In this document: positions 1-64,000 of the stretch, one piece after another | Layout of the letters: every line of letters begins with the position of its first letter | How positions within the stretch are numbered: the stretch's first letter is position 1 | Assembly: GCA_017853555.1 (NCBI GenBank) | Contig: JAFMJH010000003.1 | Location: 1 to 64,000 of the forward strand | Direction of reading: 5' to 3' | DNA length: 64,000 bases | Source of the DNA: Steroidobacteraceae bacterium | GTDB taxonomy: Bacteria; Pseudomonadota; Gammaproteobacteria; Steroidobacterales; Steroidobacteraceae | The notes under the pieces: generated by a model | What the model was told of the DNA's origin: nothing | What the model saw: the letters and a program-made list of their open reading frames with translations, nothing else | The model's database searches: none | Made by a program: the position numbers and the translations under genes

Positions 1-976
1 GGCCGTAGTAGGGATTCTCGGCCGTCGCGGTGCGCATCGCGCGCACGTAACCCTCGGGCAGCAGACGTCGTCGCTCCCAGTTGCCGTCCTGCATCAACAA
101 AATCGCGAGGCGCAGATAGCTCTCGGGCGGCAACATCAAACAGCAGCCCGAATGCGCAAGCCCACCCGGACGATCGACCCAGATCTCGCCGCCCGGTGCG
201 CCGATGGGCTGCAGAATTTCACGCGAGATGAAATCCGCGTAACGCACGCCCGTGGCGCGCTCGATGACGAGCGCGACGAGTTCGGCGATCGCATTGTTGT
301 ATTCGTAACGCGTGCCCGGATCGTCGGTGAGCGGATATTCACGCACGATGATTTCGCCGTGACGCGGATGCAGATAGGCGCGATTCAGAATGTCGTCGGC
401 TTTCGGTGCCGGACCCTGCGCGAGAAACCCCGAACGCATATCGAGCAGATGCCGCACGAGTATGCGCGAACGACGCGCATCGCCGCGCCATTCGCCGATG
501 AAATCGACCACCGGCTGATCGAGTGATTTGATCTTGCCGAGCGCGATCGCACGACCGATCGCGACTGCGCCGACCGGCTTGGCCAAACTGCGCGACGGAA
601 AGGTGGATGCACGGGTCGAGCCGCCGAAATAACTCTCCTCGACGACTTTGCCGCGATGCCACACGAGCAGCGCAGAGGAATTGTTGGCCGCCGCATAATC
701 ACGCGCTGCGGACAATGCCTGCGGCGCGATGCGCACCTCGGCAGCTCGCGCCACGGGCAAAGGGCGCACGCGCCGCGCACCGGCGACTTTTTCGAGTGGC
801 TCGTAACTCTCGAGCCCGAGCCCGAGTCGCGCGGCGTTCTGCAGGCGATCGAATCGTTGCTGATACACCGCTTCGTCGTCGAGCGCCTTCGGCTCGGCGG
901 CCGCTTGCGCGTGAGAGAGTTGGCCGTGCGCGAGGCAGGCCGACAGTACCAACCACAGAATCGTTCGCTTGCTCAT
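1..976 (-). CDS. Serine hydrolase, beta-lactamase/esterase class C fold (3' end outside window)
   Basis: A reading frame runs leftwards from ATG 976 and is still open at base 1, so the C-terminus is missing. The first about 25 residues (MSKRTILWLVLSACLAHG onward) look like a Sec signal peptide, so the product is probably periplasmic. It carries the SxxK nucleophile motif (SLAK, within SRSLAKPVGA) and a YxN motif (YNN, within TRYEYNNAIAEL), the pair that defines class C beta-lactamases, EstB-type esterases and 6-aminohexanoate-dimer hydrolases. Substrate cannot be told; an esterase or amidase role is more likely than antibiotic resistance. The start is supported by TAGGCT ending 7 nt upstream and no Shine-Dalgarno, suggesting a leaderless mRNA. 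Confidence 0.85.
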   Translation of the reverse strand, partial: MSKRTILWLVLSACLAHGQLSHAQAAAEPKALDDEAVYQQRFDRLQNAARLGLGLESYEPLEKVAGARRVRPLPVARAAEVRIAPQALSAARDYAAANNSSALLVWHRGKVVEESYFGGSTRASTFPSRSLAKPVGAVAIGRAIALGKIKSLDQPVVDFIGEWRGDARRSRILVRHLLDMRSGFLAQGPAPKADDILNRAYLHPRHGEIIVREYPLTDDPGTRYEYNNAIAELVALVIERATGVRYADFISREILQPIGAPGGEIWVDRPGGLAHSGCCLMLPPESYLRLAILLMQDGNWERRRLLPEGYVRAMRTATAENPYYG

Positions 977-983
977 GGGCCGA

Positions 984-989
984 AGCCTA
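984..989 (-). promoter_or_regulatory. Putative -10 box of a leaderless promoter, serine hydrolase
   Basis: On the minus strand TAGGCT is followed by 7 nt and the ATG at 976. This matches the TANNNT-N6/7-start pattern seen before several other operon-leading genes here. No convincing -35 is seen. Confidence 0.4.
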
Positions 990-1064
990 ACGGTACTCGG
1001 GTGCGCCCGCAAACCGACCGACGGGCGGCGGCGCGCATCCCTGTGCCTGCGTCGCCGAAGCGAT

Positions 1065-1070
1065 TATTCT
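1065..1070 (+). promoter_or_regulatory. Putative -10 box of a leaderless promoter, small membrane protein
   Basis: TATTCT lies 6 nt before the ATG at 1077 and there is no Shine-Dalgarno. The identical hexamer and spacing precede the patatin gene start at 33756 on the other strand. Confidence 0.4.
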
Positions 1071-1076
1071 CGCCCC

Positions 1077-1271
1077 ATGCGCATTGCCAAACCGATCTTG
1101 ATGGTGAGCACGCCGCTCGGCGTGGGTCTCGGGCTGTTCGAGGCGTTTCGCGTGGGGCGCTGGCTGGGATTGCTGATGATCGTGCTGATCGGCGCGATCG
1201 TGGCCTTTTCAGTTCTGACCGTGAACCGAATTCGCGACGACCGACGCAACACCGCGCAACACACCGGCTGA
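1077..1271 (+). CDS. Small hypothetical membrane protein, 64 aa
   Basis: A 64-residue protein with a continuous hydrophobic stretch (residues about 27-50, GRWLGLLMIVLIGAIVAF) and a basic, polar tail, consistent with one or two membrane helices. I do not recognise a family. An upstream in-frame extension to 969 is possible, but ATG 1077 is preferred because a TATTCT hexamer sits 6 nt before it. The last 63 nt overlap the convergent universal stress protein gene, which is unusual and lowers confidence slightly. Confidence 0.55.
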   Translation: MRIAKPILMVSTPLGVGLGLFEAFRVGRWLGLLMIVLIGAIVAFSVLTVNRIRDDRRNTAQHTG

Positions 1272-1988
1272 CGGCGCTGGCGGCGGCACGATCAGCACGT
1301 CGCAACCGACCGCACCGGCAAACGTATCCGTCAACGCGCGATCATGCGCGGCCACGACGATGACGTCGATCCGCTGCTTGGCCACGTGGCGCGCCAGCGC
1401 CTCCTCGCCCTGCCCCTCGCGCAACACCTCGAGCTCGCCGTGACACCCCTCGGCCAGATGTTCCGCCGCCGCCATCAACTCCGCGGCGTCGCCACGCGCG
1501 AGTTTCGACTCCGCCGCGAGCAACGCGCAAATCTTGGGCGACGGACTCCACGAACGGCCATAGGTCAACAACAGCGGTGCGCTGCAGGCGCGAATCAGGT
1601 TCAGGTCGGTGATCGACGGCAAGGGCGCCGGCTGCACGCCCGCATCGGTAAAACTTTTGATGACCAGCGACGGTTTGACGATGCGGACGTGCCGGCAGAT
1701 CCCGGCGCTCACCGTCGGCGCACAAGCCGCCTGGATGGAGAGCGTCACGTCGCGCGCGGAGACCGAACCGCGCAAGGCCTCGAGAAACCGCCGGCTCTCC
1801 GCGAGGCGACTCGCACGCGCCGCATCGGCCGCCGCACCGGCGGCGTAGGCGATGCCGTGTTCGTCCTCGCAGGTGAACAATTCGATGTGCGCACCGAAAT
1901 GCCGCGCGATCATGACGGCCTTGTGCACGGCGACGTTCGATCCCGACGCACGCTCGGCAACCACCACGATGAAGGACATCCGATTCAT
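1209..1988 (-). CDS. Tandem universal stress protein (UspA family), 259 aa
   Basis: The protein opens with a typical Usp strand and helix (MSFIVVVAERASGSNVAVHK) and its C-terminal half has the second Usp core, ending in the CDVLIVPPP strand. The length of about 260 residues matches two-domain UspE-like proteins. Such proteins are often induced by oxygen limitation or energy stress. ATG 1988 overlaps the stop of the upstream DksA-like gene as ATGA, indicating translational coupling; an internal ATG at 1979 is an alternative. Its position beside FixLJ and the cbb3 oxidase suggests a microaerobic stress role (inference). Confidence 0.8.
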   Translation of the reverse strand: MNRMSFIVVVAERASGSNVAVHKAVMIARHFGAHIELFTCEDEHGIAYAAGAAADAARASRLAESRRFLEALRGSVSARDVTLSIQAACAPTVSAGICRHVRIVKPSLVIKSFTDAGVQPAPLPSITDLNLIRACSAPLLLTYGRSWSPSPKICALLAAESKLARGDAAELMAAAEHLAEGCHGELEVLREGQGEEALARHVAKQRIDVIVVAAHDRALTDTFAGAVGCDVLIVPPPAPSAGVLRGVASVVANSVHGQN

Positions 1989-2308
1989 GCGCAGGCGATG
2001 CAGCGGTCGGTATCCGGGACCGCCTCGAGACGCGACGTGGTGATCGGCGCGCCGCACGCGACGCAGCGCAGGTATTCACCGCGCTCGATGCGCGCCAGCG
2101 CCCGATTGATGCGCTGCAGTTCGCTGCGCGCCGCATCGTCGAGATTTTGCAGGACTTCATCGTTTTCGCGCTGCACGGCCTGCTCGCCGAAATCGGCCGA
2201 CAGCGGCTCGTGTTCGCGTCGCAACTCGGCCGCAGTACGGCGAGCGCGTTCGGCTATTTCCGTACGCCGCGCGAGCAGACGACTGCGTGCCGCATCCAAA
2301 GTGATCAT
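1985..2308 (-). CDS. TraR/DksA-type zinc-finger regulator, 107 aa
   Basis: A short alpha-helical N-terminus is followed by a four-cysteine zinc finger, C82-x2-C85 and C103-x2-C106 (RCVACGAP ... RCIACA), the hallmark of the DksA/TraR family. It is shorter than E. coli DksA (151 aa), closer to YbiI/TraR-like relatives, and probably binds the RNA polymerase secondary channel. ATG 2308 is chosen; a GTG four codons upstream (2320) is possible. It forms a coupled pair with the downstream Usp gene (ATGA) and is divergent from fixL across about 150 bp. Confidence 0.8.
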   Translation of the reverse strand: MITLDAARSRLLARRTEIAERARRTAAELRREHEPLSADFGEQAVQRENDEVLQNLDDAARSELQRINRALARIERGEYLRCVACGAPITTSRLEAVPDTDRCIACA

Positions 2309-2423
2309 CGGCGATCCCACCCAAACGAAGGTTGGTGCACCGTCGCACGCCGCCCCTGCGGTCGACCATTGCGAAAACTACGTACGCCCGAGGACGCACG
2401 ACGAGACGCCGCGGGCGCCGTGC

Positions 2424-2429
2424 TAGCAT
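2424..2429 (+). promoter_or_regulatory. Possible -10 element of fixL promoter
   Basis: TGCTAGCAT at 2421-2429 resembles an extended -10 (TGn plus TAGCAT). The same nine bases occur before icd at 37914-37922. No clear -35 and no FNR box (TTGAT-N4-ATCAA) is present. The start codon lies 27 nt downstream without a good Shine-Dalgarno. Confidence 0.35.
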
Positions 2430-2456
2430 CAACCAAACTTTCGACGCGCGCGCGGC

Positions 2457-4397
2457 ATGAACTCGAACGGCAACACAACGGCACCCTCGCAGGGCGAATT
2501 CCAGGCGCTGCTCGACGCCACGGTCGATGCCGTCATCCTCATCGACCACACCGGTCACATCCAGAGTTTCAATCGGGCGGGAGAACGGCTGTTCGGATAT
2601 GCGGCCGACGAATTGATCGGCAAAAACGTGAGCGTGCTGATGACCGCGACCGATCGCGATTCGCACGATCACTACATGGCGCGGTACATGAAAACCAACG
2701 TGCCGCACATCATCGGCGTCGGTCGCGAAGTCGACGCGCGCCGCAAAGACGGCACGGAATTTCCCGTGTTTCTGTCGGTCGGACAAATCCATGGCGCCAA
2801 CCCGCCGCGCTTCATCGGTCTGCTGCACGACATCACCCTGCGTCGCGAAGCGATGGCCGCGATTCGTCGCGAGCGGGATCGCGCGAATCTCTATCTGGAA
2901 ATCGCGCAGGTGTTCCTGCTCGCGCTCTCGGCCGATCTGCGGGTGCAATTGGTCAATCGCAAAGGTTGCGAAACGCTCGCGCGGCGCGAAATCGACCTGC
3001 TCGGGCGCGACTGGCTTGAGGTGGCAGTGCCGACCGCACAGCATCAACGCGTGCGCCGCGACATCGAGCGCGTGGCCAATGCCACCGCCGATGAAGATTC
3101 ATACCTAGAACACGAAGTGCTGGCCGCCGACGGCCAGCGCCGACTGATCGGCTGGCGCTTGATGCCGATGCGCGGCGCCGACGGTCGTCTGGTCGGCTAT
3201 TTCGCCTCGGGCGAAGACATCACCCATCGACGCGCGATGGAGCAGTCGATGGAACGCACGCGCTTGCTCCTCAACGAGGCACAGGAAATCGCGAAGCTCG
3301 GCAACTTCGAAATGTTTCACGGCGGCACTGACGGCGCGCCGGCCCAGCCTTTCTGGTCCCCGGAGATGTATCGCATTCTGGGTCTCGAGCCACCGTCCCA
3401 TCCGACGCAGGGCCTGGACGTCGCCGAGCTCCTCGCGCGCATCCACCCCGAAGATCGCGCGCGCAACGCCGAGGTGTGGCGCCAGGTGGTCGGACAACCC
3501 GGCACCCGGCTCGATGAATTTCGGGTGCTCACGCCCGCGGGTGAACTGCGACACGTGCAAATCAACTACACCTCCACGCCGGCCCAAGGCGGCGGCATGC
3601 GCGTCGTCGGCACGCTGCTCGACGTGAGCGACGCCCGTCGCGCCGCCGAAGATGCCCGCGTGGCGCAGGAACGCATGACGCACGTCTCGCGTCTCGCCAC
3701 CATGGGCGAAATGGCCGCCGGCATCGCGCACGAACTGAACCAGCCGCTCGCCGCGATTGCCAATTATGCGAGCGCCGCGACGCGCCTCGCGGCGGCGTCG
3801 CCGTCGGCCGCCGACTCCGACGGCGACGTGCCGCTCGCCCTCGAGCAAATCCAGCGGCAGGCCTTGCGTGCCGGCGAAATCATTCGACGGCTGCGGGCGC
3901 TCGTGCAAAATCGCGAGACGCGCCTCGAAGCCGCCGACCTCAACGAATTGGTGCGCGAAGTGCTCGTTTTCACGCAGAGCGACGCGCGTCTCAACGACGT
4001 GCAACTGGTCGCCGAACTCGCCGACGATCTGCCGGTCGCGTCGGTCGACCGTATCCAGATCCAGCAAATTTTGCTGAATCTCCTGCGCAACTCGATCGAA
4101 GCGCTCGGGGAACGCCCGCGGGGCCAGCGAACGGTGCGGATCCGCACACGACATCGTCCGGGCGTCGCGCTCGAAGTGCAGATCGAAGACAACGGACCGG
4201 GCGTGCCGGCAGAGCTGGTCGCACGCATTTTCGATCCGTTCTGCACCACCAAAGAAACGGGCACCGGGCTCGGCCTTGCGATCAGCCGCACAATCGCCGA
4301 AGCACACCAAGGTAAACTGCTGTATGCGACGGCGCCTGCGGGAGGCGCACGTTTCACTTTGCAGTTGCCCTGCCCGACCGGGAGAGACGAAGAATGA
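2457..4397 (+). CDS. fixL: FixL-type oxygen-sensing histidine kinase with heme PAS domain, 646 aa
   Basis: Three PAS/PAC regions (about residues 13-130, 140-260, 270-395) precede a HisKA/HATPase core. The first PAS matches the FixL heme pocket: His70 in SHDHYMARY aligns with the proximal heme ligand His200 of Bradyrhizobium FixL, and His84 and Arg90 in PHIIGVGREV align with its His214 and distal Arg220. The kinase core has the H-box His425 (AHELNQP), N-box Asn545, G1 DNGPG 578-582, and G2 GTGLGL 602-607. No membrane segment is obvious, so it is probably cytosolic. It overlaps fixJ by ATGA and lies just upstream of ccoN, implying oxygen-dependent control of the cbb3 oxidase. The two extra PAS domains are more than in the classical FixL. 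Confidence 0.92.
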   Translation: MNSNGNTTAPSQGEFQALLDATVDAVILIDHTGHIQSFNRAGERLFGYAADELIGKNVSVLMTATDRDSHDHYMARYMKTNVPHIIGVGREVDARRKDGTEFPVFLSVGQIHGANPPRFIGLLHDITLRREAMAAIRRERDRANLYLEIAQVFLLALSADLRVQLVNRKGCETLARREIDLLGRDWLEVAVPTAQHQRVRRDIERVANATADEDSYLEHEVLAADGQRRLIGWRLMPMRGADGRLVGYFASGEDITHRRAMEQSMERTRLLLNEAQEIAKLGNFEMFHGGTDGAPAQPFWSPEMYRILGLEPPSHPTQGLDVAELLARIHPEDRARNAEVWRQVVGQPGTRLDEFRVLTPAGELRHVQINYTSTPAQGGGMRVVGTLLDVSDARRAAEDARVAQERMTHVSRLATMGEMAAGIAHELNQPLAAIANYASAATRLAAASPSAADSDGDVPLALEQIQRQALRAGEIIRRLRALVQNRETRLEAADLNELVREVLVFTQSDARLNDVQLVAELADDLPVASVDRIQIQQILLNLLRNSIEALGERPRGQRTVRIRTRHRPGVALEVQIEDNGPGVPAELVARIFDPFCTTKETGTGLGLAISRTIAEAHQGKLLYATAPAGGARFTLQLPCPTGRDEE

Positions 4398-5014
4398 ACC
4401 GCAATGCCTCCGTGTTCATCGTCGACGACGACGACGCCGTACGCAGCTCGCTGCGACTGTTGCTCAAATCGGTCGGGCTGCCCGCCATGGCCTATGCGTC
4501 GGCCGGCGACTTTTTGGCGGCCTGGCATCCGTCGCAAGCCGGCTGCCTCGTGCTCGACGTGCGCATGCCCGGCATGAGCGGCATCGAACTGCAACACGAA
4601 CTGAACCGTCGCGGCGCCATCATCCCGGTGATCTTCATCAGCGGCCATGCCGATATCCCGATGGCCGTCGAAGCGATCCAGCACGGCGCGTTCGATTTTC
4701 TGCAAAAGCCGTTCCGTGATCAGGAACTGATCGACCGCGTGCAACGGGCGCTCGCCGCCGACGGCAACAATCGCGCCGAACTCGCCAAACGCGATGCCAT
4801 CCGCGAGCGGTTCGACTCGCTCACGCCGCGGGAGCGCGAGGTGCTCACGCTCGTCACGCAAGGCAAGGCCAACAAAGTCATGGCCGGGGACCTCGGCGTC
4901 AGCCAGCGCACGGTCGAAATCCACCGCGCACGAGTGATGGAAAAAATGGGCGCGGCCTCGCTCGCGCAACTCGTGCGGATGGTGCTCGACCTCGAGGGCG
5001 CGCACGTCGACTGA
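4394..5014 (+). CDS. fixJ: FixJ-type response regulator, 206 aa
   Basis: An N-terminal receiver domain has the acidic patch DDDD 11-14, phospho-acceptor Asp55 (VLDVRMPG), Ser83 and Lys105 (QKPF). A LuxR/FixJ helix-turn-helix lies at about 140-200 (LTPREREVLTLV, then the QRTVEIHRARVMEKM recognition helix). Length matches FixJ and TtrR/NodW relatives. The start overlaps the fixL stop (ATGA), so kinase and regulator are translated as a coupled pair. The cco operon starts 140 bp downstream. It is the likely transcription activator of the microaerobic genes; no FixK gene is in the window. Confidence 0.92.
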   Translation: MNRNASVFIVDDDDAVRSSLRLLLKSVGLPAMAYASAGDFLAAWHPSQAGCLVLDVRMPGMSGIELQHELNRRGAIIPVIFISGHADIPMAVEAIQHGAFDFLQKPFRDQELIDRVQRALAADGNNRAELAKRDAIRERFDSLTPREREVLTLVTQGKANKVMAGDLGVSQRTVEIHRARVMEKMGAASLAQLVRMVLDLEGAHVD

Positions 5015-5153
5015 CCTCGACGGGCGACCGTCGCCCCCCGACTCCACCGCCGGCGGCAGGGAACCCCTGCGTCTTCTACTTATTCATGTGCTGCCGTGTT
5101 CCAGCGAACATTGCGCCGTCGCGCCACAGGCGCGCTGAGCAAGGTAATGGACG

Positions 5154-6587
5154 ATGACGGCGACGCAATTCGGCATCACTCAATACAACGACAAAGTGGT
5201 GCGGCAGTTCGCACTCATGACCGTCGTCTGGGGCGTAGTCGGCATGCTGGTGGGCGTGATCATCGCCGCACAACTGCTGCTGCCGGAACTGAACTTCGAC
5301 CTTCCCTGGCTTACCTATAGCCGGCTGCGGCCTCTGCATACCAACGCCGTGATCTTCGCCTTCGGCGGCTCGGCGATCTTCGCGACCTCGTATTACATCG
5401 TGCAGCGCACCTGCCACACGCGTCTGTTTTCGGACCGGCTTGCCGCATTCACCTTCTGGGGTTGGCAAACCATCATCGTGCTCGCGGCGATCTCGTTGCC
5501 GATGGGCTGGACGACCGGCAAAGAGTACGCGGAGCTCGAATGGCCGATAGACCTGTTGATCGCGGTCGTCTGGGTGGCCTACGCGATCGTGTTCCTCGGC
5601 ACGCTCGTCAAACGCAAAGTTCAGCACATTTACGTCGCCAACTGGTTCTTCGCCGCCTTCATCATCACGGTCGCGGTGCTGCACATCGTCAACAGCGCAG
5701 AGATTCCGGTGACCTTGACCAAAAGTTACTCGGCGTACGCCGGCGTCGTCGACGCGATGGTGCAATGGTGGTACGGCCACAACGCCGTCGGGTTTTTCCT
5801 GACGGCCGCGTTTCTCGGCATGATGTATTACTTCATCCCCAAGCAGGCGGGACGCCCGATCTACTCGTACCGCTTGTCGATCGTGCACTTCTGGTCGCTG
5901 ATCTCGATCTACATGTGGGCCGGGCCCCACCATCTGCACTACACGACCCTGCCCGATTGGGCGCAGACGCTCGGCATGGTGTTCTCGCTGATGCTGCTCG
6001 CGCCCTCCTGGGGCGGAATGATCAACGGCATCATGACGCTCTCCGGAGCTTGGCACAAATTACGCACCGATCCGATCCTGAAGTTTTTGATCGTCTCGCT
6101 GTCCTTCTACGGCATGTCGACCTTCGAAGGGCCGATGATGTCGATCAAGACCGTCAATGCGCTCTCGCACTACACCGACTGGACGATCGGCCACGTGCAC
6201 TCCGGCGCGCTCGGCTGGGTGGCGATGGTTTCGGTCGGTTCGCTCTACATGCTCATCCCGCGGCTCTACGGTCGCACGGAGATGTGGAGCACGAAACTGA
6301 TCGACGTGCACTTCTGGGTGTTCACGATCGGCATCGTGCTGTACGTCGCGTCGATGTGGATCGCGGGTGTCACGCAAGGGCTGATGTGGCGCGCGACCAA
6401 TCCCGACGGCACGCTCACCTACACCTTCGTCGAAGCGCTCAAGGCGACCTATCCGTATTACGCAGTGCGACTTTTGGGCGGCACGATGGTGCTCGGCGGC
6501 ATGTTCATCATGGTCTACAACGTCGCCAAGACCGTCGGCGCCGGCAAGGCGGCCGACGTCGCGATTCCGGCACCGGCCCACGCGTGA
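5154..6587 (+). CDS. ccoN: cbb3-type cytochrome c oxidase subunit I
   Basis: The 477-residue catalytic subunit of the high-affinity terminal oxidase of the inner membrane, with about 12 membrane helices. The metal ligands are present: His62 (RPLHTN, low-spin heme b), His209 (YGHN, CuB), His259-His260 (GPHHLHY, CuB), and His347/His349 (GHVHSG, hemes). Tyr253 in IYMWAGPHH is at the position of the cross-linked tyrosine of cbb3 enzymes. ATG 5154 has AAGGT about 9 nt upstream. It heads ccoNOQP. The upstream 139 bp contain no canonical FNR/FixK box, so FixJ may act directly or through a distant regulator. Confidence 0.97.
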
Positions 6588-6603
6588 GCGGAGCACAACA
6601 CGC

Positions 6604-7212
6604 ATGAAACACGACATCATCGAAAAGAACACGGGTCTGCTCGGCATCCTCATCGCCGTCGTCATCAGCATCGGCGGCCTGGTGGAGATCGTGCCGTTGA
6701 TGCTCTCGCAAGAGACGACTACGGCCGCGCCCGGCATCGAACCGTACCCGGCACTGCAACTCGAAGGACGCGACATCTACCTGCGCGAGGGCTGCTACAA
6801 CTGCCACTCGCAAATGGTGCGCCCCTTGCGCGGCGAGACGGAGCGCTACGGTCACTACTCGGTAGCTGGCGAGTCCGTCTACGACCACCCCTTCCAGTTC
6901 GGCTCCAAGCGCACGGGTCCCGATCTTGCGCGCGTGGGCGGTCGCTACAGCGACGAGTGGCAGCGTCTGCACCTTCAAAATCCGCGTGACCTCGTGCCCG
7001 AATCGAACATGCCGGGCTTCCCGTGGCTGACGAATGCGGCAATCGATGCGTCGCTCACCGGCAGGAAGATGGCTGCGCTGCGCGTGGTCGGCGTGCCGTA
7101 CACGGATGCCGATATCAAAGGCGCCGCCGAGGCCGTGCGCGGCAAGACCGAGCTCGACGCGCTGGTCGCTTATCTGCAAGGGCTGGGCATCGCGGCCAAA
7201 AACTGGAAGTGA
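6604..7212 (+). CDS. ccoO: cbb3-type cytochrome c oxidase subunit II (mono-heme c)
   Basis: This 202-residue subunit has an N-terminal membrane anchor (residues 10-34) and one c-type heme site C64-x2-C67-H68 ([11 protein letters not shown]), with the conserved MVRPLRGE segment following. Met in the [10 protein letters not shown] region is the likely axial heme ligand. It passes electrons from CcoP/CcoQ to CcoN. It follows ccoN by 16 nt in the same operon. Length and order match known ccoO genes. Confidence 0.96.
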
Positions 7213-7217
7213 CCGAC

Positions 7218-7370
7218 ATGAGTGCTGCAACCCTTGGAATTCTGCGCGGCGTGGCAACTTTGCTCGCGATGATCGCCTTCACGGCCGTCGTCGTCTGGGC
7301 CTGGAGTCGGCGCCGACGTGACACGTTCGATGCCGCGGCGAAACTGCCGCTCGAGGAAGATCCATCATGA
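7218..7370 (+). CDS. ccoQ: cbb3 oxidase small subunit CcoQ, 50 aa
   Basis: A single hydrophobic helix (residues about 7-29, ILRGVATLLAMIAFTAVVVW) is followed by a basic patch SRRRRDTF and an acidic tail, typical of CcoQ/FixQ, which stabilises the oxidase complex. It starts 5 nt after the ccoO stop and its own stop overlaps the ccoP start (ATGA). Confidence 0.9.
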   Translation: MSAATLGILRGVATLLAMIAFTAVVVWAWSRRRRDTFDAAAKLPLEEDPS

Positions 7371-8278
7371 GCAACGGCGTCAGTCTGTTCATCGCCCTCG
7401 CCGCGATTCTCAACACCATCGCCGCGGTGGGTCTGCTGGTCTGGATGCGCAAGCGACGCGGCGAGGAATCCTCGACCGAAGATACGACCGGCCACGTCTG
7501 GGACGGCGATCTGCGCGAGTACAACAACCCGCTGCCGCGTTGGTGGCTGTGGTTGTTCGTGCTCACGGTGGTGTTCGCCGTCGCGTACGTGATTCTGTAT
7601 CCGGGTCTCGGCAAAAATCCGGGCGCGCTCGGCTGGACCCAACAACGACAGTGGGATCAGTTGCAAGCCGATCAGGAGCGACGCGCCGAAGCGGTGCTCG
7701 CGGTCTACCGCAACCGCAGCAGCGAAGATCTCGCTCACGATCCGCAAGCACTCGCCATCGGTCGCAATCTGTTCGCCAACAATTGCGCCGCCTGTCACGG
7801 TTCCGACGGTCGCGGCGCACGCGGCTTTCCCAATCTCACCGATCGCGATTGGTTGTATGGCGGAACCGCCGAAGCGATCGAGACGACGATCACGCAAGGC
7901 CGCATGGGCGTGATGGCGCCATGGGGCGAAGTGCTCGGCGCAGGCGGCGTGGATGATGTAACGGCCTACGTAATGTCGCTCTCGGGCCGCAAAGCACCGC
8001 GCGGCGACGTCGCGGCGGGCCGGACGCACTACGCGACGTACTGCATCGCTTGCCACGGTCCCGATGCGAAGGGCAATCAGGACGTCGGCGCCCCGAATCT
8101 CACCGACAACATCTGGTTGCACGGCGGAACGCCCGACCGCGTGCGCGAGACCATTGCCCAAGGTCGTCAAGGCAACATGCCGGCGCACGGCGAGCGTCTC
8201 GGCGCACTGCGCGTGAAGTTGCTCGCGGCCTACGTGCAGAGCCTCGGAGAACTGCGTGTCGCAAGTCGCCAACCATGA
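7367..8278 (+). CDS. ccoP: cbb3-type cytochrome c oxidase subunit III (di-heme c)
   Basis: The 303-residue protein has two N-terminal membrane helices (about 5-26 and 58-79), joined by the conserved HVWDGDLREYNNPLPRWW region, then two cytochrome c domains with heme sites C140AAC143H144 and C226IAC229H230. It accepts electrons from soluble or bc1-linked cytochromes and feeds CcoO. The two c domains share the PNLTD-x3-WL-GG repeat, showing internal duplication. The downstream ORF begins inside its last codons. Confidence 0.97.
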   Translation: MSNGVSLFIALAAILNTIAAVGLLVWMRKRRGEESSTEDTTGHVWDGDLREYNNPLPRWWLWLFVLTVVFAVAYVILYPGLGKNPGALGWTQQRQWDQLQADQERRAEAVLAVYRNRSSEDLAHDPQALAIGRNLFANNCAACHGSDGRGARGFPNLTDRDWLYGGTAEAIETTITQGRMGVMAPWGEVLGAGGVDDVTAYVMSLSGRKAPRGDVAAGRTHYATYCIACHGPDAKGNQDVGAPNLTDNIWLHGGTPDRVRETIAQGRQGNMPAHGERLGALRVKLLAAYVQSLGELRVASRQP

Positions 8279-8534
8279 GTCGCTCGGTACGCACGGCCGC
8301 ATCTGGCTGACGGTACTCTGGACGTCGTTCCTCGCGGCCAGCGGCGCGACGATGGTGTTCTTCGCGTTCGTCGATCCGAGGCCGGCGATCGAAATGCTCG
8401 CGCCCGCCGCTGCGCCACCCTCGCGCACCGCGCTGTACAGCGTCGGATTCTTTTTGTTCTGGATGATCGCAGCCCTGTCGGCGTCGCTCACGGCGTGGTT
8501 GTTGAGCGCGCCGTCCCGCCGTTCGTCGCCCTGA
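8256..8534 (+). CDS. Small membrane protein between ccoP and ccoG, 92 aa
   Basis: Two hydrophobic helices are visible (residues about 15-39 and 61-84) around a periplasm-like loop rich in Pro and Ala. No recognised domain. GTG 8256 would overlap ccoP by 23 nt; no better start lies between the genes. The position between oxidase structural and assembly genes suggests an accessory role in cbb3 assembly, but this is inference from context only. Confidence 0.65.
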   Translation: MSQVANHESLGTHGRIWLTVLWTSFLAASGATMVFFAFVDPRPAIEMLAPAAAPPSRTALYSVGFFLFWMIAALSASLTAWLLSAPSRRSSP

Positions 8535-8541
8535 ACGCCGC

Positions 8542-9936
8542 ATGACCGACACGATCAAAAGCGGCGCGCAAGCGGACGAGTCCTACTACGCGGCCCATCA
8601 AAAAGTCTATCCGCGCGACATCGCCGGACGCTTCGCGACCCTGCGCATCAGTGCCGCGTGGCTGCTGCTCGGACTGTTCTACGGCCTGCCGTGGCTGCGC
8701 TGGAACGGTCGACAGGCGATCCTCTTCGACCTGCCCGCCCGCAAATTCCATCTCTTCGGACTCACGCTCTGGCCGCAGGATTTCATATTCCTGACCTGGC
8801 TGCTCGTCATCGCGGCGCTGAGCCTGTTTTTCTTCACCGCAGTCGCCGGTCGCCTGTGGTGCGGTTACGCCTGTCCGCAGACGGTATGGACCGAAGTCTT
8901 TCTTTGGATGGAACGCGTGACCGAAGGCGATCGCACGCGGCGCATGAAACTCGACGCGGCGCCGTGGTCGTTGCATAAACTCGGCCGCAAAGGCGCAAAG
9001 CAGCTGCTCTGGGTGAGCTTCGCGCTGTGGACCGGGTTCACCTTCGTCGGCTTTTTCACTCCCATCACCCTGCTCGGCGAACTCGCGCTCACCGGGGCGC
9101 TCGGCCCCTGGGAGAGTTTCTGGATTTTTTTCTATGGCCTTGCGACCTACGGCAATGCGGGATTTCTGCGCGAGCAAGTCTGCAAATACATGTGCCCCTA
9201 CGCGCGCTTCCAGAGCGCGATGTTCGATCGCAACACCTTGATCATCACCTACGACCTCGAGCGTGGCGAACCGCGCGGCGGGCGTCGCAAAGGCAGCGAC
9301 GCGCGCAGTGCCGGGCTCGGCGACTGCGTGGACTGCACATTGTGCGTGCAAGTCTGCCCGACCGGCATCGACATCCGCGCGGGCCTGCAATACGAATGCA
9401 TCGCCTGCGCGGCGTGCATCGACGCCTGCGACTCCGTGATGGATCGCATGCACTACCCGCGCGGCCTCGTGCGCTATGCGACGCAAAACAATCTCGATCG
9501 CCAGAGCACGCGCATCATTCGACCCCGCATCATCGTCTACGGCGTGTTGCTGCTCGCGCTGTGCGCGGGCTTTGTCATCGCGCTCGGCCGACGAGCACCG
9601 GTCGCGCTCGACGTGTTGCACGATCGCAATGCGCTCTATCGCCCACTCGATGACGGCGCAATCGAAAACGTCTATCTGCTCAAGATCATGAACAAGGACG
9701 CCATCCCGCACCGCTTCCGGGTCGAACTTGGCGATGCGGGATATCGCCTCGATCCGATCGCGCCGCAGTTCGACGTACCCGCCGGCGAAGTATTCAACGC
9801 TCCGGTTCGCGTCCGCCGCGCCGCGCTCGAACAACGCCACGATGCCGTCGGACGCTTGCGCTTGCGCATCGTCGCCACCGACGCACCGTCTTTGCAGGCG
9901 CAGGCCGACGCACGTTTCTTTGCCCCACGTGATTGA
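8542..9936 (+). CDS. ccoG: Cytochrome c oxidase accessory protein CcoG (polyferredoxin)
   Basis: A 464-residue membrane protein of the RdxA/FixG/CcoG family. After the first membrane helices comes C107GYAC111PQTVW, then the CKYMCPYARFQ motif, and two 4Fe-4S ferredoxin clusters (DCVDCTLCVQVCPTGIDIR and ECIACAACIDACD). The C-terminal part is an immunoglobulin-like periplasmic domain (FixG_C). Family members reduce Cu(II) to Cu(I) for CuB insertion into CcoN. It lies 7 nt after the small membrane ORF and 9 nt before ccoH. Confidence 0.95.
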   Translation: MTDTIKSGAQADESYYAAHQKVYPRDIAGRFATLRISAAWLLLGLFYGLPWLRWNGRQAILFDLPARKFHLFGLTLWPQDFIFLTWLLVIAALSLFFFTAVAGRLWCGYACPQTVWTEVFLWMERVTEGDRTRRMKLDAAPWSLHKLGRKGAKQLLWVSFALWTGFTFVGFFTPITLLGELALTGALGPWESFWIFFYGLATYGNAGFLREQVCKYMCPYARFQSAMFDRNTLIITYDLERGEPRGGRRKGSDARSAGLGDCVDCTLCVQVCPTGIDIRAGLQYECIACAACIDACDSVMDRMHYPRGLVRYATQNNLDRQSTRIIRPRIIVYGVLLLALCAGFVIALGRRAPVALDVLHDRNALYRPLDDGAIENVYLLKIMNKDAIPHRFRVELGDAGYRLDPIAPQFDVPAGEVFNAPVRVRRAALEQRHDAVGRLRLRIVATDAPSLQAQADARFFAPRD

Positions 9937-9945
9937 GGTGCCCTC

Positions 9946-10449
9946 ATGTCCGAGACGACCCTGAACGCACGACGCGGTGGTGCGGCCTTCTTCGTGATGC
10001 TCGGCATCCCTGCTTTCGCGGTGCTCGCCAGCATCCTGCTGGTGTTCGAAGCGGTACGCAGCGCAGAGCCCGAACTGCCCGCGAGCTACGCCGTCGAAGG
10101 TCGTGCGCTCGATGCGGACTTTGCCGCGGCGCGGCGTGCAGGCGAAGCGGGGCTCGCACTCGAACTCGACATGAGTCGCGACGGTCAACTGCGACTGACG
10201 GCGCAGGCAGGCGACGACACGGCACTGCCGCCGACGCTCAGCGTGCATCTGACGCACACGACGCTGCCGATGCGCGATCGCCAGACCGTTTTGCGGCGCG
10301 ATGCGACGGGCGCGTACATCGGGCGCATCCTGCCGCTGGAAACAGGCCGCTGGTGGATACAGATCGACGGCACGACCGAATCCGGTGCACCATGGCGACT
10401 ACGCTCCAGATTCCGCACCCCGCTCGAACATTTGTCGATCAAAAGTTGA
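9946..10449 (+). CDS. ccoH: cbb3 oxidase assembly protein CcoH/FixH
   Basis: The 167-residue protein has one N-terminal membrane helix (about residues 13-37) and a periplasmic beta-rich domain starting at the conserved SYAVEGRALDADF segment, as in FixH. It joins the oxidase during assembly. GAGGTG upstream of ATG 9946 is a plausible ribosome binding site. It sits between ccoG and ccoI. Confidence 0.9.
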   Translation: MSETTLNARRGGAAFFVMLGIPAFAVLASILLVFEAVRSAEPELPASYAVEGRALDADFAAARRAGEAGLALELDMSRDGQLRLTAQAGDDTALPPTLSVHLTHTTLPMRDRQTVLRRDATGAYIGRILPLETGRWWIQIDGTTESGAPWRLRSRFRTPLEHLSIKS

Positions 10450-10474
10450 TCTACCCCGCACCGTCGACTCCACG

Positions 10475-12673
10475 ATGAACGCCATCAGCCCTACGCTCGC
10501 CGCCGGACACTGGAGCAGCGAAACCGCGGGCGAAGGTCATGCGGTGTTCAATGCCGAGGGCATCCACTGCGCCAACTGCGCCCGGTCGATACGCACGGGG
10601 CTCGAAGCACTGCCCGGCTTGCGCCGGGTCGACATCAACGTCGTCGATCGGCGCGTCTCGGTCGTCTGGGATACGGCGCGTTTGAACTTGGCGAGCATCC
10701 TCGCCAAAGTGGCCGCGCTCGGTTTCAAGCCCGTGCCGCTGGTTGGCGAACGCGCCGTCGCGGCACAACGACTGGAGCGTCGCACGGCGCTCAAACGCAC
10801 GGGACTCGCCGGCCTCGGCGCGATGCAGCTGATGATGTACGCGGTCGGTCTGTACGCCGGCGCATTCTCCGGCATGGATCCCGCACTCGCCGAGTTTTTG
10901 CGCTGGACCTGTCTCGTCATCGCCACGCCGGTGCTGTTCTACTCGGGTGCGCCAATCCTGCGTGGCGCCTACGACGACTTGCGCAGGCGCGTGCTCGGCA
11001 TGGACGTCACCGTGGCGCTCGCGCTGATCCTCGCTTTCGTCGCGAGCGTCGTGAATACGATCCGCAACGTCGGCGAGGTCTATTTCGATTCGGTCGCGAT
11101 GTTCATCTTCTTTTTATCGCTCGGCCGTTACGTCGAGATGCGCGGCCGGCACCAATCGGCCAACGTTACCGAGGCGCTGGCCCGCGCCCTGCCCGAAACC
11201 GTGCAACGCCTGGACTCGACGCTGACGACGCCGAGCAGGATTCCGCTCGGGGAGGTCGTCGTCGGCGATCGCTTGCGCATCGGTTCGGGACAGGTCGTGC
11301 CGGTCGACGGTCTGGTCGTGCAGAACGTCGCGTTGCTCGACGAATCTTTGGTCACCGGTGAATCCGCACCGGTCACGCGTACCGTGGGCGCGGCACTGCT
11401 CGGCGGCTCGGTGAACGCAGGCGCGGCTTTCGCCATGGAAGTGACGCGTCTGCCGCAAGACTCGACGCTGCACGGTCTGGTGCGGCTACTCGAGCGTGCG
11501 CAAGGCGAGCGCCCGCGGCTCGGCCTCGCCGCCGAACGCATGGCCTCCTGGTTCGTCGTGCGCGTACTGTTGCTGACCGCCGTCGTCGGCATCGGCTGGT
11601 ACTTCGTCGATCCCTCACGCGCCTTCCCCGCGCTGCTCGCGGTGCTCGTGGCGACCTGCCCCTGCGCGCTCTCGCTGGCCACGCCGGTGGCCATCGCGGC
11701 GGCGACCTCGCATCTTGCGAAACTCGGCGTACTCGTACTGCGCGCCGATGCGGTCGAAGGACTCGCGACCATCGATCGCGTCATGCTCGACAAAACCGGA
11801 ACGCTCACCGCAGGCACGCCGAAAGTTCTGCGCTGCGCGACGCGAGCCGGCGTGGAACCCGCGCGTGCACTCGCACTGGCCGCCGCGCTCGAAGCCGGCT
11901 CCACGCACCCGATCGCCGCCGCGTTTCGACCGCACGCCGATCCGACCTTGCACTGCCACGACGCGCGGGAGATCGCCGGCGCCGGCATCGAAGGTCGCAT
12001 CGAAGATCAGCGCTATCGCATCGGACGCGCCTCGTTTGCACTCGAAGGTACGGGCGATGCATCGCACCGCGGCACGCTCGAAGGCGTGGTGATCGCGGAC
12101 GCGCGCGGCTGGCTCGCGGACTTTCGCATCGCCGACGAATTGCGCGGCGAAGCCCGTGCGACGCTCGATGCGCTGCGCGCGCTCGGCATCACCCCAGCCC
12201 TCGCGAGCGGCGACCGGCACGAAGCGGTGGATTTCGTGGCGACCCAACTCGCCATTTCAGAAGCCGCGGCACGCTTGTCGCCCGAAGACAAACTCGCGAT
12301 GCTCAAGCGCAGCCAGCAGGCCGGTCACCGCGTGCTGATGATCGGCGACGGTATCAACGACGGACCGGTACTCGCCGCAGCCGACGTTTCGATGGCCATG
12401 GGTCGCGGCTCGCCGATCGCGCATGCGGCCGGCGATCTGCTCTTGCTGCGCGACTCGCTCGCCGCGTTGCCGCAAAGCATCGAAGTGGCCAGACGCGCAC
12501 TCGCGATCGTGCGCCAGAATTTGCGCTGGGCGGCCGCCTACAATCTCGCGGCGATCCCCTTGGCGGCACTCGGTCTCATGCCACCCTGGGTGGCTGCGAT
12601 CGGCATGTCGCTCTCGTCGTTGGTGGTGGTATTCAATGCCCGTCGCATCGCCGCGCCCAACGGAGGTCACTGA
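10475..12673 (+). CDS. ccoI: Copper-exporting P1B-type ATPase for cbb3 assembly (CcoI/FixI)
   Basis: A 732-residue heavy-metal ATPase. An HMA domain with C32ANC35 near the N-terminus is followed by membrane helices, the actuator TGES at 294-297, the ion-path motif C395-P396-C397, the phosphorylation site Asp439 (DKTGT), an HP motif at 478-479 and the GDGIND hinge. The CPC motif and the place in ccoGHIS identify it as the slow, assembly-linked Cu(I) exporter FixI/CopA2 type. ATG 10475 is chosen; the longer in-frame extension overlaps ccoH and is not protein-like. Confidence 0.94.
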   Translation: MNAISPTLAAGHWSSETAGEGHAVFNAEGIHCANCARSIRTGLEALPGLRRVDINVVDRRVSVVWDTARLNLASILAKVAALGFKPVPLVGERAVAAQRLERRTALKRTGLAGLGAMQLMMYAVGLYAGAFSGMDPALAEFLRWTCLVIATPVLFYSGAPILRGAYDDLRRRVLGMDVTVALALILAFVASVVNTIRNVGEVYFDSVAMFIFFLSLGRYVEMRGRHQSANVTEALARALPETVQRLDSTLTTPSRIPLGEVVVGDRLRIGSGQVVPVDGLVVQNVALLDESLVTGESAPVTRTVGAALLGGSVNAGAAFAMEVTRLPQDSTLHGLVRLLERAQGERPRLGLAAERMASWFVVRVLLLTAVVGIGWYFVDPSRAFPALLAVLVATCPCALSLATPVAIAAATSHLAKLGVLVLRADAVEGLATIDRVMLDKTGTLTAGTPKVLRCATRAGVEPARALALAAALEAGSTHPIAAAFRPHADPTLHCHDAREIAGAGIEGRIEDQRYRIGRASFALEGTGDASHRGTLEGVVIADARGWLADFRIADELRGEARATLDALRALGITPALASGDRHEAVDFVATQLAISEAAARLSPEDKLAMLKRSQQAGHRVLMIGDGINDGPVLAAADVSMAMGRGSPIAHAAGDLLLLRDSLAALPQSIEVARRALAIVRQNLRWAAAYNLAAIPLAALGLMPPWVAAIGMSLSSLVVVFNARRIAAPNGGH

Positions 12674-12859
12674 ATGTCGAGCATCTATCTGCTGATTCCG
12701 TTGTCGCTGCTGCTGCTCGGCGTCGGCGCCTGGGCGTTTTTCTGGGCGGTCAACAACGACCAATTCGACGATCTCGACGCGCCGGCGCGGTCGGTGCTCG
12801 ATGACGACCCGCAGGCGGAGGTCAACCCGTCGTCTGCAGGCCCTGCGCAATCCCGTTGA
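12674..12859 (+). CDS. ccoS: cbb3 oxidase maturation protein CcoS
   Basis: The 61-residue protein has an N-terminal helix and the conserved WAVNNDQFDDLDAPA segment that defines CcoS/FixS, needed for cofactor insertion into CcoN. It starts directly after the ccoI stop codon. The last 38 nt overlap the convergent PEP carboxylase gene. Confidence 0.93.
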   Translation: MSSIYLLIPLSLLLLGVGAWAFFWAVNNDQFDDLDAPARSVLDDDPQAEVNPSSAGPAQSR

Positions 12860-15548
12860 TGCTGGCGAGCAGCGCTTCGAACAACTCTCGATCCTGCGCA
12901 CCCTTGGCGCGCCAGCGACGCAGCAGATCGACTTGCATCAGATGCATCGGGTCGACATAGGGATTGCGCAACGCGAGCGCGCGTTGCTGCGTACGCTCGT
13001 CATCCAGCAACTCGTGACATTCTTTGATCTCGAGCACGGCGGCGACGGCGCGCGCATATTCCTCGCGCACGCGCTCGAAAAACGAACCCGAAGCCTCGCC
13101 GGCGAGCGCAGCGTAGTGCGCCGCGATGTCGAGGTCGGTTTGCGCCAGCATGATCTCGAGATCGTCGATCAATTGCCGCAGAAACGGCCAACTGCGGATC
13201 GCCCGTCGCACTTCGTCGCTGCCGAACTCGGCGATGACGGCCCGCAAACCGCTGCCGGAGCCGAACCAGCCGGGCAACAACATGCGGTTCTGCGTCCAAG
13301 CGAACACCCACGGCACCGAGCGTAGACCGGCGAGTCCCTCCATCCCCGGACGCACGATCGGACGCGCACCGATCTGCATGCGCTCGATGACGTCGATCGG
13401 CGTGACGGCGCGAAACCAGAGATCAAATGCCGCATCGTCGGTCACGAAGCCGCGATAGCAGGCCTCGCTCGCCGCGGCGATCCGATCGGCCACCGCAAGC
13501 GTCGCAGCGTCGATCGATGCGGGTCGGTCGCGATCGGCGGCACGGCTTCGAGTCAACGCACCGAAGGCACGCTCGAGCGTACGCAAGGCAATCGGGCTCA
13601 AGCCGTAGTGACGACTGATGCTCTCGCCCTGCTCCGTCAAACGCAGCCAACCCTGTATGGTCGCCGGCGGGGTTGCCTGCACGAGCGCATCGATGCGACT
13701 GCCGCCGCGCGCAATGCTGCCACCGCGCGCATGCACGACGATAGGCTGCTCGCCCGCGGCCGCGATCGCCCGCACGATTTCGCTCTGTGCTCGATACGCC
13801 GCCACACGTGCCGCACAGAGCCCGGCCTGCTTGCCGCTCTCGGCATAGCCGACCAGCGCCAGTTGCCGCTCGCCGCGCGATTCGAGATGCCGGCGATAGA
13901 TCGGCTCGGCGAGCAGTGTCGTCAACACTGCACCGCTACGCGCGAGCGCCTCCATCGAATCGAACATCGGCGCGACGTCGATGGCGATGGTCGATTGCTT
14001 TTTGTCGTAGGCTTCGGCCCATTGCGCGAGCAGCAAAGTCGCCAGCACGTCGTCCGCACCCATCACGCCGTTGACGATGTAGCTGCCGATCGCTTCGCCG
14101 CCGAAACGGCGACGACACTGCAACATCGCATCGAACACGCCGATGCAGCGACGACCCATCGCATCGAGCTCGGCGCGCGGACCGACGTCCCGCGCGAGCA
14201 TCGAAACGAGCCGCGCGTGCCGCTCATCCGACTCGAGCGCAAGCCACGCCGGCTCATCCAGCGCCTGCGCGATCACGGCATGATGGATCTGCGCGTGTTG
14301 CCGTACATCCAGCGTCGCGAGGTGAAAACCGAAGGTCTCGATGCGTCGCAACAAGCGCCGCACCTGGTGCAAACCGGCATGCACACCGCGATTCGAACGC
14401 AAACTCTCGGCGACCAATTCGATGTCGCGTCGGAACTGACCGGGATTTTCGTAGCCGTTCGGCCGCAGATCGTAGGTGGCGCGCAAACGCTCGGACACCT
14501 GACCCATGAACACGCGATACGGCATGCGATCGTGACGCGCCGGCGCCGACGCTTTGACCGCCGGCAACAGCAGCTCGTACTCATCGATGCGCTGCTGCAA
14601 CGCCACGCTCACCGCCACCCGACTCGCACTTTGCGACAACAACTGCGCAAGCGACTGGCATTCGTTGAAATAGGCGTTGACGATGGCTTGTTGTTGCCGC
14701 GCGAGGGTCTCGCGCAGAGTTTTGGCGTTGACGTCGGGATTGCCGTCCATGTCACCGCCGACCCAACTGCCGAACCGGATGATGGTCGGCAGCTCGAAGC
14801 TTTCGGCTGCGGCGCCGTAATGCCTCACCAATGCTTCGCCGATCTCTTCATAGAAATTCGGCACGATTTTGTACAGCACTTCGACGAGATAGAACAAGGC
14901 ATGTTCACGCTCGTCCGCCACCGTCAGCCGTTCACGCGGATGATCTTCGGTTTGCCAGCTCGTCGTGAGCTCGGTGCGCAGACGCTCGCGCAGCACGCGG
15001 CGCTCGCCCGGGGACAAGGTGGGATCGAGTCGATCGAACAGCAAACCCGCGAGCCGCGACTGCTTGCGCAAAATGGTGCGTCGCGTCGATTCAGTGGGAT
15101 GAGCGGTGAAGATGGGCTCGATGTGCAGACTCGCGATCCATTCGCGCAACACCTCGAACGGTACGCCATCGGCCTTCAGTTGCGCGATCGCGTCTTCTAC
15201 GCCGCCCGGTTGCGGCTTGCCGCCGTCACTCAAAAAATAGGCGCGTCGTCGGCGCACTCGATGCAATTGCTCGGCGAGATTGACCGCCTGAAACCAGCTC
15301 GAAAATGCACGCTCGAGATCACGCGCCACGCCCGGTGCGCGACCCCGCACGCGTTGCTCGAGACTTGCGGCGGCAGCCGCATCGCCATTGCGGCGCGCGA
15401 TCGCAAGCACACGGTCACGCTCGACCAAGTCGAACAATTCTTCGCCGCCCTGGTCGCGCAACACCTCGCCGACCAATTCGCCGAGCATGTGGACGTCGTC
15501 GCGCAGCGCGGCGTGCTTTTCGGGAAATTCGATCTGGGTACGATTCAC
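12822..15548 (-). CDS. ppc: Phosphoenolpyruvate carboxylase, 908 aa
   Basis: It converts PEP and bicarbonate to oxaloacetate to refill the TCA cycle. The catalytic TAHPTES motif, the GYAESGKQAG motif, the RGGS loop (here HARGGSIARGG instead of the usual HGRGGSxxRGG) and the C-terminal QTTG (normally NTG) are present, and the length is typical. The gene begins at GTG 15548 with TAGAAT ending 7 nt upstream, so it may be leaderless. The upstream receptor gene ends in a strong terminator, so ppc is a separate unit. Convergent overlap with ccoS is 38 nt. Confidence 0.96.
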   Translation of the reverse strand: MNRTQIEFPEKHAALRDDVHMLGELVGEVLRDQGGEELFDLVERDRVLAIARRNGDAAAAASLEQRVRGRAPGVARDLERAFSSWFQAVNLAEQLHRVRRRRAYFLSDGGKPQPGGVEDAIAQLKADGVPFEVLREWIASLHIEPIFTAHPTESTRRTILRKQSRLAGLLFDRLDPTLSPGERRVLRERLRTELTTSWQTEDHPRERLTVADEREHALFYLVEVLYKIVPNFYEEIGEALVRHYGAAAESFELPTIIRFGSWVGGDMDGNPDVNAKTLRETLARQQQAIVNAYFNECQSLAQLLSQSASRVAVSVALQQRIDEYELLLPAVKASAPARHDRMPYRVFMGQVSERLRATYDLRPNGYENPGQFRRDIELVAESLRSNRGVHAGLHQVRRLLRRIETFGFHLATLDVRQHAQIHHAVIAQALDEPAWLALESDERHARLVSMLARDVGPRAELDAMGRRCIGVFDAMLQCRRRFGGEAIGSYIVNGVMGADDVLATLLLAQWAEAYDKKQSTIAIDVAPMFDSMEALARSGAVLTTLLAEPIYRRHLESRGERQLALVGYAESGKQAGLCAARVAAYRAQSEIVRAIAAAGEQPIVVHARGGSIARGGSRIDALVQATPPATIQGWLRLTEQGESISRHYGLSPIALRTLERAFGALTRSRAADRDRPASIDAATLAVADRIAAASEACYRGFVTDDAAFDLWFRAVTPIDVIERMQIGARPIVRPGMEGLAGLRSVPWVFAWTQNRMLLPGWFGSGSGLRAVIAEFGSDEVRRAIRSWPFLRQLIDDLEIMLAQTDLDIAAHYAALAGEASGSFFERVREEYARAVAAVLEIKECHELLDDERTQQRALALRNPYVDPMHLMQVDLLRRWRAKGAQDRELFEALLASINGIAQGLQTTG

Positions 15549-15555
15549 GGCCGGA

Positions 15556-15561
15556 ATTCTA
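15556..15561 (-). promoter_or_regulatory. Putative -10 box of a leaderless ppc promoter
   Basis: On the minus strand TAGAAT is followed by TCCGGCC and the GTG at 15548, with no Shine-Dalgarno. It sits between the receptor terminator and ppc, where an independent promoter is needed. Confidence 0.5.
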
Positions 15562-15568
15562 CACCCGG

Positions 15569-15603
15569 AAAAGAAACGGCCCGGACAGTTGCCTGTCCGG
15601 GCC
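15569..15603 (-). terminator. Rho-independent terminator of the TonB receptor gene
   Basis: A perfect 11-bp stem (15578-15588 with 15593-15603, GGCCCGGACAG paired with CTGTCCGGGCC) encloses a TTGC loop. On the minus strand it is followed by GTTTCTTTT. It lies 29 nt after the stop codon of the receptor and separates it from ppc. Confidence 0.88.
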
Positions 15604-15631
15604 GGTCAACGCGGCGCTAACCGCGTATGGA

Positions 15632-18172
15632 TCAGCGGAACGAGTAGCTGAAATCCACGCCGAAGCTGCGACCCGGTGAGTCGTGGATGAACGACCCGCC
15701 GAATTCAGGCGCCGGAATGATTTCCTGCAGATACTTCTCGTCGGCAATGTTGCGGCCCCAGGCCGTCACGCTCCACACGCCGTTGCTGACGCCCACGCGG
15801 GCGTTCATCAGGCTGTACGGATCACGCTTCTGCTTGGAGAAGTTGCCCTGACCGAAGGAGTAGTAGGTGAACAGGTTCGGCACCAGGTTTTCCTGCACGG
15901 TGCTGAACCAGGTCTCGCCGACGAACGACGCGTCGAGACGCGCGTTCACGGTCCAATCACCCGACAACGGCGCCTTGAAGTCGATGCCGGCATTGCCGGT
16001 GTACTTCGGGGCGTACGGGATCGCGTTGCCGGCCGTGTACGGACGACCGGTGTACTTCTTGATCTCCGAGTCCGTGTAGCCGTAGCCCGCGAACAGCGTG
16101 AACATGTCGTTCAAGCGGTAGCGGGTGTCGAGCTCGAAGCCCTGCACTTCAGCCTGGTCGGCATTCGTCACGACGCGCAGCAGACCGAAGGGGCCGGCGA
16201 AGAAGTTGAAGAACTGCATGTTCTCGATCTTCGTCTGGTACACCGCACCGTCGACGCTCAGCGCGCCGTCGAGCAGCTTGGCCTTGAAGCCCGCTTCGAG
16301 GGCCTTCGAGACTTCCTTCTTGTAGTCGTCGTTGACGTCGTTCAGGCTGCGGCCGCCGCCCGGGCACACCGGCACGTACGGCGCGACGAAACGCGAAGCA
16401 CCGAGGCACAGGGGCGAGTAGTACAGCTCGACCGTCGCACGGCTGCCGGTGGAGTTGAAGCCACCCGAACGGAAGCCGTAGCCATAGGAAGCGAACCAGG
16501 CGAGGTCATCGCTCTGCTTCCAGTTGACCGACAACTTCGGCTGCAACTGCGAGAAGTCCTTCGAGCGACCCGGGATCGAGGCGAGCGAGGGATTCACGGT
16601 GTACGCAGGGTTGATGAACGTGTTCGCACCGGCGGAGCCGTTGAAGCCCGGAGTCTGCGGCTTGATCTTCGGCACGTTGTTTTCGACCTCGCGCTTCTCG
16701 CTGTCGTAGCGAACGGCAAACGCGACTTCGAGACCCGGCTGCAAGTCGTACGCGATCTGGCCGAAGCCGGCGTAGACCTTGCTCTTGAAGGTGTCGGCGT
16801 AGAGCAAGTCGGTGGGGTTCGGACCACCGGTGAGCACCAACGCCTGCTTCAGGAAGCCCTGACCGCTGTCCGAGCCCTGCGAGACGACGACTTTGCGCTC
16901 GATGTCGGCAAAGTACGTGCCGGCCGTCCAGCGCACCGACTGATCGCCCGGCGACGCCAGACGCAACTCGATGCTCGAGTCCTTCTGATCGCGCTGCTGG
17001 TACTGATAGCCGTCACAGAGCGACGGGCCGTACGGCGGGAAGAAGGTCTGCACGAAGCCGCCGGAAGGCTGGTAAGGGCCGAACGGCGACGGCAGCGGAT
17101 TCGCCGGCTTCGCGTCGTTGCTCTTCTGGCAAGCCGAGGTGAGGCTGTACAGATAGAACGCGGCGCTGGTGCCGTCGGTGAGGAAGTAGTTCGTCTGGTC
17201 GTTGTAAGCGGCGATCGCCGTGAGCGTGCCGACCGACACGTCGAATTCACCCTTCACCGACAGATTGATGTTCTTCTGTTCGTTTTCGGGTTTGACGTTG
17301 TTGATGTAGACGAACTTGTGGTTGTTCGGATCTTCGTAATAGTCGGCGGCATTGGGGACGCCGAGCGACTTGAGGTACGCAGCGGCTTCGGCCAACGCCA
17401 ACGAGGCGTTGAAGTTGATGGCGCCCGCGTTGATCTTCGAGTACTTCGCCTTGAAGTCGAGCGAACCGCTGTCACCCACGTTGGTCATCAAACGACCCGA
17501 CACGCCGGTTTCTTTGAAGAAGTCGACGCAGTCGTCGCATTTGAGGAGCGAGTTCTTCCACTGGCCGTCGGTGCTGCGCGTGTAGGCGCCGAACGAACCC
17601 TTCACGCCATCGGCGATCGGGCCGGTCAGATAGAAGTTGGCCTTGTAGCTGTTGTACTGGCCGTAACCGCCGCCGACGTCGAATTCGAAGGTGTCGCTCG
17701 GCTTGCGGGTGCTGATGATCATGGCACCGGCAACGGCGTTGCGGCCGTAGAGAGCGCCCTGCGGCCCCTTCAACACTTCGATCTGCGAAACGTTGGAGAG
17801 CTCCTGGTTGAGCGCATTCGGATTCGTTTGCAACACGCCGTCGATGACGAGCGCAAAGTTGGTCTCGGCGTCGCGACCCGTGTTGATACCGCGGATCACC
17901 ACCTGCATGTCACCGGCTTCGGCAGTTTGAACCTGCGCGACGCCCGGCGTCATGGCAATGAAGTCTTGCGGACGTTCGATACCGGCCGATTTGATCTCGG
18001 TCGCGGTGAAGGCTTGCACGGTCGCCGGCACGTCGACGAGTTTTTCCTCGCGCTGACGGGCCGTGATGACGATTTCTTCGAGCTGCACGTCCTGCGCGCT
18101 CGCTTGAATCGCCGAAATGGCGCTCAACACGCCTGCGGCAACGAGTGCCGATTTGCGGATTCGATCGGACAT
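15632..18172 (-). CDS. TonB-dependent outer-membrane receptor, 846 aa
   Basis: It has a Sec signal peptide (residues 1-27, ending ASA-Q), a TonB-box-like EEIVITARQREE segment, a plug domain (RPQDFIAMTPGV ... VLKGPQGALYGRNAVAG) and a long beta-barrel ending near FSYSFR. Receptors of this kind in environmental proteobacteria often take up hydrophobic or aromatic substrates rather than siderophores; the substrate here cannot be read from sequence. GGAGG lies about 8 nt before ATG 18172. It is divergent from an amidohydrolase gene across 215 bp that holds a perfect palindrome, so the two may be co-regulated. Confidence 0.92.
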   Translation of the reverse strand: MSDRIRKSALVAAGVLSAISAIQASAQDVQLEEIVITARQREEKLVDVPATVQAFTATEIKSAGIERPQDFIAMTPGVAQVQTAEAGDMQVVIRGINTGRDAETNFALVIDGVLQTNPNALNQELSNVSQIEVLKGPQGALYGRNAVAGAMIISTRKPSDTFEFDVGGGYGQYNSYKANFYLTGPIADGVKGSFGAYTRSTDGQWKNSLLKCDDCVDFFKETGVSGRLMTNVGDSGSLDFKAKYSKINAGAINFNASLALAEAAAYLKSLGVPNAADYYEDPNNHKFVYINNVKPENEQKNINLSVKGEFDVSVGTLTAIAAYNDQTNYFLTDGTSAAFYLYSLTSACQKSNDAKPANPLPSPFGPYQPSGGFVQTFFPPYGPSLCDGYQYQQRDQKDSSIELRLASPGDQSVRWTAGTYFADIERKVVVSQGSDSGQGFLKQALVLTGGPNPTDLLYADTFKSKVYAGFGQIAYDLQPGLEVAFAVRYDSEKREVENNVPKIKPQTPGFNGSAGANTFINPAYTVNPSLASIPGRSKDFSQLQPKLSVNWKQSDDLAWFASYGYGFRSGGFNSTGSRATVELYYSPLCLGASRFVAPYVPVCPGGGRSLNDVNDDYKKEVSKALEAGFKAKLLDGALSVDGAVYQTKIENMQFFNFFAGPFGLLRVVTNADQAEVQGFELDTRYRLNDMFTLFAGYGYTDSEIKKYTGRPYTAGNAIPYAPKYTGNAGIDFKAPLSGDWTVNARLDASFVGETWFSTVQENLVPNLFTYYSFGQGNFSKQKRDPYSLMNARVGVSNGVWSVTAWGRNIADEKYLQEIIPAPEFGGSFIHDSPGRSFGVDFSYSFR

Positions 18173-18280
18173 TGAATAGGCCTCCGGGAATCAATCCCTG
18201 ACTTGGAGTGGAAAACTCGCGGAGTGTACGACCCGGCCGTGTTTTCGTGCAACGCGAATCAACGCACTCGAACACGTTTT

Positions 18281-18296
18281 GTTGCATTTATGCAAC
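18281..18296. promoter_or_regulatory. 16-bp palindrome in the receptor/amidohydrolase divergent promoter
   Basis: GTTGCATTTATGCAAC is a perfect inverted repeat, 108 bp from the receptor start and 92 bp from the amidohydrolase start. A partial copy, TGCAACG, recurs at 18248-18254. It looks like an operator for a dimeric regulator. The rest of the 18173-18387 gap shows no ORF I can support. Confidence 0.5.
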
Positions 18297-18387
18297 GACA
18301 GCCGAATGGCCGCGCCCGCAGGAAGGAGACCGGCGCGCCCCCGCTTTCGGCATCATGGCGCGGTCAGATCGCAGCAGGAGTCCCGAC

Positions 18388-19260
18388 GTGAACGCCACCG
18401 TCCCACCCGTACCGGCCATCGATATCGTCAGCGGCATCTGGACCGAGGAAGCGCTGTCCTTCCGGCCAGGCTGGCAGGATCAGTTCTTCGCCGGCAAGAT
18501 GAAGTCGAAGACCGACATGAAGGGTGTGTCGCTCGAGGCGCATCTGGCGCAAATGGACGAGGCCGGCATCGAACGTGCGTTCCTGTTCGCGCCCAAGGTC
18601 GGTCGCAAGGGTCTGCCGGGCTCCTTCCACCTGCCCTACGAAGTGATCGCCCGCGCGGTCGAAAAGTACCCCGGCCGCTTCTACGCGATGGCGGGCATCG
18701 ACCCGTATGAAGGCATGAACGGCGTGCGCCAACTGGAAGACGCGGTGAAGAACATGGGCTTCATCGGCGCGCACGTCTATCCGCACTGGTTCGACTTGCC
18801 GCCCGATCATGCGAAGTACTACCCGTTTTACGCCAAGTGCGTGGAACTCGGCGTGCCGATCCAGATGCAGGTCGGTCAGTCGATGGTGTATGCCAAAGAG
18901 GCACCGATGCGCAGCGTCGGACGACCGATTCTGCTCGACGGCATCGCCTGCGATTTTCCCGAACTCAAACTCATCGGCATCCACGTCGGCATTCCCTGGA
19001 CCGACGAGATGATCGCGATGGCATGGAAACACGAGAACGTGTTCATCGGCTCGGACGCGCACAGCCCGAAGTATTGGCCCGAAGCTTTCGTCAAATACAT
19101 CAACAGCTACGGGCAGGACAAAGTTTTGTTCGGCACCGATTTCCCGGTGCTCGGCTTCAAGCGCACGATGGACGAAGTGCTCGCGCTCAACTTGCGCCCG
19201 GAGCCGCTGCGCAAATTCCTGCGCGACAACGCGCTGCGCGTGTACGGCATCAAGACCTGA
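18388..19260 (+). CDS. Amidohydrolase-2 family protein (TIM-barrel hydrolase/decarboxylase), 290 aa
   Basis: The sequence fits the amidohydrolase-2 (ACMSD-like) barrel, with late strands LIGIHVGIPW, NVFIGSDAHSP and VLFGTDFPVLGF typical of that family. The usual N-terminal metal motif DxHxH is replaced by IDIVSGIW, so metal binding may differ. GTG 18388 is chosen because AGGAG (18376-18380) lies 7 nt upstream; ATG 18355 in frame is an alternative. It is divergent from a TonB receptor and close to CoA-transferase genes, which suggests aromatic or alicyclic acid catabolism (inference). Confidence 0.82.
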   Translation: MNATVPPVPAIDIVSGIWTEEALSFRPGWQDQFFAGKMKSKTDMKGVSLEAHLAQMDEAGIERAFLFAPKVGRKGLPGSFHLPYEVIARAVEKYPGRFYAMAGIDPYEGMNGVRQLEDAVKNMGFIGAHVYPHWFDLPPDHAKYYPFYAKCVELGVPIQMQVGQSMVYAKEAPMRSVGRPILLDGIACDFPELKLIGIHVGIPWTDEMIAMAWKHENVFIGSDAHSPKYWPEAFVKYINSYGQDKVLFGTDFPVLGFKRTMDEVLALNLRPEPLRKFLRDNALRVYGIKT

Positions 19261-19291
19261 AGACCGCGAGTCTCGCGGCCGGCGACGATCG

Positions 19292-20521
19292 TCAGTCCCC
19301 GCCCTTGGCTACCGTGGCGGCCGCCTGCTCGGCGGTCATCGCCGCGCCCTTCGCGGTGAGTTCGGCGATCTGCTCGGCCGTCATGCCCGCTTCACGCAGC
19401 ACTTCTTCGGTGTGCTCGCCGAGTCGCGGCGCGTGGCGCCGGATGTCGGCGGGCGTCGCACCGAAATTCACCGGGAACTTCGGCATGCGCAGTCGCCCCT
19501 CGGTCGGATGGTCCTGGAATTGCCAGAAACCGGTGGCCACCAGATGCGGGTCGGTGGCGAGGTCTTCGAGTCGATTGACGACGATCAGCGGCACGCCCGA
19601 CTTGTCGAATATTTTGAGCCACTCGACCGTGGTGCGCGTCGCCATGATCTCGCCGGTTTTCGAATAGGTGGCGTCGATGTTGCGCACCCGATCGGCGAGC
19701 GTACGAAATTGCGGATCTTCGATCAGCTGCGGATGCCCGGTCAGGCGGCAGAACTTTTCCCAGTGCGCATCGAGGTACGGCAGGATCGCGATGTAACCGT
19801 CGACCGTCTTGTACGGCTTGCGGTGATGGCTCATCAGGCGCGTGTAACCCGGCTTGCCTTTGGGTGGCTCGAAGGTCATGCCCCAAAGATGTTCGGCCAT
19901 CACGAAATTGACCATGGTCTCGAACATCGGCACTTCGAGCTCCTGACCCTCGCCCGTGCGCTCGCGATGAAAGAGCGCCGCGAGCACGCCGTAGACCACC
20001 GTGATCGCGGTGGTCTTGTCGGCCACGACGGTCGGCAGATACCGCGGCTCGCCGAGCACCATTTCATTGAGGGCCGCGACGCCGCTCACCGCCTGGATGG
20101 AATCGTCGAGCGCGCCCAGCGTGCCGTACGGGCCGTGCTTCGAATAGCCGTACGCGCCGCAGTAGATGATGCGCGGATTGATTTTTTTCATGTCGGCGTA
20201 GTCGAGACCGAGCTTGGTCATGACTTGCGGCCGATTGTTGTGCACGAACACGTCGGCATCTTTGACGAGCGCGAGCAGCGCCTCGCGCGCGCCCGGCAAC
20301 CGCAGATCGAGCACGATGCTGCGCTTGTTGCGATTGCAGGTGAGGTACAGCGCCGACATGCCGGGGTTGGTCGCCGCACCGAGGGTGCGATTGCTGTCGC
20401 CGCGCGGCTGTTCGATCTTGACGACCTCGGCGCCCATGTCCGCGAGCAACTGGCAGGCCCAGGGGCCGAGCACCACGCTGGTCATTTCGACGATTTTGAT
20501 GCCGTGCAAGGGTCCGGACAT
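19292..20521 (-). CDS. Family III (CaiB/BaiF) CoA-transferase, 409 aa
   Basis: The N-terminal Rossmann region (GIKIVEMTSVVLGPWACQLL, then GAEVVKIEQP) and the FVHNNRPQVMTKLGLDY segment are classical for CaiB/BaiF transferases. The likely catalytic Asp is in VVADKTTA. These enzymes move CoA between carboxylic acids through an aspartyl-CoA anhydride. GGGAG precedes ATG 20521. It is convergent with the amidohydrolase and divergent from a membrane protein gene. Acceptor unknown. Confidence 0.9.
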   Translation of the reverse strand: MSGPLHGIKIVEMTSVVLGPWACQLLADMGAEVVKIEQPRGDSNRTLGAATNPGMSALYLTCNRNKRSIVLDLRLPGAREALLALVKDADVFVHNNRPQVMTKLGLDYADMKKINPRIIYCGAYGYSKHGPYGTLGALDDSIQAVSGVAALNEMVLGEPRYLPTVVADKTTAITVVYGVLAALFHRERTGEGQELEVPMFETMVNFVMAEHLWGMTFEPPKGKPGYTRLMSHHRKPYKTVDGYIAILPYLDAHWEKFCRLTGHPQLIEDPQFRTLADRVRNIDATYSKTGEIMATRTTVEWLKIFDKSGVPLIVVNRLEDLATDPHLVATGFWQFQDHPTEGRLRMPKFPVNFGATPADIRRHAPRLGEHTEEVLREAGMTAEQIAELTAKGAAMTAEQAAATVAKGGD

Positions 20522-20567
20522 AGGAGGCTCCCGAAATCTCGATTTTCGACGCGGCGATGATACCCTT

Positions 20568-21281
20568 GTGGCCGTGCCGTACTCCGAACTCTTCCTGCTG
20601 CAGGCCGCACTGCAAACACTGCTCAGCCTCTGGCTGGTGCGGATCTGGCAACGCAGCGGTCACCTCGCCGCACTCGTGCTGCTCGTGCCGCAACTCTGCC
20701 TGGTCTACGACAACCTGATCGTGGGCATCGGGCACTGGATCGGACCAGGGTCGATGCTCGAGGCTTTGTCCTGGCCGCGATTCTGGACGCACTGGCTGTT
20801 CGGCGCCTGGGGCATCGCCGGATGCGGAGCGATTCTGCGTCTCGCCGGCGCTTCCGCCGTGCAAAGCACGCGCGGCATGCTGCTCTTCTGCTCGCTGACG
20901 CTCGCGATGATGATGTACGACCTGCCGCACTTCTTCAAAGAAAACATCCATGCGGTCTGCGAAAACGGGCTGGTGCGCTATTCGACCGCGGTCGCCGAGG
21001 GCACGGCCTGCTTTCCGGGGCAGCCCGTCGTGCCGGGCACGGCTCCGTTCGCCTCGATCTGCACGCTGCTCGTCACGCTGATCAGCGGCGGCTGGTTGCT
21101 CGCCAAGCGGCGCTTTCCGTGGATGCTGATCGGCGGGCTGTTGATGTTCGCGACGACCTTGCCGCCACTGCGCGCCCTGAAGCTCGACAATCTCGGCGAA
21201 GTGTTTTTCACCGCCGGCATCATCTGGGCACTCGCCCGCTACGCACCGCACCGCCCGCGCATCGCAACCGAACCCGCGTGA
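20568..21281 (+). CDS. Hypothetical polytopic membrane protein, 237 aa
   Basis: About six to seven hydrophobic helices are spread over the protein. A soluble loop at about 125-165 contains two cysteines and the sequence FKENIHAVCENGLVRYSTA. I do not recognise the family. GTG 20568 or GTG 20574 is the start; no ATG is in frame. The stop overlaps the following transporter gene as GTGA, so they are probably co-translated. Only 46 bp separate it from the divergent CoA-transferase. Confidence 0.7.
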   Translation: MAVPYSELFLLQAALQTLLSLWLVRIWQRSGHLAALVLLVPQLCLVYDNLIVGIGHWIGPGSMLEALSWPRFWTHWLFGAWGIAGCGAILRLAGASAVQSTRGMLLFCSLTLAMMMYDLPHFFKENIHAVCENGLVRYSTAVAEGTACFPGQPVVPGTAPFASICTLLVTLISGGWLLAKRRFPWMLIGGLLMFATTLPPLRALKLDNLGEVFFTAGIIWALARYAPHRPRIATEPA

Positions 21282-22225
21282 ACGAAGTCCGCACGAAACC
21301 GGCCCGGCTCGATCCGCTGGGCGCACTCGCGTGTGCCGCCGCGGCGATGCTGTTCGCCTGCAAAGGCATCTTCGCCAAAAAACTCTATGCGCTCGGCGTG
21401 AGCGTCGATGCGGTGGTGATGATCCGCGGCGTGATCGCGCTGCCGATGTTCTGGATCCTCGCGCTGCGCCGCGAGCCGCTGCGCGAAGTACTCGATACGC
21501 CGTGGCGCGCCATCGCCGTCGCCGCATTCGCGGGGGCGCTCTGCTACTACGTCGGCGCGATGCTCGACTTCGTCGCACTCTCGATGATCGAAGCGAGCGT
21601 CGAGCGCGTATTGATCTTCAGCTATCCGGCGATGGTGGTGCTGTTCACCTCGGTGCGCGATCGGCGCCGGCCCGCCAATCGCGTGCTGCTCGCAGTCGGT
21701 CTGACCTACGTGGGCATCTTCTTCACCGTCGGCGGCTTCGACATGGCCGAACTGCGCGCCAATCTTCTGGGCGCATTGCTCGTCATCGGTTCGGCCTTGA
21801 GTTACGCGGTGTATTTCATCGTCAGCGAGAAATACACGCGTGCCATCGGCAGCGCGCGCTATACCCTGTTCGCGATGTCGGCCGCGCCGCTGTGTCTGCT
21901 GGTGCACTTCGGAGTGCAACGCGATTTCGTCGAACTGACGACCATCTCCGAGCCCGCCTGGCTTTTGCTGTTCGGCATCGCGGTGCTGTGCATGTTCTTG
22001 CCCGCCTCGCTGCAAGCCGAAGGCGTACGACGCATCGGTGCCGAGCGCGGTGCCGTGCTGTCGACCGTCGGCCCGCCGACGACCGTGGTGTTCGCCTGGG
22101 CATTGCTCGGCGAGCGCCTGAACGTGTGGCAGTTTCTGGGGATCGCGCTGATCGTCGGCGGAATTCTCGCGCTCGACCTCAGCCAGCGGCGCGCGCCGCC
22201 GCAGCCAGAACCCGCCGCGCCTTGA
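21278..22225 (+). CDS. EamA/DMT-family transporter, 315 aa
   Basis: Ten membrane helices arranged as two EamA repeats are visible; the second ends in GERLNVWQFLGIALIVGG, a strong family signature. DMT proteins export or import small metabolites such as amino acids or their analogues. GTG 21278 overlaps the stop of the preceding membrane protein (GTGA). The 3' end overlaps the convergent lyase gene by 47 nt. Confidence 0.88.
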   Translation: MNEVRTKPARLDPLGALACAAAAMLFACKGIFAKKLYALGVSVDAVVMIRGVIALPMFWILALRREPLREVLDTPWRAIAVAAFAGALCYYVGAMLDFVALSMIEASVERVLIFSYPAMVVLFTSVRDRRRPANRVLLAVGLTYVGIFFTVGGFDMAELRANLLGALLVIGSALSYAVYFIVSEKYTRAIGSARYTLFAMSAAPLCLLVHFGVQRDFVELTTISEPAWLLLFGIAVLCMFLPASLQAEGVRRIGAERGAVLSTVGPPTTVVFAWALLGERLNVWQFLGIALIVGGILALDLSQRRAPPQPEPAAP

Positions 22226-23066
22226 AGACGATCGGATAGTCGACGAACTGTCCGTTCACCTGTATCGATGCGGACCCTGCCGCCTCGGCCTGCTCGAACG
22301 CCTCGACCACCGCACGCGCCTGCGCGACTTGTTCCGCAGTCGGCGTGAACGCCGCATTGCAGGGGGCCACCTGATCCGGATGGATGCAGAGCTTGCCGTA
22401 CAAGCCCATGCGTCGACCGTTCTGCGCGGAACGCGAAAATCGCGCGATATCTTTGACTTCGATCACGACCGTGTCGACCGGCGGCTCGATGCCGGCGACC
22501 CGCGACGCGTGCGTCAAGCGCGCCCGCGCGTAGGCGAGTTCGTGCTCCTCGAGCGTCCACTCGAGATCCAGATCGTTGGTGTAATCGCCGCCACCGAACG
22601 CGAGTCGCTTCAGACGCGGATCGGCGGCCGCGATTTCATTGGCGAACTCGATGCCGCGCGCCGTCTCGACGATGGCCATGAGTTCGATCGCACCGACCGC
22701 CAGCCCCGCGACCCGTTCCGCCGCGGCGATGAACGCGGCAGCGGCACGCACCTGCTCGGCCGACTCGATCTTGGGCAACACGATGCCGTCGACACCGTGG
22801 CCGACGACGCAGGCAATGTCGTCGGCACACCATGCGGTCTCGAGACCATTGACGCGGATGTAGCCGCGCGCGCTGCGCGGCGCACGCATCGCCTCGACCA
22901 CGGCGGCACGCGTCGATTCCTTCTCGGCGATCGGCACGGCATCTTCGAGATCGAGCAACACCGCGTCCGCACCCGCAGCGAATACTTTGGCGACCTTGCG
23001 TGGGTGATTACCCGGCGCGAACAGGTAGCTGCGTAATCCGGAAGGCAAAGCGCGCTCGTGACTCAT
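22179..23066 (-). CDS. CitE-like CoA-ester lyase (HpcH/HpaI family), 295 aa
   Basis: The protein has the citrate-lyase-beta signatures RSYLFAPGN near the N-terminus, the metal-binding DLEDAV, the active-site IVETARGI, FGGGDYTNDL and the C-terminal KLCIHPDQV. Relatives cleave citramalyl-CoA to acetyl-CoA and pyruvate, or malyl-/beta-methylmalyl-CoA to glyoxylate. ATG 23066 has GGAG 7 nt upstream. It follows the gntR-type regulator by 31 bp on the same strand and is divergent from the MaoC/ACAD/CoA-transferase operon, completing a route from a CoA-activated branched dicarboxylate to central metabolites. Confidence 0.9.
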   Translation of the reverse strand: MSHERALPSGLRSYLFAPGNHPRKVAKVFAAGADAVLLDLEDAVPIAEKESTRAAVVEAMRAPRSARGYIRVNGLETAWCADDIACVVGHGVDGIVLPKIESAEQVRAAAAFIAAAERVAGLAVGAIELMAIVETARGIEFANEIAAADPRLKRLAFGGGDYTNDLDLEWTLEEHELAYARARLTHASRVAGIEPPVDTVVIEVKDIARFSRSAQNGRRMGLYGKLCIHPDQVAPCNAAFTPTAEQVAQARAVVEAFEQAEAAGSASIQVNGQFVDYPIVFKARRVLAAAARAAG

Positions 23067-23097
23067 GGATACACTCCGAAGGAACGTGGCCGCCGAT

Positions 23098-23886
23098 TCA
23101 ACCCGGCTCGAAGCCGACGCCCGAGGCGGAACGATGCAGATCGAAAGCATACGTGAAGCGCTCGGCCGGATGCTCGGCGATGGTGATCTGCAACACCGAT
23201 CCGTCCGCTTCGCGATAGCGTCGCAACACCGTGAGCGACGGACTGCCCGCCTCCACGCCGAGCAGCGCGGCGCGTGACGCGTCGACGAGGCCCGCGCGGA
23301 TTTCCACCTCGACGCGCGCCACGCGTGCCCCGTAGCGACGCTCGATCATTTCGAAGACGCGCCCGCCCGCCCGCCCGACCTGCGGCACCACCGCCGCGTA
23401 GCGCGGCGAGAGATAGATGTCCGACCAGCCGATCGCGGCACCGCTCGGTTGCAGACGACGCACGGCGCTCACGACATTCCAGCGCGCGCCGCGCGCGCAT
23501 CCGAGGCGCGAAGCAAGCGCCGCATCGGCGGTGATCTTGCTCGCCGCACGAACCTCGAGACGACTCGGCTCGGGATAGCGCAGCAACTCGGCGGGCGAGC
23601 CGAGTCGCTGCACGTACGCGCCGGCGTTCGCGTCGGCGGTGACGACGGTGCCGATGCCGCGTCGCCGCGTGATCAAGCCGAAATCCTGCAAGCGCCGCAA
23701 CGCCTCGCGCACGGTGTGGCGACTGACGCGGTGTCGCTCGGCGAGCTCGAGCTCGCCGGGCAGCACGTCGCCGACGGCGTAACGACCGCTGCCGATGTCG
23801 GCGAGCAGAGCTTCGGCGAGTTGCCGATAGCGCGGCGCAGCAACGATTTTTCGTGATTTGACAGGCACGACGGCGCAACCTAGCAT
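23098..23886 (-). CDS. GntR-family regulator (HutC/UTRA type), 262 aa
   Basis: An N-terminal winged helix (YRQLAEALLADIGSGRYAVG, then RHRVSRHTVREALRRLQDFG) is followed by a UTRA ligand-binding domain (about residues 95-255). HutC-type regulators sense a small molecule, usually the pathway substrate. It lies between the lyase gene, with which it is co-transcribed, and the divergent catabolic operon, so it is the obvious regulator of both. Start uncertain: ATG 23886 is chosen, with in-frame ATGs at 23898 and 23922 that would overlap the putative operator or the neighbouring gene. Confidence 0.88.
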   Translation of the reverse strand: MLGCAVVPVKSRKIVAAPRYRQLAEALLADIGSGRYAVGDVLPGELELAERHRVSRHTVREALRRLQDFGLITRRRGIGTVVTADANAGAYVQRLGSPAELLRYPEPSRLEVRAASKITADAALASRLGCARGARWNVVSAVRRLQPSGAAIGWSDIYLSPRYAAVVPQVGRAGGRVFEMIERRYGARVARVEVEIRAGLVDASRAALLGVEAGSPSLTVLRRYREADGSVLQITIAEHPAERFTYAFDLHRSASGVGFEPG

Positions 23887-23887
23887 T

Positions 23888-23897
23888 TGTCCGTACA
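23888..23897. promoter_or_regulatory. Candidate GntR-type operator between regulator and MaoC operon
   Basis: TGTCCGTACA has the GT-N4-AC dyad typical of GntR/HutC sites and is flanked by a repeated CATTTG. It sits in the short divergent gap. The dyad is small, so chance occurrence is possible. Confidence 0.35.
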
Positions 23898-23920
23898 TTT
23901 GAACAGTGAAGGACGCGCCC

Positions 23921-24439
23921 ATGAGTCACACCCCGCAGGCCGTCGCGCCGAATCGCTATCGCGAGTCGTTCGGCCGCTACTACGAAGATTTCGTCGTCGG
24001 CGATGTCTACGAGCATCGTCCCGGCCGCACCGTGAGCGAAGCCGACAACACCTGGTTCACGCTGCTCACCATGAACACGCACCCGCTGCATTTCGATGCG
24101 GAGTACGGCAAGGCCTCCGAGTTCGGTCGCTGCATCGTCGCCTCTCCGCTCACGCTGGCCATCGTGGTGGGCATGAGCGTCACCGACGTCAGCCAGAAAG
24201 CGATCGCGAACCTCGGCTGGAAGGAAATCCGCATGCCTGCGCCGGTGTTCGCGGGCGACACGCTCTACGCCGAATCCGAAGTCCTCGACAAACGCGAATC
24301 GAAGTCGCGCCCGACCGCGGGGCTCGTGACGGTGCGTACGCGCGGCAGGAAAACGGACGGCACCGTGGTCTGCGACTTCGAGCGGACCATACTCGTTGCC
24401 AAACGCGGACACGCGGTCGAAGACCGCATGGGGTACTGA
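23921..24439 (+). CDS. MaoC-family enoyl-CoA hydratase, 172 aa
   Basis: A single hotdog-fold MaoC domain with the catalytic Asp-x-His region (TMNTHPLHFDAEYGK) and the conserved ASPLTLAIVVGM helix. Family members hydrate mesaconyl-CoA or itaconyl-CoA to beta-methylmalyl- or citramalyl-CoA, or related 2-enoyl-CoAs. AAGGA lies 8 nt before ATG 23921, which is preferred over the in-frame GTG 23906. It is the first gene of the operon controlled by the adjacent GntR regulator. Confidence 0.9.
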   Translation: MSHTPQAVAPNRYRESFGRYYEDFVVGDVYEHRPGRTVSEADNTWFTLLTMNTHPLHFDAEYGKASEFGRCIVASPLTLAIVVGMSVTDVSQKAIANLGWKEIRMPAPVFAGDTLYAESEVLDKRESKSRPTAGLVTVRTRGRKTDGTVVCDFERTILVAKRGHAVEDRMGY

Positions 24440-24440
24440 C

Positions 24441-25592
24441 GTGAATGCGATGACGGACGAAGACCGCGAGATCATCGACACCATCGAGCGCTGGGCCGAG
24501 CGCGAGTTGCGGCCGATCGCCCGCAAGTTCGACCACGCCGACGAATATCCGACCGAGATCGTCGCGCAGATGAAAGAGCTCGGCCTCTTCGGCGCCACCA
24601 TCGCCCCCGAGTACGGCGGCCTCGGTCTCGGCGCGAGCACCTACGCACAGATCGTCATGAAGATCTCGGCGGTGTGGATGGCGCCGGTCGGCATCTTCAA
24701 CTCGCACCTCATCATGGCCGCCTGCGTGCAACGCCACGGTACCGCCGAACAAAAAAATCACTGGCTGCCGAAGTTCGCCACCGGCGAGTTGCGCGGCGGC
24801 ATCGGCCTCACCGAACCGAATGCCGGCACCGACTTGCAGAGCATCCGCACCGTCGCGCGACGCGATGCCGACGGTTACGTCATCGACGGCAGCAAAACCT
24901 GGATCACGAACGGCGTCCATGGTGACGTGTTCGCGATCCTGACCAAGACCGACCCCGAAGCGCAGCCGCGTCACAAGGGCATGAGCCTCTTCCTGTGCGA
25001 CAAAGGCCCGGGCTTCACGGCGGCAAAGAAATTGAAGAAACTCGGCTACAAATCGATCGACAGCGCCGAACTGGTCTTCGAAAGCCACCGCGTCGGCGCG
25101 GACCGGCTGATCGGCGCAGTCGAAGGGCGCGGCTTCCAGCAAGCCGTCGGTGGTCTCGAGCTTGGTCGCATCAACGTCGCGGCGCGCGGCGCCGGCATCG
25201 CCGCGGGCGCGTTGCACGCTGCCGTACGTTACGCGCAGGAGCGACACACCTTCGGCAAACCGATAGCCCAGCATCAAGCGATCCAGTTGAAACTCGCCGA
25301 CATGGCCACCCGCGTCGAGGCGGCAAAACTTCTGATCGAGCAAGCCGCGCGCAAATACGACACCGGCGAGCGCTGCGACCTCGAAGCGGGCATGGCGAAA
25401 TTGTTCGCCTCCGAAGCAGGCGTGGAGAACTCGCTCGAGGCGATGCGCATCTTCGGCGGCTACAGTTACTCGACCGATTTCGACGTCGAGCGCTACTACC
25501 GTGACGCACCGCTGATGTGCATCGGCGAAGGCACGAACGAAATGCAGCGCATCATCATCGCGCGGCAACTGCTCGAACGGAATCCGCTGTGA
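24441..25592 (+). CDS. Acyl-CoA dehydrogenase, 383 aa
   Basis: A full-length FAD-dependent acyl-CoA dehydrogenase with the GGIGLTEPNAGTDLQSI flavin loop and a C-terminal IGEGTNEMQR segment whose Glu is the likely catalytic base. It resembles enzymes acting on short or succinyl-type CoA esters, such as methylsuccinyl-, benzylsuccinyl- or glutaryl-like substrates, but specificity is not provable here. GTG 24441 is chosen one base after the MaoC stop codon; ATG 24450 is an alternative. The stop overlaps the next CoA-transferase (GTGA). Confidence 0.92.
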   Translation: MNAMTDEDREIIDTIERWAERELRPIARKFDHADEYPTEIVAQMKELGLFGATIAPEYGGLGLGASTYAQIVMKISAVWMAPVGIFNSHLIMAACVQRHGTAEQKNHWLPKFATGELRGGIGLTEPNAGTDLQSIRTVARRDADGYVIDGSKTWITNGVHGDVFAILTKTDPEAQPRHKGMSLFLCDKGPGFTAAKKLKKLGYKSIDSAELVFESHRVGADRLIGAVEGRGFQQAVGGLELGRINVAARGAGIAAGALHAAVRYAQERHTFGKPIAQHQAIQLKLADMATRVEAAKLLIEQAARKYDTGERCDLEAGMAKLFASEAGVENSLEAMRIFGGYSYSTDFDVERYYRDAPLMCIGEGTNEMQRIIIARQLLERNPL

Positions 25593-26806
25593 ACGCGGCG
25601 GCGCCCCGCCACGCCACCGACCTGCCGCTCGCGGGCGTGCGCGTGCTGACGTTCGAAAACTTCGGCGCCGGTCCGTTCGGCTCGATGTACCTCGCGGACC
25701 TCGGTGCCGACGTCATCAAAATCGAAAGCCGCTCGCAAGGCGGCGACGCCACGCGCGCGATGGGACCGTATTTCCTCGGCGAGCACGATTCGCATTTTTT
25801 CCAGACCTTCAACCTCAACAAACGCAGCGTCACGCTCAACCTCAAGACGGTCGAGGGTCAAGAGGCGTTTCGCAAGCTCGCCGCCCGCTCCGACGCGGTG
25901 CTCAACAACTTGCGTGGCGATCAGCCCGACAAACTCGGCCTCACCTACGCGGCGCTCGCCGCGGTGAATCCGCGCATCGTGTGCGCGCACTTGTCGGCCT
26001 ATGGCCGTGACAACGAACGACGCGCCTGGCCGGGGTACGACTATCTGATGCAAGCCGAAGCGGGCTATCTGCACGTGACCGGCGAACCGGGCTCACCACC
26101 GTCACGCATGGGCCTCTCGATCGTGGACTTCATGACCGGCATCACCACCGCACTCGCCCTGCTCGCCGCGCTCTTCGGCGCGGCGCGCACCGGTCGGGGC
26201 CGCGACGTCGACGTGAGCCTGTTCGACGTCGCGCTGCATCAGCTTTCATATCCGGGCACCTGGTACCTCAACGAAAAACTCGTCACCGGGCGCGCACCGC
26301 GCAGCGCCCACCCTTCCGCGACGCCCGTGCAACTGTTCCGCACCGCCGACGGCTGGATATTCATCATGTGCATGACCGAAAAATTCTGGCATGAACTGCT
26401 GCGCGTGGTGGATTCGGACGAGGTCGCGAACGACGCGCGTTTCGCAACCCTCGCGGCGCGGCGCGAACATCGCGAGGCGCTGACCGTCGCCCTCGATGCG
26501 GTGTTCGAACGCGACACCACCGCCAACTGGCTGACCAAACTGCAGGGCATACTGCCGGCGGCGCCGGTGTACGACCTCGCGCAAGCGCTCGACAATCCGT
26601 TCCCGGCTGCCACCGGCATGATCCGCAACACCCCCCATGGGCTGCGCCCGGATTTCCGCAGCTTCGCCAACCCCATCAAACTCGATGGTGCGCGTCTGCC
26701 TGCGCAAAGCGCGCCGGCACTCGGCGCCGACACCGACAGCGTGCTCGCCGAACTCGGCTACTCTGCCGCGGACCTCGCGCGCTTGCGCGCCGCCGACGCC
26801 ATCTGA
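25589..26806 (+). CDS. Family III CoA-transferase, first of a tandem pair, 405 aa
   Basis: The CaiB/BaiF fold is clear: LAGVRVLTFENFGAGPFGS, GADVIKIES, then VLNNLRGDQPDKLGLTY, and a catalytic-Asp candidate in SIVDFMTG. It begins at GTG 25589 overlapping the dehydrogenase stop (GTGA) and ends 14 nt before a second CoA-transferase. Pairs of CaiB-type genes next to an acyl-CoA dehydrogenase recall benzylsuccinate CoA-transferase BbsEF with BbsG, where the two proteins form one enzyme. That is family-level analogy and not identification. Confidence 0.9.
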   Translation: MNAAAPRHATDLPLAGVRVLTFENFGAGPFGSMYLADLGADVIKIESRSQGGDATRAMGPYFLGEHDSHFFQTFNLNKRSVTLNLKTVEGQEAFRKLAARSDAVLNNLRGDQPDKLGLTYAALAAVNPRIVCAHLSAYGRDNERRAWPGYDYLMQAEAGYLHVTGEPGSPPSRMGLSIVDFMTGITTALALLAALFGAARTGRGRDVDVSLFDVALHQLSYPGTWYLNEKLVTGRAPRSAHPSATPVQLFRTADGWIFIMCMTEKFWHELLRVVDSDEVANDARFATLAARREHREALTVALDAVFERDTTANWLTKLQGILPAAPVYDLAQALDNPFPAATGMIRNTPHGLRPDFRSFANPIKLDGARLPAQSAPALGADTDSVLAELGYSAADLARLRAADAI

Positions 26807-26820
26807 CGGGATACCTGCCG

Positions 26821-27999
26821 ATGAAACTCGAAGGCTTGCGTGTCGTCGATTTGTCACTGTTCCTGCCCGGCCCGGCGCTCACGCAACTCATGGCCGACCA
26901 CGGCGCGACCGTGATCAAAGTCGAGCCGCCAGGCGAAGGCGAGCCGAACCGGCATATCGGTGCGCGTCAGGACGGCGTCTCGGTGTTCTTCAGAAACACC
27001 CACCGCGGCAAGCGCAGCGTGAGCATCAACCTCAAACATGAGACGGGCCGCGAAGCGCTGCTGCGAATCGCGGAGCGCGCCGACGTATTCGTCGAAGCGT
27101 TTCGTCCGGGCGTGGTCGATCGCCTCGGCGTCGGCTACGCGGCCGTCGCGGCGCGCAACCCGCGCATCGTCTACTGCTCGATCTCGGCGTTCGGTCAACG
27201 CGGCCCCTATCGCGACATCCCCGCCCACGATCTGGCGACCGAAGCACTCGGCGGCATCGTGAGCCTCAATCTCGGCAACGACGGCCAACCGACGCTGCCG
27301 CACGTCCCGATCGCCGACTTGAGCGCCGCCCTGCACGCCTTCGGCGGCGTGATGATGGCGCTCTATCGACGGCACGCCACGGGGCAAGGCGATTACATCG
27401 ACATGTCGATGCACGATGCGGTTCTGGCGAGCACGCCCAACGTGACCGGCGACGTGTTCGCCCATGGCCACGCGCCGATCGTCAAAGAATTTCGCTCGCT
27501 GGGCGGCTCGGCGTTCTATCAAATCTATCCGACGCGCGACGGCAAGCACGTCGTGCTCGGTGCCCAGGAAGCCAAATTCGTCCGCAACCTGCTCGGCGAA
27601 CTTGGCCGTCTCGATCTCGTGCCGCTGTGCGACCGCGGCCCCGGCGCACACCAACGACCCGTCATCGACTTTCTGCGTGCGACGTTCCTCACGCGCACCA
27701 GAGACGAATGGGTGGAATGGTTCCGCGGCAAGGACATCGGCTTCGCGCCCGTCAAAGACTTGCGCGAAGCCTTTGACGATCCGCAGGCCGCAGCGCGCGA
27801 GATGCGACTGATCGACGACGCCGGGCGCGAGCACGTCGGCACGCCGGTGAAATTCGCGCACGAACCGGGCCGCCCGCAACTTTGGCTGCCGAAAGTCGGC
27901 GAACACAACCGCGTCGTGCTGCACGAAGCGGGCTACTCGGATGCGGAGATCGACCAGTTGTACGCGAGCGGCGCACTGCCTGCGGTCGATGGCCCCTGA
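26821..27999 (+). CDS. Family III CoA-transferase, second of a tandem pair, 392 aa
   Basis: It has the CaiB/BaiF pattern GLRVVDLSLFLPGPALTQL, GATVIKVEPPGEGEPNR, VFVEAFRPGVVDRLGVGY and a likely catalytic Asp in VPIADLSAALHA. It is distinct in sequence from the preceding transferase, so it is not a recent duplicate. The two may be subunits of one heteromeric enzyme or act on different acids. It is the last gene of the MaoC operon; no clear terminator follows. Confidence 0.9.
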   Translation: MKLEGLRVVDLSLFLPGPALTQLMADHGATVIKVEPPGEGEPNRHIGARQDGVSVFFRNTHRGKRSVSINLKHETGREALLRIAERADVFVEAFRPGVVDRLGVGYAAVAARNPRIVYCSISAFGQRGPYRDIPAHDLATEALGGIVSLNLGNDGQPTLPHVPIADLSAALHAFGGVMMALYRRHATGQGDYIDMSMHDAVLASTPNVTGDVFAHGHAPIVKEFRSLGGSAFYQIYPTRDGKHVVLGAQEAKFVRNLLGELGRLDLVPLCDRGPGAHQRPVIDFLRATFLTRTRDEWVEWFRGKDIGFAPVKDLREAFDDPQAAAREMRLIDDAGREHVGTPVKFAHEPGRPQLWLPKVGEHNRVVLHEAGYSDAEIDQLYASGALPAVDGP

Positions 28000-28031
28000 C
28001 GAGCCGATTCGCGTCGCGGCGCGCAGACTGC

Positions 28032-28037
28032 GATAAT
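28032..28037 (+). promoter_or_regulatory. Possible -10 of aromatic/aspartate aminotransferase gene
   Basis: GATAAT lies 41 nt upstream of ATG 28079, leaving a leader that includes an AGAGG ribosome site. No good -35 was found. Confidence 0.3.
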
Positions 28038-28078
28038 CCGGTTTTCGCTCCCCACGCATCGAAAACCAGAGGCCCAAG

Positions 28079-29269
28079 ATGTTCGAGTCCCTGACCCGCG
28101 TTCCGCCCGATCCCATCCTCGGCGTGTCGGCCGCTTTCCAGAAAGACTCCTCGGACTCGAAAGTCGATCTCGGCGTCGGCGTCTACAAAGACGAAGCGGG
28201 CAAGACGCCGGTGCCGCGCGCCGTGCGCCGCGCCGAACAGGACCTGATTGCCGCGCAAACCACCAAAGCCTATCTGAGCCCGGTGGGCAATCCGGGCTTC
28301 AACGCGCAAGTCGCCGCCCTCGCCTTCGGTGCCGACCTCGCCGGTCGCAAAGCCGACTTGTCGCTCGCACAGGCGCCGGGCGGCAGCGGTGCGCTGCATC
28401 TCGGTGCGCAATTCCTGAACGCCGCGCGTCCCGGCTCGATCGCGTACGTCAGCGATCCGACCTGGGCGAACCACATCCCCCTGCTCGGTGCCGCCGGCCT
28501 GAAAGTCGAAAAGTATCCCTACTACGACAATGCCACCAACGGCGTCGCGTTCGATCGTATGGTGTCGTTCCTCGACGCGCTGCCCGCCGATTCGGTGGTG
28601 GTGCTGCATGCCTGCTGTCACAACCCGACCGGCCAGGATCTGGACGTCGCGCAGTGGCAGACGATCGCCGAGGTGCTCGCCAAGCGTCGCCTGCTGCCGT
28701 TTCTGGACATGGCCTATCAGGGCCTCGGCGAAGATCTGGATCGCGACGCCGCATCCATTCGTTTGCTTGCGAAAACGGTACCCGAATTGCTGGTCGCCGT
28801 GTCCTGCTCCAAAAATTTCGGCGTCTACCGCGAACGCACGGGCTTGCTCGCCGTGCTCTCGGCCAACGCCGAACAAGCTTCGATCCACGTGGGTCAACTC
28901 GGACGCATCGCGCGCACGTTGTGGTCCATGCCGCCGGATCACGGCGCCGCCGTGGTCGATCGCGTGCTCGCGACGCCCGAGCTGCGACAGGAATGGGTGG
29001 CTGAACTCACGCACATGGCCAACCGCATCAACAGCCTGCGCTCGCTGCTCGCCGAAAAATTGACGGCGACGACGGGTCAGGATTTCGGCTGGATAAAAGG
29101 TCAGCGAGGCATGTTCTCGCGTCTGCCGTTGCGCGCCGAACAGGTCGTCGCGCTGCGCGAGCAGCACCACATCTACATGGCGCCGGACGGACGCATCAAC
29201 ATCGCAGGCGTAAGCCCGGCGAATTGCGCGCATGTCGCCGACTCGGTCGCGGCGGTGATGCGCAGCTGA
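28079..29269 (+). CDS. Aspartate/aromatic amino acid aminotransferase (class I), 396 aa
   Basis: A PLP-dependent fold-type I enzyme close to AspC/TyrB. The N-terminus (MFESLTRVPPDPILGVSAAF) and the ACCHNPTG motif are typical, and the PLP lysine is in SCSKNFGVYRERTG. It interconverts aspartate or aromatic amino acids with their oxo-acids. AGAGG precedes the ATG. The gene stands alone between the CoA-transferase operon and convergent msrA. AspC versus TyrB cannot be separated by eye. Confidence 0.93.
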   Translation: MFESLTRVPPDPILGVSAAFQKDSSDSKVDLGVGVYKDEAGKTPVPRAVRRAEQDLIAAQTTKAYLSPVGNPGFNAQVAALAFGADLAGRKADLSLAQAPGGSGALHLGAQFLNAARPGSIAYVSDPTWANHIPLLGAAGLKVEKYPYYDNATNGVAFDRMVSFLDALPADSVVVLHACCHNPTGQDLDVAQWQTIAEVLAKRRLLPFLDMAYQGLGEDLDRDAASIRLLAKTVPELLVAVSCSKNFGVYRERTGLLAVLSANAEQASIHVGQLGRIARTLWSMPPDHGAAVVDRVLATPELRQEWVAELTHMANRINSLRSLLAEKLTATTGQDFGWIKGQRGMFSRLPLRAEQVVALREQHHIYMAPDGRINIAGVSPANCAHVADSVAAVMRS

Positions 29270-29293
29270 GGCTGGAGGCCTGCAGCGTCACCC

Positions 29294-29932
29294 TCAAGCG
29301 ATCGCGCAGGTCACGCCGGTGCCGCCGAGCCCGCAGTATCCGTCGGGATTCTTCGACAGATATTGCTGGTGATAGTCCTCGGCGTAAAAGAATTCCGGCG
29401 CCATCAGCACTTCGGTGGTGATGGCTCCGTGACCGCTCGCACGCAGGCTTTGCTGGTACGTCGCGAGACTCGCCTGCGCGAGCCCGAGCTGCGCGGCACT
29501 CGTGCAATGGATGACCGAGCGATATTGGGTGCCGATGTCGTTGCCCTGGCGCATGCCTTGCGTCGGATCGTGCCGCTCCCAGAACGCACGCAACAACTCT
29601 TCATAGCGCACGCGTTGCGGGTCGAACACCACGCGCACCACTTCGGAATGCGCGGTGCGGCCGGAACACACTTCCTCGTAGGTGGGGTTCGGCGTGTAGC
29701 CGCCCGCGTAGCCGACCGACGTGCTGTAGACGCCGGGGATCTTCCAGAACAAGCGCTCCGCGCCCCAGAAACAGCCCATGCCGAACTGGGCCACCTCGAG
29801 ACCCGCCGGAAACGGCGGCTGCAAGGGTGCGCCATTCACATGGTGACGGTTCACGATCGCAAGCGGCGCGGCACGACCCGGCAGGGCCTCGGCGGCCGAA
29901 ACTTGCTCACTCTTGCGACGAAACAACGCCAT
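29294..29932 (-). CDS. msrA: Peptide methionine (S)-sulfoxide reductase, 212 aa
   Basis: The catalytic motif GCFWG holds Cys54, and a C-terminal [12 protein letters not shown] provides resolving cysteines. It repairs oxidised methionine. The length and the N-terminal extension before the core match the long MsrA form of E. coli. ATG 29932 has GGAG upstream. No MsrB gene is adjacent. Confidence 0.95.
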
Positions 29933-30010
29933 GACGGACTCCGAAAACGGGAATCCCCGGATTCTGGTGGCGGCCCGCCGGGGTTTCAAGCCGCGCGAGT
30001 CGCCGCCGGC

Positions 30011-30016
30011 TACAAT
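30011..30016 (+). promoter_or_regulatory. Putative -10 box before the PEMT/ICMT-like gene
   Basis: GGCTACAATCGG contains TACAAT, ending 11 nt before ATG 30028. The leader would be only a few nucleotides. No Shine-Dalgarno is visible. Confidence 0.4.
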
Positions 30017-30027
30017 CGGCGGCAGCG

Positions 30028-30645
30028 ATGACGATCTCAGCCAGCACCCCCCGCCTGCGCGCCACGCTCCTCTGGTACCTCGCCCTGCTGGTACTGACGG
30101 CGGTCACGCGCACGGCGCCGATTCCGCCCGCGCTCGGCGGCGCGTTCGACGCGCTGGCTTTGCTCGCCGTGGCGACGGCCTGCCTCGGGCGCATCTGGTG
30201 CTCGGTGTTCATCGCCGGACGCAAAGACGCCGAGCTCGTCACCGTCGGCCCCTATGCCCTCTGCCGGCATCCGCTCTACACGCTGTCGATGATCGGCGGT
30301 GCGGGGCTCGGGCTCGCGACGCATTCTTTGCTGCTGACCGTCGCGACGCTGCTCGTGCAGGGCTTTTTGTTCGCGCGCGCGGCTCGCGACGAAGACCGCT
30401 TCCTGGCTGCGCGCTTCGACGAACGTTTCGTGCGCTATCGCGACGCCACGCCGCGCTTCTGGCCGCGACACTGGCCGCGTCAAGGCTGGCGCAATCTCAT
30501 CCCCGAGACGCTCGTGGTCCGGCCGATGATTCTCTGGAAGGCGTTCGTCGATGCAGGTTCGGTCATGCTGCTGTTCGCGCTCGTCAACGCCGCCGTACTG
30601 TGGCGCGAGCTCGCACCGCTGCCAAAAATATTGATCTTGCCGTGA
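30028..30645 (+). CDS. Membrane methyltransferase of the ICMT/phospholipid methyltransferase family, 205 aa
   Basis: Four or five membrane helices carry the family signature [13 protein letters not shown], followed by the [20 protein letters not shown] region, both used in SAM binding by isoprenylcysteine/phosphatidylethanolamine methyltransferase-like proteins. The substrate may be a lipid or other membrane-associated thiol or amine, but this is not determinable. The stop overlaps the start of the kinase-like gene (GTGA), so they act together or are at least co-translated. Confidence 0.78.
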
Positions 30646-31280
30646 GCGTCCTGAAGACCGACCTGTTCGGTCGCATCGAGCGTCGCAACGACGGGGGCCT
30701 CGCGCACGTGTTGCGCGATACGCGCAGCGCGCCATGGTGGACTACACCGCTCGCCCGTCATCTGCTGCGTCGCGAACACCGCGCCTTGACGCTGCTCGCC
30801 GGCCTGCCACGCATTCCGCGCCTGATCGACGGCAACGCCGTGCAGCTGCGACGCGAATGGATCGAAGGTCTGCCCTTGCACCGCGCCCCGCGTCCCGACG
30901 CACGCTATTTCCGCGAAGCCTTGCGACTCGTGCGGCAAATGCACGCCCGCGACCTCACGCATGACGATCTGGCCAAAGAACCGAACTGGCTGGTCACGCC
31001 CGACGGCCTGCCCGCGGTGGTGGACTTCCAGTTGGCACGCCACGCCCCGAAGCGCGGGCGTTTGTTTCGGATGCTGGCGCACGACGACTTGCGTCACCTG
31101 CTGAAACACAAACGCAGTTATCTGCCCGAACGGCTGACGCGCCGCGAATTGCGCATCCTCGCGCAACCCTCGCCGCTGTCGCGGCTGTGGCGCGTGAGCG
31201 GCAAGCGACTCTATCTTTTCGTCACCCGCAGACTCCTTGGTTGGGCGGACCGCGAAGGCGCCGGCGATCGCCTGGTGTAG
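30642..31280 (+). CDS. RIO/lipopolysaccharide kinase-like protein, 212 aa
   Basis: A compact protein-kinase fold: the catalytic loop is LTHDDLAKEPNWLV and the metal-binding motif is AVVDFQLA. It resembles Kdo/WaaP-like and serine/threonine kinase-like proteins that lack much of the regulatory lobe. GTG 30642 overlaps the preceding methyltransferase stop. Context suggests phosphorylation of an envelope lipid or sugar, or of a protein partner; I cannot choose between them. Confidence 0.75.
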   Translation: MSVLKTDLFGRIERRNDGGLAHVLRDTRSAPWWTTPLARHLLRREHRALTLLAGLPRIPRLIDGNAVQLRREWIEGLPLHRAPRPDARYFREALRLVRQMHARDLTHDDLAKEPNWLVTPDGLPAVVDFQLARHAPKRGRLFRMLAHDDLRHLLKHKRSYLPERLTRRELRILAQPSPLSRLWRVSGKRLYLFVTRRLLGWADREGAGDRLV

Positions 31281-31283
31281 AAT
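31278..31283 (+). promoter_or_regulatory. Putative -10 box of a leaderless promoter, 91-aa ORF
   Basis: TAGAAT ends 8 nt before ATG 31292 and overlaps the stop codon of the kinase-like gene. No Shine-Dalgarno. Confidence 0.4.
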
Positions 31284-31291
31284 CTCGCGCC

Positions 31292-31567
31292 ATGACTGCT
31301 TGCCACGCTCACAACCTGCGCACTCCGGCCACCGAAACCGTGCTCACCTACGGCGTGCGCGTGTCTTTGTTGCCGGCCGACCCGTTCCGCAAATTGCTCG
31401 GCGACGACTGGAATCGCACGCATTGGTATGCGAGCGCCACAGAGCGCGACGCGGCGCTGCTCGAGATGAGCCGCAAGCACGAATATTCGCGCCCGGGCGA
31501 TCGCCCGGCGCTACGCTTCGAGAAGATCGAGCACGCGACTCAGAACGCGCGGCCGAGGAACAGATAA
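31292..31567 (+). CDS. Hypothetical protein, 91 aa
   Basis: A soluble, charged protein without recognisable motif; the sequence includes a run RVSLLPADPFRKLLGDDW and ends in a basic tail. It has no signal peptide and no membrane helix. A TAGAAT hexamer close to the ATG supports expression as its own unit. The last 28 nt overlap the convergent patatin gene. Confidence 0.55.
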   Translation: MTACHAHNLRTPATETVLTYGVRVSLLPADPFRKLLGDDWNRTHWYASATERDAALLEMSRKHEYSRPGDRPALRFEKIEHATQNARPRNR

Positions 31568-33756
31568 AACGGCGTGTCTGCACCGCCGAAACCGGTGCCG
31601 AGATAAAGCGGGCCCAGCGGCGTATCGAAGCCGAAGAATGCACTGCCCTGTTTGCGCGCCGACCCCCAACCCATCGCGCGCCGCTCGTCCCACACGTTGC
31701 CGACTTCGAACGCAACGCCTGCATACGCCGGCACGTTCAGGAACCCTTCGCCACCCGCGCCGATCTTGCGCACGTACATCAGCCGCGAAATCGCGTAGTG
31801 CCGACCGCTGATCGCATCGCGCGGCAAACCGGACAAATTCAAAAATCCGCCGAGCGGAAACAGCGTGCGCACGTTGCTCGCGTCTGCAGCGAAATTGGTG
31901 CCGAAGGAAGTCCACAGCACTGCAGTGTCGCGACCCTGCGATCGCGCAGCCAGCCAATCGACCGTGGCGACATCGGCATCGCGATCGGATCCCAGCGCGC
32001 GTCGCTCGCCGCGCCATTCGACGCGCAGCGACTGGCCCTGCCGCGGGAAATTGCGGTCGTCCAGCGTGTCGTAGGAAAAGCGCGTGTAGTACTCGCGCGC
32101 CTCGAAGTCGGTGCCCTTGAGAGATGGGTCGCCGAGACGCAATCGCGTGTGCCCGGTGACGCTGCGCACCCCGGCACGCACCTCGCCCCAATTGGCGAGT
32201 TCGCGTCCGACGTCCAGTCCGTACTCGGTCGACCGCAAGCGGTAGTCCGCGACGAACTGCTCGCGCTCGAACAACGGCACGTTGCGCAACTCGAACCGTG
32301 CGGTCGGCAACAGGAACCAGCGCGCGCGATCGCCGAACGGCAAGTGGAATTCGGTCGCCACGCGGGGCTCCGAACCGACTTGCACATCCCACACCCATTC
32401 GGCGCCCAAAGAACTGATGTCCGCGATCACGAAACGCGCCGCCGCGTTGTAGTTGGCGTTGCCCGTGAAGTCATCTTCCAGACTCAAGCCGAACCGCACA
32501 TAGTTCGGACCCCACGAATTGCGCTTGGCGAACAATTCGAGATCCGCAACGTCCGGGGCGCGCGGCTGCAAGCGGTAGTCGACCGCTTCGAAGTTGCCGC
32601 GTCCGAAGAGCGTCGTGAGACCTGCATCGAGTGCCGCAGGCTCGGCACGCGTGCCGGCGAATTCGGCAAACTCCGCATTCAGCAAACGCGAATAGCGGAC
32701 CGAGTCGCCCGCGACGCGTACGGTGTCGATGCGCGGCAACGGTTGACGCCTGGCCGCACGCCGCGCGAGAAACTCGGCGTAGCCGCGCTCATCGAGCGCG
32801 AGCGGCGCAAGGCGTGGTGCCGCATCGCGCGCCGCCGTCTCGCCCAAGCCGATGGCGCGGGCGGTGATCGCGAGATCGAACGTCGAGTCATCTTCGCCGA
32901 GCGCCGGCGTCAGCAATACGTCCTCAGGAAGCAGCTTGCGCCGTTGCGCATCGCTGCCGCGTCGAACCATGATCGACAGCATCTGCGAAGAAATGCTGGT
33001 CGCCGAGTCCAGCGACCCGCGCGAACGCAGCGGAAAACCGACGTCGACCACGATCAGCACATCGACGCCCATCGAGCGCGCCACCTCGACCGGCAAATTG
33101 TCGGCGAGACCGCCGTCGACCAAAAGTCGCCCGTCGAGCTCGATCGGTGCGAACACGCCCGGGGCGGAGGAGCTCGCGCGCATCGCCGTGGCGAGATCGC
33201 CACCCTCAAGCACCACGGATTCGCCGCTTTCGAGGTCGGTGCTGACCGCGCGGTAGCGTGTCGGCAGATCGTCGAAACGCGCCACGGACGCCACCGGCAG
33301 CGTCGCACGCCGCAACAACTGCATCACCGCCTGCGGCGATACCAGACCTCTGGGCAGACGAAATCGTCCGGCGTTCAAGCCCAACGGCAATTTGACGAGG
33401 TAGCGCTGGTCTTCCGTCTTGCGACGAAAGCTCTCGAGACGTCGCGGCACGGTTTCTGCGAACGCCGAACGCCACTCGGGCGAATCGATCAGTGCCTCGA
33501 TCTCGCTCGACGAGAGACCGCTCGCGTACAAACCACCGACCACGGCGCCCATGCTGGTACCGGCGATCGCATCGACCGGAATGCGTTGCGCCTCGAGCAT
33601 CTTCAACACGCCGATGTGCGCCGCACCGCGCGCACCGCCGCCGGACAACACGAGGCCGACTTTGGGGCGCGACTGGGCCCAGGCGTGATCGACGCTCCCG
33701 ATTCCGAGCGCGGCGAGCAGCAGCAAGAACAATGGGCGAACGAGGGGGCGCGGCAC
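31540..33756 (-). CDS. Patatin-like phospholipase fused to an outer-membrane barrel (PlpD type, type Vd secretion), 738 aa
   Basis: After a signal peptide (residues 1-27) comes a patatin domain with the oxyanion loop SGGGARG (38-44), nucleophile Ser68 in GTSMG, and the catalytic Asp in DGGLADN. A POTRA-like linker and a C-terminal BamA/Omp85-type 16-strand barrel complete the protein. In PlpD of Pseudomonas the barrel brings the lipase to the cell surface. GTG 33756 is chosen since it directly starts the signal peptide and TATTCT lies 6 nt before it. It is divergent from a TonB receptor. Confidence 0.9.
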   Translation of the reverse strand: MPRPLVRPLFLLLLAALGIGSVDHAWAQSRPKVGLVLSGGGARGAAHIGVLKMLEAQRIPVDAIAGTSMGAVVGGLYASGLSSSEIEALIDSPEWRSAFAETVPRRLESFRRKTEDQRYLVKLPLGLNAGRFRLPRGLVSPQAVMQLLRRATLPVASVARFDDLPTRYRAVSTDLESGESVVLEGGDLATAMRASSSAPGVFAPIELDGRLLVDGGLADNLPVEVARSMGVDVLIVVDVGFPLRSRGSLDSATSISSQMLSIMVRRGSDAQRRKLLPEDVLLTPALGEDDSTFDLAITARAIGLGETAARDAAPRLAPLALDERGYAEFLARRAARRQPLPRIDTVRVAGDSVRYSRLLNAEFAEFAGTRAEPAALDAGLTTLFGRGNFEAVDYRLQPRAPDVADLELFAKRNSWGPNYVRFGLSLEDDFTGNANYNAAARFVIADISSLGAEWVWDVQVGSEPRVATEFHLPFGDRARWFLLPTARFELRNVPLFEREQFVADYRLRSTEYGLDVGRELANWGEVRAGVRSVTGHTRLRLGDPSLKGTDFEAREYYTRFSYDTLDDRNFPRQGQSLRVEWRGERRALGSDRDADVATVDWLAARSQGRDTAVLWTSFGTNFAADASNVRTLFPLGGFLNLSGLPRDAISGRHYAISRLMYVRKIGAGGEGFLNVPAYAGVAFEVGNVWDERRAMGWGSARKQGSAFFGFDTPLGPLYLGTGFGGADTPFYLFLGRAF

Positions 33757-33762
33757 GCGCGA

Positions 33763-33768
33763 AGAATA
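33763..33768 (-). promoter_or_regulatory. Putative -10 box of a leaderless promoter, patatin gene
   Basis: On the minus strand TATTCT is followed by TCGCGC and GTG 33756. The divergent receptor has its own -10-like hexamer about 35 bp away, so two promoters stand back to back in 56 bp. Confidence 0.45.
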
Positions 33769-33800
33769 CCAGCGTGGCGCCACTCGGGCGCGGCTTGCAG

Positions 33801-33806
33801 GATAAT
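33801..33806 (+). promoter_or_regulatory. Putative -10 box of a leaderless promoter, second TonB receptor
   Basis: GATAAT ends 6 nt before ATG 33813. No Shine-Dalgarno is present and the 5' region is too short for a cobalamin riboswitch. Confidence 0.4.
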
Positions 33807-33812
33807 GCGCCG

Positions 33813-35912
33813 ATGTTGCGCCATCGCCTGTCGCTCCGGGTTGCTTTGACCGCATGCTTGGCCAGCGTGGGTCCGCTCGGCCATGCCGCAGAACTCGACG
33901 AGGTCGTGGTCACCACCCTGCGTCGTCCGCAAGCGGCGCTCGCGGTCTCGGGCAGCTTGTCGAGCGTCAGCCCGAATGAACTCGGCGTGATCGATCTGCT
34001 GCACGCCGCCGACGCGATCAACCAGGTGCCGGGCGCCTATGTGCAGCGCGGCAGCGGCCAGGAGAGCCTGACGGCGATCCGCTCGCCGGTCCTCGCAGGC
34101 GCCGGAGCCTGCGGCGCATTTTTGATTCTCGAGGACGGTACGCCGATTCGTCCGGTCGGTTTTTGCAACGTCAACCAGCTGTTCGAGATCAACACCAGTC
34201 AGGCTGCCGGCATGGAAGTGCTGCGCGGACCCGGCACTGCGGTGCTCGGTGCCAATGCCGTGCACGGCACGCTCAACGTGCTGACGCCGGCCGCATCGGC
34301 GGTGCAGAGCGGCCTGGGACTGACCCTCGGCAGCGCCGATTTTTCGCTCGGGCGATTTTCTTTGCGGAGCGATGCGATCCATGGTCTTGCCGTCTATGGC
34401 AACTGGCGGCGCGACGGCGGTTTTCGTGATCACTCGACGACGCGCGATGCCAAATTCAATCTCGCCTACGACGCGAACGTCGCCGCAGGCACCCTGCGCG
34501 TCCGCGCGAGCCTCACGCAGTTGCGCCAGCAAACGGCCGGCTTCCTGCGTGGCTTCGATGCATATCGCGACCCTGCGCTGCGCCGCACGAACGCGAACCC
34601 TGAAGCGTTTCGCGATGCCGACGCCGAACGCGTGTCGCTCATCTGGAATCGCGACACCTCCGCGCGCAGCGACGAACTGCGCCTCGCGCTGCGGCGCTCG
34701 AGCATGAGCTTCCTGCAACATTTTTTGTTGGGCAAACCGCTCGAACGCAACGGGCAAGACAGCGCCACGTTCTCGTATGCGCACGAAGCCCCGTCACCGT
34801 TTGCAGCGTTGCGATATCGATTGGGCATCGATGCCGAAACGGCGCAGGGACGTCTGCTCGAAGTGCAAGACGGACCGACGCTCGAGGGCAGCGCCGCGGC
34901 GCGCGCGATTCGTCCTGCCGGACGACATTACGATTACGCCGTCCGGTCTGACGTCATCGGCGTGACCGCCGCACTGGCGAGCGACAACGCGACTTCGCAA
35001 CGCTTCGATTGGCGGTTGTCCGTGCGCGCCGATCGTACGCGCTATGGGTACGACAACCGGATGCGCGACGGCAACGTGGCCGAAGACGGCAGCACCTGCG
35101 GCACGAGCGGCTGCCTCTACAGCCGACCTGCCGATCGCACCGATCGTTTCGACACGCTCACGCCGCGACTCGAGACGGGCTTTCGCCTCGCGCCGCAGGA
35201 TCGGTTGTACGCACTCGTCAGCGACGGCTTCCGACCGCCCGAAGCGACGGAACTCTATCGCCTGCAACGCGGTCAATCGGTCGCCGATCTCGACTCCGAG
35301 CGCATGCGCGCGCGCGAAATCGGCTGGCGACACGTCTCAAAGAATTGGCGGGCCTCGATCGCGCTCTACGACGCCGTGAAGCGCAACGTGATTTTGCGTG
35401 ACGCGAACGGCTACAACGTCACTGGCGGCAGCACCAGTCATCGCGGCGTCGAATATGAAATCCGCTGGCTCGGCGCCGAGCACTGGTCAGCCGCACTCGC
35501 CGGCACGCGCGCAAGACACCGGTACGAGTTCTCGCGCAACGTCGACGGCGGAGAAATCATCCGCGCCGGCAACGACATCGACACCGCACCGCGCGCCCTC
35601 GACACGCTGACGCTGCAATGGCAGGGCGACTCGCGCTGGCGCCACGCGCTCGTCGTGCACCGCGTCGGCGACTATTTCGCCGACGCGGCCAACGAGCGAC
35701 GCCAACCGGGACACACGGTCGCCGACTTGCGCTCGAGCTTTCGCTGGCAACCCGGCTTGATCATCGGCGTCGACGTCACCAATCTCGCCGACCGGCTGTA
35801 TGCCGATCGCGCCGACTACGCGATGGGCGAATGGCGATACTTCCCGGCGCCGCGGCGCAGCGTCTTCATCACGCTCGATTGGCGGTCATCACCCGCGATT
35901 CGCGGCGACTGA
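33813..35912 (+). CDS. TonB-dependent receptor, 699 aa
   Basis: A signal peptide (residues 1-25, ending GHA-AE) leads to a TonB-box-like LDEVVVTTLRRP, a plug with MEVLRGPGTAVLGANAVHG, and a beta-barrel. Two cysteines in the plug (GAGACGAF and VGFCNVNQ) could form a disulfide. It differs from the 15.6-kb receptor in size and sequence. The substrate is unknown; no siderophore or vitamin B12 genes are near. It is divergent from the PlpD-type gene. Confidence 0.9.
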   Translation: MLRHRLSLRVALTACLASVGPLGHAAELDEVVVTTLRRPQAALAVSGSLSSVSPNELGVIDLLHAADAINQVPGAYVQRGSGQESLTAIRSPVLAGAGACGAFLILEDGTPIRPVGFCNVNQLFEINTSQAAGMEVLRGPGTAVLGANAVHGTLNVLTPAASAVQSGLGLTLGSADFSLGRFSLRSDAIHGLAVYGNWRRDGGFRDHSTTRDAKFNLAYDANVAAGTLRVRASLTQLRQQTAGFLRGFDAYRDPALRRTNANPEAFRDADAERVSLIWNRDTSARSDELRLALRRSSMSFLQHFLLGKPLERNGQDSATFSYAHEAPSPFAALRYRLGIDAETAQGRLLEVQDGPTLEGSAAARAIRPAGRHYDYAVRSDVIGVTAALASDNATSQRFDWRLSVRADRTRYGYDNRMRDGNVAEDGSTCGTSGCLYSRPADRTDRFDTLTPRLETGFRLAPQDRLYALVSDGFRPPEATELYRLQRGQSVADLDSERMRAREIGWRHVSKNWRASIALYDAVKRNVILRDANGYNVTGGSTSHRGVEYEIRWLGAEHWSAALAGTRARHRYEFSRNVDGGEIIRAGNDIDTAPRALDTLTLQWQGDSRWRHALVVHRVGDYFADAANERRQPGHTVADLRSSFRWQPGLIIGVDVTNLADRLYADRADYAMGEWRYFPAPRRSVFITLDWRSSPAIRGD

Positions 35913-35923
35913 ACGCCTGATCG

Positions 35924-36763
35924 TCACACCACCCGGATTTTGGCTGGATCGTAGGGCAATTTGGGCCAGCGCAGCGGCAAGGATTCCAGCTCCTCGCGCA
36001 GTATCTGCGACACCACGAAATCCCGGAACCATTTGCGGTCCGCGGGAATCACGTACCACGGTGCGTGCGAGGTACTGCAACGCCCCAACGCATCGCGATA
36101 GGCGGCGCGATACAGGTTCCATTTGCGACGCTTCTCGAGATCATCGGGGTCGAACTTCCACTGCTTGTCGATCGCGCTCAAGCGCTCTTCGAAGCGCACT
36201 TTCTGTTCGGCGCGACTGATCTGCAGAAAAATCTTCACGACTTTGGTGCTCGACTCGCGCAAGACCTCCTCGAACGAGTTGATGCGCGCGTAGCGCTCGC
36301 TCCAGATCTCCCGCGGCACGAGATTTTCGACGCGCGCGACCAGCACGTCTTCGTAATGCGAGCGATTGAAGACGGCGATCGTGCCGCGCTCGGGCACGCG
36401 CTGGTGGACGCGCCAAAGAAAATCGTGCTGCAAGTCGATGGCGGTGGGTTGTTTGAAAGCGGTGACCGAGCAGCCCTGCGGATTGAAGGCGCCGATCACG
36501 CGCCGGATCGTACTGTCCTTGCCGCCGCCGTCGATCGCCTGCAGGACGATCAGCACCGAATGGCGTCGCTGCGCGAACATCTTGTATTGCAGATCGCGCA
36601 TGCGCTGCAAATTCTCGCCGATCGCCTGCTCGGCCTCGTCGCGACCCCAACCGAAAGTCCGCGCCGCCTCGGCATCGCGCAGCTCGGGTTTTTGACCCGG
36701 GCGCACGCGCAGGAGCGATCGCAAGGCTTCGCGAGCCGTCCGCGCGACGACGCGACGAGTCAC
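35924..36763 (-). CDS. ppk2: Polyphosphate kinase 2 family protein, 279 aa
   Basis: The P-loop [12 protein letters not shown] (Walker A), the lid region and the Walker B-like [13 protein letters not shown] are diagnostic of PPK2, which uses polyphosphate to phosphorylate nucleoside mono- or diphosphates. The single-domain length fits class I or III; the class is not resolved. GTG 36763 overlaps the agmatine deiminase stop (GTGA), an unusual pairing that would couple polyamine precursor metabolism to polyphosphate-driven nucleotide regeneration. Confidence 0.92.
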
Positions 36764-37863
36764 GCCGCGGCTCCGCGTGGAATCTGTTGCGTGATGCAGT
36801 GGATGTTGCCGCCGCCGAGCAGAATCTCGCGCGCCGCCACGCCGACGACCTTGCGATGCGGAAATGCTTTGCGCAGCACGGCAAGCGCCGCCGCATCCGT
36901 TTTGCGATCGAGCAGCGGCATCACCACGCCGCCGTTGGCGATGTAGAAGTTCACGTAACTCGCCGCCAGGCGCTCGCCGGCGCGCCGACGTTTCGCGTCC
37001 ACGTTTTTGCGCACCCCGGCGGCCTCGCGGGCGGTGCTGCGCAAAGGCCCGGGCATCGGCAGGCGGTGCACGCGAAAGCGCTCGCCACGCGCATCGCGCT
37101 CATCCATCAGACGCGCATACGCATCGGCGGAGATCCGATATTGCGGATCGCGCGGGTCATCGCAACCGGCGAGCAACACCACGCCGGGCGCCGCGAAACA
37201 CGCGAGGTTGTCGACGTGACCGTCGGTCTCGTCGCCGAACACGCCGTCGCCGAGCCACACGATCTTGCGCGCGCCGGTATAGGCGAGCAACAAAGATTCG
37301 ATGCGTTTGCGACCGAGCCGGGGATTGCGATTCGGATTGAGCAGACACTGCTCCGTCACGAGCAGAGTGCCCGCACCGTCGCTGTGGATGGCCCCACCCT
37401 CGCACACCATGGGCGCGCGATAGCGAGCGAATCGTTCGACCTCGAGTACTTTGCCCGCGACCTGCTCGTCGCGATCCCAGGGCGCATACAAACCGCCGTT
37501 GAAACCACCCCAGGCATTGAAGCGCCAATCTACGCCACGTACCTCGCCCCGACGATCGAGGACGCAGGTCGGCCCGACGTCGCGCATCCACGCATCATCG
37601 CTCGTGAGCTCGACGACGCGGATCGACGCATCGAGCACCGCGCGTGCGCCGGCGTACGCCGCCGCCGAGGCGCCGACCGTCACCGGTTCGAAACGTCCGA
37701 TCGCGCGCGCGACGGCCGCGAAGGCGCGCTGCGCCGGACGCGCCTCGTCCCGCCAGTTGTCGGTGCGCTCGGGCCACAACATCCAGCAACCGCGGTGCGG
37801 CTCGAATTCGCCCGGCATCCGGAAACCGTCCGCCAGAGGCGTGGATCGCAAGGTCATGGTCAT
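36760..37863 (-). CDS. aguA: Agmatine deiminase, 367 aa
   Basis: It converts agmatine to N-carbamoylputrescine and ammonia. The guanidino-group-modifying fold shows the N-terminal [20 protein letters not shown] segment, [17 protein letters not shown] and the catalytic Cys356 in [14 protein letters not shown] 37863 is chosen: TAGAAT ends 7 nt upstream and the resulting length equals that of Pseudomonas AguA. Alternatives are 37857 and 37872. No aguB (N-carbamoylputrescine amidase) is in the window. The potF-potI and puu genes lie 5-13 kb away. Confidence 0.93.
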
Positions 37864-37870
37864 GAAAGAC

Positions 37871-37876
37871 ATTCTA
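37871..37876 (-). promoter_or_regulatory. Putative -10 box of a leaderless aguA promoter
   Basis: On the minus strand TAGAAT is followed by GTCTTTC and ATG 37863. The hexamer lies about 40 bp from the divergent icd promoter element. Confidence 0.45.
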
Positions 37877-37913
37877 GCGAAGCGCTCGGGGCGCCGGCGA
37901 TGCGGCCCCGCTG

Positions 37914-37922
37914 TGCTAGCAT
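37914..37922 (+). promoter_or_regulatory. Possible extended -10 of icd
   Basis: TGCTAGCAT, identical to the nine bases before fixL, precedes a 40-nt leader with AAGGAG at 37946-37951. No clear -35. Confidence 0.4.
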
Positions 37923-37962
37923 TTCGGCGCTGAAAATCGTTCCTCAAGGAGAACCATCCATC

Positions 37963-39270
37963 ATGTCGACGCCTGCCAAGGTCACGCTGACCCCGCCTGC
38001 GGGGGGCGCGAAGATTTCCATCCAGAACGGCAAGTTGCACGTTCCGGACAACCCCATCATCCCCTTCATCGAGGGTGACGGTACCGGCGCCGACATCTGG
38101 CGCTCGAGCGTCCGCGTGATCGACGGCGCCGTGGCCAAGGCCTACGGCGGCAAGCGCAAGATCCACTGGCTCGAGGTCTACGCCGGCGAAAAATCGCACA
38201 AACAATTCAACACCTGGCTGCCGGACGAGACCGTCGCGGCCTGCCGCGAATATCTGGTGTCGATCAAAGGCCCGCTCACCACGCCGATCGGCGGCGGCAT
38301 CCGCTCGCTGAACGTGGCGCTGCGCCAGCTGCTCGACCTCTACGTTTGCCTGCGTCCGGTGCGCTGGTTCAAGGGCGTGCCTTCGCCGGTCAAAGCCCCG
38401 GAAAAAGTCGACATGGTGATCTTCCGCGAGAACACCGAAGACATCTACGCCGGCATCGAATTCGAACAAGGCACCGAAGAGAACAAGAAATTCCTCGAAC
38501 TCTTCAAAGCCAATTTTCCGAAGGCGTACGCGAAAATCCGCTTCCCGAACACCTCGGGCATCGGCATCAAGCCGGTGTCGCAGGAAGGCACCGAGCGCCT
38601 CTTCAAAGCGGCCGTCGAATACGCCATCGCCAACCAGCGCAAGAGCGTGACGATCGTCCACAAGGGCAACATCCAGAAGTTCACCGAAGGCGCGTTCCGC
38701 AACTGGTCGTACGCGCTCGCCGAGCGCGACTTCCCGGGCCAGACCTACGGCTGGGAACAGTGGGAGCGCACCAAAGCGGCGCAGGGTGAAAAAGCGGCGA
38801 ACGCCGAGATGGACGCGGCCAAAAAAGCCGGCAAAGTCATCATCAAAGATGCGATCGCGGACATCACGCTGCAGCAAGTGCTCACGCGACCGGACGAGTT
38901 CGACGTGCTCGCGACCTGCAACCTGAACGGTGACTATCTCTCCGACGCGCTGGCGGCGCAGGTCGGCGGCATCGGCATCGCGCCGGGCGCCAACATCAAC
39001 TACGTCACGGGTCATGCGGTGTTCGAAGCGACGCACGGCACCGCGCCGAAGTACGCCAACCTCGACAAGGTCAACCCGGGTTCGGTGATCCTCTCGGGCG
39101 AGATGATGCTGCGTTACATGGGCTGGACCGAAGCGGCCGATGCGATCATCGGCGCGATGGACCGCACCATCGGCCAGAAGACCGTCACCTACGACTTCGC
39201 CCGCCTCATGGAAGGCGCCACCGAGGTCAAGTGCAGCGAATTCGGCGACGCGCTGATTCGCAATCTTTGA
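37963..39270 (+). CDS. icd: NADP-dependent isocitrate dehydrogenase, 435 aa
   Basis: A TCA-cycle enzyme of the E. coli type. Ser115 within [12 protein letters not shown] is the site phosphorylated by AceK in homologues; the [31 protein letters not shown] and [10 protein letters not shown] motifs are present. An AAGGAG lies 11 nt before ATG 37963. aceK follows directly, so the flux switch between the TCA cycle and glyoxylate shunt is encoded as a pair. Confidence 0.97.
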
Positions 39271-39282
39271 CGGAACCACGCG

Positions 39283-41010
39283 GTGACCGCCGACGCTATC
39301 GTTCTCGCTAGCGCTCGGCGGATCGCCGCGGCTTTCGCGGACTACAACGCCGAGTTCCGCGACATCACCCGACGCGCCGCGCTGCGCTTCGAGACGCGCG
39401 ACTGGCACGGCACGCAAAAAGACGCCGTCGAGCGCATCGAACTCTACGATCGCGCCGTCGACCACACCGTGCTGCAGCTGCGCAATTTCCTCGGCGAACA
39501 GGTGCTCGATCGGCCGCTGTGGCGGGCGATTCGCGATCGCTATGCCGACGACATCGCCGGCTACGCGGACGCGGCGTTCGACCGCACGTTCTTCAGTTCG
39601 GTCTCCCGCCGCCTGTTCGGCACCATCGGTTCGGCCAACGACATCGAATTCGCGGCCGATGGTCTCGAACCGCTTGCCGGCGCCGGCCAGCGCCCCGAGA
39701 CGCAGATCTACGTCAACCGCGGCCGCCTCGACATGCTGGTCGAAGAGCTGCTGGCGGGCATGCGGCTGCGCTGCAGCTGGGTCGATCTCGACAAAAGCGT
39801 GCAGCATGTCGTCAATGAAATCCACGCGCGGATCGACGACGCAGGCCTCGGCCGCCGTGTGCGCTCGATCGAAGTATTGCGGCCCGTGTTCTATCAAAGC
39901 ACTCGCGCCTACCTGGTCGGTCGACTGGAAACCGATCTCGGGCACGCACCGCTCGCACTCGCGTTGCAACACACGGAACGGGGACTCTCGATCGATGCCG
40001 TGATGTTGGACGAGAACGACATCAGCGTCGTGTTCGGCTTCACACGTTCCTATTTCCACGTCGACCTCGAACGCGTGGTCGATGCGGTCGTCTTCCTGCG
40101 CCGCCTTCTGCCGCGCAAACCTTTGAGCGAGATTTTCACGGTCCTCGGCCGCGCCAAGCAGGGCAAGACCGAGCGCTACCGCGAGCTCGTCCGCCACCTC
40201 GGAGACTCCGACGATCTGTTCGCGCACGCGCCGGGCGAACGCGGGCTCGTCATGGTGTGCTTCACCTTGCCCTCGCTCGATCTGGTGTTCAAGCTGATTC
40301 GCGACCGCTTCCCGCCCGTGAAGAACGTGCTGCGCCAGGACGTGCTCGACAAATACAAATTCGTGTTCAAGCATGATCGCGCCGGTCGGCTCGTCGATGC
40401 GCAGGAGTTCAAGCGCGTACGCTTGCCCAAAAACAGATTCGCGCCGGAATTGCTCGAAGAGCTCGCCACCGAAACCGCAGAGACGGTGCATACCGACGGC
40501 GACGATCTCATCTTCGACCACATGTACGTCGAACGTCGCATGGTGCCGCTCAACCTTTATTTGCGCGAAGCGCCGCAGGACGCCGCCGAGCGTGCGGTGC
40601 TCGATTATGGGCAGGCGATTCGTGATCTGGCCTGCTCCAACATTTTCGCGGGTGATTTGCTTTTGAAGAACTTCGGCGTGACGCGTCACGGCCGCGTGAT
40701 CTTTTACGACTACGACGAACTGTGTCGCGTCACCGATTGCCGCTTTCGCGACGTCCCCGTCGCAGGCAACGACGAAGACGACATGCGCGGCGAAGCCTGG
40801 TTCTACGTCGCGGACAACGACGTCTTTCCCGAAACCTTCCTCAACTTTCTCGCCTTCGACGATGCGCAGCGCGACCTGTTTTTGCGCGCGCACGGGGACG
40901 TGCTCACGGCCGACTATTGGCGCGGCATCCAGCACCGCGTCGGCGCCGGCGAGATTCTGGAAGTGCTCCCCTATCGGCCGCGCCGGCCGGGCCTGTCGCT
41001 CACGCCTTGA
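39283..41010 (+). CDS. aceK: Isocitrate dehydrogenase kinase/phosphatase, 575 aa
   Basis: A bifunctional enzyme that inactivates Icd by phosphorylation and reverses it. The ATP-binding segment FTVLGRAKQGKTERYREL begins at residue 285, and the C-terminal half contains DKYKFVFKHDRAGR and LLKNFGVTRHGRVIFYDYDE. Length matches the family. GTG 39283 is 12 nt after icd. In E. coli aceK follows aceBA; here it follows its substrate gene. The 3' end overlaps the convergent PLP enzyme by 11 nt. Confidence 0.96.
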   Translation: MTADAIVLASARRIAAAFADYNAEFRDITRRAALRFETRDWHGTQKDAVERIELYDRAVDHTVLQLRNFLGEQVLDRPLWRAIRDRYADDIAGYADAAFDRTFFSSVSRRLFGTIGSANDIEFAADGLEPLAGAGQRPETQIYVNRGRLDMLVEELLAGMRLRCSWVDLDKSVQHVVNEIHARIDDAGLGRRVRSIEVLRPVFYQSTRAYLVGRLETDLGHAPLALALQHTERGLSIDAVMLDENDISVVFGFTRSYFHVDLERVVDAVVFLRRLLPRKPLSEIFTVLGRAKQGKTERYRELVRHLGDSDDLFAHAPGERGLVMVCFTLPSLDLVFKLIRDRFPPVKNVLRQDVLDKYKFVFKHDRAGRLVDAQEFKRVRLPKNRFAPELLEELATETAETVHTDGDDLIFDHMYVERRMVPLNLYLREAPQDAAERAVLDYGQAIRDLACSNIFAGDLLLKNFGVTRHGRVIFYDYDELCRVTDCRFRDVPVAGNDEDDMRGEAWFYVADNDVFPETFLNFLAFDDAQRDLFLRAHGDVLTADYWRGIQHRVGAGEILEVLPYRPRRPGLSLTP

Positions 41011-42166
41011 GCAGCGCCTGCTCGAGATCGGCCAGCAAGTCGGCCGGATCCTCGATCCCGATCGACAGCCGGATGCTCCCGTCGCGAATGTCGCTCCATT
41101 CGCGCTCCTGCGGCGACAGGTCTTTTCCGCCCATCATCTGCGGCGGCACGATCAAAGATTCGGTGGAGCCGAGACTCGCCGTGTTGGCGAACAGCGCGAG
41201 CGCCTCGGCAAAGCGACGACCCGCCTCGGCGCCTGCACGCAGGTCGAACGTGACGACGACGCCGAAATCCCGCATCTGTTTGCTCGCCAGCGCATGAAAC
41301 CGATTCTCCGGCAGCCCCGGATAGCGCACGTTCACGACCTCCGGACGCGCCGCCAGCCACTGCGCCACCGCGAGCGCGTTCGCGCTCTGCGCTCGATAGC
41401 GTACGAAATAGGTCTTCATGCCGCGCACCATGAGCGAGGCGGAATGCGGATCGAGCTGTGAACCGAGTTGCCTGAATTCGGCGCGCACCCGCCGCATCGT
41501 CTCGCCGTTGCCGATCACCGCGCCACCCATGACATCACCGGCGCCGGTGGCGAACTTGGTGAGGCTGTGGATGAACAAATCGACGTCGTACTCGCCGTGC
41601 TGATGGAACCCGGCGAAGGTGTTGTCGAGCACCGTGAGCGCTCCGTGCCGGCGCGCCGCCGCCGTGATGAACGCGAGATCCGCCACCTTGGTGACCGGAT
41701 TGGTCGGGCTTTCGAAAATGACGAGCCGCGTCGGCGTGCCCGCGAGCACCTGCTCGATGCCGGCGTGATCCTCGATCGAGCGCATGGTCGAACGCACGCC
41801 GAACCGCGCCAGAAACTGCCGCAGCAGTTGCCGCGTCGGCGTATACCCTTCGGCGAAGTGCAATACGTGATCGCCTGCTTGCGTGAGCGCGATCAGCGTC
41901 TGCGCGATCGCGTTGACGCCCGATGCGCAGGTGACGCAATCATCGCGGCGCTGCAATCCGGCGAGCAACAACTCGAGTTGTCGCACCGTCGGGTTCGACA
42001 CTCGCGAATAGAAATAACCGTCGCGCTCGCCGCGTATCATCCGCAGCGAATCGTCGATGCTGTCGAATTCCCATTTGACGTTCTCGTAGACCGGGAACAA
42101 CAGCGAATGGTTGTCCTGCGGCAACGGGGGCAGCGGCGGATGGTTGACGCGCGTTTCGTCTTTCAT
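41000..42166 (-). CDS. Trans-sulfuration-type PLP enzyme (Cys/Met metabolism family), 388 aa
   Basis: A cystathionine gamma-synthase/beta-lyase fold with YSRVSNPTVRQLE near the N-terminus and the PLP lysine in HSLTKFATGAGDVMGG. The common GHSD after the lysine is GAGD here. It may act as cystathionine lyase/synthase or methionine gamma-lyase; specificity is open. ATG 42166 has TACAAT 7 nt upstream, which suggests its own leaderless promoter behind the potI stop. Confidence 0.87.
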   Translation of the reverse strand: MKDETRVNHPPLPPLPQDNHSLLFPVYENVKWEFDSIDDSLRMIRGERDGYFYSRVSNPTVRQLELLLAGLQRRDDCVTCASGVNAIAQTLIALTQAGDHVLHFAEGYTPTRQLLRQFLARFGVRSTMRSIEDHAGIEQVLAGTPTRLVIFESPTNPVTKVADLAFITAAARRHGALTVLDNTFAGFHQHGEYDVDLFIHSLTKFATGAGDVMGGAVIGNGETMRRVRAEFRQLGSQLDPHSASLMVRGMKTYFVRYRAQSANALAVAQWLAARPEVVNVRYPGLPENRFHALASKQMRDFGVVVTFDLRAGAEAGRRFAEALALFANTASLGSTESLIVPPQMMGGKDLSPQEREWSDIRDGSIRLSIGIEDPADLLADLEQALLKA

Positions 42167-42173
42167 GGCCCGG

Positions 42174-42179
42174 ATTGTA
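42174..42179 (-). promoter_or_regulatory. Putative -10 box of a leaderless promoter, PLP enzyme
   Basis: On the minus strand GGTACAATCCGGGCC is followed at once by ATG 42166. Nearly the same block, GGTACAATTTGGGCC, precedes the puuC start, with identical 7-nt spacing. Confidence 0.5.
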
Positions 42180-42195
42180 CCGTCCGGACCCGGGC

Positions 42196-43038
42196 TCAAC
42201 CGCCCGCGGCGCGGGCCATTTGTTCCTCGCGTTGGCGCTGACGCTCGCGGCGCCGCATCCACAGCGTCGAGCAGACGACGCACACGGCAACGATCAACAC
42301 CATGAGGCTTGCCAGCGCGTTGATGTCGGGACTGACCCCGAGACGCACTTTGGAAAACACCACCATGGGCAAGGTCGAGGCACTCGGGCCGGCCACGAAC
42401 TGCGAAATCACGACGTCATCCCACGACAACGTGAAGGCCAACAACCACCCCGACACGATCGCCGGCAGAATCAGCGGCAGCGTGATCCGCCAGAATACCG
42501 TCGCCGGCCGCGCGCCCAAATCGAGCGCCGCCTCTTCCAAAGAATCGTCGAAGCCCGCGAGGCGCGACTGCACGACCACCGTGACGTAGGCCAGGCAAAA
42601 CGTGATGTGCGCCAGCGTGATGGTGAGGAAGCCGCGCCCGTCCGGCCAGCCGATCGCCTGCTCGAGCGCGACGAACAACAGCAGGATGGACAAACCGGTG
42701 ATCACCTCGGGCATGACCAGAGGCGCGGTCGTCATCGCGGACAGGAAAGCACGACCGCGAAACGGACCAAAGCGCGCCAGCGCGAGTCCCGCGAGCGTAC
42801 CGAGCACCACGGCACCGGTGGCCGTCGCGGCGGCGATTTCGATCGACAAACGTGCGGCACCGAGGATTTGCGCATTGTCGAGCAGCGCCGCGTACCACTT
42901 GAGGGTCGGCGAATTCGCCGCGTCCCACACGGTGACGAGCCGGGAATTGTTGAAGGAGAAGACCACCATCGACAGGATGGGGATGTACAAAAACCCCAAA
43001 CCCAGCACGAGCATGGTGTTGCGAAACCGCCCGTTCAT
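42196..43038 (-). CDS. potI: Polyamine ABC transporter permease (PotI/PotC type), 280 aa
   Basis: An inner-membrane permease with six helices and the ABC-coupling EAA motif (LEEAALDLGARPATVFWRITLPLILPAI). ATG 43038 overlaps the potH stop (ATGA). The domain order potF-potG-potH-potI equals the E. coli putrescine importer. Confidence 0.92.
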   Translation of the reverse strand: MNGRFRNTMLVLGLGFLYIPILSMVVFSFNNSRLVTVWDAANSPTLKWYAALLDNAQILGAARLSIEIAAATATGAVVLGTLAGLALARFGPFRGRAFLSAMTTAPLVMPEVITGLSILLLFVALEQAIGWPDGRGFLTITLAHITFCLAYVTVVVQSRLAGFDDSLEEAALDLGARPATVFWRITLPLILPAIVSGWLLAFTLSWDDVVISQFVAGPSASTLPMVVFSKVRLGVSPDINALASLMVLIVAVCVVCSTLWMRRRERQRQREEQMARAAGG

Positions 43039-43976
43039 CGTCGCGCCGCCTCGAGCTCGCGGTTCTGGTAACGCTGGAAGAGCATGATGGGCGCAAGCAG
43101 CACGACCAGCAGCACGATCGCCACCGCGCTCGCCACCGGCCAGTCGCGATTGGCAAAGAATTCGTCGGACAGCACGCGCCCGATCATCAGTTGATCCGAA
43201 CGCCCGAGCAACGACGGGATCACGTACTCGCCCACCGCCGGGATGAACACCAGCAGACAACCGGCCACGACGCCCGGCAACGACAACGGCAGCGTGACGC
43301 GCAGAAAGGTGGTGACCGGTCGGGCACCGAGATCCGCTGCCGCCTCGAGCAGCGTGAGATCGTGTTTCTCGAGGTTCGAGTACAGCGGCAGGATCATGAA
43401 CGGCAGATAGGAATAGACGATGCCGACGTACACCGCGAAATCCGTATACAGCAGGCTCAAGGGCTGATCGATGAGCCCAGCCGCCAGCAGCGCGTTGTTG
43501 ATCACGCCATCCGTCTTCAGCAATCCGACCCAGGCGTACACGCGCAGCAGGAACGAGGTCCAGAACGGCAGCATGATGAGCATCAACAGCAAGTTGCGCG
43601 TCGACTCGCGCGCCCGCGCGATCGCATAGGCCATCGGATAGCCGATCAGCAGGCACAGCAGCGTCGATACCGCCGCCACCTTGAGCGAATAGAGGAAGGT
43701 GGAGAAATACAGGCTGTCGGTGAGCAGATAGCCGTAGTTGCCAAGATTGAAAATCGCGACCATTCGCGAACCGTCCGCCGCCTGCTCGAACAGCGGTGCA
43801 TAGGGGGGCATCGCGAGCCGCACTTCCGAAAACGAAATCTTGAAGACGATCAGGAACGGGACGACGAAGAACAGCAGCAACCACAGGTACGGTATGCCGA
43901 TGACGAGATTGCGACCTCTGACGCGCGCGAGCAGCCCGCGCGCGCGTCGATCGAGTCTGGCGAACGCGTCGGACAT
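43035..43976 (-). CDS. potH: Polyamine ABC transporter permease (PotH/PotB type), 313 aa
   Basis: A permease with an N-terminal extension, six membrane helices and the EAA loop (LLEAAADLGARPVTTFLRVTLPLSLPGV). ATG 43976 follows the potG stop by 2 nt; an upstream ATG at 44015 would overlap potG by 37 nt and is less likely. It pairs with PotI to form the import channel. Confidence 0.92.
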   Translation of the reverse strand: MSDAFARLDRRARGLLARVRGRNLVIGIPYLWLLLFFVVPFLIVFKISFSEVRLAMPPYAPLFEQAADGSRMVAIFNLGNYGYLLTDSLYFSTFLYSLKVAAVSTLLCLLIGYPMAYAIARARESTRNLLLMLIMLPFWTSFLLRVYAWVGLLKTDGVINNALLAAGLIDQPLSLLYTDFAVYVGIVYSYLPFMILPLYSNLEKHDLTLLEAAADLGARPVTTFLRVTLPLSLPGVVAGCLLVFIPAVGEYVIPSLLGRSDQLMIGRVLSDEFFANRDWPVASAVAIVLLVVLLAPIMLFQRYQNRELEAARR

Positions 43977-43978
43977 CG

Positions 43979-45091
43979 TCAGTTCGTCAACACGACCGGA
44001 CTCGAGGGATGCCACGCCAGATGCACGCGCTCGTCCCAGACGATGCGATCTTCCGCGTGGCGCTCGACGTTGGGCGCCGTCACTCTCACCACGCGCCCGC
44101 CGTCGAGCCGCACGAGATACACCGACACGTCACCCATGTAGGCGATCTCGATCACGACACCCTGCGCACGATTCTCGCCGGAGGCCGGCGGGGTGCGACT
44201 CATCAGGATCTTCTCGGGCCGGATGGCGACGCATACCTCGGCATCAGGCGCCGCACTGATGCCATGGCTCACGAACACCGGCGCCTCGAGTTCGCCGCAG
44301 CGGATGCGCACGTGGTCCGGCTCATCGTCCACCAGTCGACCTTCGAAAAGATTGACCGAGCCTATGAAATCCGCCACGAACCGCGAGCTCGGAAACTCGT
44401 AGATGTCGGTCGGCGTACCGACCTGCACGATCTGGCCCTTGTTCATGACGCCGATGCGCGTGGCGAGCGTCATCGCCTCCTCCTGATCGTGCGTGACCAC
44501 GATGAAGGTGACACCGAGTTTTTCCTGCAGATTGATGAGCTCGAACTGCGTTTGCTCGCGCAGTTTCTTGTCGAGCGCTCCGAGCGGTTCGTCGAGCAAC
44601 AAAAGTTTCGGGCGCTTGACGAGCGCGCGCGCCAACGCGACACGCTGCCGCTGACCGCCCGACAATTGGTGCGGCTTGCGATGGGCGAACGCACCGAGTT
44701 GCACGATGTCGAGCATCTCGGCGACACGCTGCGCGGTTTCAGCCTTGGGCAATCCTTCCTGTTCGAGACCGAAGGCGACGTTCCGCTCGACCGTCATGTG
44801 CGGAAACAGCGCATAGGACTGGAACATCATGTTGACCGGCCGCTCGTACGGCGGGATCGACGCCATGTCCTGACCGTCGATCAGAATGCGCCCGGAGGTC
44901 GGCATCTCGAACCCCGCCAGCATGCGCAGCAACGTGGTTTTGCCGCAGCCGGACCCGCCGAGGAGACAGAAAATCTCGCCCTTGTAGATGCTGAGCGAGA
45001 CCTGATCGACCGCCACGAAGTCGCCGAAGCGCTTCGTGACGGATTCGATCCGGACGTACTCGCGAGTGCGGTCGACTTGTTTTTCCGCCAT
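43979..45091 (-). CDS. potG: Polyamine ABC transporter ATP-binding protein, 370 aa
   Basis: An ABC ATPase with Walker A GGSGCGKTT, Q-loop FQSYALFPHMTV, signature LSGGQRQR, Walker B LLLLDEPLGALD and the H-loop THDQEEA. A C-terminal TOBE domain (about 290-370) is typical of PotA/PotG/MalK regulators. It lies 8 nt after potF in the transcribed direction. Confidence 0.94.
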   Translation of the reverse strand: MAEKQVDRTREYVRIESVTKRFGDFVAVDQVSLSIYKGEIFCLLGGSGCGKTTLLRMLAGFEMPTSGRILIDGQDMASIPPYERPVNMMFQSYALFPHMTVERNVAFGLEQEGLPKAETAQRVAEMLDIVQLGAFAHRKPHQLSGGQRQRVALARALVKRPKLLLLDEPLGALDKKLREQTQFELINLQEKLGVTFIVVTHDQEEAMTLATRIGVMNKGQIVQVGTPTDIYEFPSSRFVADFIGSVNLFEGRLVDDEPDHVRIRCGELEAPVFVSHGISAAPDAEVCVAIRPEKILMSRTPPASGENRAQGVVIEIAYMGDVSVYLVRLDGGRVVRVTAPNVERHAEDRIVWDERVHLAWHPSSPVVLTN

Positions 45092-45099
45092 GCCCAGGC

Positions 45100-46242
45100 T
45101 TACTGCCCGGTTTTCACACGCGTCCACGAGCGTGTCAAAAGACGGTTGAACTCCGGCGACTCCGGCAGATCGGGCACGAGCTTCTGCATCATCGCCTCGG
45201 AGGGATAGACGTTCGGGTTGCCGGTGACCGATGCGTCGATCATCGACTTCGAAGCCGCGTTGCCGTTGGCGTACTGGATGAAGTTGCTGTTCTTGGCGGC
45301 GACATCCGCGCGCAGCAGATAGTTGATGAACAGGTGCGCGTTCTTCGGGTGCTTCGCATCTTTGGGAATGGCAAGCTGGTCGAAGAACATCACCGCGCCT
45401 TCCTTCGGCACGTTGTAGGAAATCTCGACGCCGTTCTTGGCCGACTCGGCACGCGACTTGGCTTGCAATACGTCGCCTGACCAACCGAGCGCGAGACAAG
45501 CCTCGCCGTTCGCGAGTGCTTCGATGTAGGCCGAAGAATTGAAGTTGCGGATGTACTTGCGCACCGACAGCAGCACTTTCTCGGCGGCAGCGAGATCTTC
45601 GGGCTTTTCGCTGTTCGCGTCCTTGCCGAGATAAATCAGCACCGTACCCAGAACTTCTGACGGCGCATCGAGCAGCATCACCCCGCAATCGGCGAATTTC
45701 GAAACGATCTTCGGGTCGTAGAACATCGCGAAGCTGTCGACCGGGGCGTTCGGCATGCGCTCCTTGATTTTCTTGACGTTGTACCCGACACCCGAGGTGC
45801 CCCACATGTAGTTCACCGAGTGCGCGTTGTCCGTATCGAACGCCTTGGCGACGCGCCCGGCGATCGCCGGATCGGCGTTGCCCAGATTGCTCAGCTGCGA
45901 TTTGTCGAGCGTCGAATGCACGCCCGCCTTGATTTGGCGATACAGGAACGAACCGGAGGGCACGACCAGGTCGTAACCCGTATTGCCGGCGAGCAACTTC
46001 GTCTCGAGCATCTCGTTCGAATCGAAGACGTCGTAATTGACCTTGATGCCGGTTTCTTTGGTGAACGCGGCGATGACGCCCGGCTCGATGTAGTCGGACC
46101 AGTTGTAGACGTTCAGCACCTTCTCTTCGGGTGCATTGGCGGTCGCCTCGGCGGATTTGTCGGCCGCGGGCTTGCCGCTGCAGGCAGCGAGCGTAAACGC
46201 AATCAATACGGCCGCGGCCGCGCGAACGGGAACGTTGATCAC
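45100..46242 (-). CDS. potF: Putrescine/spermidine-binding lipoprotein, 380 aa
   Basis: A periplasmic binding protein of the PotD/PotF family with lipobox LAAC (Cys about 21) and the NVYNWSDYIEPGVIAAF opening, in which the W-x-D-Y site contacts the amine. Start is GTG 46242 with GGGAG 9 nt before it. Substrate is assigned from family and from the flanking puu genes. It is the first gene of the potFGHI unit, 115 bp after puuA. Confidence 0.92.
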   Translation of the reverse strand: MINVPVRAAAAVLIAFTLAACSGKPAADKSAEATANAPEEKVLNVYNWSDYIEPGVIAAFTKETGIKVNYDVFDSNEMLETKLLAGNTGYDLVVPSGSFLYRQIKAGVHSTLDKSQLSNLGNADPAIAGRVAKAFDTDNAHSVNYMWGTSGVGYNVKKIKERMPNAPVDSFAMFYDPKIVSKFADCGVMLLDAPSEVLGTVLIYLGKDANSEKPEDLAAAEKVLLSVRKYIRNFNSSAYIEALANGEACLALGWSGDVLQAKSRAESAKNGVEISYNVPKEGAVMFFDQLAIPKDAKHPKNAHLFINYLLRADVAAKNSNFIQYANGNAASKSMIDASVTGNPNVYPSEAMMQKLVPDLPESPEFNRLLTRSWTRVKTGQ

Positions 46243-46296
46243 CGAGGTATCTCCCTGAAAACCGAAGCCCTGCGACGCCCGAGCGGCGCCGGGGCT

Positions 46297-46302
46297 TTTA
46301 TA
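46297..46302 (-). promoter_or_regulatory. Possible -10 for the potFGHI unit
   Basis: TATAAA on the minus strand (within GTTATAAAAG), about 55 nt before the potF start; the leader includes a GGGAG site. No -35 is convincing, so potF could also be read through from puuA. Confidence 0.35.
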
Positions 46303-46313
46303 ACGCAGCGGGG

Positions 46314-46356
46314 TCCCCGGGGGAAGGACTCGCGCCGCGGAGGCAGACCCCGGGGA
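46314..46356. repeat. 9-bp inverted repeat between puuA and potF
   Basis: TCCCCGGGG at 46314-46322 is complementary to CCCCGGGGA at 46348-46356, with a 25-nt GC-rich loop. It has no T-run, so it may be an mRNA-stabilising or attenuating hairpin rather than a terminator. Confidence 0.35.
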
Positions 46357-46357
46357 G

Positions 46358-47698
46358 TCAAACGTTGAGCAGCAGGTGCTCTCGCTCCCAGGAGCTGATC
46401 ACCTGCAAAAACACCTCGTACTCGGCTTCCTTGACGATGGTGAAGGCCGACACGAAGGACTCGCCGAGAATCTCGATCAGCGGCTCGCACTCGCGCAGCA
46501 AGCGAATCGCTTCATCGAGGCTGCGCGGCAACGAAAACGGCATATCGTGCGCGCTGCCCGAAAGGGGCTCGGTCGGCGTCAGCCCTTGCACCATGCCGAG
46601 GTAGCCGCAGGCAAGCGACGCCGCGCTCGCCAGATACGGGTTGGCATCCGCACCGGCGAGCCGATTTTCGACGCGCCGATCCTGCGGGCCCGACATCGGC
46701 ACGCGCAGACCCGCCGTGCGATTGTCGTAACCCCAGTGCACATTGATCGGTGCAACCTGGAAGCGGCTGATGCGCCGATAGGAGTTCACGTTGGGCGCGA
46801 GCAGCGCCATGGCCGCGGGCAGATAGCGCTGCAGGCCCGCGATGTGCGCAAAGAACAATGGCGTCGGCGTGCCGTCGGCGGCCGAGAATACGTTTTTGCC
46901 GGTCGTGTGATCGATCACGCTCTGGTGAACGTGCATCGCACTGCCGGGCTCTTTGGCATGCGGCTTGGCCATGAACGTTGCGTACATCTTGTGTCGCAGC
47001 GCCGCTTCGCGCGCCGTGCGCTTGAACATGAATGCTTGGTCGGCGAGATCCAGCGCATTGCCGTGCAGCAGGTTGATTTCCATCTGCGCCGGACCGTCTT
47101 CGTGGATCAAGGTGTCGATCGCGATGTCCTGCTCTTCGCAGAATTGGTAGACGTCGTCGAACAGCGGATCGAATTCATTGACGGCCGCGATGCTGTACGA
47201 CTGGCGACCGGGCTCCGCGCGCCCCGAACGACCGATCGGCGGCTTGAGCGGATAATCCGCGTCGATGTTGGGTTCAACCAAATAAAACTCGAGCTCCGGG
47301 GCAACCACGGGCTCCCAACCCCGCGCCGCATACAAGTCGAGCACGTGGCGCAACACCTCGCGCGGCGCCATCTTCACGCGTCGGCCGTCGGCGTAGAAAC
47401 AATCGTGAATCACTTGCGCCGTGGGCTCGGCCGCCCAGGGCACGCGACGCACGGTGCGCGGGTCGGGCTTCAGTATCACGTCGATTTCCGCCGGGCTCAT
47501 CGCCGCCGAAGTATCTTCGGGATAATCACCCGTCACGGTTTGCAAAAAAATGCTCTCGGGCAGGCGCATGCCCTGCTCCACCTGGAACTTTTGCGCCGGC
47601 ATCAGTTTGCCGCGCGCGATGCCGGCCATGTCCGGCACGATCGCCTCGACTTCCTGAATGCCGTGGTCGCGGAAAAACTGTGAGATCTGGTCGGTCAT
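46358..47698 (-). CDS. puuA: Gamma-glutamylputrescine synthetase (glutamine-synthetase type), 446 aa
   Basis: A GS-fold ligase that joins glutamate to putrescine with ATP. The catalytic elements are intact: APELEFYL, QMEINLLHGN, FMAKPHAKEPGSAMHVHQS, NVNSYRR, NRTAGLRVP and the AGADANPYL segment. The N-terminus VEAIVPDMAGIARGKL resembles PuuA/PauA and not GlnA. The gene is coupled to puuD (ATGA) and followed by the importer genes, so polyamine degradation is the likely role; other amines are possible. Confidence 0.92.
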   Translation of the reverse strand: MTDQISQFFRDHGIQEVEAIVPDMAGIARGKLMPAQKFQVEQGMRLPESIFLQTVTGDYPEDTSAAMSPAEIDVILKPDPRTVRRVPWAAEPTAQVIHDCFYADGRRVKMAPREVLRHVLDLYAARGWEPVVAPELEFYLVEPNIDADYPLKPPIGRSGRAEPGRQSYSIAAVNEFDPLFDDVYQFCEEQDIAIDTLIHEDGPAQMEINLLHGNALDLADQAFMFKRTAREAALRHKMYATFMAKPHAKEPGSAMHVHQSVIDHTTGKNVFSAADGTPTPLFFAHIAGLQRYLPAAMALLAPNVNSYRRISRFQVAPINVHWGYDNRTAGLRVPMSGPQDRRVENRLAGADANPYLASAASLACGYLGMVQGLTPTEPLSGSAHDMPFSLPRSLDEAIRLLRECEPLIEILGESFVSAFTIVKEAEYEVFLQVISSWEREHLLLNV

Positions 47699-48474
47699 GG
47701 GATGCTCCGTGACGATGCCGTGCGCCGTGCGGCACGTTCGCGCGACGCCGCACCGAACGCGGCGAACATCGCGATGGAAAATTCATTGGCCATCACGCGC
47801 CACTCCGGATGCCACTGCACGGCCCGCGCGAACGCCGGCGCCGCATCGACGCGAAACGCTTCGATCAGGCCGTCGGGCGCCACCGCTTCGACCACCAGAC
47901 CCGGCGCGAGTTCGCGCACGCCCTGCCAGTGCAAAGAATTGACGCGGATGCGGCGCTCGCCGGCGGCCCAAGTCAGCATCGGCCCGTCACCGACGAGCTC
48001 GACGTCGTGCGCGGGGCCGTACTGCACATCGAGCGGCTGCGATTCATCGTCGCGATGATCGAGCATGCCGGGCACTTCGTGCACGCGCTGCCAAAGCGTT
48101 CCGCCGAGCGCGACGTTCATTTCCTGACAGCCGCGACAAATGCCGAGCACGGGCACGCCGAGTTCGATGGCGCGCGGAATGAGCGCGAGCGTGCTCGCGT
48201 CGCGCGCCGGGTCATGCAGCGTGCCGGGCACGCTCGGGTCACCTTGATAATGGTGAGGCTCGACGTTCGACGGGCTGCCGGGCAGCAACAGGCCGTCGAG
48301 CTGCGACAGCACTTCGTCGACCGCCAGCGGTTCGGGCAACGACGGAATCAGCAAGGGCAATCCGCCGGCGGCGCGCGAGACGGCATGGGCATACTTCTCG
48401 CCCACCGCGTGAAACGGGTGGGGTCCGAGCATGCGACGGTCGGCCGGGATTCCGATGACGGGACGGGAAGACAT
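47695..48474 (-). CDS. puuD: Gamma-glutamyl-gamma-aminobutyrate hydrolase (class I amidotransferase fold), 259 aa
   Basis: The peptidase-C26 fold has nucleophile Cys113 in LGICRGCQE and the catalytic His in VQWHPEW. PuuD releases GABA and glutamate at the end of the putrescine route. E. coli PuuD is 254 aa with Cys114, a close match. ATG 48474 is chosen; the longer frame upstream is not protein-like. It overlaps puuA by ATGA and is divergent from the GS-like gene across 114 bp. Confidence 0.93.
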   Translation of the reverse strand: MSSRPVIGIPADRRMLGPHPFHAVGEKYAHAVSRAAGGLPLLIPSLPEPLAVDEVLSQLDGLLLPGSPSNVEPHHYQGDPSVPGTLHDPARDASTLALIPRAIELGVPVLGICRGCQEMNVALGGTLWQRVHEVPGMLDHRDDESQPLDVQYGPAHDVELVGDGPMLTWAAGERRIRVNSLHWQGVRELAPGLVVEAVAPDGLIEAFRVDAAPAFARAVQWHPEWRVMANEFSIAMFAAFGAASRERAARRTASSRSIP

Positions 48475-48588
48475 GTGGCGATGCAAGGCACCGAAGGGGC
48501 GCCGTGCAGGTACGATTAGACCACAGCGACGACCCCCAATGCGGCCATCGATTCCCGGAAAACCTCGTAACCCCATGATTTCAAAGTG

Positions 48589-49479
48589 ATGGATTTTTCA
48601 GAATTCAAGCAGCAGCACCCGCAAATTCGGCAGGGCATCGCCCGCTTGCACGACCTCGACGGCCTGCCGCGGGACAGTGTGCTCACTCTCGAGGATGCAG
48701 CGACCGCCTACCGCGACGGCGTGCCCCTGCCCGGCACCCTGCTCACCGGCCAATCGACCACCGCGCCCGCGGCCAGCCCGATCGATTCGATTGGGTTGGG
48801 TTTGGATTTGGATGCCCTGCGCCCCTGTCGCGCCCTGCCCCACACGCTGCAGGCCGCGGCGAATGCCGCCGTCTGGCAGGTCAGCATGTTCGAACCCGAC
48901 GGTCGGCCATTCTTCGGCGACCCGCGGCATGCGCTCGTCAAAGTACTCGATCGCTTCCACCGCCTGAATCTCACGCCGCAGATTCGCTACGGCAGTGCCG
49001 TCGGCGCGGATGCGCTCGAGAGTTGCGACGCGGCGCTCGCAACGCGCACCGCGCGAGCGTCGATCGCCACGCTCGATCTGCAAATCACCATCACGGACCC
49101 GATGGGTGCCAACGCGCTCGATGCGACCCTGCTGCAACACGCCCTCGCGGGCGTACGCGCTTTGCGGCGTGACGGCACGGCCTTGCTCCGTGCCGACGCG
49201 TCGTCCGAGAGATCGCCGGAGACGCTCGATATTGCGCAAGTTGCGCTCGCGGTACACGGCGTCGATGCGCGCGCGCAGCCTTATCTGGTGACGGCGTGGA
49301 TCTTGGCAGGCATGCATCTCGGGATCGCCGAAAGCGGCCGACTCGGGCCATCCGACCCGGCGCCGCTCGATGACGCACTCGCCATTCTCGAAGCGAGCGA
49401 TGTCGCAGCCGCTTATCTTGGCCGACCATTTCGCGACCTCTACGTCGCCCATCGCAGACGCATCGGATCGACGCGATGA
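48589..49479 (+). CDS. Degenerate, shortened glutamine-synthetase homologue (probable pseudoenzyme), 296 aa
   Basis: Not an intact GS, but segments align by eye with PuuA in order: MFEPDGRPFFGDPRHALVKV (100-119) with the GS beta-grasp DGxPFxxxPRxVL region; ALESCDAALATRTARASIA (142-160) with E. coli VLEACDDALALKRLVRLMAE; GVDARAQPYLVTAWILAG (224-241) with GADANPYLVMAAIFAG; and DDALAILEASDVAAAYLG (261-278) with the GS C-terminus. The ELEFYL and QxEINL metal sites, the SGMH loop, NxNSYRR and the NRTxxLR arginine loop are all missing, and about 150 residues are lost compared with PuuA. The frame is open and coupled to puuB (ATGA), so it is maintained and not a decaying remnant. Role unknown: perhaps a regulatory or scaffold partner of PuuA. 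Confidence 0.85.
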   Translation: MDFSEFKQQHPQIRQGIARLHDLDGLPRDSVLTLEDAATAYRDGVPLPGTLLTGQSTTAPAASPIDSIGLGLDLDALRPCRALPHTLQAAANAAVWQVSMFEPDGRPFFGDPRHALVKVLDRFHRLNLTPQIRYGSAVGADALESCDAALATRTARASIATLDLQITITDPMGANALDATLLQHALAGVRALRRDGTALLRADASSERSPETLDIAQVALAVHGVDARAQPYLVTAWILAGMHLGIAESGRLGPSDPAPLDDALAILEASDVAAAYLGRPFRDLYVAHRRRIGSTR

Positions 49480-50771
49480 ACGACACTGCGGACGCGTCGT
49501 GGTACCACGCGCAAAGCCCGCCACCAGCGGCGCAACCCGCGCTGCAGGGCACGGTGGACTGCGACGTCGCCGTGGTCGGCGGCGGGATCGCCGGGTGTTC
49601 GACGGCGCTGCATTTGGCCGAACGCGGCTATCGGGTCGTGCTGCTCGAAGCCGAGCGCATCGGCCATGGCGCATCGGGCCGCAGCGGCGCGCAAGCCCTC
49701 GCCGGAGTCGCCTGCGGTCAGGAGAAACTCGAGCGACTGCTCGGCGCCGATGACGCGCACCGAATCTTCGAAGTGACGCGCGAAGGCCTGCGTTTGCAGC
49801 GCGATCTGATCGCGACGCACCGCATCGAGTGCGAGTACGTCGCCGGCACCATGCAGGTGGCGACGCGGGCGCGTCAGGATCGCGAACTGCAACGCGAATT
49901 CGCCCTGCTCACCGACCGCTACGGACACGACAGTCTGCGGCTGATGCAGCGCGAGGAGGTGCGCGCCACGATTGCATCCGCGCGCTATACGAGCGCGCTG
50001 TACGATGCGGCCGGCGGTCATCTGCAACCTCTGGCCTACGTGCGCGGACTCGCGCGCGCAGCGATGGCCCAAGGCGCACGAATCTTCGAACACACACGCG
50101 CACTCGCCCACGCACGTCACGTGACCGCAAGTGGCGAGTCCGCACTGACGCTGCGCACGCCGGGCGGCGAAGTGCGCTGTCGCCACATCGCGCTCTGCGG
50201 CAACGCCTGGCTCGGTGATTACTCGGCGACGCTCGCGCGCAAAATCATCCCCGTCGGTACGTACGTCGTCGCCACCGAATCTTTGGGTGCCGAGCGCGCC
50301 CGTGCTCTGATCCGCAACGATGCTGCCGTATCCGACGCGAACTGGGTACTCGATTACTTTCGGCTGACACGCGATCACCGCTTGCTGTTCGGCGGCCGCG
50401 TCAGCTATTCAGGCCTCGAGAACGGCGTGGACGGCAACGCGACGCGTGTGCGCATGGTGCGCGTCTTTCCGCAGCTCGCGGACGTCGCCATCACCCACGC
50501 CTGGGGCGGCTGGATCGACATCACGCGCAACCGCGCCCCGCATTTCGGTCGCCTCGCACCGGACATCCATTTTTTGCAGGGCTTTTCCGGCCACGGGATT
50601 GCGCTCGCGGGCATCGCCGGGAAACTGCTCTCTGAAGCCATCGACGGCACGCAGAGCCGCTTCGATGTGTTCGCGAAGATTCGTCACCACGACTTTCCCG
50701 GCGGCACGGCACTGCGCAGACCGGCCCTCGTGCTCGCGATGCTCTGGTACCGCTTACGCGACCTGCTTTGA
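49476..50771 (+). CDS. puuB: Gamma-glutamylputrescine oxidase-like FAD oxidoreductase, 431 aa
   Basis: A DAO-family flavoenzyme: the Rossmann motif VAVVGGGIAGCSTALHLAERG with the RIGHGASGRSGAQ segment typical of PuuB/OrdL. It oxidises the gamma-glutamyl amine to the aldehyde, the substrate of PuuC. It starts within the stop of the GS-like gene (ATGA), so the two are one unit. The 3' end overlaps the convergent RND transporter by 18 nt. Confidence 0.9.
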   Translation: MNDTADASWYHAQSPPPAAQPALQGTVDCDVAVVGGGIAGCSTALHLAERGYRVVLLEAERIGHGASGRSGAQALAGVACGQEKLERLLGADDAHRIFEVTREGLRLQRDLIATHRIECEYVAGTMQVATRARQDRELQREFALLTDRYGHDSLRLMQREEVRATIASARYTSALYDAAGGHLQPLAYVRGLARAAMAQGARIFEHTRALAHARHVTASGESALTLRTPGGEVRCRHIALCGNAWLGDYSATLARKIIPVGTYVVATESLGAERARALIRNDAAVSDANWVLDYFRLTRDHRLLFGGRVSYSGLENGVDGNATRVRMVRVFPQLADVAITHAWGGWIDITRNRAPHFGRLAPDIHFLQGFSGHGIALAGIAGKLLSEAIDGTQSRFDVFAKIRHHDFPGGTALRRPALVLAMLWYRLRDLL

Positions 50772-53700
50772 ACGCCGCCGCCATGGCGGCACGAGCCAAC
50801 GTTCGGCGATTTCCGCGACCAAAGAATACGCCGCCGGCACCACGACCAGCGACAAGGCCGTCGAGGTGATGAGACCCCCGATCACCGACACGCCGAGCGG
50901 CGCACGAAATCCGCCGTCGGCACCGAGCCCGAGCGCGATCGGCAACATGCCGGCGCCCATCGCCATGGTGGTCATGATCACGGGCCGGACGCGTTTTCGG
51001 CAGGCTTCGATCAGCGCTTCGTGCCGCGGCAACCCATCGCGCTCGCCGAGCACCGCGTAGTCGACGATCAGAATCGAGTTTTTGGTGGCGATGCCGGTCA
51101 GCAGCAAAAGACCGATCAGCGACGGCAGCGACAGGGAATTGCCGGTGAGCAACAACATGCCGAACGCGCCACCGCCGCACAACGGCACGGCGGCCAGAAT
51201 CACCAGGGGTTGCGACCCGCTGTGGAACAGCAACAACAACACGACGTAGACGCACACGACCCCGGCGAGCATCGCGAGCGCGAACCCGAGGAACAATTCG
51301 ACGAACGCCTCGGAGTCGCCCGAAGGCACGAGTCGTACGCCCGGCGGCAAATTTTGCGCAGCCGGCATTTTCCGGACTTTGGTCATGACGTCGCCGAGCG
51401 GCAGGCCGTTCAACTCGGCGGTGACGGTGACGTTGCGCTCGCGATCGAGCCGATCGATGCGCGCGGGCCCACTGCCCTCGTAAATGTCGGCGACGGCCGA
51501 CAGCGGCACCGCACCGCGCGCACCGGGCACGCGTAGCTGACCGAGCACCGACGCATCGCGCAGCGCACCCTCGGCCAATTGCACGCGGATCGGCACCTGA
51601 CGCTCGGCGAGATTGAGCTTCGCAAGCCGCTGCCGAATATCGCCACTGGTCGCGATCCGCGCCGCCTCGGCGATATCGACGGTCGATACACCGAGGTCAG
51701 CCGCACGCGCAGGGTCAGGTCGAATCACGAGCTCCGGCCGCAGCAGCGCGGCCGAGGTCGTCACGGAACCGAGCCCGGGCAACGTGCGGATCGCCGCCGC
51801 GAGATCGCGCGAGGCGACGGCCAGTTGTTCCGAGTCGCGACCGGCGAGCACCAGACTCAAACGATCGCCGGGACCGGCCGCGGCGAATCCGACGCGTACG
51901 CCGGGCAAGCTCGTGAGCAACTTGCGGACGGCATCCTCGAGCTCGGCTTTGCTGCGCTTGCGCGCGGCATGGAACTCGAGCGTGAGGTTGACGCGGCGCA
52001 CTTCCGGAAACGTGAGCCCGCCACTCATGCTCTCGCCGGCTTCGGCGCCGATGGTGGTAAACACGCTTTTGATTTCGGGGATCGTCCGCAATCGCGCCCG
52101 CACTTCACGACCGATTTCGAGCGAGTCGTCGAGACGGGCGCCCGGCGGCAACTCCACCTGCAACTGCACGCGCGACGAATCCGTCGCGGGTACGAACGTC
52201 TTGGGTATGAAGGGAATCAGCCCGAGCGACAGCACGAACACGCCGAGCGCCATGGCAATCACGCGCCAGCGATTCGCGAGCGCACGCTCGACCAACCCGA
52301 GATAGCGCTGCATCCAGATCGAGTCGACCGCGGCGCGCGGCTCACCTTTCATGAAGAAGGCGGCCAGCATCGGCGTCAACAAACGCGCCACCAACAGCGA
52401 GAACAACACCGCCGCGGCGGCCGTCCAACCGAATTCGCGGAAAAACTTGCCGGTGACGCCCGGCATGAAAGCGACCGGCACGAACACCGCGGCGAGCGTC
52501 GTCGACGTGGCGATCACGGCGATGCCGATTTCGTCGGCTGCGTCGATGGCCGCCTGCAGCGGCGATTTTCCCATCGCTCGATGGCGGGCGACGTTCTCCA
52601 CTTCGACGATCGCATCGTCGACGAGAATGCCGACCACGACGGCGAGCGCGAGCAAGGTCAAAAGATTCAGCGAGAAGTCGAGCCAATGCATGATGGCGAA
52701 GGTCGGCACGACGGACAGCGGCAGCGCGATGGCCGATATCCACGTCGCCCGCCAGTCGCGCAGGAAAAACCAGACGACGAGCACCGCGAGCAAAGCCCCT
52801 TCGATCAACATGCTCATCGACGATTCGTACGAGGCTTTCGCGTTCTCGACACTCGACGCCACTTCGGTGAAGCGCACCTCGGGATACTCTTCGCCGAGTT
52901 TGCGGATGCGTTCGCGTACCGCGTCACCGACGGCCACTTCGCTCGAGCCGCGCGTGCGCAGGACCGATACACCGATCGCAGGTTGCTCATCGAGCAAGGC
53001 CGCCGAGCGCGCCTCGGCCGCTCCGTCGGTGATGGTCGCGATCGCCGACAGCCGCACGCTGCGTCCATCGGGCAAATAAATCGGATAGTTGACGAGATCG
53101 GCCGCCGTACGCGCGACCGCGACGGTACGCACGGATTGCTCGGCACCGCCCGCCTCGGTGCGACCACCCGGCCGCTCGGCCTGCAGTCGCGCCAATTGCT
53201 GCGACACCGCTCCTGCCGATACGCCGAGCGCCTGCAAGGCTTCGGAGCGCAGATCGACGCGCACCTCGCGATCGATGCCGCCCGTCCGCTTGACGGAACC
53301 GACGCCCTTCACGCCGTACAGGGCTTTGGTGACCTTGTCGTCGACGAACCACGACAGTTCGTCGGGCGCCAAACGCGGCGAGTCGACTGCATAGGCGAGC
53401 AAGGTGCCGCCGATGAGGTTGAGTCGCTGCACCACCGGCTCGTCGATATCCGCCGGCAACTCGCGCCGCACGCGCGCGACGGCGTCGCGAACTTCGTCCA
53501 ACCCCTGATCGATGTCGCGACCGAGTTCGAATTCGATTTTGGTGATCGAGGAACCTTCGCTCACCGCGGAGTTGATCTTGCGAATGTCGGCGATGCTCGC
53601 CACCGAATCTTCGATCTTGCGCGTGACGTCCGTCTCGAGTTGCGACGGCGTTGCGCCCGCGAGCGTCACCTGCACCTGCACGGTGGGCAATGCGATGTCG

Positions 53701-53813
53701 GGCAACTGCGAAATCGGCAACTGTCGCAGGCCCCAGAAACCCGCGAGCGTCATGATGACGAAGGCGAGCGCCGAGGGCAGCGGGTTCGCGATGCCCCAGC
53801 GTGACAGACTCAA
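50754..53813 (-). CDS. RND efflux transporter (HAE-1/AcrB family), 1019 aa
   Basis: An inner-membrane proton-driven pump of 12 helices with two large periplasmic loops. The TM4 proton relay is the Asp pair in VVGILVDDAIVEVEN, and the N-terminus (LPISQLPDIALPTVQV) is typical. Start is TTG 53813, overlapping the adaptor stop as TTGA; no better start is near. It works with the adaptor and an outer-membrane channel not encoded here. Substrate unknown. Confidence 0.93.
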   Translation of the reverse strand: MSLSRWGIANPLPSALAFVIMTLAGFWGLRQLPISQLPDIALPTVQVQVTLAGATPSQLETDVTRKIEDSVASIADIRKINSAVSEGSSITKIEFELGRDIDQGLDEVRDAVARVRRELPADIDEPVVQRLNLIGGTLLAYAVDSPRLAPDELSWFVDDKVTKALYGVKGVGSVKRTGGIDREVRVDLRSEALQALGVSAGAVSQQLARLQAERPGGRTEAGGAEQSVRTVAVARTAADLVNYPIYLPDGRSVRLSAIATITDGAAEARSAALLDEQPAIGVSVLRTRGSSEVAVGDAVRERIRKLGEEYPEVRFTEVASSVENAKASYESSMSMLIEGALLAVLVVWFFLRDWRATWISAIALPLSVVPTFAIMHWLDFSLNLLTLLALAVVVGILVDDAIVEVENVARHRAMGKSPLQAAIDAADEIGIAVIATSTTLAAVFVPVAFMPGVTGKFFREFGWTAAAAVLFSLLVARLLTPMLAAFFMKGEPRAAVDSIWMQRYLGLVERALANRWRVIAMALGVFVLSLGLIPFIPKTFVPATDSSRVQLQVELPPGARLDDSLEIGREVRARLRTIPEIKSVFTTIGAEAGESMSGGLTFPEVRRVNLTLEFHAARKRSKAELEDAVRKLLTSLPGVRVGFAAAGPGDRLSLVLAGRDSEQLAVASRDLAAAIRTLPGLGSVTTSAALLRPELVIRPDPARAADLGVSTVDIAEAARIATSGDIRQRLAKLNLAERQVPIRVQLAEGALRDASVLGQLRVPGARGAVPLSAVADIYEGSGPARIDRLDRERNVTVTAELNGLPLGDVMTKVRKMPAAQNLPPGVRLVPSGDSEAFVELFLGFALAMLAGVVCVYVVLLLLFHSGSQPLVILAAVPLCGGGAFGMLLLTGNSLSLPSLIGLLLLTGIATKNSILIVDYAVLGERDGLPRHEALIEACRKRVRPVIMTTMAMGAGMLPIALGLGADGGFRAPLGVSVIGGLITSTALSLVVVPAAYSLVAEIAERWLVPPWRRRSKQVA

Positions 53814-54895
53814 GCGCCGGACTCCTCGGCTACGGCGACCACGTCGCCGTCACCCAAAAATCCGGCGCCGCGCACCACGACCTGATCGGCGGCGGTGAGA
53901 CCGCTGCGCACTTCGAAACGGACGTCCTGCGACGCACCGAGTTCGACGCGCCGTTGCGCCACGCGGCGATCTTTGCCGAGCACGAACACGTAGGGGTAAC
54001 CGTCGCGGAACACCACCGACTGTCGCGGCACGACCATCACCGTGGATTTGCCGACTTGCACGCGCCCTTCGGCGAACATGCCGGAACGCAGCGCACCCGG
54101 CGCGACGAGGTCGGCATACAGCAGCGCCGTGCGCGACTTCGGATCGAGCGCCGGAGCCACGGCGCGCACCCGACCCGACACCGTCTCGCCACCGGGCCCG
54201 CGCAACGCGACCGTGGCACCGACGCTCACGCGCGCGAGGTCGTTCTCGGGAATTTCGGCACGCCATTCGAGTCGCCCGCGTCGAATGAGGCGCAGCAACT
54301 CGGCACCGGAGGACACGACTTGACCCGGCTGCACATTGCGCGCCGAGACGATGCCGTCATCCGGCGCACGCAAGCTCGCGAATCCCAGCCGCAACTGCGC
54401 TGCATCGCGATCGGCCTCGGCGACGAGCGCCGCGGCAGCCGTCTTGGCACGATTGGCCGACAACTCGTCGAAACTCGCCGTCGAAATCAGTTTGCGCTCG
54501 AGCAGGTTGTCGCCGCGTTCGGCTTGCGCGCGCGCGAGCGCAGCGCTCGCCCGCGCTTGCGCGAGGCTCGCGTCGGCCTGCCGCGCTTGCACTTCGAGCG
54601 TGCGCTTGTCGAGTTCGAGCAGGACCTGACCCTTGCGCACGCGCGCCCCGACCTCGACCGGCACGGCAGCGACGCGCAAACCGGACAGTTCGACGCCGAG
54701 GGACATCTCCTGCCACGCCGCAACGGCCCCCGAGACGACGAGTTCGCGTTCGATCTCCTGCATCGAGGGCCGAACGACCGTGACGGTCAACGAAGACGGC
54801 GCAGGCTTGTCGGGGCCGCGACGACCGCCGCAGGCCGCAAGCAACCCGAGCATGGCCAAAACCGAGATACCGAGGCGACGGGATGCGTTCATCAT
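53810..54895 (-). CDS. RND periplasmic adaptor (membrane fusion protein), 361 aa
   Basis: A lipoprotein signal with lipobox LAAC (Cys22) is followed by a lipoyl/barrel-sandwich domain, an alanine-rich coiled-coil hairpin (about 95-160) and a beta-barrel. It belongs to the AcrA/MexA class. Two ATG codons in tandem (54895, 54892) are possible starts; TATGGT sits 6 nt before 54895. It is coupled to the transporter gene by TTGA. Confidence 0.92.
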   Translation of the reverse strand: MMNASRRLGISVLAMLGLLAACGGRRGPDKPAPSSLTVTVVRPSMQEIERELVVSGAVAAWQEMSLGVELSGLRVAAVPVEVGARVRKGQVLLELDKRTLEVQARQADASLAQARASAALARAQAERGDNLLERKLISTASFDELSANRAKTAAAALVAEADRDAAQLRLGFASLRAPDDGIVSARNVQPGQVVSSGAELLRLIRRGRLEWRAEIPENDLARVSVGATVALRGPGGETVSGRVRAVAPALDPKSRTALLYADLVAPGALRSGMFAEGRVQVGKSTVMVVPRQSVVFRDGYPYVFVLGKDRRVAQRRVELGASQDVRFEVRSGLTAADQVVVRGAGFLGDGDVVAVAEESGA

Positions 54896-54901
54896 CGTTG
54901 C

Positions 54902-54907
54902 ACCATA
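54902..54907 (-). promoter_or_regulatory. Putative -10 box of a leaderless promoter, RND operon
   Basis: On the minus strand TATGGT is followed by GCAACG and ATG 54895, with no Shine-Dalgarno. The gap to the rlmL stop is only 32 bp. Confidence 0.35.
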
Positions 54908-54927
54908 CGCAGGGTGCCCGCCGTCCG

Positions 54928-57189
54928 CTAGCGTTGCTCGTCGCTCGTCCGACGACCGGCCAAGGAAATCACGTCACGTCGCGCCGACGCCACGCCCTGC
55001 GGATGACAAAACTCGAAGCAGCGGTGTATCTGCGCATTGCGCGCAAAATCGGGCGGAATGGTTGCCGCGCTGATGTCGGTCACCCCATATCGCGCCTGCA
55101 GCCCGGGGTCGAGTTTGAACTTTTGGGCGTTGGTCGAGAACACCAGCAACCCATCGGGCGCGAGCAAGGCCATGCAATCGTCGATCAGTGCCGCGTGATC
55201 GCGCTGCACGTCGAAGGTGTCCTCCATGCGCTTGCTGTTCGAGAACGTCGGTGGGTCGCAGAACACGAGATCAAAAAGTTCGCCCCGCGCTTTGGCGGAC
55301 TGCAACCACGCGCGCACGTCCGTCTGCACGAGTTCGTGGCCCGCATCGAAGCCGTTCAGGCGCAGATTTTCGCGCGCCCAGGCGAGATAGGTTGCGGACA
55401 GGTCCACGCTGGTCGTTGCACGTGCACCGCCGGCCGCCGCATAGACCGTGGCGCTGCCGGTATAGGCGAACAAATTAAGAAACCGCGCACCCTGCGCCGC
55501 GCGACGCACGCGCTCACGCGTCATGCGGTGATCGAGAAACAACCCGGTGTCCAGATAGTCGACGAAATTGATGCGGAACCGCAGTGCATTCTCGCGTACC
55601 ACGTGAAACTCGCCGCGTTCATCGCGACGCGTGTACTGCTCGCCCCGCTTGTGACGACGTCGCGTGCGCAAATGCACCTGCGCAGCCGGTATGCCGGTGG
55701 TGGCGACCAAGCCCGCAAGCGCCTCGGACCGACGCCGCCGGACGTCCTCTTCGGGAATCTGCGCCGGCGCCTGATATTCCTGCACCACCAGCCAGCGCGT
55801 ACCGCCGTCTTCGGCGGCGTAAAGATCGATGGCAAACGCGTATTCGGGCATGTCGGCGTCGTAGATGCGGTAGCACGTCACCGTCTCGCGACGCGTCCAC
55901 GCCGCCAATTGTTTGAGATTCTTGGCAATGCGATTGCCGAACATTTGCGCGCCCGTCGTCGCGGCGAGCGCCGCATCGATCTGCAAGCCCGCCTTCGGCT
56001 TCAGATCGCGCACCGCCTCTGCCGCAACCGAAATGCGCAGCAAGCGACATTCGAGCGCACCGTTCCACACCGTGTGCACGCGATGCGCGCGCAGTCCGAG
56101 CTCCAAACCCAAAGACGCGTCACCCGTCAAAATCGCCGCCTCCCAACCGGCGAACCGCTCGCGCAACACGCGTCCGAGCTCCGCATGCACGGCCCGCGCT
56201 TCGGATTGATCGCCGAGCCGCAACCCCCACGGCGGATTGGTGCAAAGCAGGCCCGCCGCCGCATCGACCGGCGGCGCGGCATCGACGAGTGCGCCACGCT
56301 CGAAGCGCAGCAGTTCGGCCACGCCCGCATACGAGGCGTTCTCGCCGGCGATTTTGAGTGCGCGGGCATCTAGGTCGCGGCCAAAGATGCGCGGTGCCTG
56401 CGCACGCCCTGCGGCAAGCCCCTGATCGCGGCGCAGATCGGCCGCCGATCGCACGCGCTCCCAGGCCGCGGCATCGTGACCGCGCCAACCCAGAAAGCCG
56501 AAATAGCGACGACCGTGATTCGCGGCGAACCCGGCAGCCATGCGCGCCGCCTCGATCACGAACGTGCCCGAGCCGCACATCGGATCGACGAAGTACGCCC
56601 CGGCCGCGGCACGTTCCGGCCAACCCGCACGCAGCAAAATGCCGGCAGCGACATTCTCGCGCAGGGGCGCCTCGACGGCGTTCGCGCGCCAACCGCGCCG
56701 ATGCAAGCCTTCGCCCGCGAGATCGATGGAGACCGTGACCTGCATGCCGGTCGCATGCGCATGCACGCGCACTCCGGGCTCGGAGGTCGAAATGTCCGGT
56801 CGTGCCCCCGTCGCCGCGCGCAACGCATCGCAGATCGCATCTTTGAGTCGCAGCGTGCCGTAATGCGTGTTGGTGATCGCCGGATGGCGACCGCTCCACT
56901 CGCAAGCGAGCGTACCCTGCGGATCGACATGGGCCGACCAATCGATGCCGCGCAATGCGGCCTGGATCGAGGCGTCGTCGGCGGCCTCGAAGCGCGCGAT
57001 CGCCAAATGCACGCGGCTTGCCACCCAGGATTCGAGACAGATTCGATAGGCGAGTTCCAATGACCCCGTGAACGCCACGGCATTGCCGCGCTCGCGCACG
57101 TCGGTCGCCCCCGCCGCGAGCAACTCGCGCGCCAGCAAATCGGCGAAACCCCGCGGCACGCTGGCGAGAAATTGACGAATGTCCGGCAT
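54928..57189 (-). CDS. rlmL: Bifunctional 23S rRNA methyltransferase RlmKL, 753 aa
   Basis: The N-terminal THUMP/RlmL half modifies G2445 and the C-terminal RlmK half m7G2069 in E. coli numbering. RlmL motifs FVDPMCGSGTFVIEAAR and NPPWGLRL, and RlmK motifs FLNLFAYTGSATVYAAAGG and FCDPPTFSNSKRM, are present. ATG 57189 has GGAG 8 nt upstream; the GTG 57198 that overlaps the nuclease gene stop is the alternative. It closes a puuC-nuclease-rlmL unit. Confidence 0.95.
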   Translation of the reverse strand: MPDIRQFLASVPRGFADLLARELLAAGATDVRERGNAVAFTGSLELAYRICLESWVASRVHLAIARFEAADDASIQAALRGIDWSAHVDPQGTLACEWSGRHPAITNTHYGTLRLKDAICDALRAATGARPDISTSEPGVRVHAHATGMQVTVSIDLAGEGLHRRGWRANAVEAPLRENVAAGILLRAGWPERAAAGAYFVDPMCGSGTFVIEAARMAAGFAANHGRRYFGFLGWRGHDAAAWERVRSAADLRRDQGLAAGRAQAPRIFGRDLDARALKIAGENASYAGVAELLRFERGALVDAAPPVDAAAGLLCTNPPWGLRLGDQSEARAVHAELGRVLRERFAGWEAAILTGDASLGLELGLRAHRVHTVWNGALECRLLRISVAAEAVRDLKPKAGLQIDAALAATTGAQMFGNRIAKNLKQLAAWTRRETVTCYRIYDADMPEYAFAIDLYAAEDGGTRWLVVQEYQAPAQIPEEDVRRRRSEALAGLVATTGIPAAQVHLRTRRRHKRGEQYTRRDERGEFHVVRENALRFRINFVDYLDTGLFLDHRMTRERVRRAAQGARFLNLFAYTGSATVYAAAGGARATTSVDLSATYLAWARENLRLNGFDAGHELVQTDVRAWLQSAKARGELFDLVFCDPPTFSNSKRMEDTFDVQRDHAALIDDCMALLAPDGLLVFSTNAQKFKLDPGLQARYGVTDISAATIPPDFARNAQIHRCFEFCHPQGVASARRDVISLAGRRTSDEQR

Positions 57190-57194
57190 GTCGG

Positions 57195-58610
57195 TCACTC
57201 CGACCCCGCGCGCGCTGCGTTCAGCCCGGGCCACGGTTTCACGCGACGCGCGCCGTTTTTGAGGTGACGCCCCAGGATGCGATAGACGTCTGCATCGAAC
57301 CCGCTGCGGGGCGTATCGATGCTCGACTCGTCGAGTCCCGGCACCACGGTGCCCAGATACTGCCAACCGTCGATCACGTGCCAATGCAGCACATCTTGCG
57401 CGCTGCGCTCCTCGATGACGATCGGGCCGCGGTAAGGCCAGGATTTTATTTTGAAGGGTGCGAGCGCCAGCTTGACGCGCAGCGCATGCCGCGCGAGCGG
57501 CTCCTCACCCACGCAGGCGCCGGTGCATTTGCCGAGTTGGCGCGCGAAACAGGAGCCCTCGCCACCGGTCTCGAGACCCAGCACGCGCAGACACAGACGC
57601 GCATCGCGCGCCGCGTTCACGAGCGCGGTGCGCGCTTGACGCGCCGTCTTGTACAAGCCGAACGCATCACCCTGCGCGGGGACCGCACCGTCGAGCGACA
57701 GCAACTCGGGCGCGGCCGCTTCGTCCGCGAAATGCCAGGTCCAGGTTTCGGAGTTGCCCCGCAGCTTGCGGTTGTAGACCGGCTGCAACTCGCGCACCAG
57801 ACGCGACTCGAGCAGCAAGGCGCCGAGCTCCCCGGCGGTTTCGGTCCACTCGAGTCGGCGCACTTGCGCACTCAGTCGCTGCGACTTCGCGTCGCGGGTC
57901 GCGCCGGAGAAATGCGACAACACCCGCTCGCGCAGATTGTTCGCTTTGCCGACATAGATGAGCGCATCGCCCTCGCCGTAAAACCGGTAGACCCCCGCAG
58001 CCTCGGGCAACTCGTCCGGCAGATCCTCCGGCAAATGCGCGGGCAAAGACGGTCGACGTCCGACCTTGTCGAGCGCCGCAGCGAATGCGGCGGGCTCCAC
58101 CTCGCGCAGCAACACCTGCCAAAACTGCGCAAGGACGTCGGCGTCGGGCAGCGCGCGGTGCCGCGACTCGCACACCAATCCGTGCCGCTCGATCAAGGAA
58201 TCGAGATTGTGCCGCCCGGCATCCGGAAACAATTCGCGCGACAGCCGCACCGTGCAGGCGAGCGGCGCGACGAAATGATGGCCCGCACGGCGCATTTCGG
58301 CACGCACGAAACCGTAATCGAAACGCGCGTTGTGGGCGACGAAACGCCGACCCTCGAGGCGCCGCGTGATCTCCGGGACCAACTCGGCGAACGTCGGCGC
58401 CGTACACACCATCTCGTCGCTGATGCCGGTCAATCTTTGAATCGAGGGCGGAATGCCGACACCGGGATTGACCAAGGTGCTCCATCGCCACTCCACTTCG
58501 CCGTCGGCCATGCCGACGATGGCGATCTCGGTGATGCGGTGCCACGCCGGGTGACCTCCGGTGGTCTCGACGTCGACGAAAGCGACGGGCGCGCGCGCGG
58601 AACTGCTCAA
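57195..58610 (-). CDS. DnaQ-like 3'-5' exonuclease fused to a GIY-YIG (Cho-like) nuclease, 471 aa
   Basis: Residues about 10-170 form a DEDDh exonuclease (Asp13 and Glu15 in FVDVETTG, HNARFDYGF, and the HRALPDAD histidine). Residues about 195-290 form a GIY-YIG nuclease (AAGVYRFYGEG then LIYVGKANNLRERVLSHF), like UvrC/Cho. The rest resembles the Cho C-terminus with clustered cysteines (CFARQLGKCTGACVG). Such fusions are found in bacteria as DNA polymerase III epsilon-like or excinuclease Cho homologues; repair is likely. Start is TTG 58610 overlapping the puuC stop (TTGA). Confidence 0.88.
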   Translation of the reverse strand: MSSSARAPVAFVDVETTGGHPAWHRITEIAIVGMADGEVEWRWSTLVNPGVGIPPSIQRLTGISDEMVCTAPTFAELVPEITRRLEGRRFVAHNARFDYGFVRAEMRRAGHHFVAPLACTVRLSRELFPDAGRHNLDSLIERHGLVCESRHRALPDADVLAQFWQVLLREVEPAAFAAALDKVGRRPSLPAHLPEDLPDELPEAAGVYRFYGEGDALIYVGKANNLRERVLSHFSGATRDAKSQRLSAQVRRLEWTETAGELGALLLESRLVRELQPVYNRKLRGNSETWTWHFADEAAAPELLSLDGAVPAQGDAFGLYKTARQARTALVNAARDARLCLRVLGLETGGEGSCFARQLGKCTGACVGEEPLARHALRVKLALAPFKIKSWPYRGPIVIEERSAQDVLHWHVIDGWQYLGTVVPGLDESSIDTPRSGFDADVYRILGRHLKNGARRVKPWPGLNAARAGSE

Positions 58611-60115
58611 CCGAGTTCGATCCAGGTGGTCTTCAGTTCGGTGTACTTGTCGAACGCGTGCAGCGACTTGTCGCGCCCGATGCCAGACTGTTTGTAACCG
58701 CCGAACGGCACGGTGATATCGTCGGCGTCGTAGCAGTTGACGTAGACGCTGCCGGCCCGCAAGGCCCGCGCCACGCGATGCGCCCGCGACAGATCGCGCG
58801 TCCACACGGCCGCGGCCAGACCGTAGATCGAATCGTTGGCGATGGCGATCGCTTCGGCCGTCGAATCGAACGGGATGGCCGCGAGCACGGGTCCGAAGAT
58901 TTCCTCGCGCGCGATGCGCATCTCCGGTCGCACGGCATCGAACATCGTCGGCTCGACGTAAAACCCGCCGCTCGTCTGCCGCGCCCGTCGACCACCCAGG
59001 CGCAAGGTAGCGCCCTCGCGGCAACCGGCATCGATGTAGCCGAGCACGCGCTGCAACTGGGTTTCGTCGACGATGGCGCCGAGTCGGGTGGACGGATCGA
59101 GCGGATCGCCCGGCGCATAGTCGCGCGCGTGCACGGCGATCTTTTCGAGCAGGGCATCGCGCACGCCGCGCTCGACCAAAAGTCGCGAGCCGGCCGAACA
59201 CATCTCGCCCTGGTTGAAGAAGATCGCATTCGCCGCGGCCGCCGCGGCCGCATCGAGATCGGGACAATCGGCAAACACGATGTTGGCGGACTTGCCGCCG
59301 CATTCGAGACCCACGCGCTTCATGTTCGACTGCGCGGCGTACTGCATGACGAGCTTGCCGGTGACGGTCGAACCGGTGAAACCGATCGCATCGACGTCCA
59401 TGGATGCGGCCAAGGCCTTGCCGGCCGTGCCACCGAAACCGGGCACGACGTTGAACACCCCGGGCGGCAGCCCCGCTTCGAGCGCGAGCTCCGCGAGCCG
59501 CAACGCCGTGAACGGCGATTTCTCGGACGGCTTCAACACCAAAGAATTGCCGGCGGCGAGAATCGGCCCGATTTTCCACGCGGCCATCAGCAACGGAAAA
59601 TTCCACGGCACGATTGCACCGACGACGCCCATCGGTTCGCGCGTCACGGTGGCGAGCGTGCCGGGGCCGGTCGGAGCCACCTCGCCGTAAACTTTGTCCA
59701 CCGCCTCCGCATACCAGCGGATGCTGCGCACCGTGGCAGCGACGTCCACCTCGAGGCTGTCGGTGATCGGCTTGCCCACGTCCAAGGTCTCGAGCAGCGC
59801 GAGTTCGTCACGCGCCGCGGCGATCGCGTCGGCAAACCGCAGCAAGACTTTTTTACGCGCCGACGGCCGCGCGAGCGCCCAGGCGCCCGAGTCGAAACTG
59901 CGTCGCGCTGCGGTGACTGCCGCATCGACGTCTTCGGACTCGCACGCGGCGACGGGCCCGAGCTCACGGCCGTCGATGGGACTGGTTTTGAGAAAGGTGG
60001 CGGCATTGCGCGCGGCCACGCGACGCCCGTCGATGACGGCCCGGCCGTCCGGACGCAGACCGGCGGCACGCGCGCGCCAATCGATGTTTGCGGTCGAAGA
60101 TGGATGAGCAGTCAC
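58607..60115 (-). CDS. puuC: Gamma-glutamyl-gamma-aminobutyraldehyde dehydrogenase, 502 aa
   Basis: An NAD(P)-dependent aldehyde dehydrogenase whose sequence is very close to E. coli PuuC across the whole length (for example IRWYAEAVDKVYGEVAPT and NMKRVGLECGGKSANIVF). Catalytic Cys306 (NQGEMCSAG) and Glu271 are present. It makes gamma-glutamyl-GABA, which PuuD hydrolyses. It lies 9 kb from puuB and on its own transcription unit. GTG 60115 has TACAAT 7 nt upstream. Broad-substrate aldehyde oxidation cannot be excluded. Confidence 0.92.
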   Translation of the reverse strand: MTAHPSSTANIDWRARAAGLRPDGRAVIDGRRVAARNAATFLKTSPIDGRELGPVAACESEDVDAAVTAARRSFDSGAWALARPSARKKVLLRFADAIAAARDELALLETLDVGKPITDSLEVDVAATVRSIRWYAEAVDKVYGEVAPTGPGTLATVTREPMGVVGAIVPWNFPLLMAAWKIGPILAAGNSLVLKPSEKSPFTALRLAELALEAGLPPGVFNVVPGFGGTAGKALAASMDVDAIGFTGSTVTGKLVMQYAAQSNMKRVGLECGGKSANIVFADCPDLDAAAAAAANAIFFNQGEMCSAGSRLLVERGVRDALLEKIAVHARDYAPGDPLDPSTRLGAIVDETQLQRVLGYIDAGCREGATLRLGGRRARQTSGGFYVEPTMFDAVRPEMRIAREEIFGPVLAAIPFDSTAEAIAIANDSIYGLAAAVWTRDLSRAHRVARALRAGSVYVNCYDADDITVPFGGYKQSGIGRDKSLHAFDKYTELKTTWIELG

Positions 60116-60122
60116 GGCCCAA

Positions 60123-60128
60123 ATTGTA
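60123..60128 (-). promoter_or_regulatory. Putative -10 box of a leaderless puuC promoter
   Basis: On the minus strand GGTACAATTTGGGCC is followed directly by GTG 60115. It is almost the same block as before the PLP enzyme at 42166. Confidence 0.5.
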
Positions 60129-60257
60129 CCAGCCGGCACCCCTCGCCCCTCGACCGCGACGCACCGTATGCTCGCAGCGGCGCTCACCCTCGCACCACCT
60201 TAGTGCGCAAGGCCACAGTTTTGAGCGTAAAATCGCGGTTTCGAACCGTTTGGCGCG

Positions 60258-60273
60258 TGGCACGAGTATTGCT
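60258..60273 (+). promoter_or_regulatory. Sigma-54 (RpoN) promoter of the TorF-like gene
   Basis: TGGCACGAGTATTGCT is a perfect match to the -24/-12 consensus TGGCACG-N4-TTGC[AT]. Transcription would start near 60284, giving a leader of about 30 nt that ends in GAGG before ATG 60315. Upstream, 60116-60257 has room for an enhancer-binding site, but I see no clear NtrC dyad. Confidence 0.88.
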
Positions 60274-60314
60274 CTCGTCTGTGCGGACTCCCAACCCCCC
60301 GAGGACCTCGAACA

Positions 60315-61019
60315 ATGAAGAAGCACATCGCGATCGCTGCCCTGACGATATCCAGCCTGTACGCCGGTATGGCGCACGCCGAACTCGGATCCACCGTCAC
60401 GCTCACGTCGGACTACGATTTTCGCGGCATCACGCAAACGGCACTGAAGCCCGCGCTGCAAGCGAGCCTCGACTTCTCGCACGAGTCCGGCTTCTACCTC
60501 GGCGCCTGGGCGAGCAACGTCGATTTCGGCAAGTCGGCCAAGACCGAAGCGGAACTCGACCTGATCGGAGGCTTCAAGGGCAGTTTCGCCGAAGGCTTCG
60601 GTTATGACGTCGGCGTCGTGCACTACGCCTATCTGCCGACCAAAGACCAAGTCGCGTTCAACGAGATCTACGCCGGTGTCACTTTCAAGGCGTTCTCCGC
60701 CAAATACTGGTACTCGGAAGATTTCGGCAACACGGGCGCGCCGGCCTCGTACATCGAAGCCAACGCGAGCATCCCTTTGCCGAGCGATTTCGGCGTTTCG
60801 CTGCATGCAGGCCACAGCAGCGGCGATTACTGGAAGGATGCGTACAAACGCGGCTACACCGACTACTCGATCGGCGTCAGCAAGACGCTCGGCCAGTTCA
60901 CGGCGACCCTCAAGTGGGTGGACGGTTCCGACCTCAAAGAAACGGTCAAAACTCCGGGTGACGTGTTCTCCACCAAGAGCAAAGTGGTCTTCCAGGTCGC
61001 GACGACCGTCGGATTCTGA
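60315..61019 (+). CDS. TorF-family putative porin (Gcw_chp), 234 aa
   Basis: A signal peptide (residues 1-22, ending AHA-E) precedes a beta-barrel-like protein with the family opening GSTVTLTSDYDFRGITQT and repeated aromatic strands (GFYLGAWASNVDFG, FSAKYWYSEDF), ending in Phe as outer-membrane proteins do. In other proteobacteria relatives lie beside glnK-amtB (established association), which fits the sigma-54 promoter here and suggests nitrogen control. An acyl-CoA dehydrogenase follows 17 nt later. Confidence 0.88.
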   Translation: MKKHIAIAALTISSLYAGMAHAELGSTVTLTSDYDFRGITQTALKPALQASLDFSHESGFYLGAWASNVDFGKSAKTEAELDLIGGFKGSFAEGFGYDVGVVHYAYLPTKDQVAFNEIYAGVTFKAFSAKYWYSEDFGNTGAPASYIEANASIPLPSDFGVSLHAGHSSGDYWKDAYKRGYTDYSIGVSKTLGQFTATLKWVDGSDLKETVKTPGDVFSTKSKVVFQVATTVGF

Positions 61020-61036
61020 AACCCTGACGCACCGAC

Positions 61037-62203
61037 GTGGTCGACTTCACCCGCAGTCCGCGCGAACTCGAACTCGAGGAACGCACCCAGCGGTTCATCC
61101 GCGAGGTCGTGATCCCCTATGAGTCCGATCCGCGGCTCGCGCACGGCATCTCAGACGAGATCGTGCGCGAGATGCGGGCGAAGGCACGCGCAGCCGGTTT
61201 GCTCGCCTTGCAGGCCCCGCGCGAGTGGGGCGGCGCCGGCCTCGACCATCGCGAGACGGCCACCTTGCTGCGCGCCGCCGGCTATTCTTTGCTCGGGCCG
61301 CTCGCCATGAATTGCGCCGCACCCGACGAAGGCAACATCCACCTGCTCGATCGCGTGGCGAGTCCCGCGCAGAAAGAACGCTTCCTGCGCCCGCTCGCCG
61401 CCGGCGAGATCCGTTCGTCGTTTTTCATGACCGAACCCGACGGCGGCGCGGGATCCGACCCGGACATGATGCGCACGACCGCCGAGCGCGACGGTGATCA
61501 CTGGGTCATCAACGGTCGCAAATGGTTCATCACCGGCGTCGACGGTGCCGGCTTCGGCATCATCATGGCGCGCACGGGTGAACACGCCACGCTGTTTCTC
61601 ACTCCCCTGCCCGCGCCCGGCATCACGATCGAGCGCGTGATGCATACGGCCGACGAGATGACGCCGGGCGGGCACGGCGTGGTGCGCATCGAAAATCTTC
61701 GCTTGCACGAGTCGTCGATCCTGGGCGCCGTGCACGAAGGGTTCCGCTACGCCCAGGTGCGTCTCGCACCGGCGCGTCTTACGCACTGCATGCGCTGGTG
61801 GGGTGCGGCGAAACGCGCGCACGACATCGCGACGGCGTACGCGGTGTCACGCCAGGCGTTCGGCAAAGCCTTGATCGACCACGAAGGCGTGGGTTTCATG
61901 CTCGCGCGCAACGAGGTCGACCTTCGTCAGACGCAACTCATGATCGATTACGTCGCCTGGACGCTGGATCAAGGCAGCAAAGCCTCGACGGATTCGAGCA
62001 TGGCCAAATATTCGGTATCCGAAACGCTGTTCCAGATCGTCGACCGCTGCGTGCAAGTGCTCGGCGGACGCGGCATCGTCGACGAGACGCAGGTGTCGCG
62101 CATCTGGCGCGAGATCCGTGCCTTTCGCGTGTACGACGGCCCGTCGGAAGTTCACCTGTACTCGCTCGCGCGCCGCTTGAAGCGCAACGCCGCGCGATCC
62201 TGA
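61037..62203 (+). CDS. Acyl-CoA dehydrogenase, ACAD10/11-like, 388 aa
   Basis: The FAD-binding loop SSFFMTEPDGGAGSDPDMM and the WFITGVDGAGFG region are typical. The usual catalytic-base segment EGT is replaced by VYDGPSEVHLYSLAR, as in ACAD10/ACAD11-type enzymes, where an Asp takes the place of Glu. Start GTG 61037, 17 nt after the TorF-like gene without a terminator between, so it may share the sigma-54 promoter. Substrate unknown. Confidence 0.88.
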   Translation: MVDFTRSPRELELEERTQRFIREVVIPYESDPRLAHGISDEIVREMRAKARAAGLLALQAPREWGGAGLDHRETATLLRAAGYSLLGPLAMNCAAPDEGNIHLLDRVASPAQKERFLRPLAAGEIRSSFFMTEPDGGAGSDPDMMRTTAERDGDHWVINGRKWFITGVDGAGFGIIMARTGEHATLFLTPLPAPGITIERVMHTADEMTPGGHGVVRIENLRLHESSILGAVHEGFRYAQVRLAPARLTHCMRWWGAAKRAHDIATAYAVSRQAFGKALIDHEGVGFMLARNEVDLRQTQLMIDYVAWTLDQGSKASTDSSMAKYSVSETLFQIVDRCVQVLGGRGIVDETQVSRIWREIRAFRVYDGPSEVHLYSLARRLKRNAARS

Positions 62204-62224
62204 ATCGAGCGTCGGCCGCCTGTT

Positions 62225-63496
62225 CTATGGCTTGAAGTTCGGGTCCTGACTGACCCGGCGCGCCCGGGTGCCCGCGGGCGCTTCGTAAAAGCCCGGGTCC
62301 GCATAGCTCTGCAGGCGATCGCGCACTTTGAGGATGGTCATCATCCCGCCCATCTCGAGATTGCCGTAGGGCCCTTTGCCCATCGCCATCGGCAAAGTGT
62401 TCTCGGGCGTATCGTGGAAACTCATGTCGGTGTGCACCTGATGCTCGGCCATGCCGTGCTCACCCATGGAAAAGTAACCGGGCAGATGTTTGGAGATCTG
62501 CGGATCGAGGTCGCGCTGCTTGACGCCGAGCGGGTTCGGAATCTCGTGCCCCATGGCATTCATGGTGTGATGCGACTTGTGGCAATGGAACGCCCAATCC
62601 CCCGGCAACGAGGCCGTGAACTCGATGTCCACCGTTCCGCCGACCGGCACCAGACTCGTGGTCATGGGCCATTGAGCCGACTCGGGAATGCGACCGGCAT
62701 CGGTCCCCACGACTTTGAAATGAGCGCCGTGCAAATGCATCGGATGCTCGTGCATGGACAGGTTGCCGATGCGGATCCGTACCCGTTGCCCGGTGCGTAC
62801 CACCATCGGGTCGATCATCGGGAACACCTTGCCGTTCATCGTCCAAAGATTGAAGTCCGTCATCACCGACGGATCGGGACGATACGTACCCGGATGCACC
62901 GCCCAGTTGTGCAACAGGATGGCGAAGTCGCGCTGCACCGGATGCGGATCGACGCGCGGATGGATGATGATGAGACCCATCATCCCCATCGCCACTTGCA
63001 CCATTTCGTCGGCGTGCGGGTGGTACATGCGCGTGCCCGATTCGCGCAGCGTGAACTCGTAGACGTAAGTCTCTCCGGGCGCGATCTGCGGCTGATTCAA
63101 ACCGCCCACGCCATCCATGCCGTTCGGCAGCAGGATGCCGTGCCAATGCACCGTCGTGTGCTCGGGCAATTTGTTGGTGACGAAGATGCGCACGCGATCC
63201 CCTTCGATCGCCTCGATCGTGGGACCCGGCGTGCTGCCGTTGTAACCCCAGGCTTTGATGCGCGTGCCGGGGGCGAACTCATGCTCGATTTCTTCGGCGA
63301 TCAGATGGAATTCTTTGACCCCGCCCTTCATCTTGAAAGGCAGACTGCGGCCGTTCAGCGTCACGAGCGGCGCACGCGACGACGACGGTGCACGCGCCGG
63401 GCCCGTGTCGGTCGCGGCACCGGCACCGCCGGCGGCACCCGCCACCCCGGCGGCCAGCAGCAATTGTCTGCGACTCAACGTATCGCGGTCGGTCAC
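62225..63496 (-). CDS. Multicopper oxidase, 423 aa
   Basis: A Tat-type signal (SRRQLLLAAGVAG) precedes a cupredoxin protein with the four copper motifs HWHGILL, HPHADEM, HEHPMHLHG and FHCHKSHHTMNAMGH. It is a periplasmic oxidase of the CopA/CueO/laccase group, probably oxidising Cu(I) or phenolics. GTG 63496 overlaps the stop of the TolC-like gene (GTGA), which points to a copper or metal tolerance unit continuing to the right of the window. Confidence 0.92.
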   Translation of the reverse strand: MTDRDTLSRRQLLLAAGVAGAAGGAGAATDTGPARAPSSSRAPLVTLNGRSLPFKMKGGVKEFHLIAEEIEHEFAPGTRIKAWGYNGSTPGPTIEAIEGDRVRIFVTNKLPEHTTVHWHGILLPNGMDGVGGLNQPQIAPGETYVYEFTLRESGTRMYHPHADEMVQVAMGMMGLIIIHPRVDPHPVQRDFAILLHNWAVHPGTYRPDPSVMTDFNLWTMNGKVFPMIDPMVVRTGQRVRIRIGNLSMHEHPMHLHGAHFKVVGTDAGRIPESAQWPMTTSLVPVGGTVDIEFTASLPGDWAFHCHKSHHTMNAMGHEIPNPLGVKQRDLDPQISKHLPGYFSMGEHGMAEHQVHTDMSFHDTPENTLPMAMGKGPYGNLEMGGMMTILKVRDRLQSYADPGFYEAPAGTRARRVSQDPNFKP

Positions 63497-64000
63497 TTGG
63501 AGGTCTCCGCAACGGCCGGCGCGAAACGCGCGAGCGACAAATCACCACTCGCCCGCGCAAGTTGCAGGCGCGCCAACCAATAGTCGCGCAGCGCGGCGAC
63601 CGATTCGATCTCGGCCTCGAGCGCCTCCTGGCGCGCATGCATCGGATCGAACGGTCCGCGCAACATGAAGAAAAACTCGCGCGACGTGCCGTCGACGATT
63701 TTGGCGCGTGCCGGCACGACTTCTTTGGTCCACAGCTCGGCCCGACGTCGCGCATTGGCAAGCGCCGCCTGCGCGCTGCGCACCTCGAGTCGCACATCGA
63801 GCGCAAGTGCTTCGGCTCTGCGCATCGCAAGGCGCGACTCCGCGTGACGCGCAGCCACCTCGGCGGTACGGGCATCGAACAACGGCAACTCGAGTGCCAG
63901 GGCGGGGCCGCGCGAGCGCTCACCGCTCGCATCGGTCTCGCGGACCGCGCCGCCCTCGAGCTGCGGCACGATGCGCGTCGCACGTGCCGTTCCGAGCCGC
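63493..64000 (-). CDS. TolC-family outer-membrane protein (5' part outside window)
   Basis: The visible C-terminal part (frame open at base 64000) has long alternating helices rich in Ala, Arg and Glu with the GPALALELPLFDARTAEVA motif and a final LARASGDLSLARFAP, typical of OMF proteins of the CzcC/TolC class. It probably forms the outer-membrane exit of an efflux system. It is coupled to the multicopper oxidase downstream. Confidence 0.82.
   Translation of the reverse strand, partial: RLGTARATRIVPQLEGGAVRETDASGERSRGPALALELPLFDARTAEVAARHAESRLAMRRAEALALDVRLEVRSAQAALANARRRAELWTKEVVPARAKIVDGTSREFFFMLRGPFDPMHARQEALEAEIESVAALRDYWLARLQLARASGDLSLARFAPAVAETSK

Follow-up and report, generated by a model that had tools for sequence, protein, structure and literature searches.

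The 64,000-nucleotide stretch of Steroidobacteraceae DNA analyzed here (the window) carries a module of six genes whose probable role is the CoA-dependent degradation of a branched dicarboxylic acid, together with a palindromic operator, TGTCCGKACA, that is new in this analysis. Our overall reading, put forward tentatively and at somewhat less than an even chance, is that of a GntR-repressed module degrading a 2-substituted succinate through CoA esters, in which one CaiB-family protein (CaiB1) would act as CoA-transferase and another (CaiB2) as racemase, and which would belong to a wider regulon. How methylsuccinate and itaconate are broken down has been solved only in recent years, and in a single enzyme lineage. 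If our reading is true, the module assembles the same chemistry in another way: a CaiB-family protein would take the stereochemical step at the level of the CoA ester, whereas MmgE/PrpD acts on the free acid.

Gene content and organization of the module

Pfam and NCBIfam profile searches of the window recovered all six genes of the initial annotation at the positions it had assigned, with the lyase and GntR genes divergent from MaoC-ACAD-CaiB1-CaiB2. The features are the following:

22179-23066, minus strand: CitE-type lyase (HpcH_HpaI; Pfam profile match), downstream of GntR
about 23098-23868, minus strand: GntR/HutC-type regulator (Pfam GntR, 70 bits; UTRA, 59 bits)
23858-23886, plus strand: promoter-like sequence, TTGACA - 17 bp - TAGCAT, upstream of MaoC
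23888-23897, unstranded: operator palindrome TGTCCGTACA (family consensus TGTCCGGACA), from an alignment of the window and 15 loci
23921-24439, plus strand: single-domain MaoC / MC_hydratase protein of RipB/Ich - mesaconyl-CoA hydratase type (profile matches)
about 24441-25592, plus strand: FadE3-like acyl-CoA dehydrogenase, ACAD (PDB match and tree)
about 25589-26806, plus strand: CaiB1, class III CoA-transferase (CoA_transf_3, 385 bits)
26821-27999, plus strand: CaiB2, CaiB-family protein (CoA_transf_3) with racemase-type His136/Asp166/Glu250 (residues and trees)

Gene starts were picked among in-frame candidates; for GntR a GTG was chosen within an open frame that extends to 23922. The plus-strand genes form a tightly coupled operon: one base separates the MaoC stop from the ACAD GTG start, ACAD and CaiB1 overlap by GTGA, and 14 bp lie between CaiB1 and CaiB2. 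The arrangement is not due to chance. Among 81 loci harboring a MaoC homologue (80 kept out of 569, the closest relatives only, plus L116), a FadE3-like ACAD lies within 3 kb of that homologue in 66, and CaiB2 is also present within 6 kb in 44 of those 66; because the sample consists of closest relatives, these fractions are not valid for the whole family.

No enzyme encoded by the module scored above a curated NCBIfam equivalog cut-off of the pathway, and no dicarboxylate transporter was recognized in the operon. The host is a freshwater-type bacterium. In the same window, a TonB receptor and an aminotransferase (28079-29269) were named by reading the sequence, with no family search, and the NCBIfam search yielded no name for AmdH.

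A conserved operator co-occurs with the GntR regulator

The regulator combines GntR and UTRA domains and is accompanied by a GT-N4-AC palindrome, in agreement with membership in the GntR/HutC group; none of the 25 NCBIfam models listed for it scored above its cut-off. The operator lies in the GntR-MaoC intergenic region, adjoining the -10 box, and the upstream TTGACA is exact in 11 of 16 aligned upstream regions. Its spacing fits the GT-4 nt-AC rule given for HutC-type sites in the available text of PMC4494728, but its center is CG, whereas that of the HutC consensus is TA. The operator sequence did not occur in the literature searched, although it could appear there in fragments.

Of the 22 loci with GntR, 14 carry an exact operator upstream of MaoC, against 1 of the 59 without GntR. 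The same association holds in 27 loci unused in finding the operator, where all eight loci with an adjacent GntR carry the site and none of the 19 others do. These share no 150-mer with the earlier loci and comprise a first set of 14 (1/1 with GntR, 0/13 without), obtained from 20 loci less six already used (L160, L162, L164, L166, L169 and L174), and a second set of 13 (7/7 with GntR, 0/6 without), obtained from 20 loci with seven already-known ones left out of the count. Among nine same-genus loci, the operator is missing in six, namely those without GntR. GntR also occurs without an adjoining CitE, as in L166, L167 and five of the seven new GntR loci of the second set.

Across the 81 loci, the operator palindrome has 40 perfect copies in 26 loci, whereas palindromes of the same half-site composition have a median of 3 copies and at most 15 (the median being taken over the 12 of 30 possible half-site arrangements that were observed, the operator among them); four GC-rich palindromes were present in more loci than the operator. 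Within the window, no operator was found in the gap between TonB and AmdH. Conservation of the operator and its co-occurrence with the regulator support the GntR control proposed in the initial annotation. A GntR/HutC-type repressor would bind TGTCCGKACA beside the MaoC -10 box and, as long as no inducer is present, silence both the GntR-CitE transcript that encodes it and the MaoC-ACAD-CaiB1-CaiB2 operon on the opposite strand.

A second operator site suggests a wider regulon

The host genome contains two sites (TTGTCCGKACAW), against none for the reversed control. The second copy, on contig C63, is flanked by a CaiB/isochorismatase/methyltransferase operon on one side and an HMG-CoA-lyase/hydantoinase operon on the other. 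Genes homologous to those at this second site adjoin the module in other bacteria, for example CaiB (66%) and the HMG-CoA lyase (55%) in L051, and HyuA (69%) in L038. HMG-CoA-lyase-type genes recur in neighboring loci as well as at the second site. Since this is the lone further copy in the genome and homologues of its genes lie beside the module elsewhere, the module probably forms part of a larger regulon, as one branch beside the operon pair on contig C63. The operator offers a simple, testable handle on the substrate, marking partner genes here and in other bacteria, and those partner genes point to an upstream step that hydrolyzes an amide or a ring.

A more specific version of this regulon, which we regard as improbable, is that TGTCCGKACA marks an aerobic pathway, so far undescribed, for a ring compound containing nitrogen, such as a cyclic imide, a lactam or a hydantoin-like molecule, conceivably a maleimide derived from a pyrrole. 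The hydantoinase, together with PuuE-like and isochorismatase-like hydrolases, would open the ring and release nitrogen to yield a substituted succinate, which CaiB1 would activate, CaiB2 (as a dicarboxylyl-CoA racemase, a novel activity for the CaiB family) would epimerize and FadE3, MaoC and CitE would split.

CaiB1 and CaiB2 belong to different branches of the CaiB family

Alignment with the racemases FAR and MCR places His126, Asp156 and Glu241 of MCR, whose role in the racemase is described in the available text of PMC10967716, opposite H136, D166 and E250 of CaiB2. All 43 complete CaiB2 homologues carry this triad (one more row, gapped, was set aside), and it is invariant in A1. At the position of the racemase His, CaiB1 homologues have Tyr (50/61) or Phe (10/61), one being gapped, and Ict likewise lacks this His. 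MCR Asn152 and the GGG after Asp156 are absent from CaiB2 in the same alignment.

In trees built from every third CaiB1 and CaiB2 row, a split separates the two proteins, CaiB1 lying on the transferase side. CaiB2 groups with FAR/MCR in the first tree (support 98) and stays on the racemase side (support 93) in the second, from which CaiB0 and two alignment columns, those of the diagnostic residues, were left out. The proposal that CaiB1 and CaiB2 are sister subunits was rejected on the split in both trees. Judged by its residues and its phylogenetic placement, CaiB2 looks like a racemase and not the expected second transferase subunit.

CaiB2 and an adjacent MmgE are distributed unevenly among the loci (40/11/11/4, P = 0.0004), and the contrast is weaker for MmgE anywhere in the locus (P = 0.01; long loci, P = 0.07), all by Fisher tests that ignore relatedness. 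The contrast is not significant when tested on the tree, so that CaiB2 as a replacement for MmgE is not settled.

Hydratase, dehydrogenase and lyase

By sequence, MaoC is closest to dicarboxylyl-CoA hydratases. Its best curated model is RipB_Ich (NCBIfam NF038241; 233 bits, under the cut-off of 340, over 167 of 175 positions), it matches MC_hydratase (PF19315) with 89.7 bits, over the Pfam gathering threshold of 26.5, and it is 59% identical to an annotated RipB/Ich of Paraburkholderia. As in the second domain of Mch, an Asn replaces the usual hot-dog Asp; the Asn motif was found by pattern in 87 of 91 MaoC rows, the remaining four being read by eye. The best PDB match of the ACAD is FadE3 (4iv6, 437 bits; next, 281), and it scores 166 bits against (2S)-methylsuccinyl-CoA dehydrogenase (8ciw). 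The lyase matches Pfam HpcH_HpaI (174 bits) and, under cut-off in both cases, citE (225 bits, the best curated model; cut-off 443) and RipC_Ccl (170 bits). It forms its own 13-row clade, is 39% identical to P. aeruginosa Ccl and 30% to RipC, and the tree is weak at that depth. C-C lyases linked to the module belong to two different lineages. Among 13 same-genus genomes searched, one has an orthologous CitE, nine have only a CitE of 35-39% and three have none. With a dicarboxylyl-CoA-type MaoC and a linked C-C lyase, the chain of activation, dehydrogenation, hydration and cleavage previously proposed for these genes appears sound.

Predicted pathway and alternative interpretations

The predicted substrate is a 2-substituted succinate, C5-type or larger, to which CaiB1 would move CoA from succinyl-CoA or a similar donor. 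CaiB2 would then epimerize the alpha-branched CoA ester in a racemase-type reaction, the FadE3-like dehydrogenase would produce a 2-substituted fumaryl-CoA, MaoC would hydrate it and CitE would cleave the resulting malyl-type CoA ester. Should the racemase assignment of CaiB2 be correct, CoA must lie beside the branch (C1 ester), and methylsuccinate would therefore yield propionyl-CoA and glyoxylate. Should it be wrong, a C4 ester giving acetyl-CoA and pyruvate, as in Pseudomonas, is equally likely. Several results count against the overall reading: the transferase-like fold score of CaiB2 and its lack of Asn152 and the GGG, the loss of the MmgE contrast on the tree, GntR loci with no CitE alongside, the scarcity of the orthologous CitE within the genus, same-genus loci and the TonB-AmdH gap that lack the operator, the four more widespread GC-rich palindromes, enzyme scores below the equivalog cut-offs and the lack of a recognized dicarboxylate transporter in the operon.

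The initial annotation read CaiB1 and CaiB2 as a BbsEF-like, two-subunit transferase. As a succinyl-CoA-dependent heteromer acting on a larger substituted succinate, with no racemase step, they would fit their adjacent, coupled genes and the transferase Asp that CaiB2 keeps. The AlphaFold model of CaiB2 is also closest to transferases (SUGCT, Z 41.9; BbsEF chains, 39.4; racemase, 35.5), so that fold comparison of the model does not favor a racemase; for CaiB1, the corresponding values are 42.6 for SUGCT, the closest, and 31.1 for the best racemase. The grouping of CaiB2 with racemases and not with CaiB1, its His, missing from CaiB1 and Ict, and the several loci with CaiB1 and no CaiB2 nevertheless argue against the heteromer, which we deem unlikely.

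Possible, though doubtful, is that the module constitutes another itaconate/methylsuccinate (C5-dicarboxylate) pathway, convergent with the P. aeruginosa cluster and likewise ending in acetyl-CoA and pyruvate. The enzyme classes are the same as in the available text of PMC12290011, the hydratase resembles RipB/Ich, and Pseudosulfitobacter has a related cluster with CaiB, MaoC, MmgE, ACAD, GntR and CitE. However, the hydratase falls short of the RipB cut-off, the ACAD and CaiB lie in other clades, the lyase shares 39% identity with Ccl, and the second operator site sits amid hydantoinase, isochorismatase and HMG-CoA-lyase genes that C5 acids would not need. A role as a side branch handling acids of the 3-substituted glutarate or tricarballylate type, in which CitE would be an HMG-CoA- or citryl-CoA-type lyase, would agree with citE as the best curated lyase model and with the recurrent HMG-CoA-lyase-type genes, but is very unlikely given a hydratase resembling mesaconyl/itaconyl-CoA hydratases and a citE score far below its cut-off.

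Comparison with known systems

The literature search found no paper on such a gene set. The earlier claim that no characterized operon has exactly this set is nonetheless not supported, since the P. aeruginosa PA0878-PA0883 / C. necator itaconate-methylsuccinate cluster (ict, ich, mcd, msi, ccl) performs, according to the available text of PMC12290011 and PMC9875883, the same chemistry on methylsuccinate, a branched C5 dicarboxylate, with a CaiB transferase, an ACAD, a hydratase, a CitE lyase and an MmgE isomerase. That cluster has a long Ich, the MmgE isomerase, a single CaiB and LysR genes alongside, whereas the window module has a RipB-type MaoC, a FadE3-type ACAD, CaiB2 and GntR. Window MaoC gave no match to P. 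aeruginosa Ich at E 1e-3, and Marinobacter Ich aligned at 23% over 60 aa; the ACAD is 34% identical to cluster Mcd and lies in a separate starred clade, which does not support orthology between them. No MmgE/PrpD isomerase is among the six module genes; both PF03972 genes of the genome lie on other contigs. Orthology of the operon to the Pseudomonas cluster was rejected on the Ich and Mcd comparisons.

Identity with ripABC was likewise rejected, the MaoC and lyase being under the RipB_Ich and RipC_Ccl cut-offs. The Yersinia-type ripABC system shares the hydratase family, but its transferase belongs to another family (annotated acetyl-CoA hydrolase/transferase), and the Paraburkholderia example lacks an ACAD and has a RipC neighbor 30% identical to the window lyase. 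The BbsEF/BbsG system of anaerobic toluene degradation also combines a pair of CaiB-family genes with an ACAD to act on a substituted succinate, and includes a thiolase. The window differs in the racemase triad of CaiB2 and in its CitE-type lyase. Alpha-methylacyl-CoA racemase (MCR, M. tuberculosis FAR) shares that triad with CaiB2, which differs in its transferase-like fold score and in the Asn152 and GGG context.

The lower ethylmalonyl-CoA pathway (Mcd, Mch, Mcl) resembles the predicted C1-ester chain to propionyl-CoA and glyoxylate, including the Asn motif of Mch domain 2, but the window hydratase is single-domain and the ACAD scores far higher against FadE3 than against 8ciw. The predicted chemistry resembles that of a pathway published recently, carried out here by enzymes of different descent.

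Gene set and distribution of the module

The six genes proposed by the initial annotation, encoding a CitE-type lyase and a GntR/UTRA regulator divergent from a MaoC hydratase, an acyl-CoA dehydrogenase (ACAD) and two CaiB proteins (CaiB1 and CaiB2), were all recovered in place by Pfam and NCBIfam profile matches in the window. MaoC, ACAD, CaiB1 and CaiB2 (+ strand) are coupled in the window sequence, and GntR shares its orientation with CitE, the GntR stop lying 31 bp from a CitE start chosen among in-frame candidates. At an E-value of 1e-50, 21 of the 23 other genomes in the genus hold a MaoC match. Counting the own genome (2.48 Mb, 74 contigs) in each case, so do 29 of the 60 relatives and 13 of the 369 genomes from the class. 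MaoC is thus widespread within the genus and patchy beyond it. Among the best 80 of 569 MaoC matches, the named relatives are Steroidobacteraceae-like and other proteobacterial MAGs.

Related clusters in Pseudosulfitobacter, Rhodococcus and Thermus plasmids (L138, L140, L135) combine a single-domain MaoC with CaiB, ACAD, CitE, either MmgE or a two-subunit fumarase, and GntR-type regulators.

A predicted GntR operator

Inspection of the window sequence and aligned regions identified the following element in the GntR-MaoC gap:

23858-23897: promoter-like TTGACA-17-TAGCAT (23858-23886), one base, then the predicted operator palindrome TGTCCGTACA (23888-23897)

The palindrome is present in all 16 aligned regions, with one mismatch in L029. 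Of the 22 loci that contain GntR at any position, 14 have an exact copy upstream of MaoC, compared with 1 of the 59 that lack GntR; several of the remaining eight GntR loci have sites before other genes. Further loci, sharing no 150-mer with those already used but mostly from one genus and hence not all independent, comprised a first set with GntR and operator in one locus (L167) and neither in 13, and a second with the operator in 7/7 loci with GntR and 0/6 without. Across 81 loci the palindrome occurs 40 times in 26 loci, more often than same-composition palindromes (at most 15), though four GC-rich palindromes are found in more loci. In other module loci it precedes HapK, PuuE-like, TonB/AmdH or CitE genes.

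Ten related loci conserve, next to the module, a TonB-type receptor, an Amidohydro_2 gene (AmdH) and a third CaiB (CaiB0), which in the window lie at 15632-21281. In four of these loci (L012, L017, L020, L021) the operator sits in the TonB-AmdH gap, whereas the corresponding gap in the window has none. Next to EamA, an open frame at 20214-21281 seemingly encodes a membrane protein, with no match in Pfam or NCBIfam.

The only other exact TTGTCCGKACAW in the own genome lies on contig C63, within a region at about 93600-100583. On one side it is flanked by a run of CaiB, isochorismatase-family hydrolase, 341-aa protein and methyltransferase genes; on the other, by an HMG-CoA-lyase-type gene and then a hydantoinase-like gene, the latter name being based on inspection of its sequence and on homology to an annotated L140 gene. 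Each flanking gene has homologs in module loci of other genomes. The typical order in other loci is HapK - SDR - PuuE-like - CitE - MaoC - ACAD - CaiB1 - CaiB2. The own genome also encodes HapK, and a PuuE-like gene (62%) adjoining an SDR (66% to the L081 SDR), with no adjacent operator even allowing one mismatch. The genes at the second operator and the HapK, SDR and PuuE-like neighbors of the module are the basis for a speculative reading in which the substituted succinate would derive from a nitrogen-containing ring.

An extended operon is seen in L081, L073, L030 and loci like them, in which CitE-MaoC-ACAD-CaiB1-CaiB2 is immediately preceded by HapK, SDR and PuuE-like genes. In L081, from a marine bacterium, CaiB2 is immediately followed by a gene (12053-13186) for a bilin lyase-like protein of the CpeT/CpcT family, whose start resembles that of a lipoprotein.

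CaiB1 and CaiB2

The class III transferase Asp is present in all aligned CaiB proteins. Alignments to the alpha-methylacyl-CoA racemases FAR and MCR place His and Glu at the MCR His126 and Glu241 positions in 43/43 complete CaiB2 homologs; the racemase-type His occurs in 0/60 complete CaiB1 homologs. In PMC10967716, MCR His126, Asp156 and Glu241 were probed by mutation. Phylogenetic inference on a 220-column region clustered CaiB2 with FAR and MCR, apart from transferases (support 98), and a second tree, with extra racemase-like rows, CaiB0 omitted and two diagnostic columns removed, again split transferases from CaiB2 plus racemase-like proteins (support 93). Fold comparison of the predicted CaiB2 model did not pick out a racemase, the transferase SUGCT (Z 41.9) scoring above MCR (35.5), but the gap is narrower than for CaiB1 (42.6 for SUGCT versus 31.1 for the best racemase). 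Among the core loci (those with a FadE3-like ACAD near MaoC), 11 of the 22 lacking CaiB2 have MmgE/PrpD no more than 1.5 kb from MaoC, against 4 of the 44 with CaiB2, a contrast that a tree-based test did not confirm.

Hydratase, dehydrogenase and lyase

The top NCBIfam model for MaoC is RipB_Ich (233 bits, below the cut-off of 340); Pfam MC_hydratase scores above its cut-off, and identity to an annotated RipB/Ich is 59%. The hot-dog-motif Asp is catalytic in PhaJ-type enzymes; in the 91 aligned MaoC rows Asn takes its place (87 identified by pattern and 4 by eye), and domain 2 of the beta-methylmalyl-CoA dehydratase 8hgn has the same substitution. The ACAD is FadE3-like (437 bits to PDB 4iv6; second-best match, 281), and Pseudomonas Mcd falls in a separate clade. 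The window CitE sits in its own 13-row clade (support 98). In many other proteobacteria this module is preceded by a lyase of a different lineage, which clusters with RipC (support 97). Two lineages at the module imply that a lyase became attached to it at least twice, which favors a C-C cleavage step.

Comparison with the published methylsuccinate route

PMC12290011 describes a methylsuccinate route comprising CaiB-type Ict, (RS)-methylsuccinyl-C4-CoA dehydrogenase, an MmgE isomerase, Ich and Ccl; there, in Pseudomonas, MmgE/PrpD isomerizes free methylsuccinate. Growth of P. putida carrying PA0878-0886 is reported in PMC9875883. The initial claim that no such operon had been characterized therefore does not hold for the chemistry, while the window enzyme set remains a lineage distinct from the published cluster.
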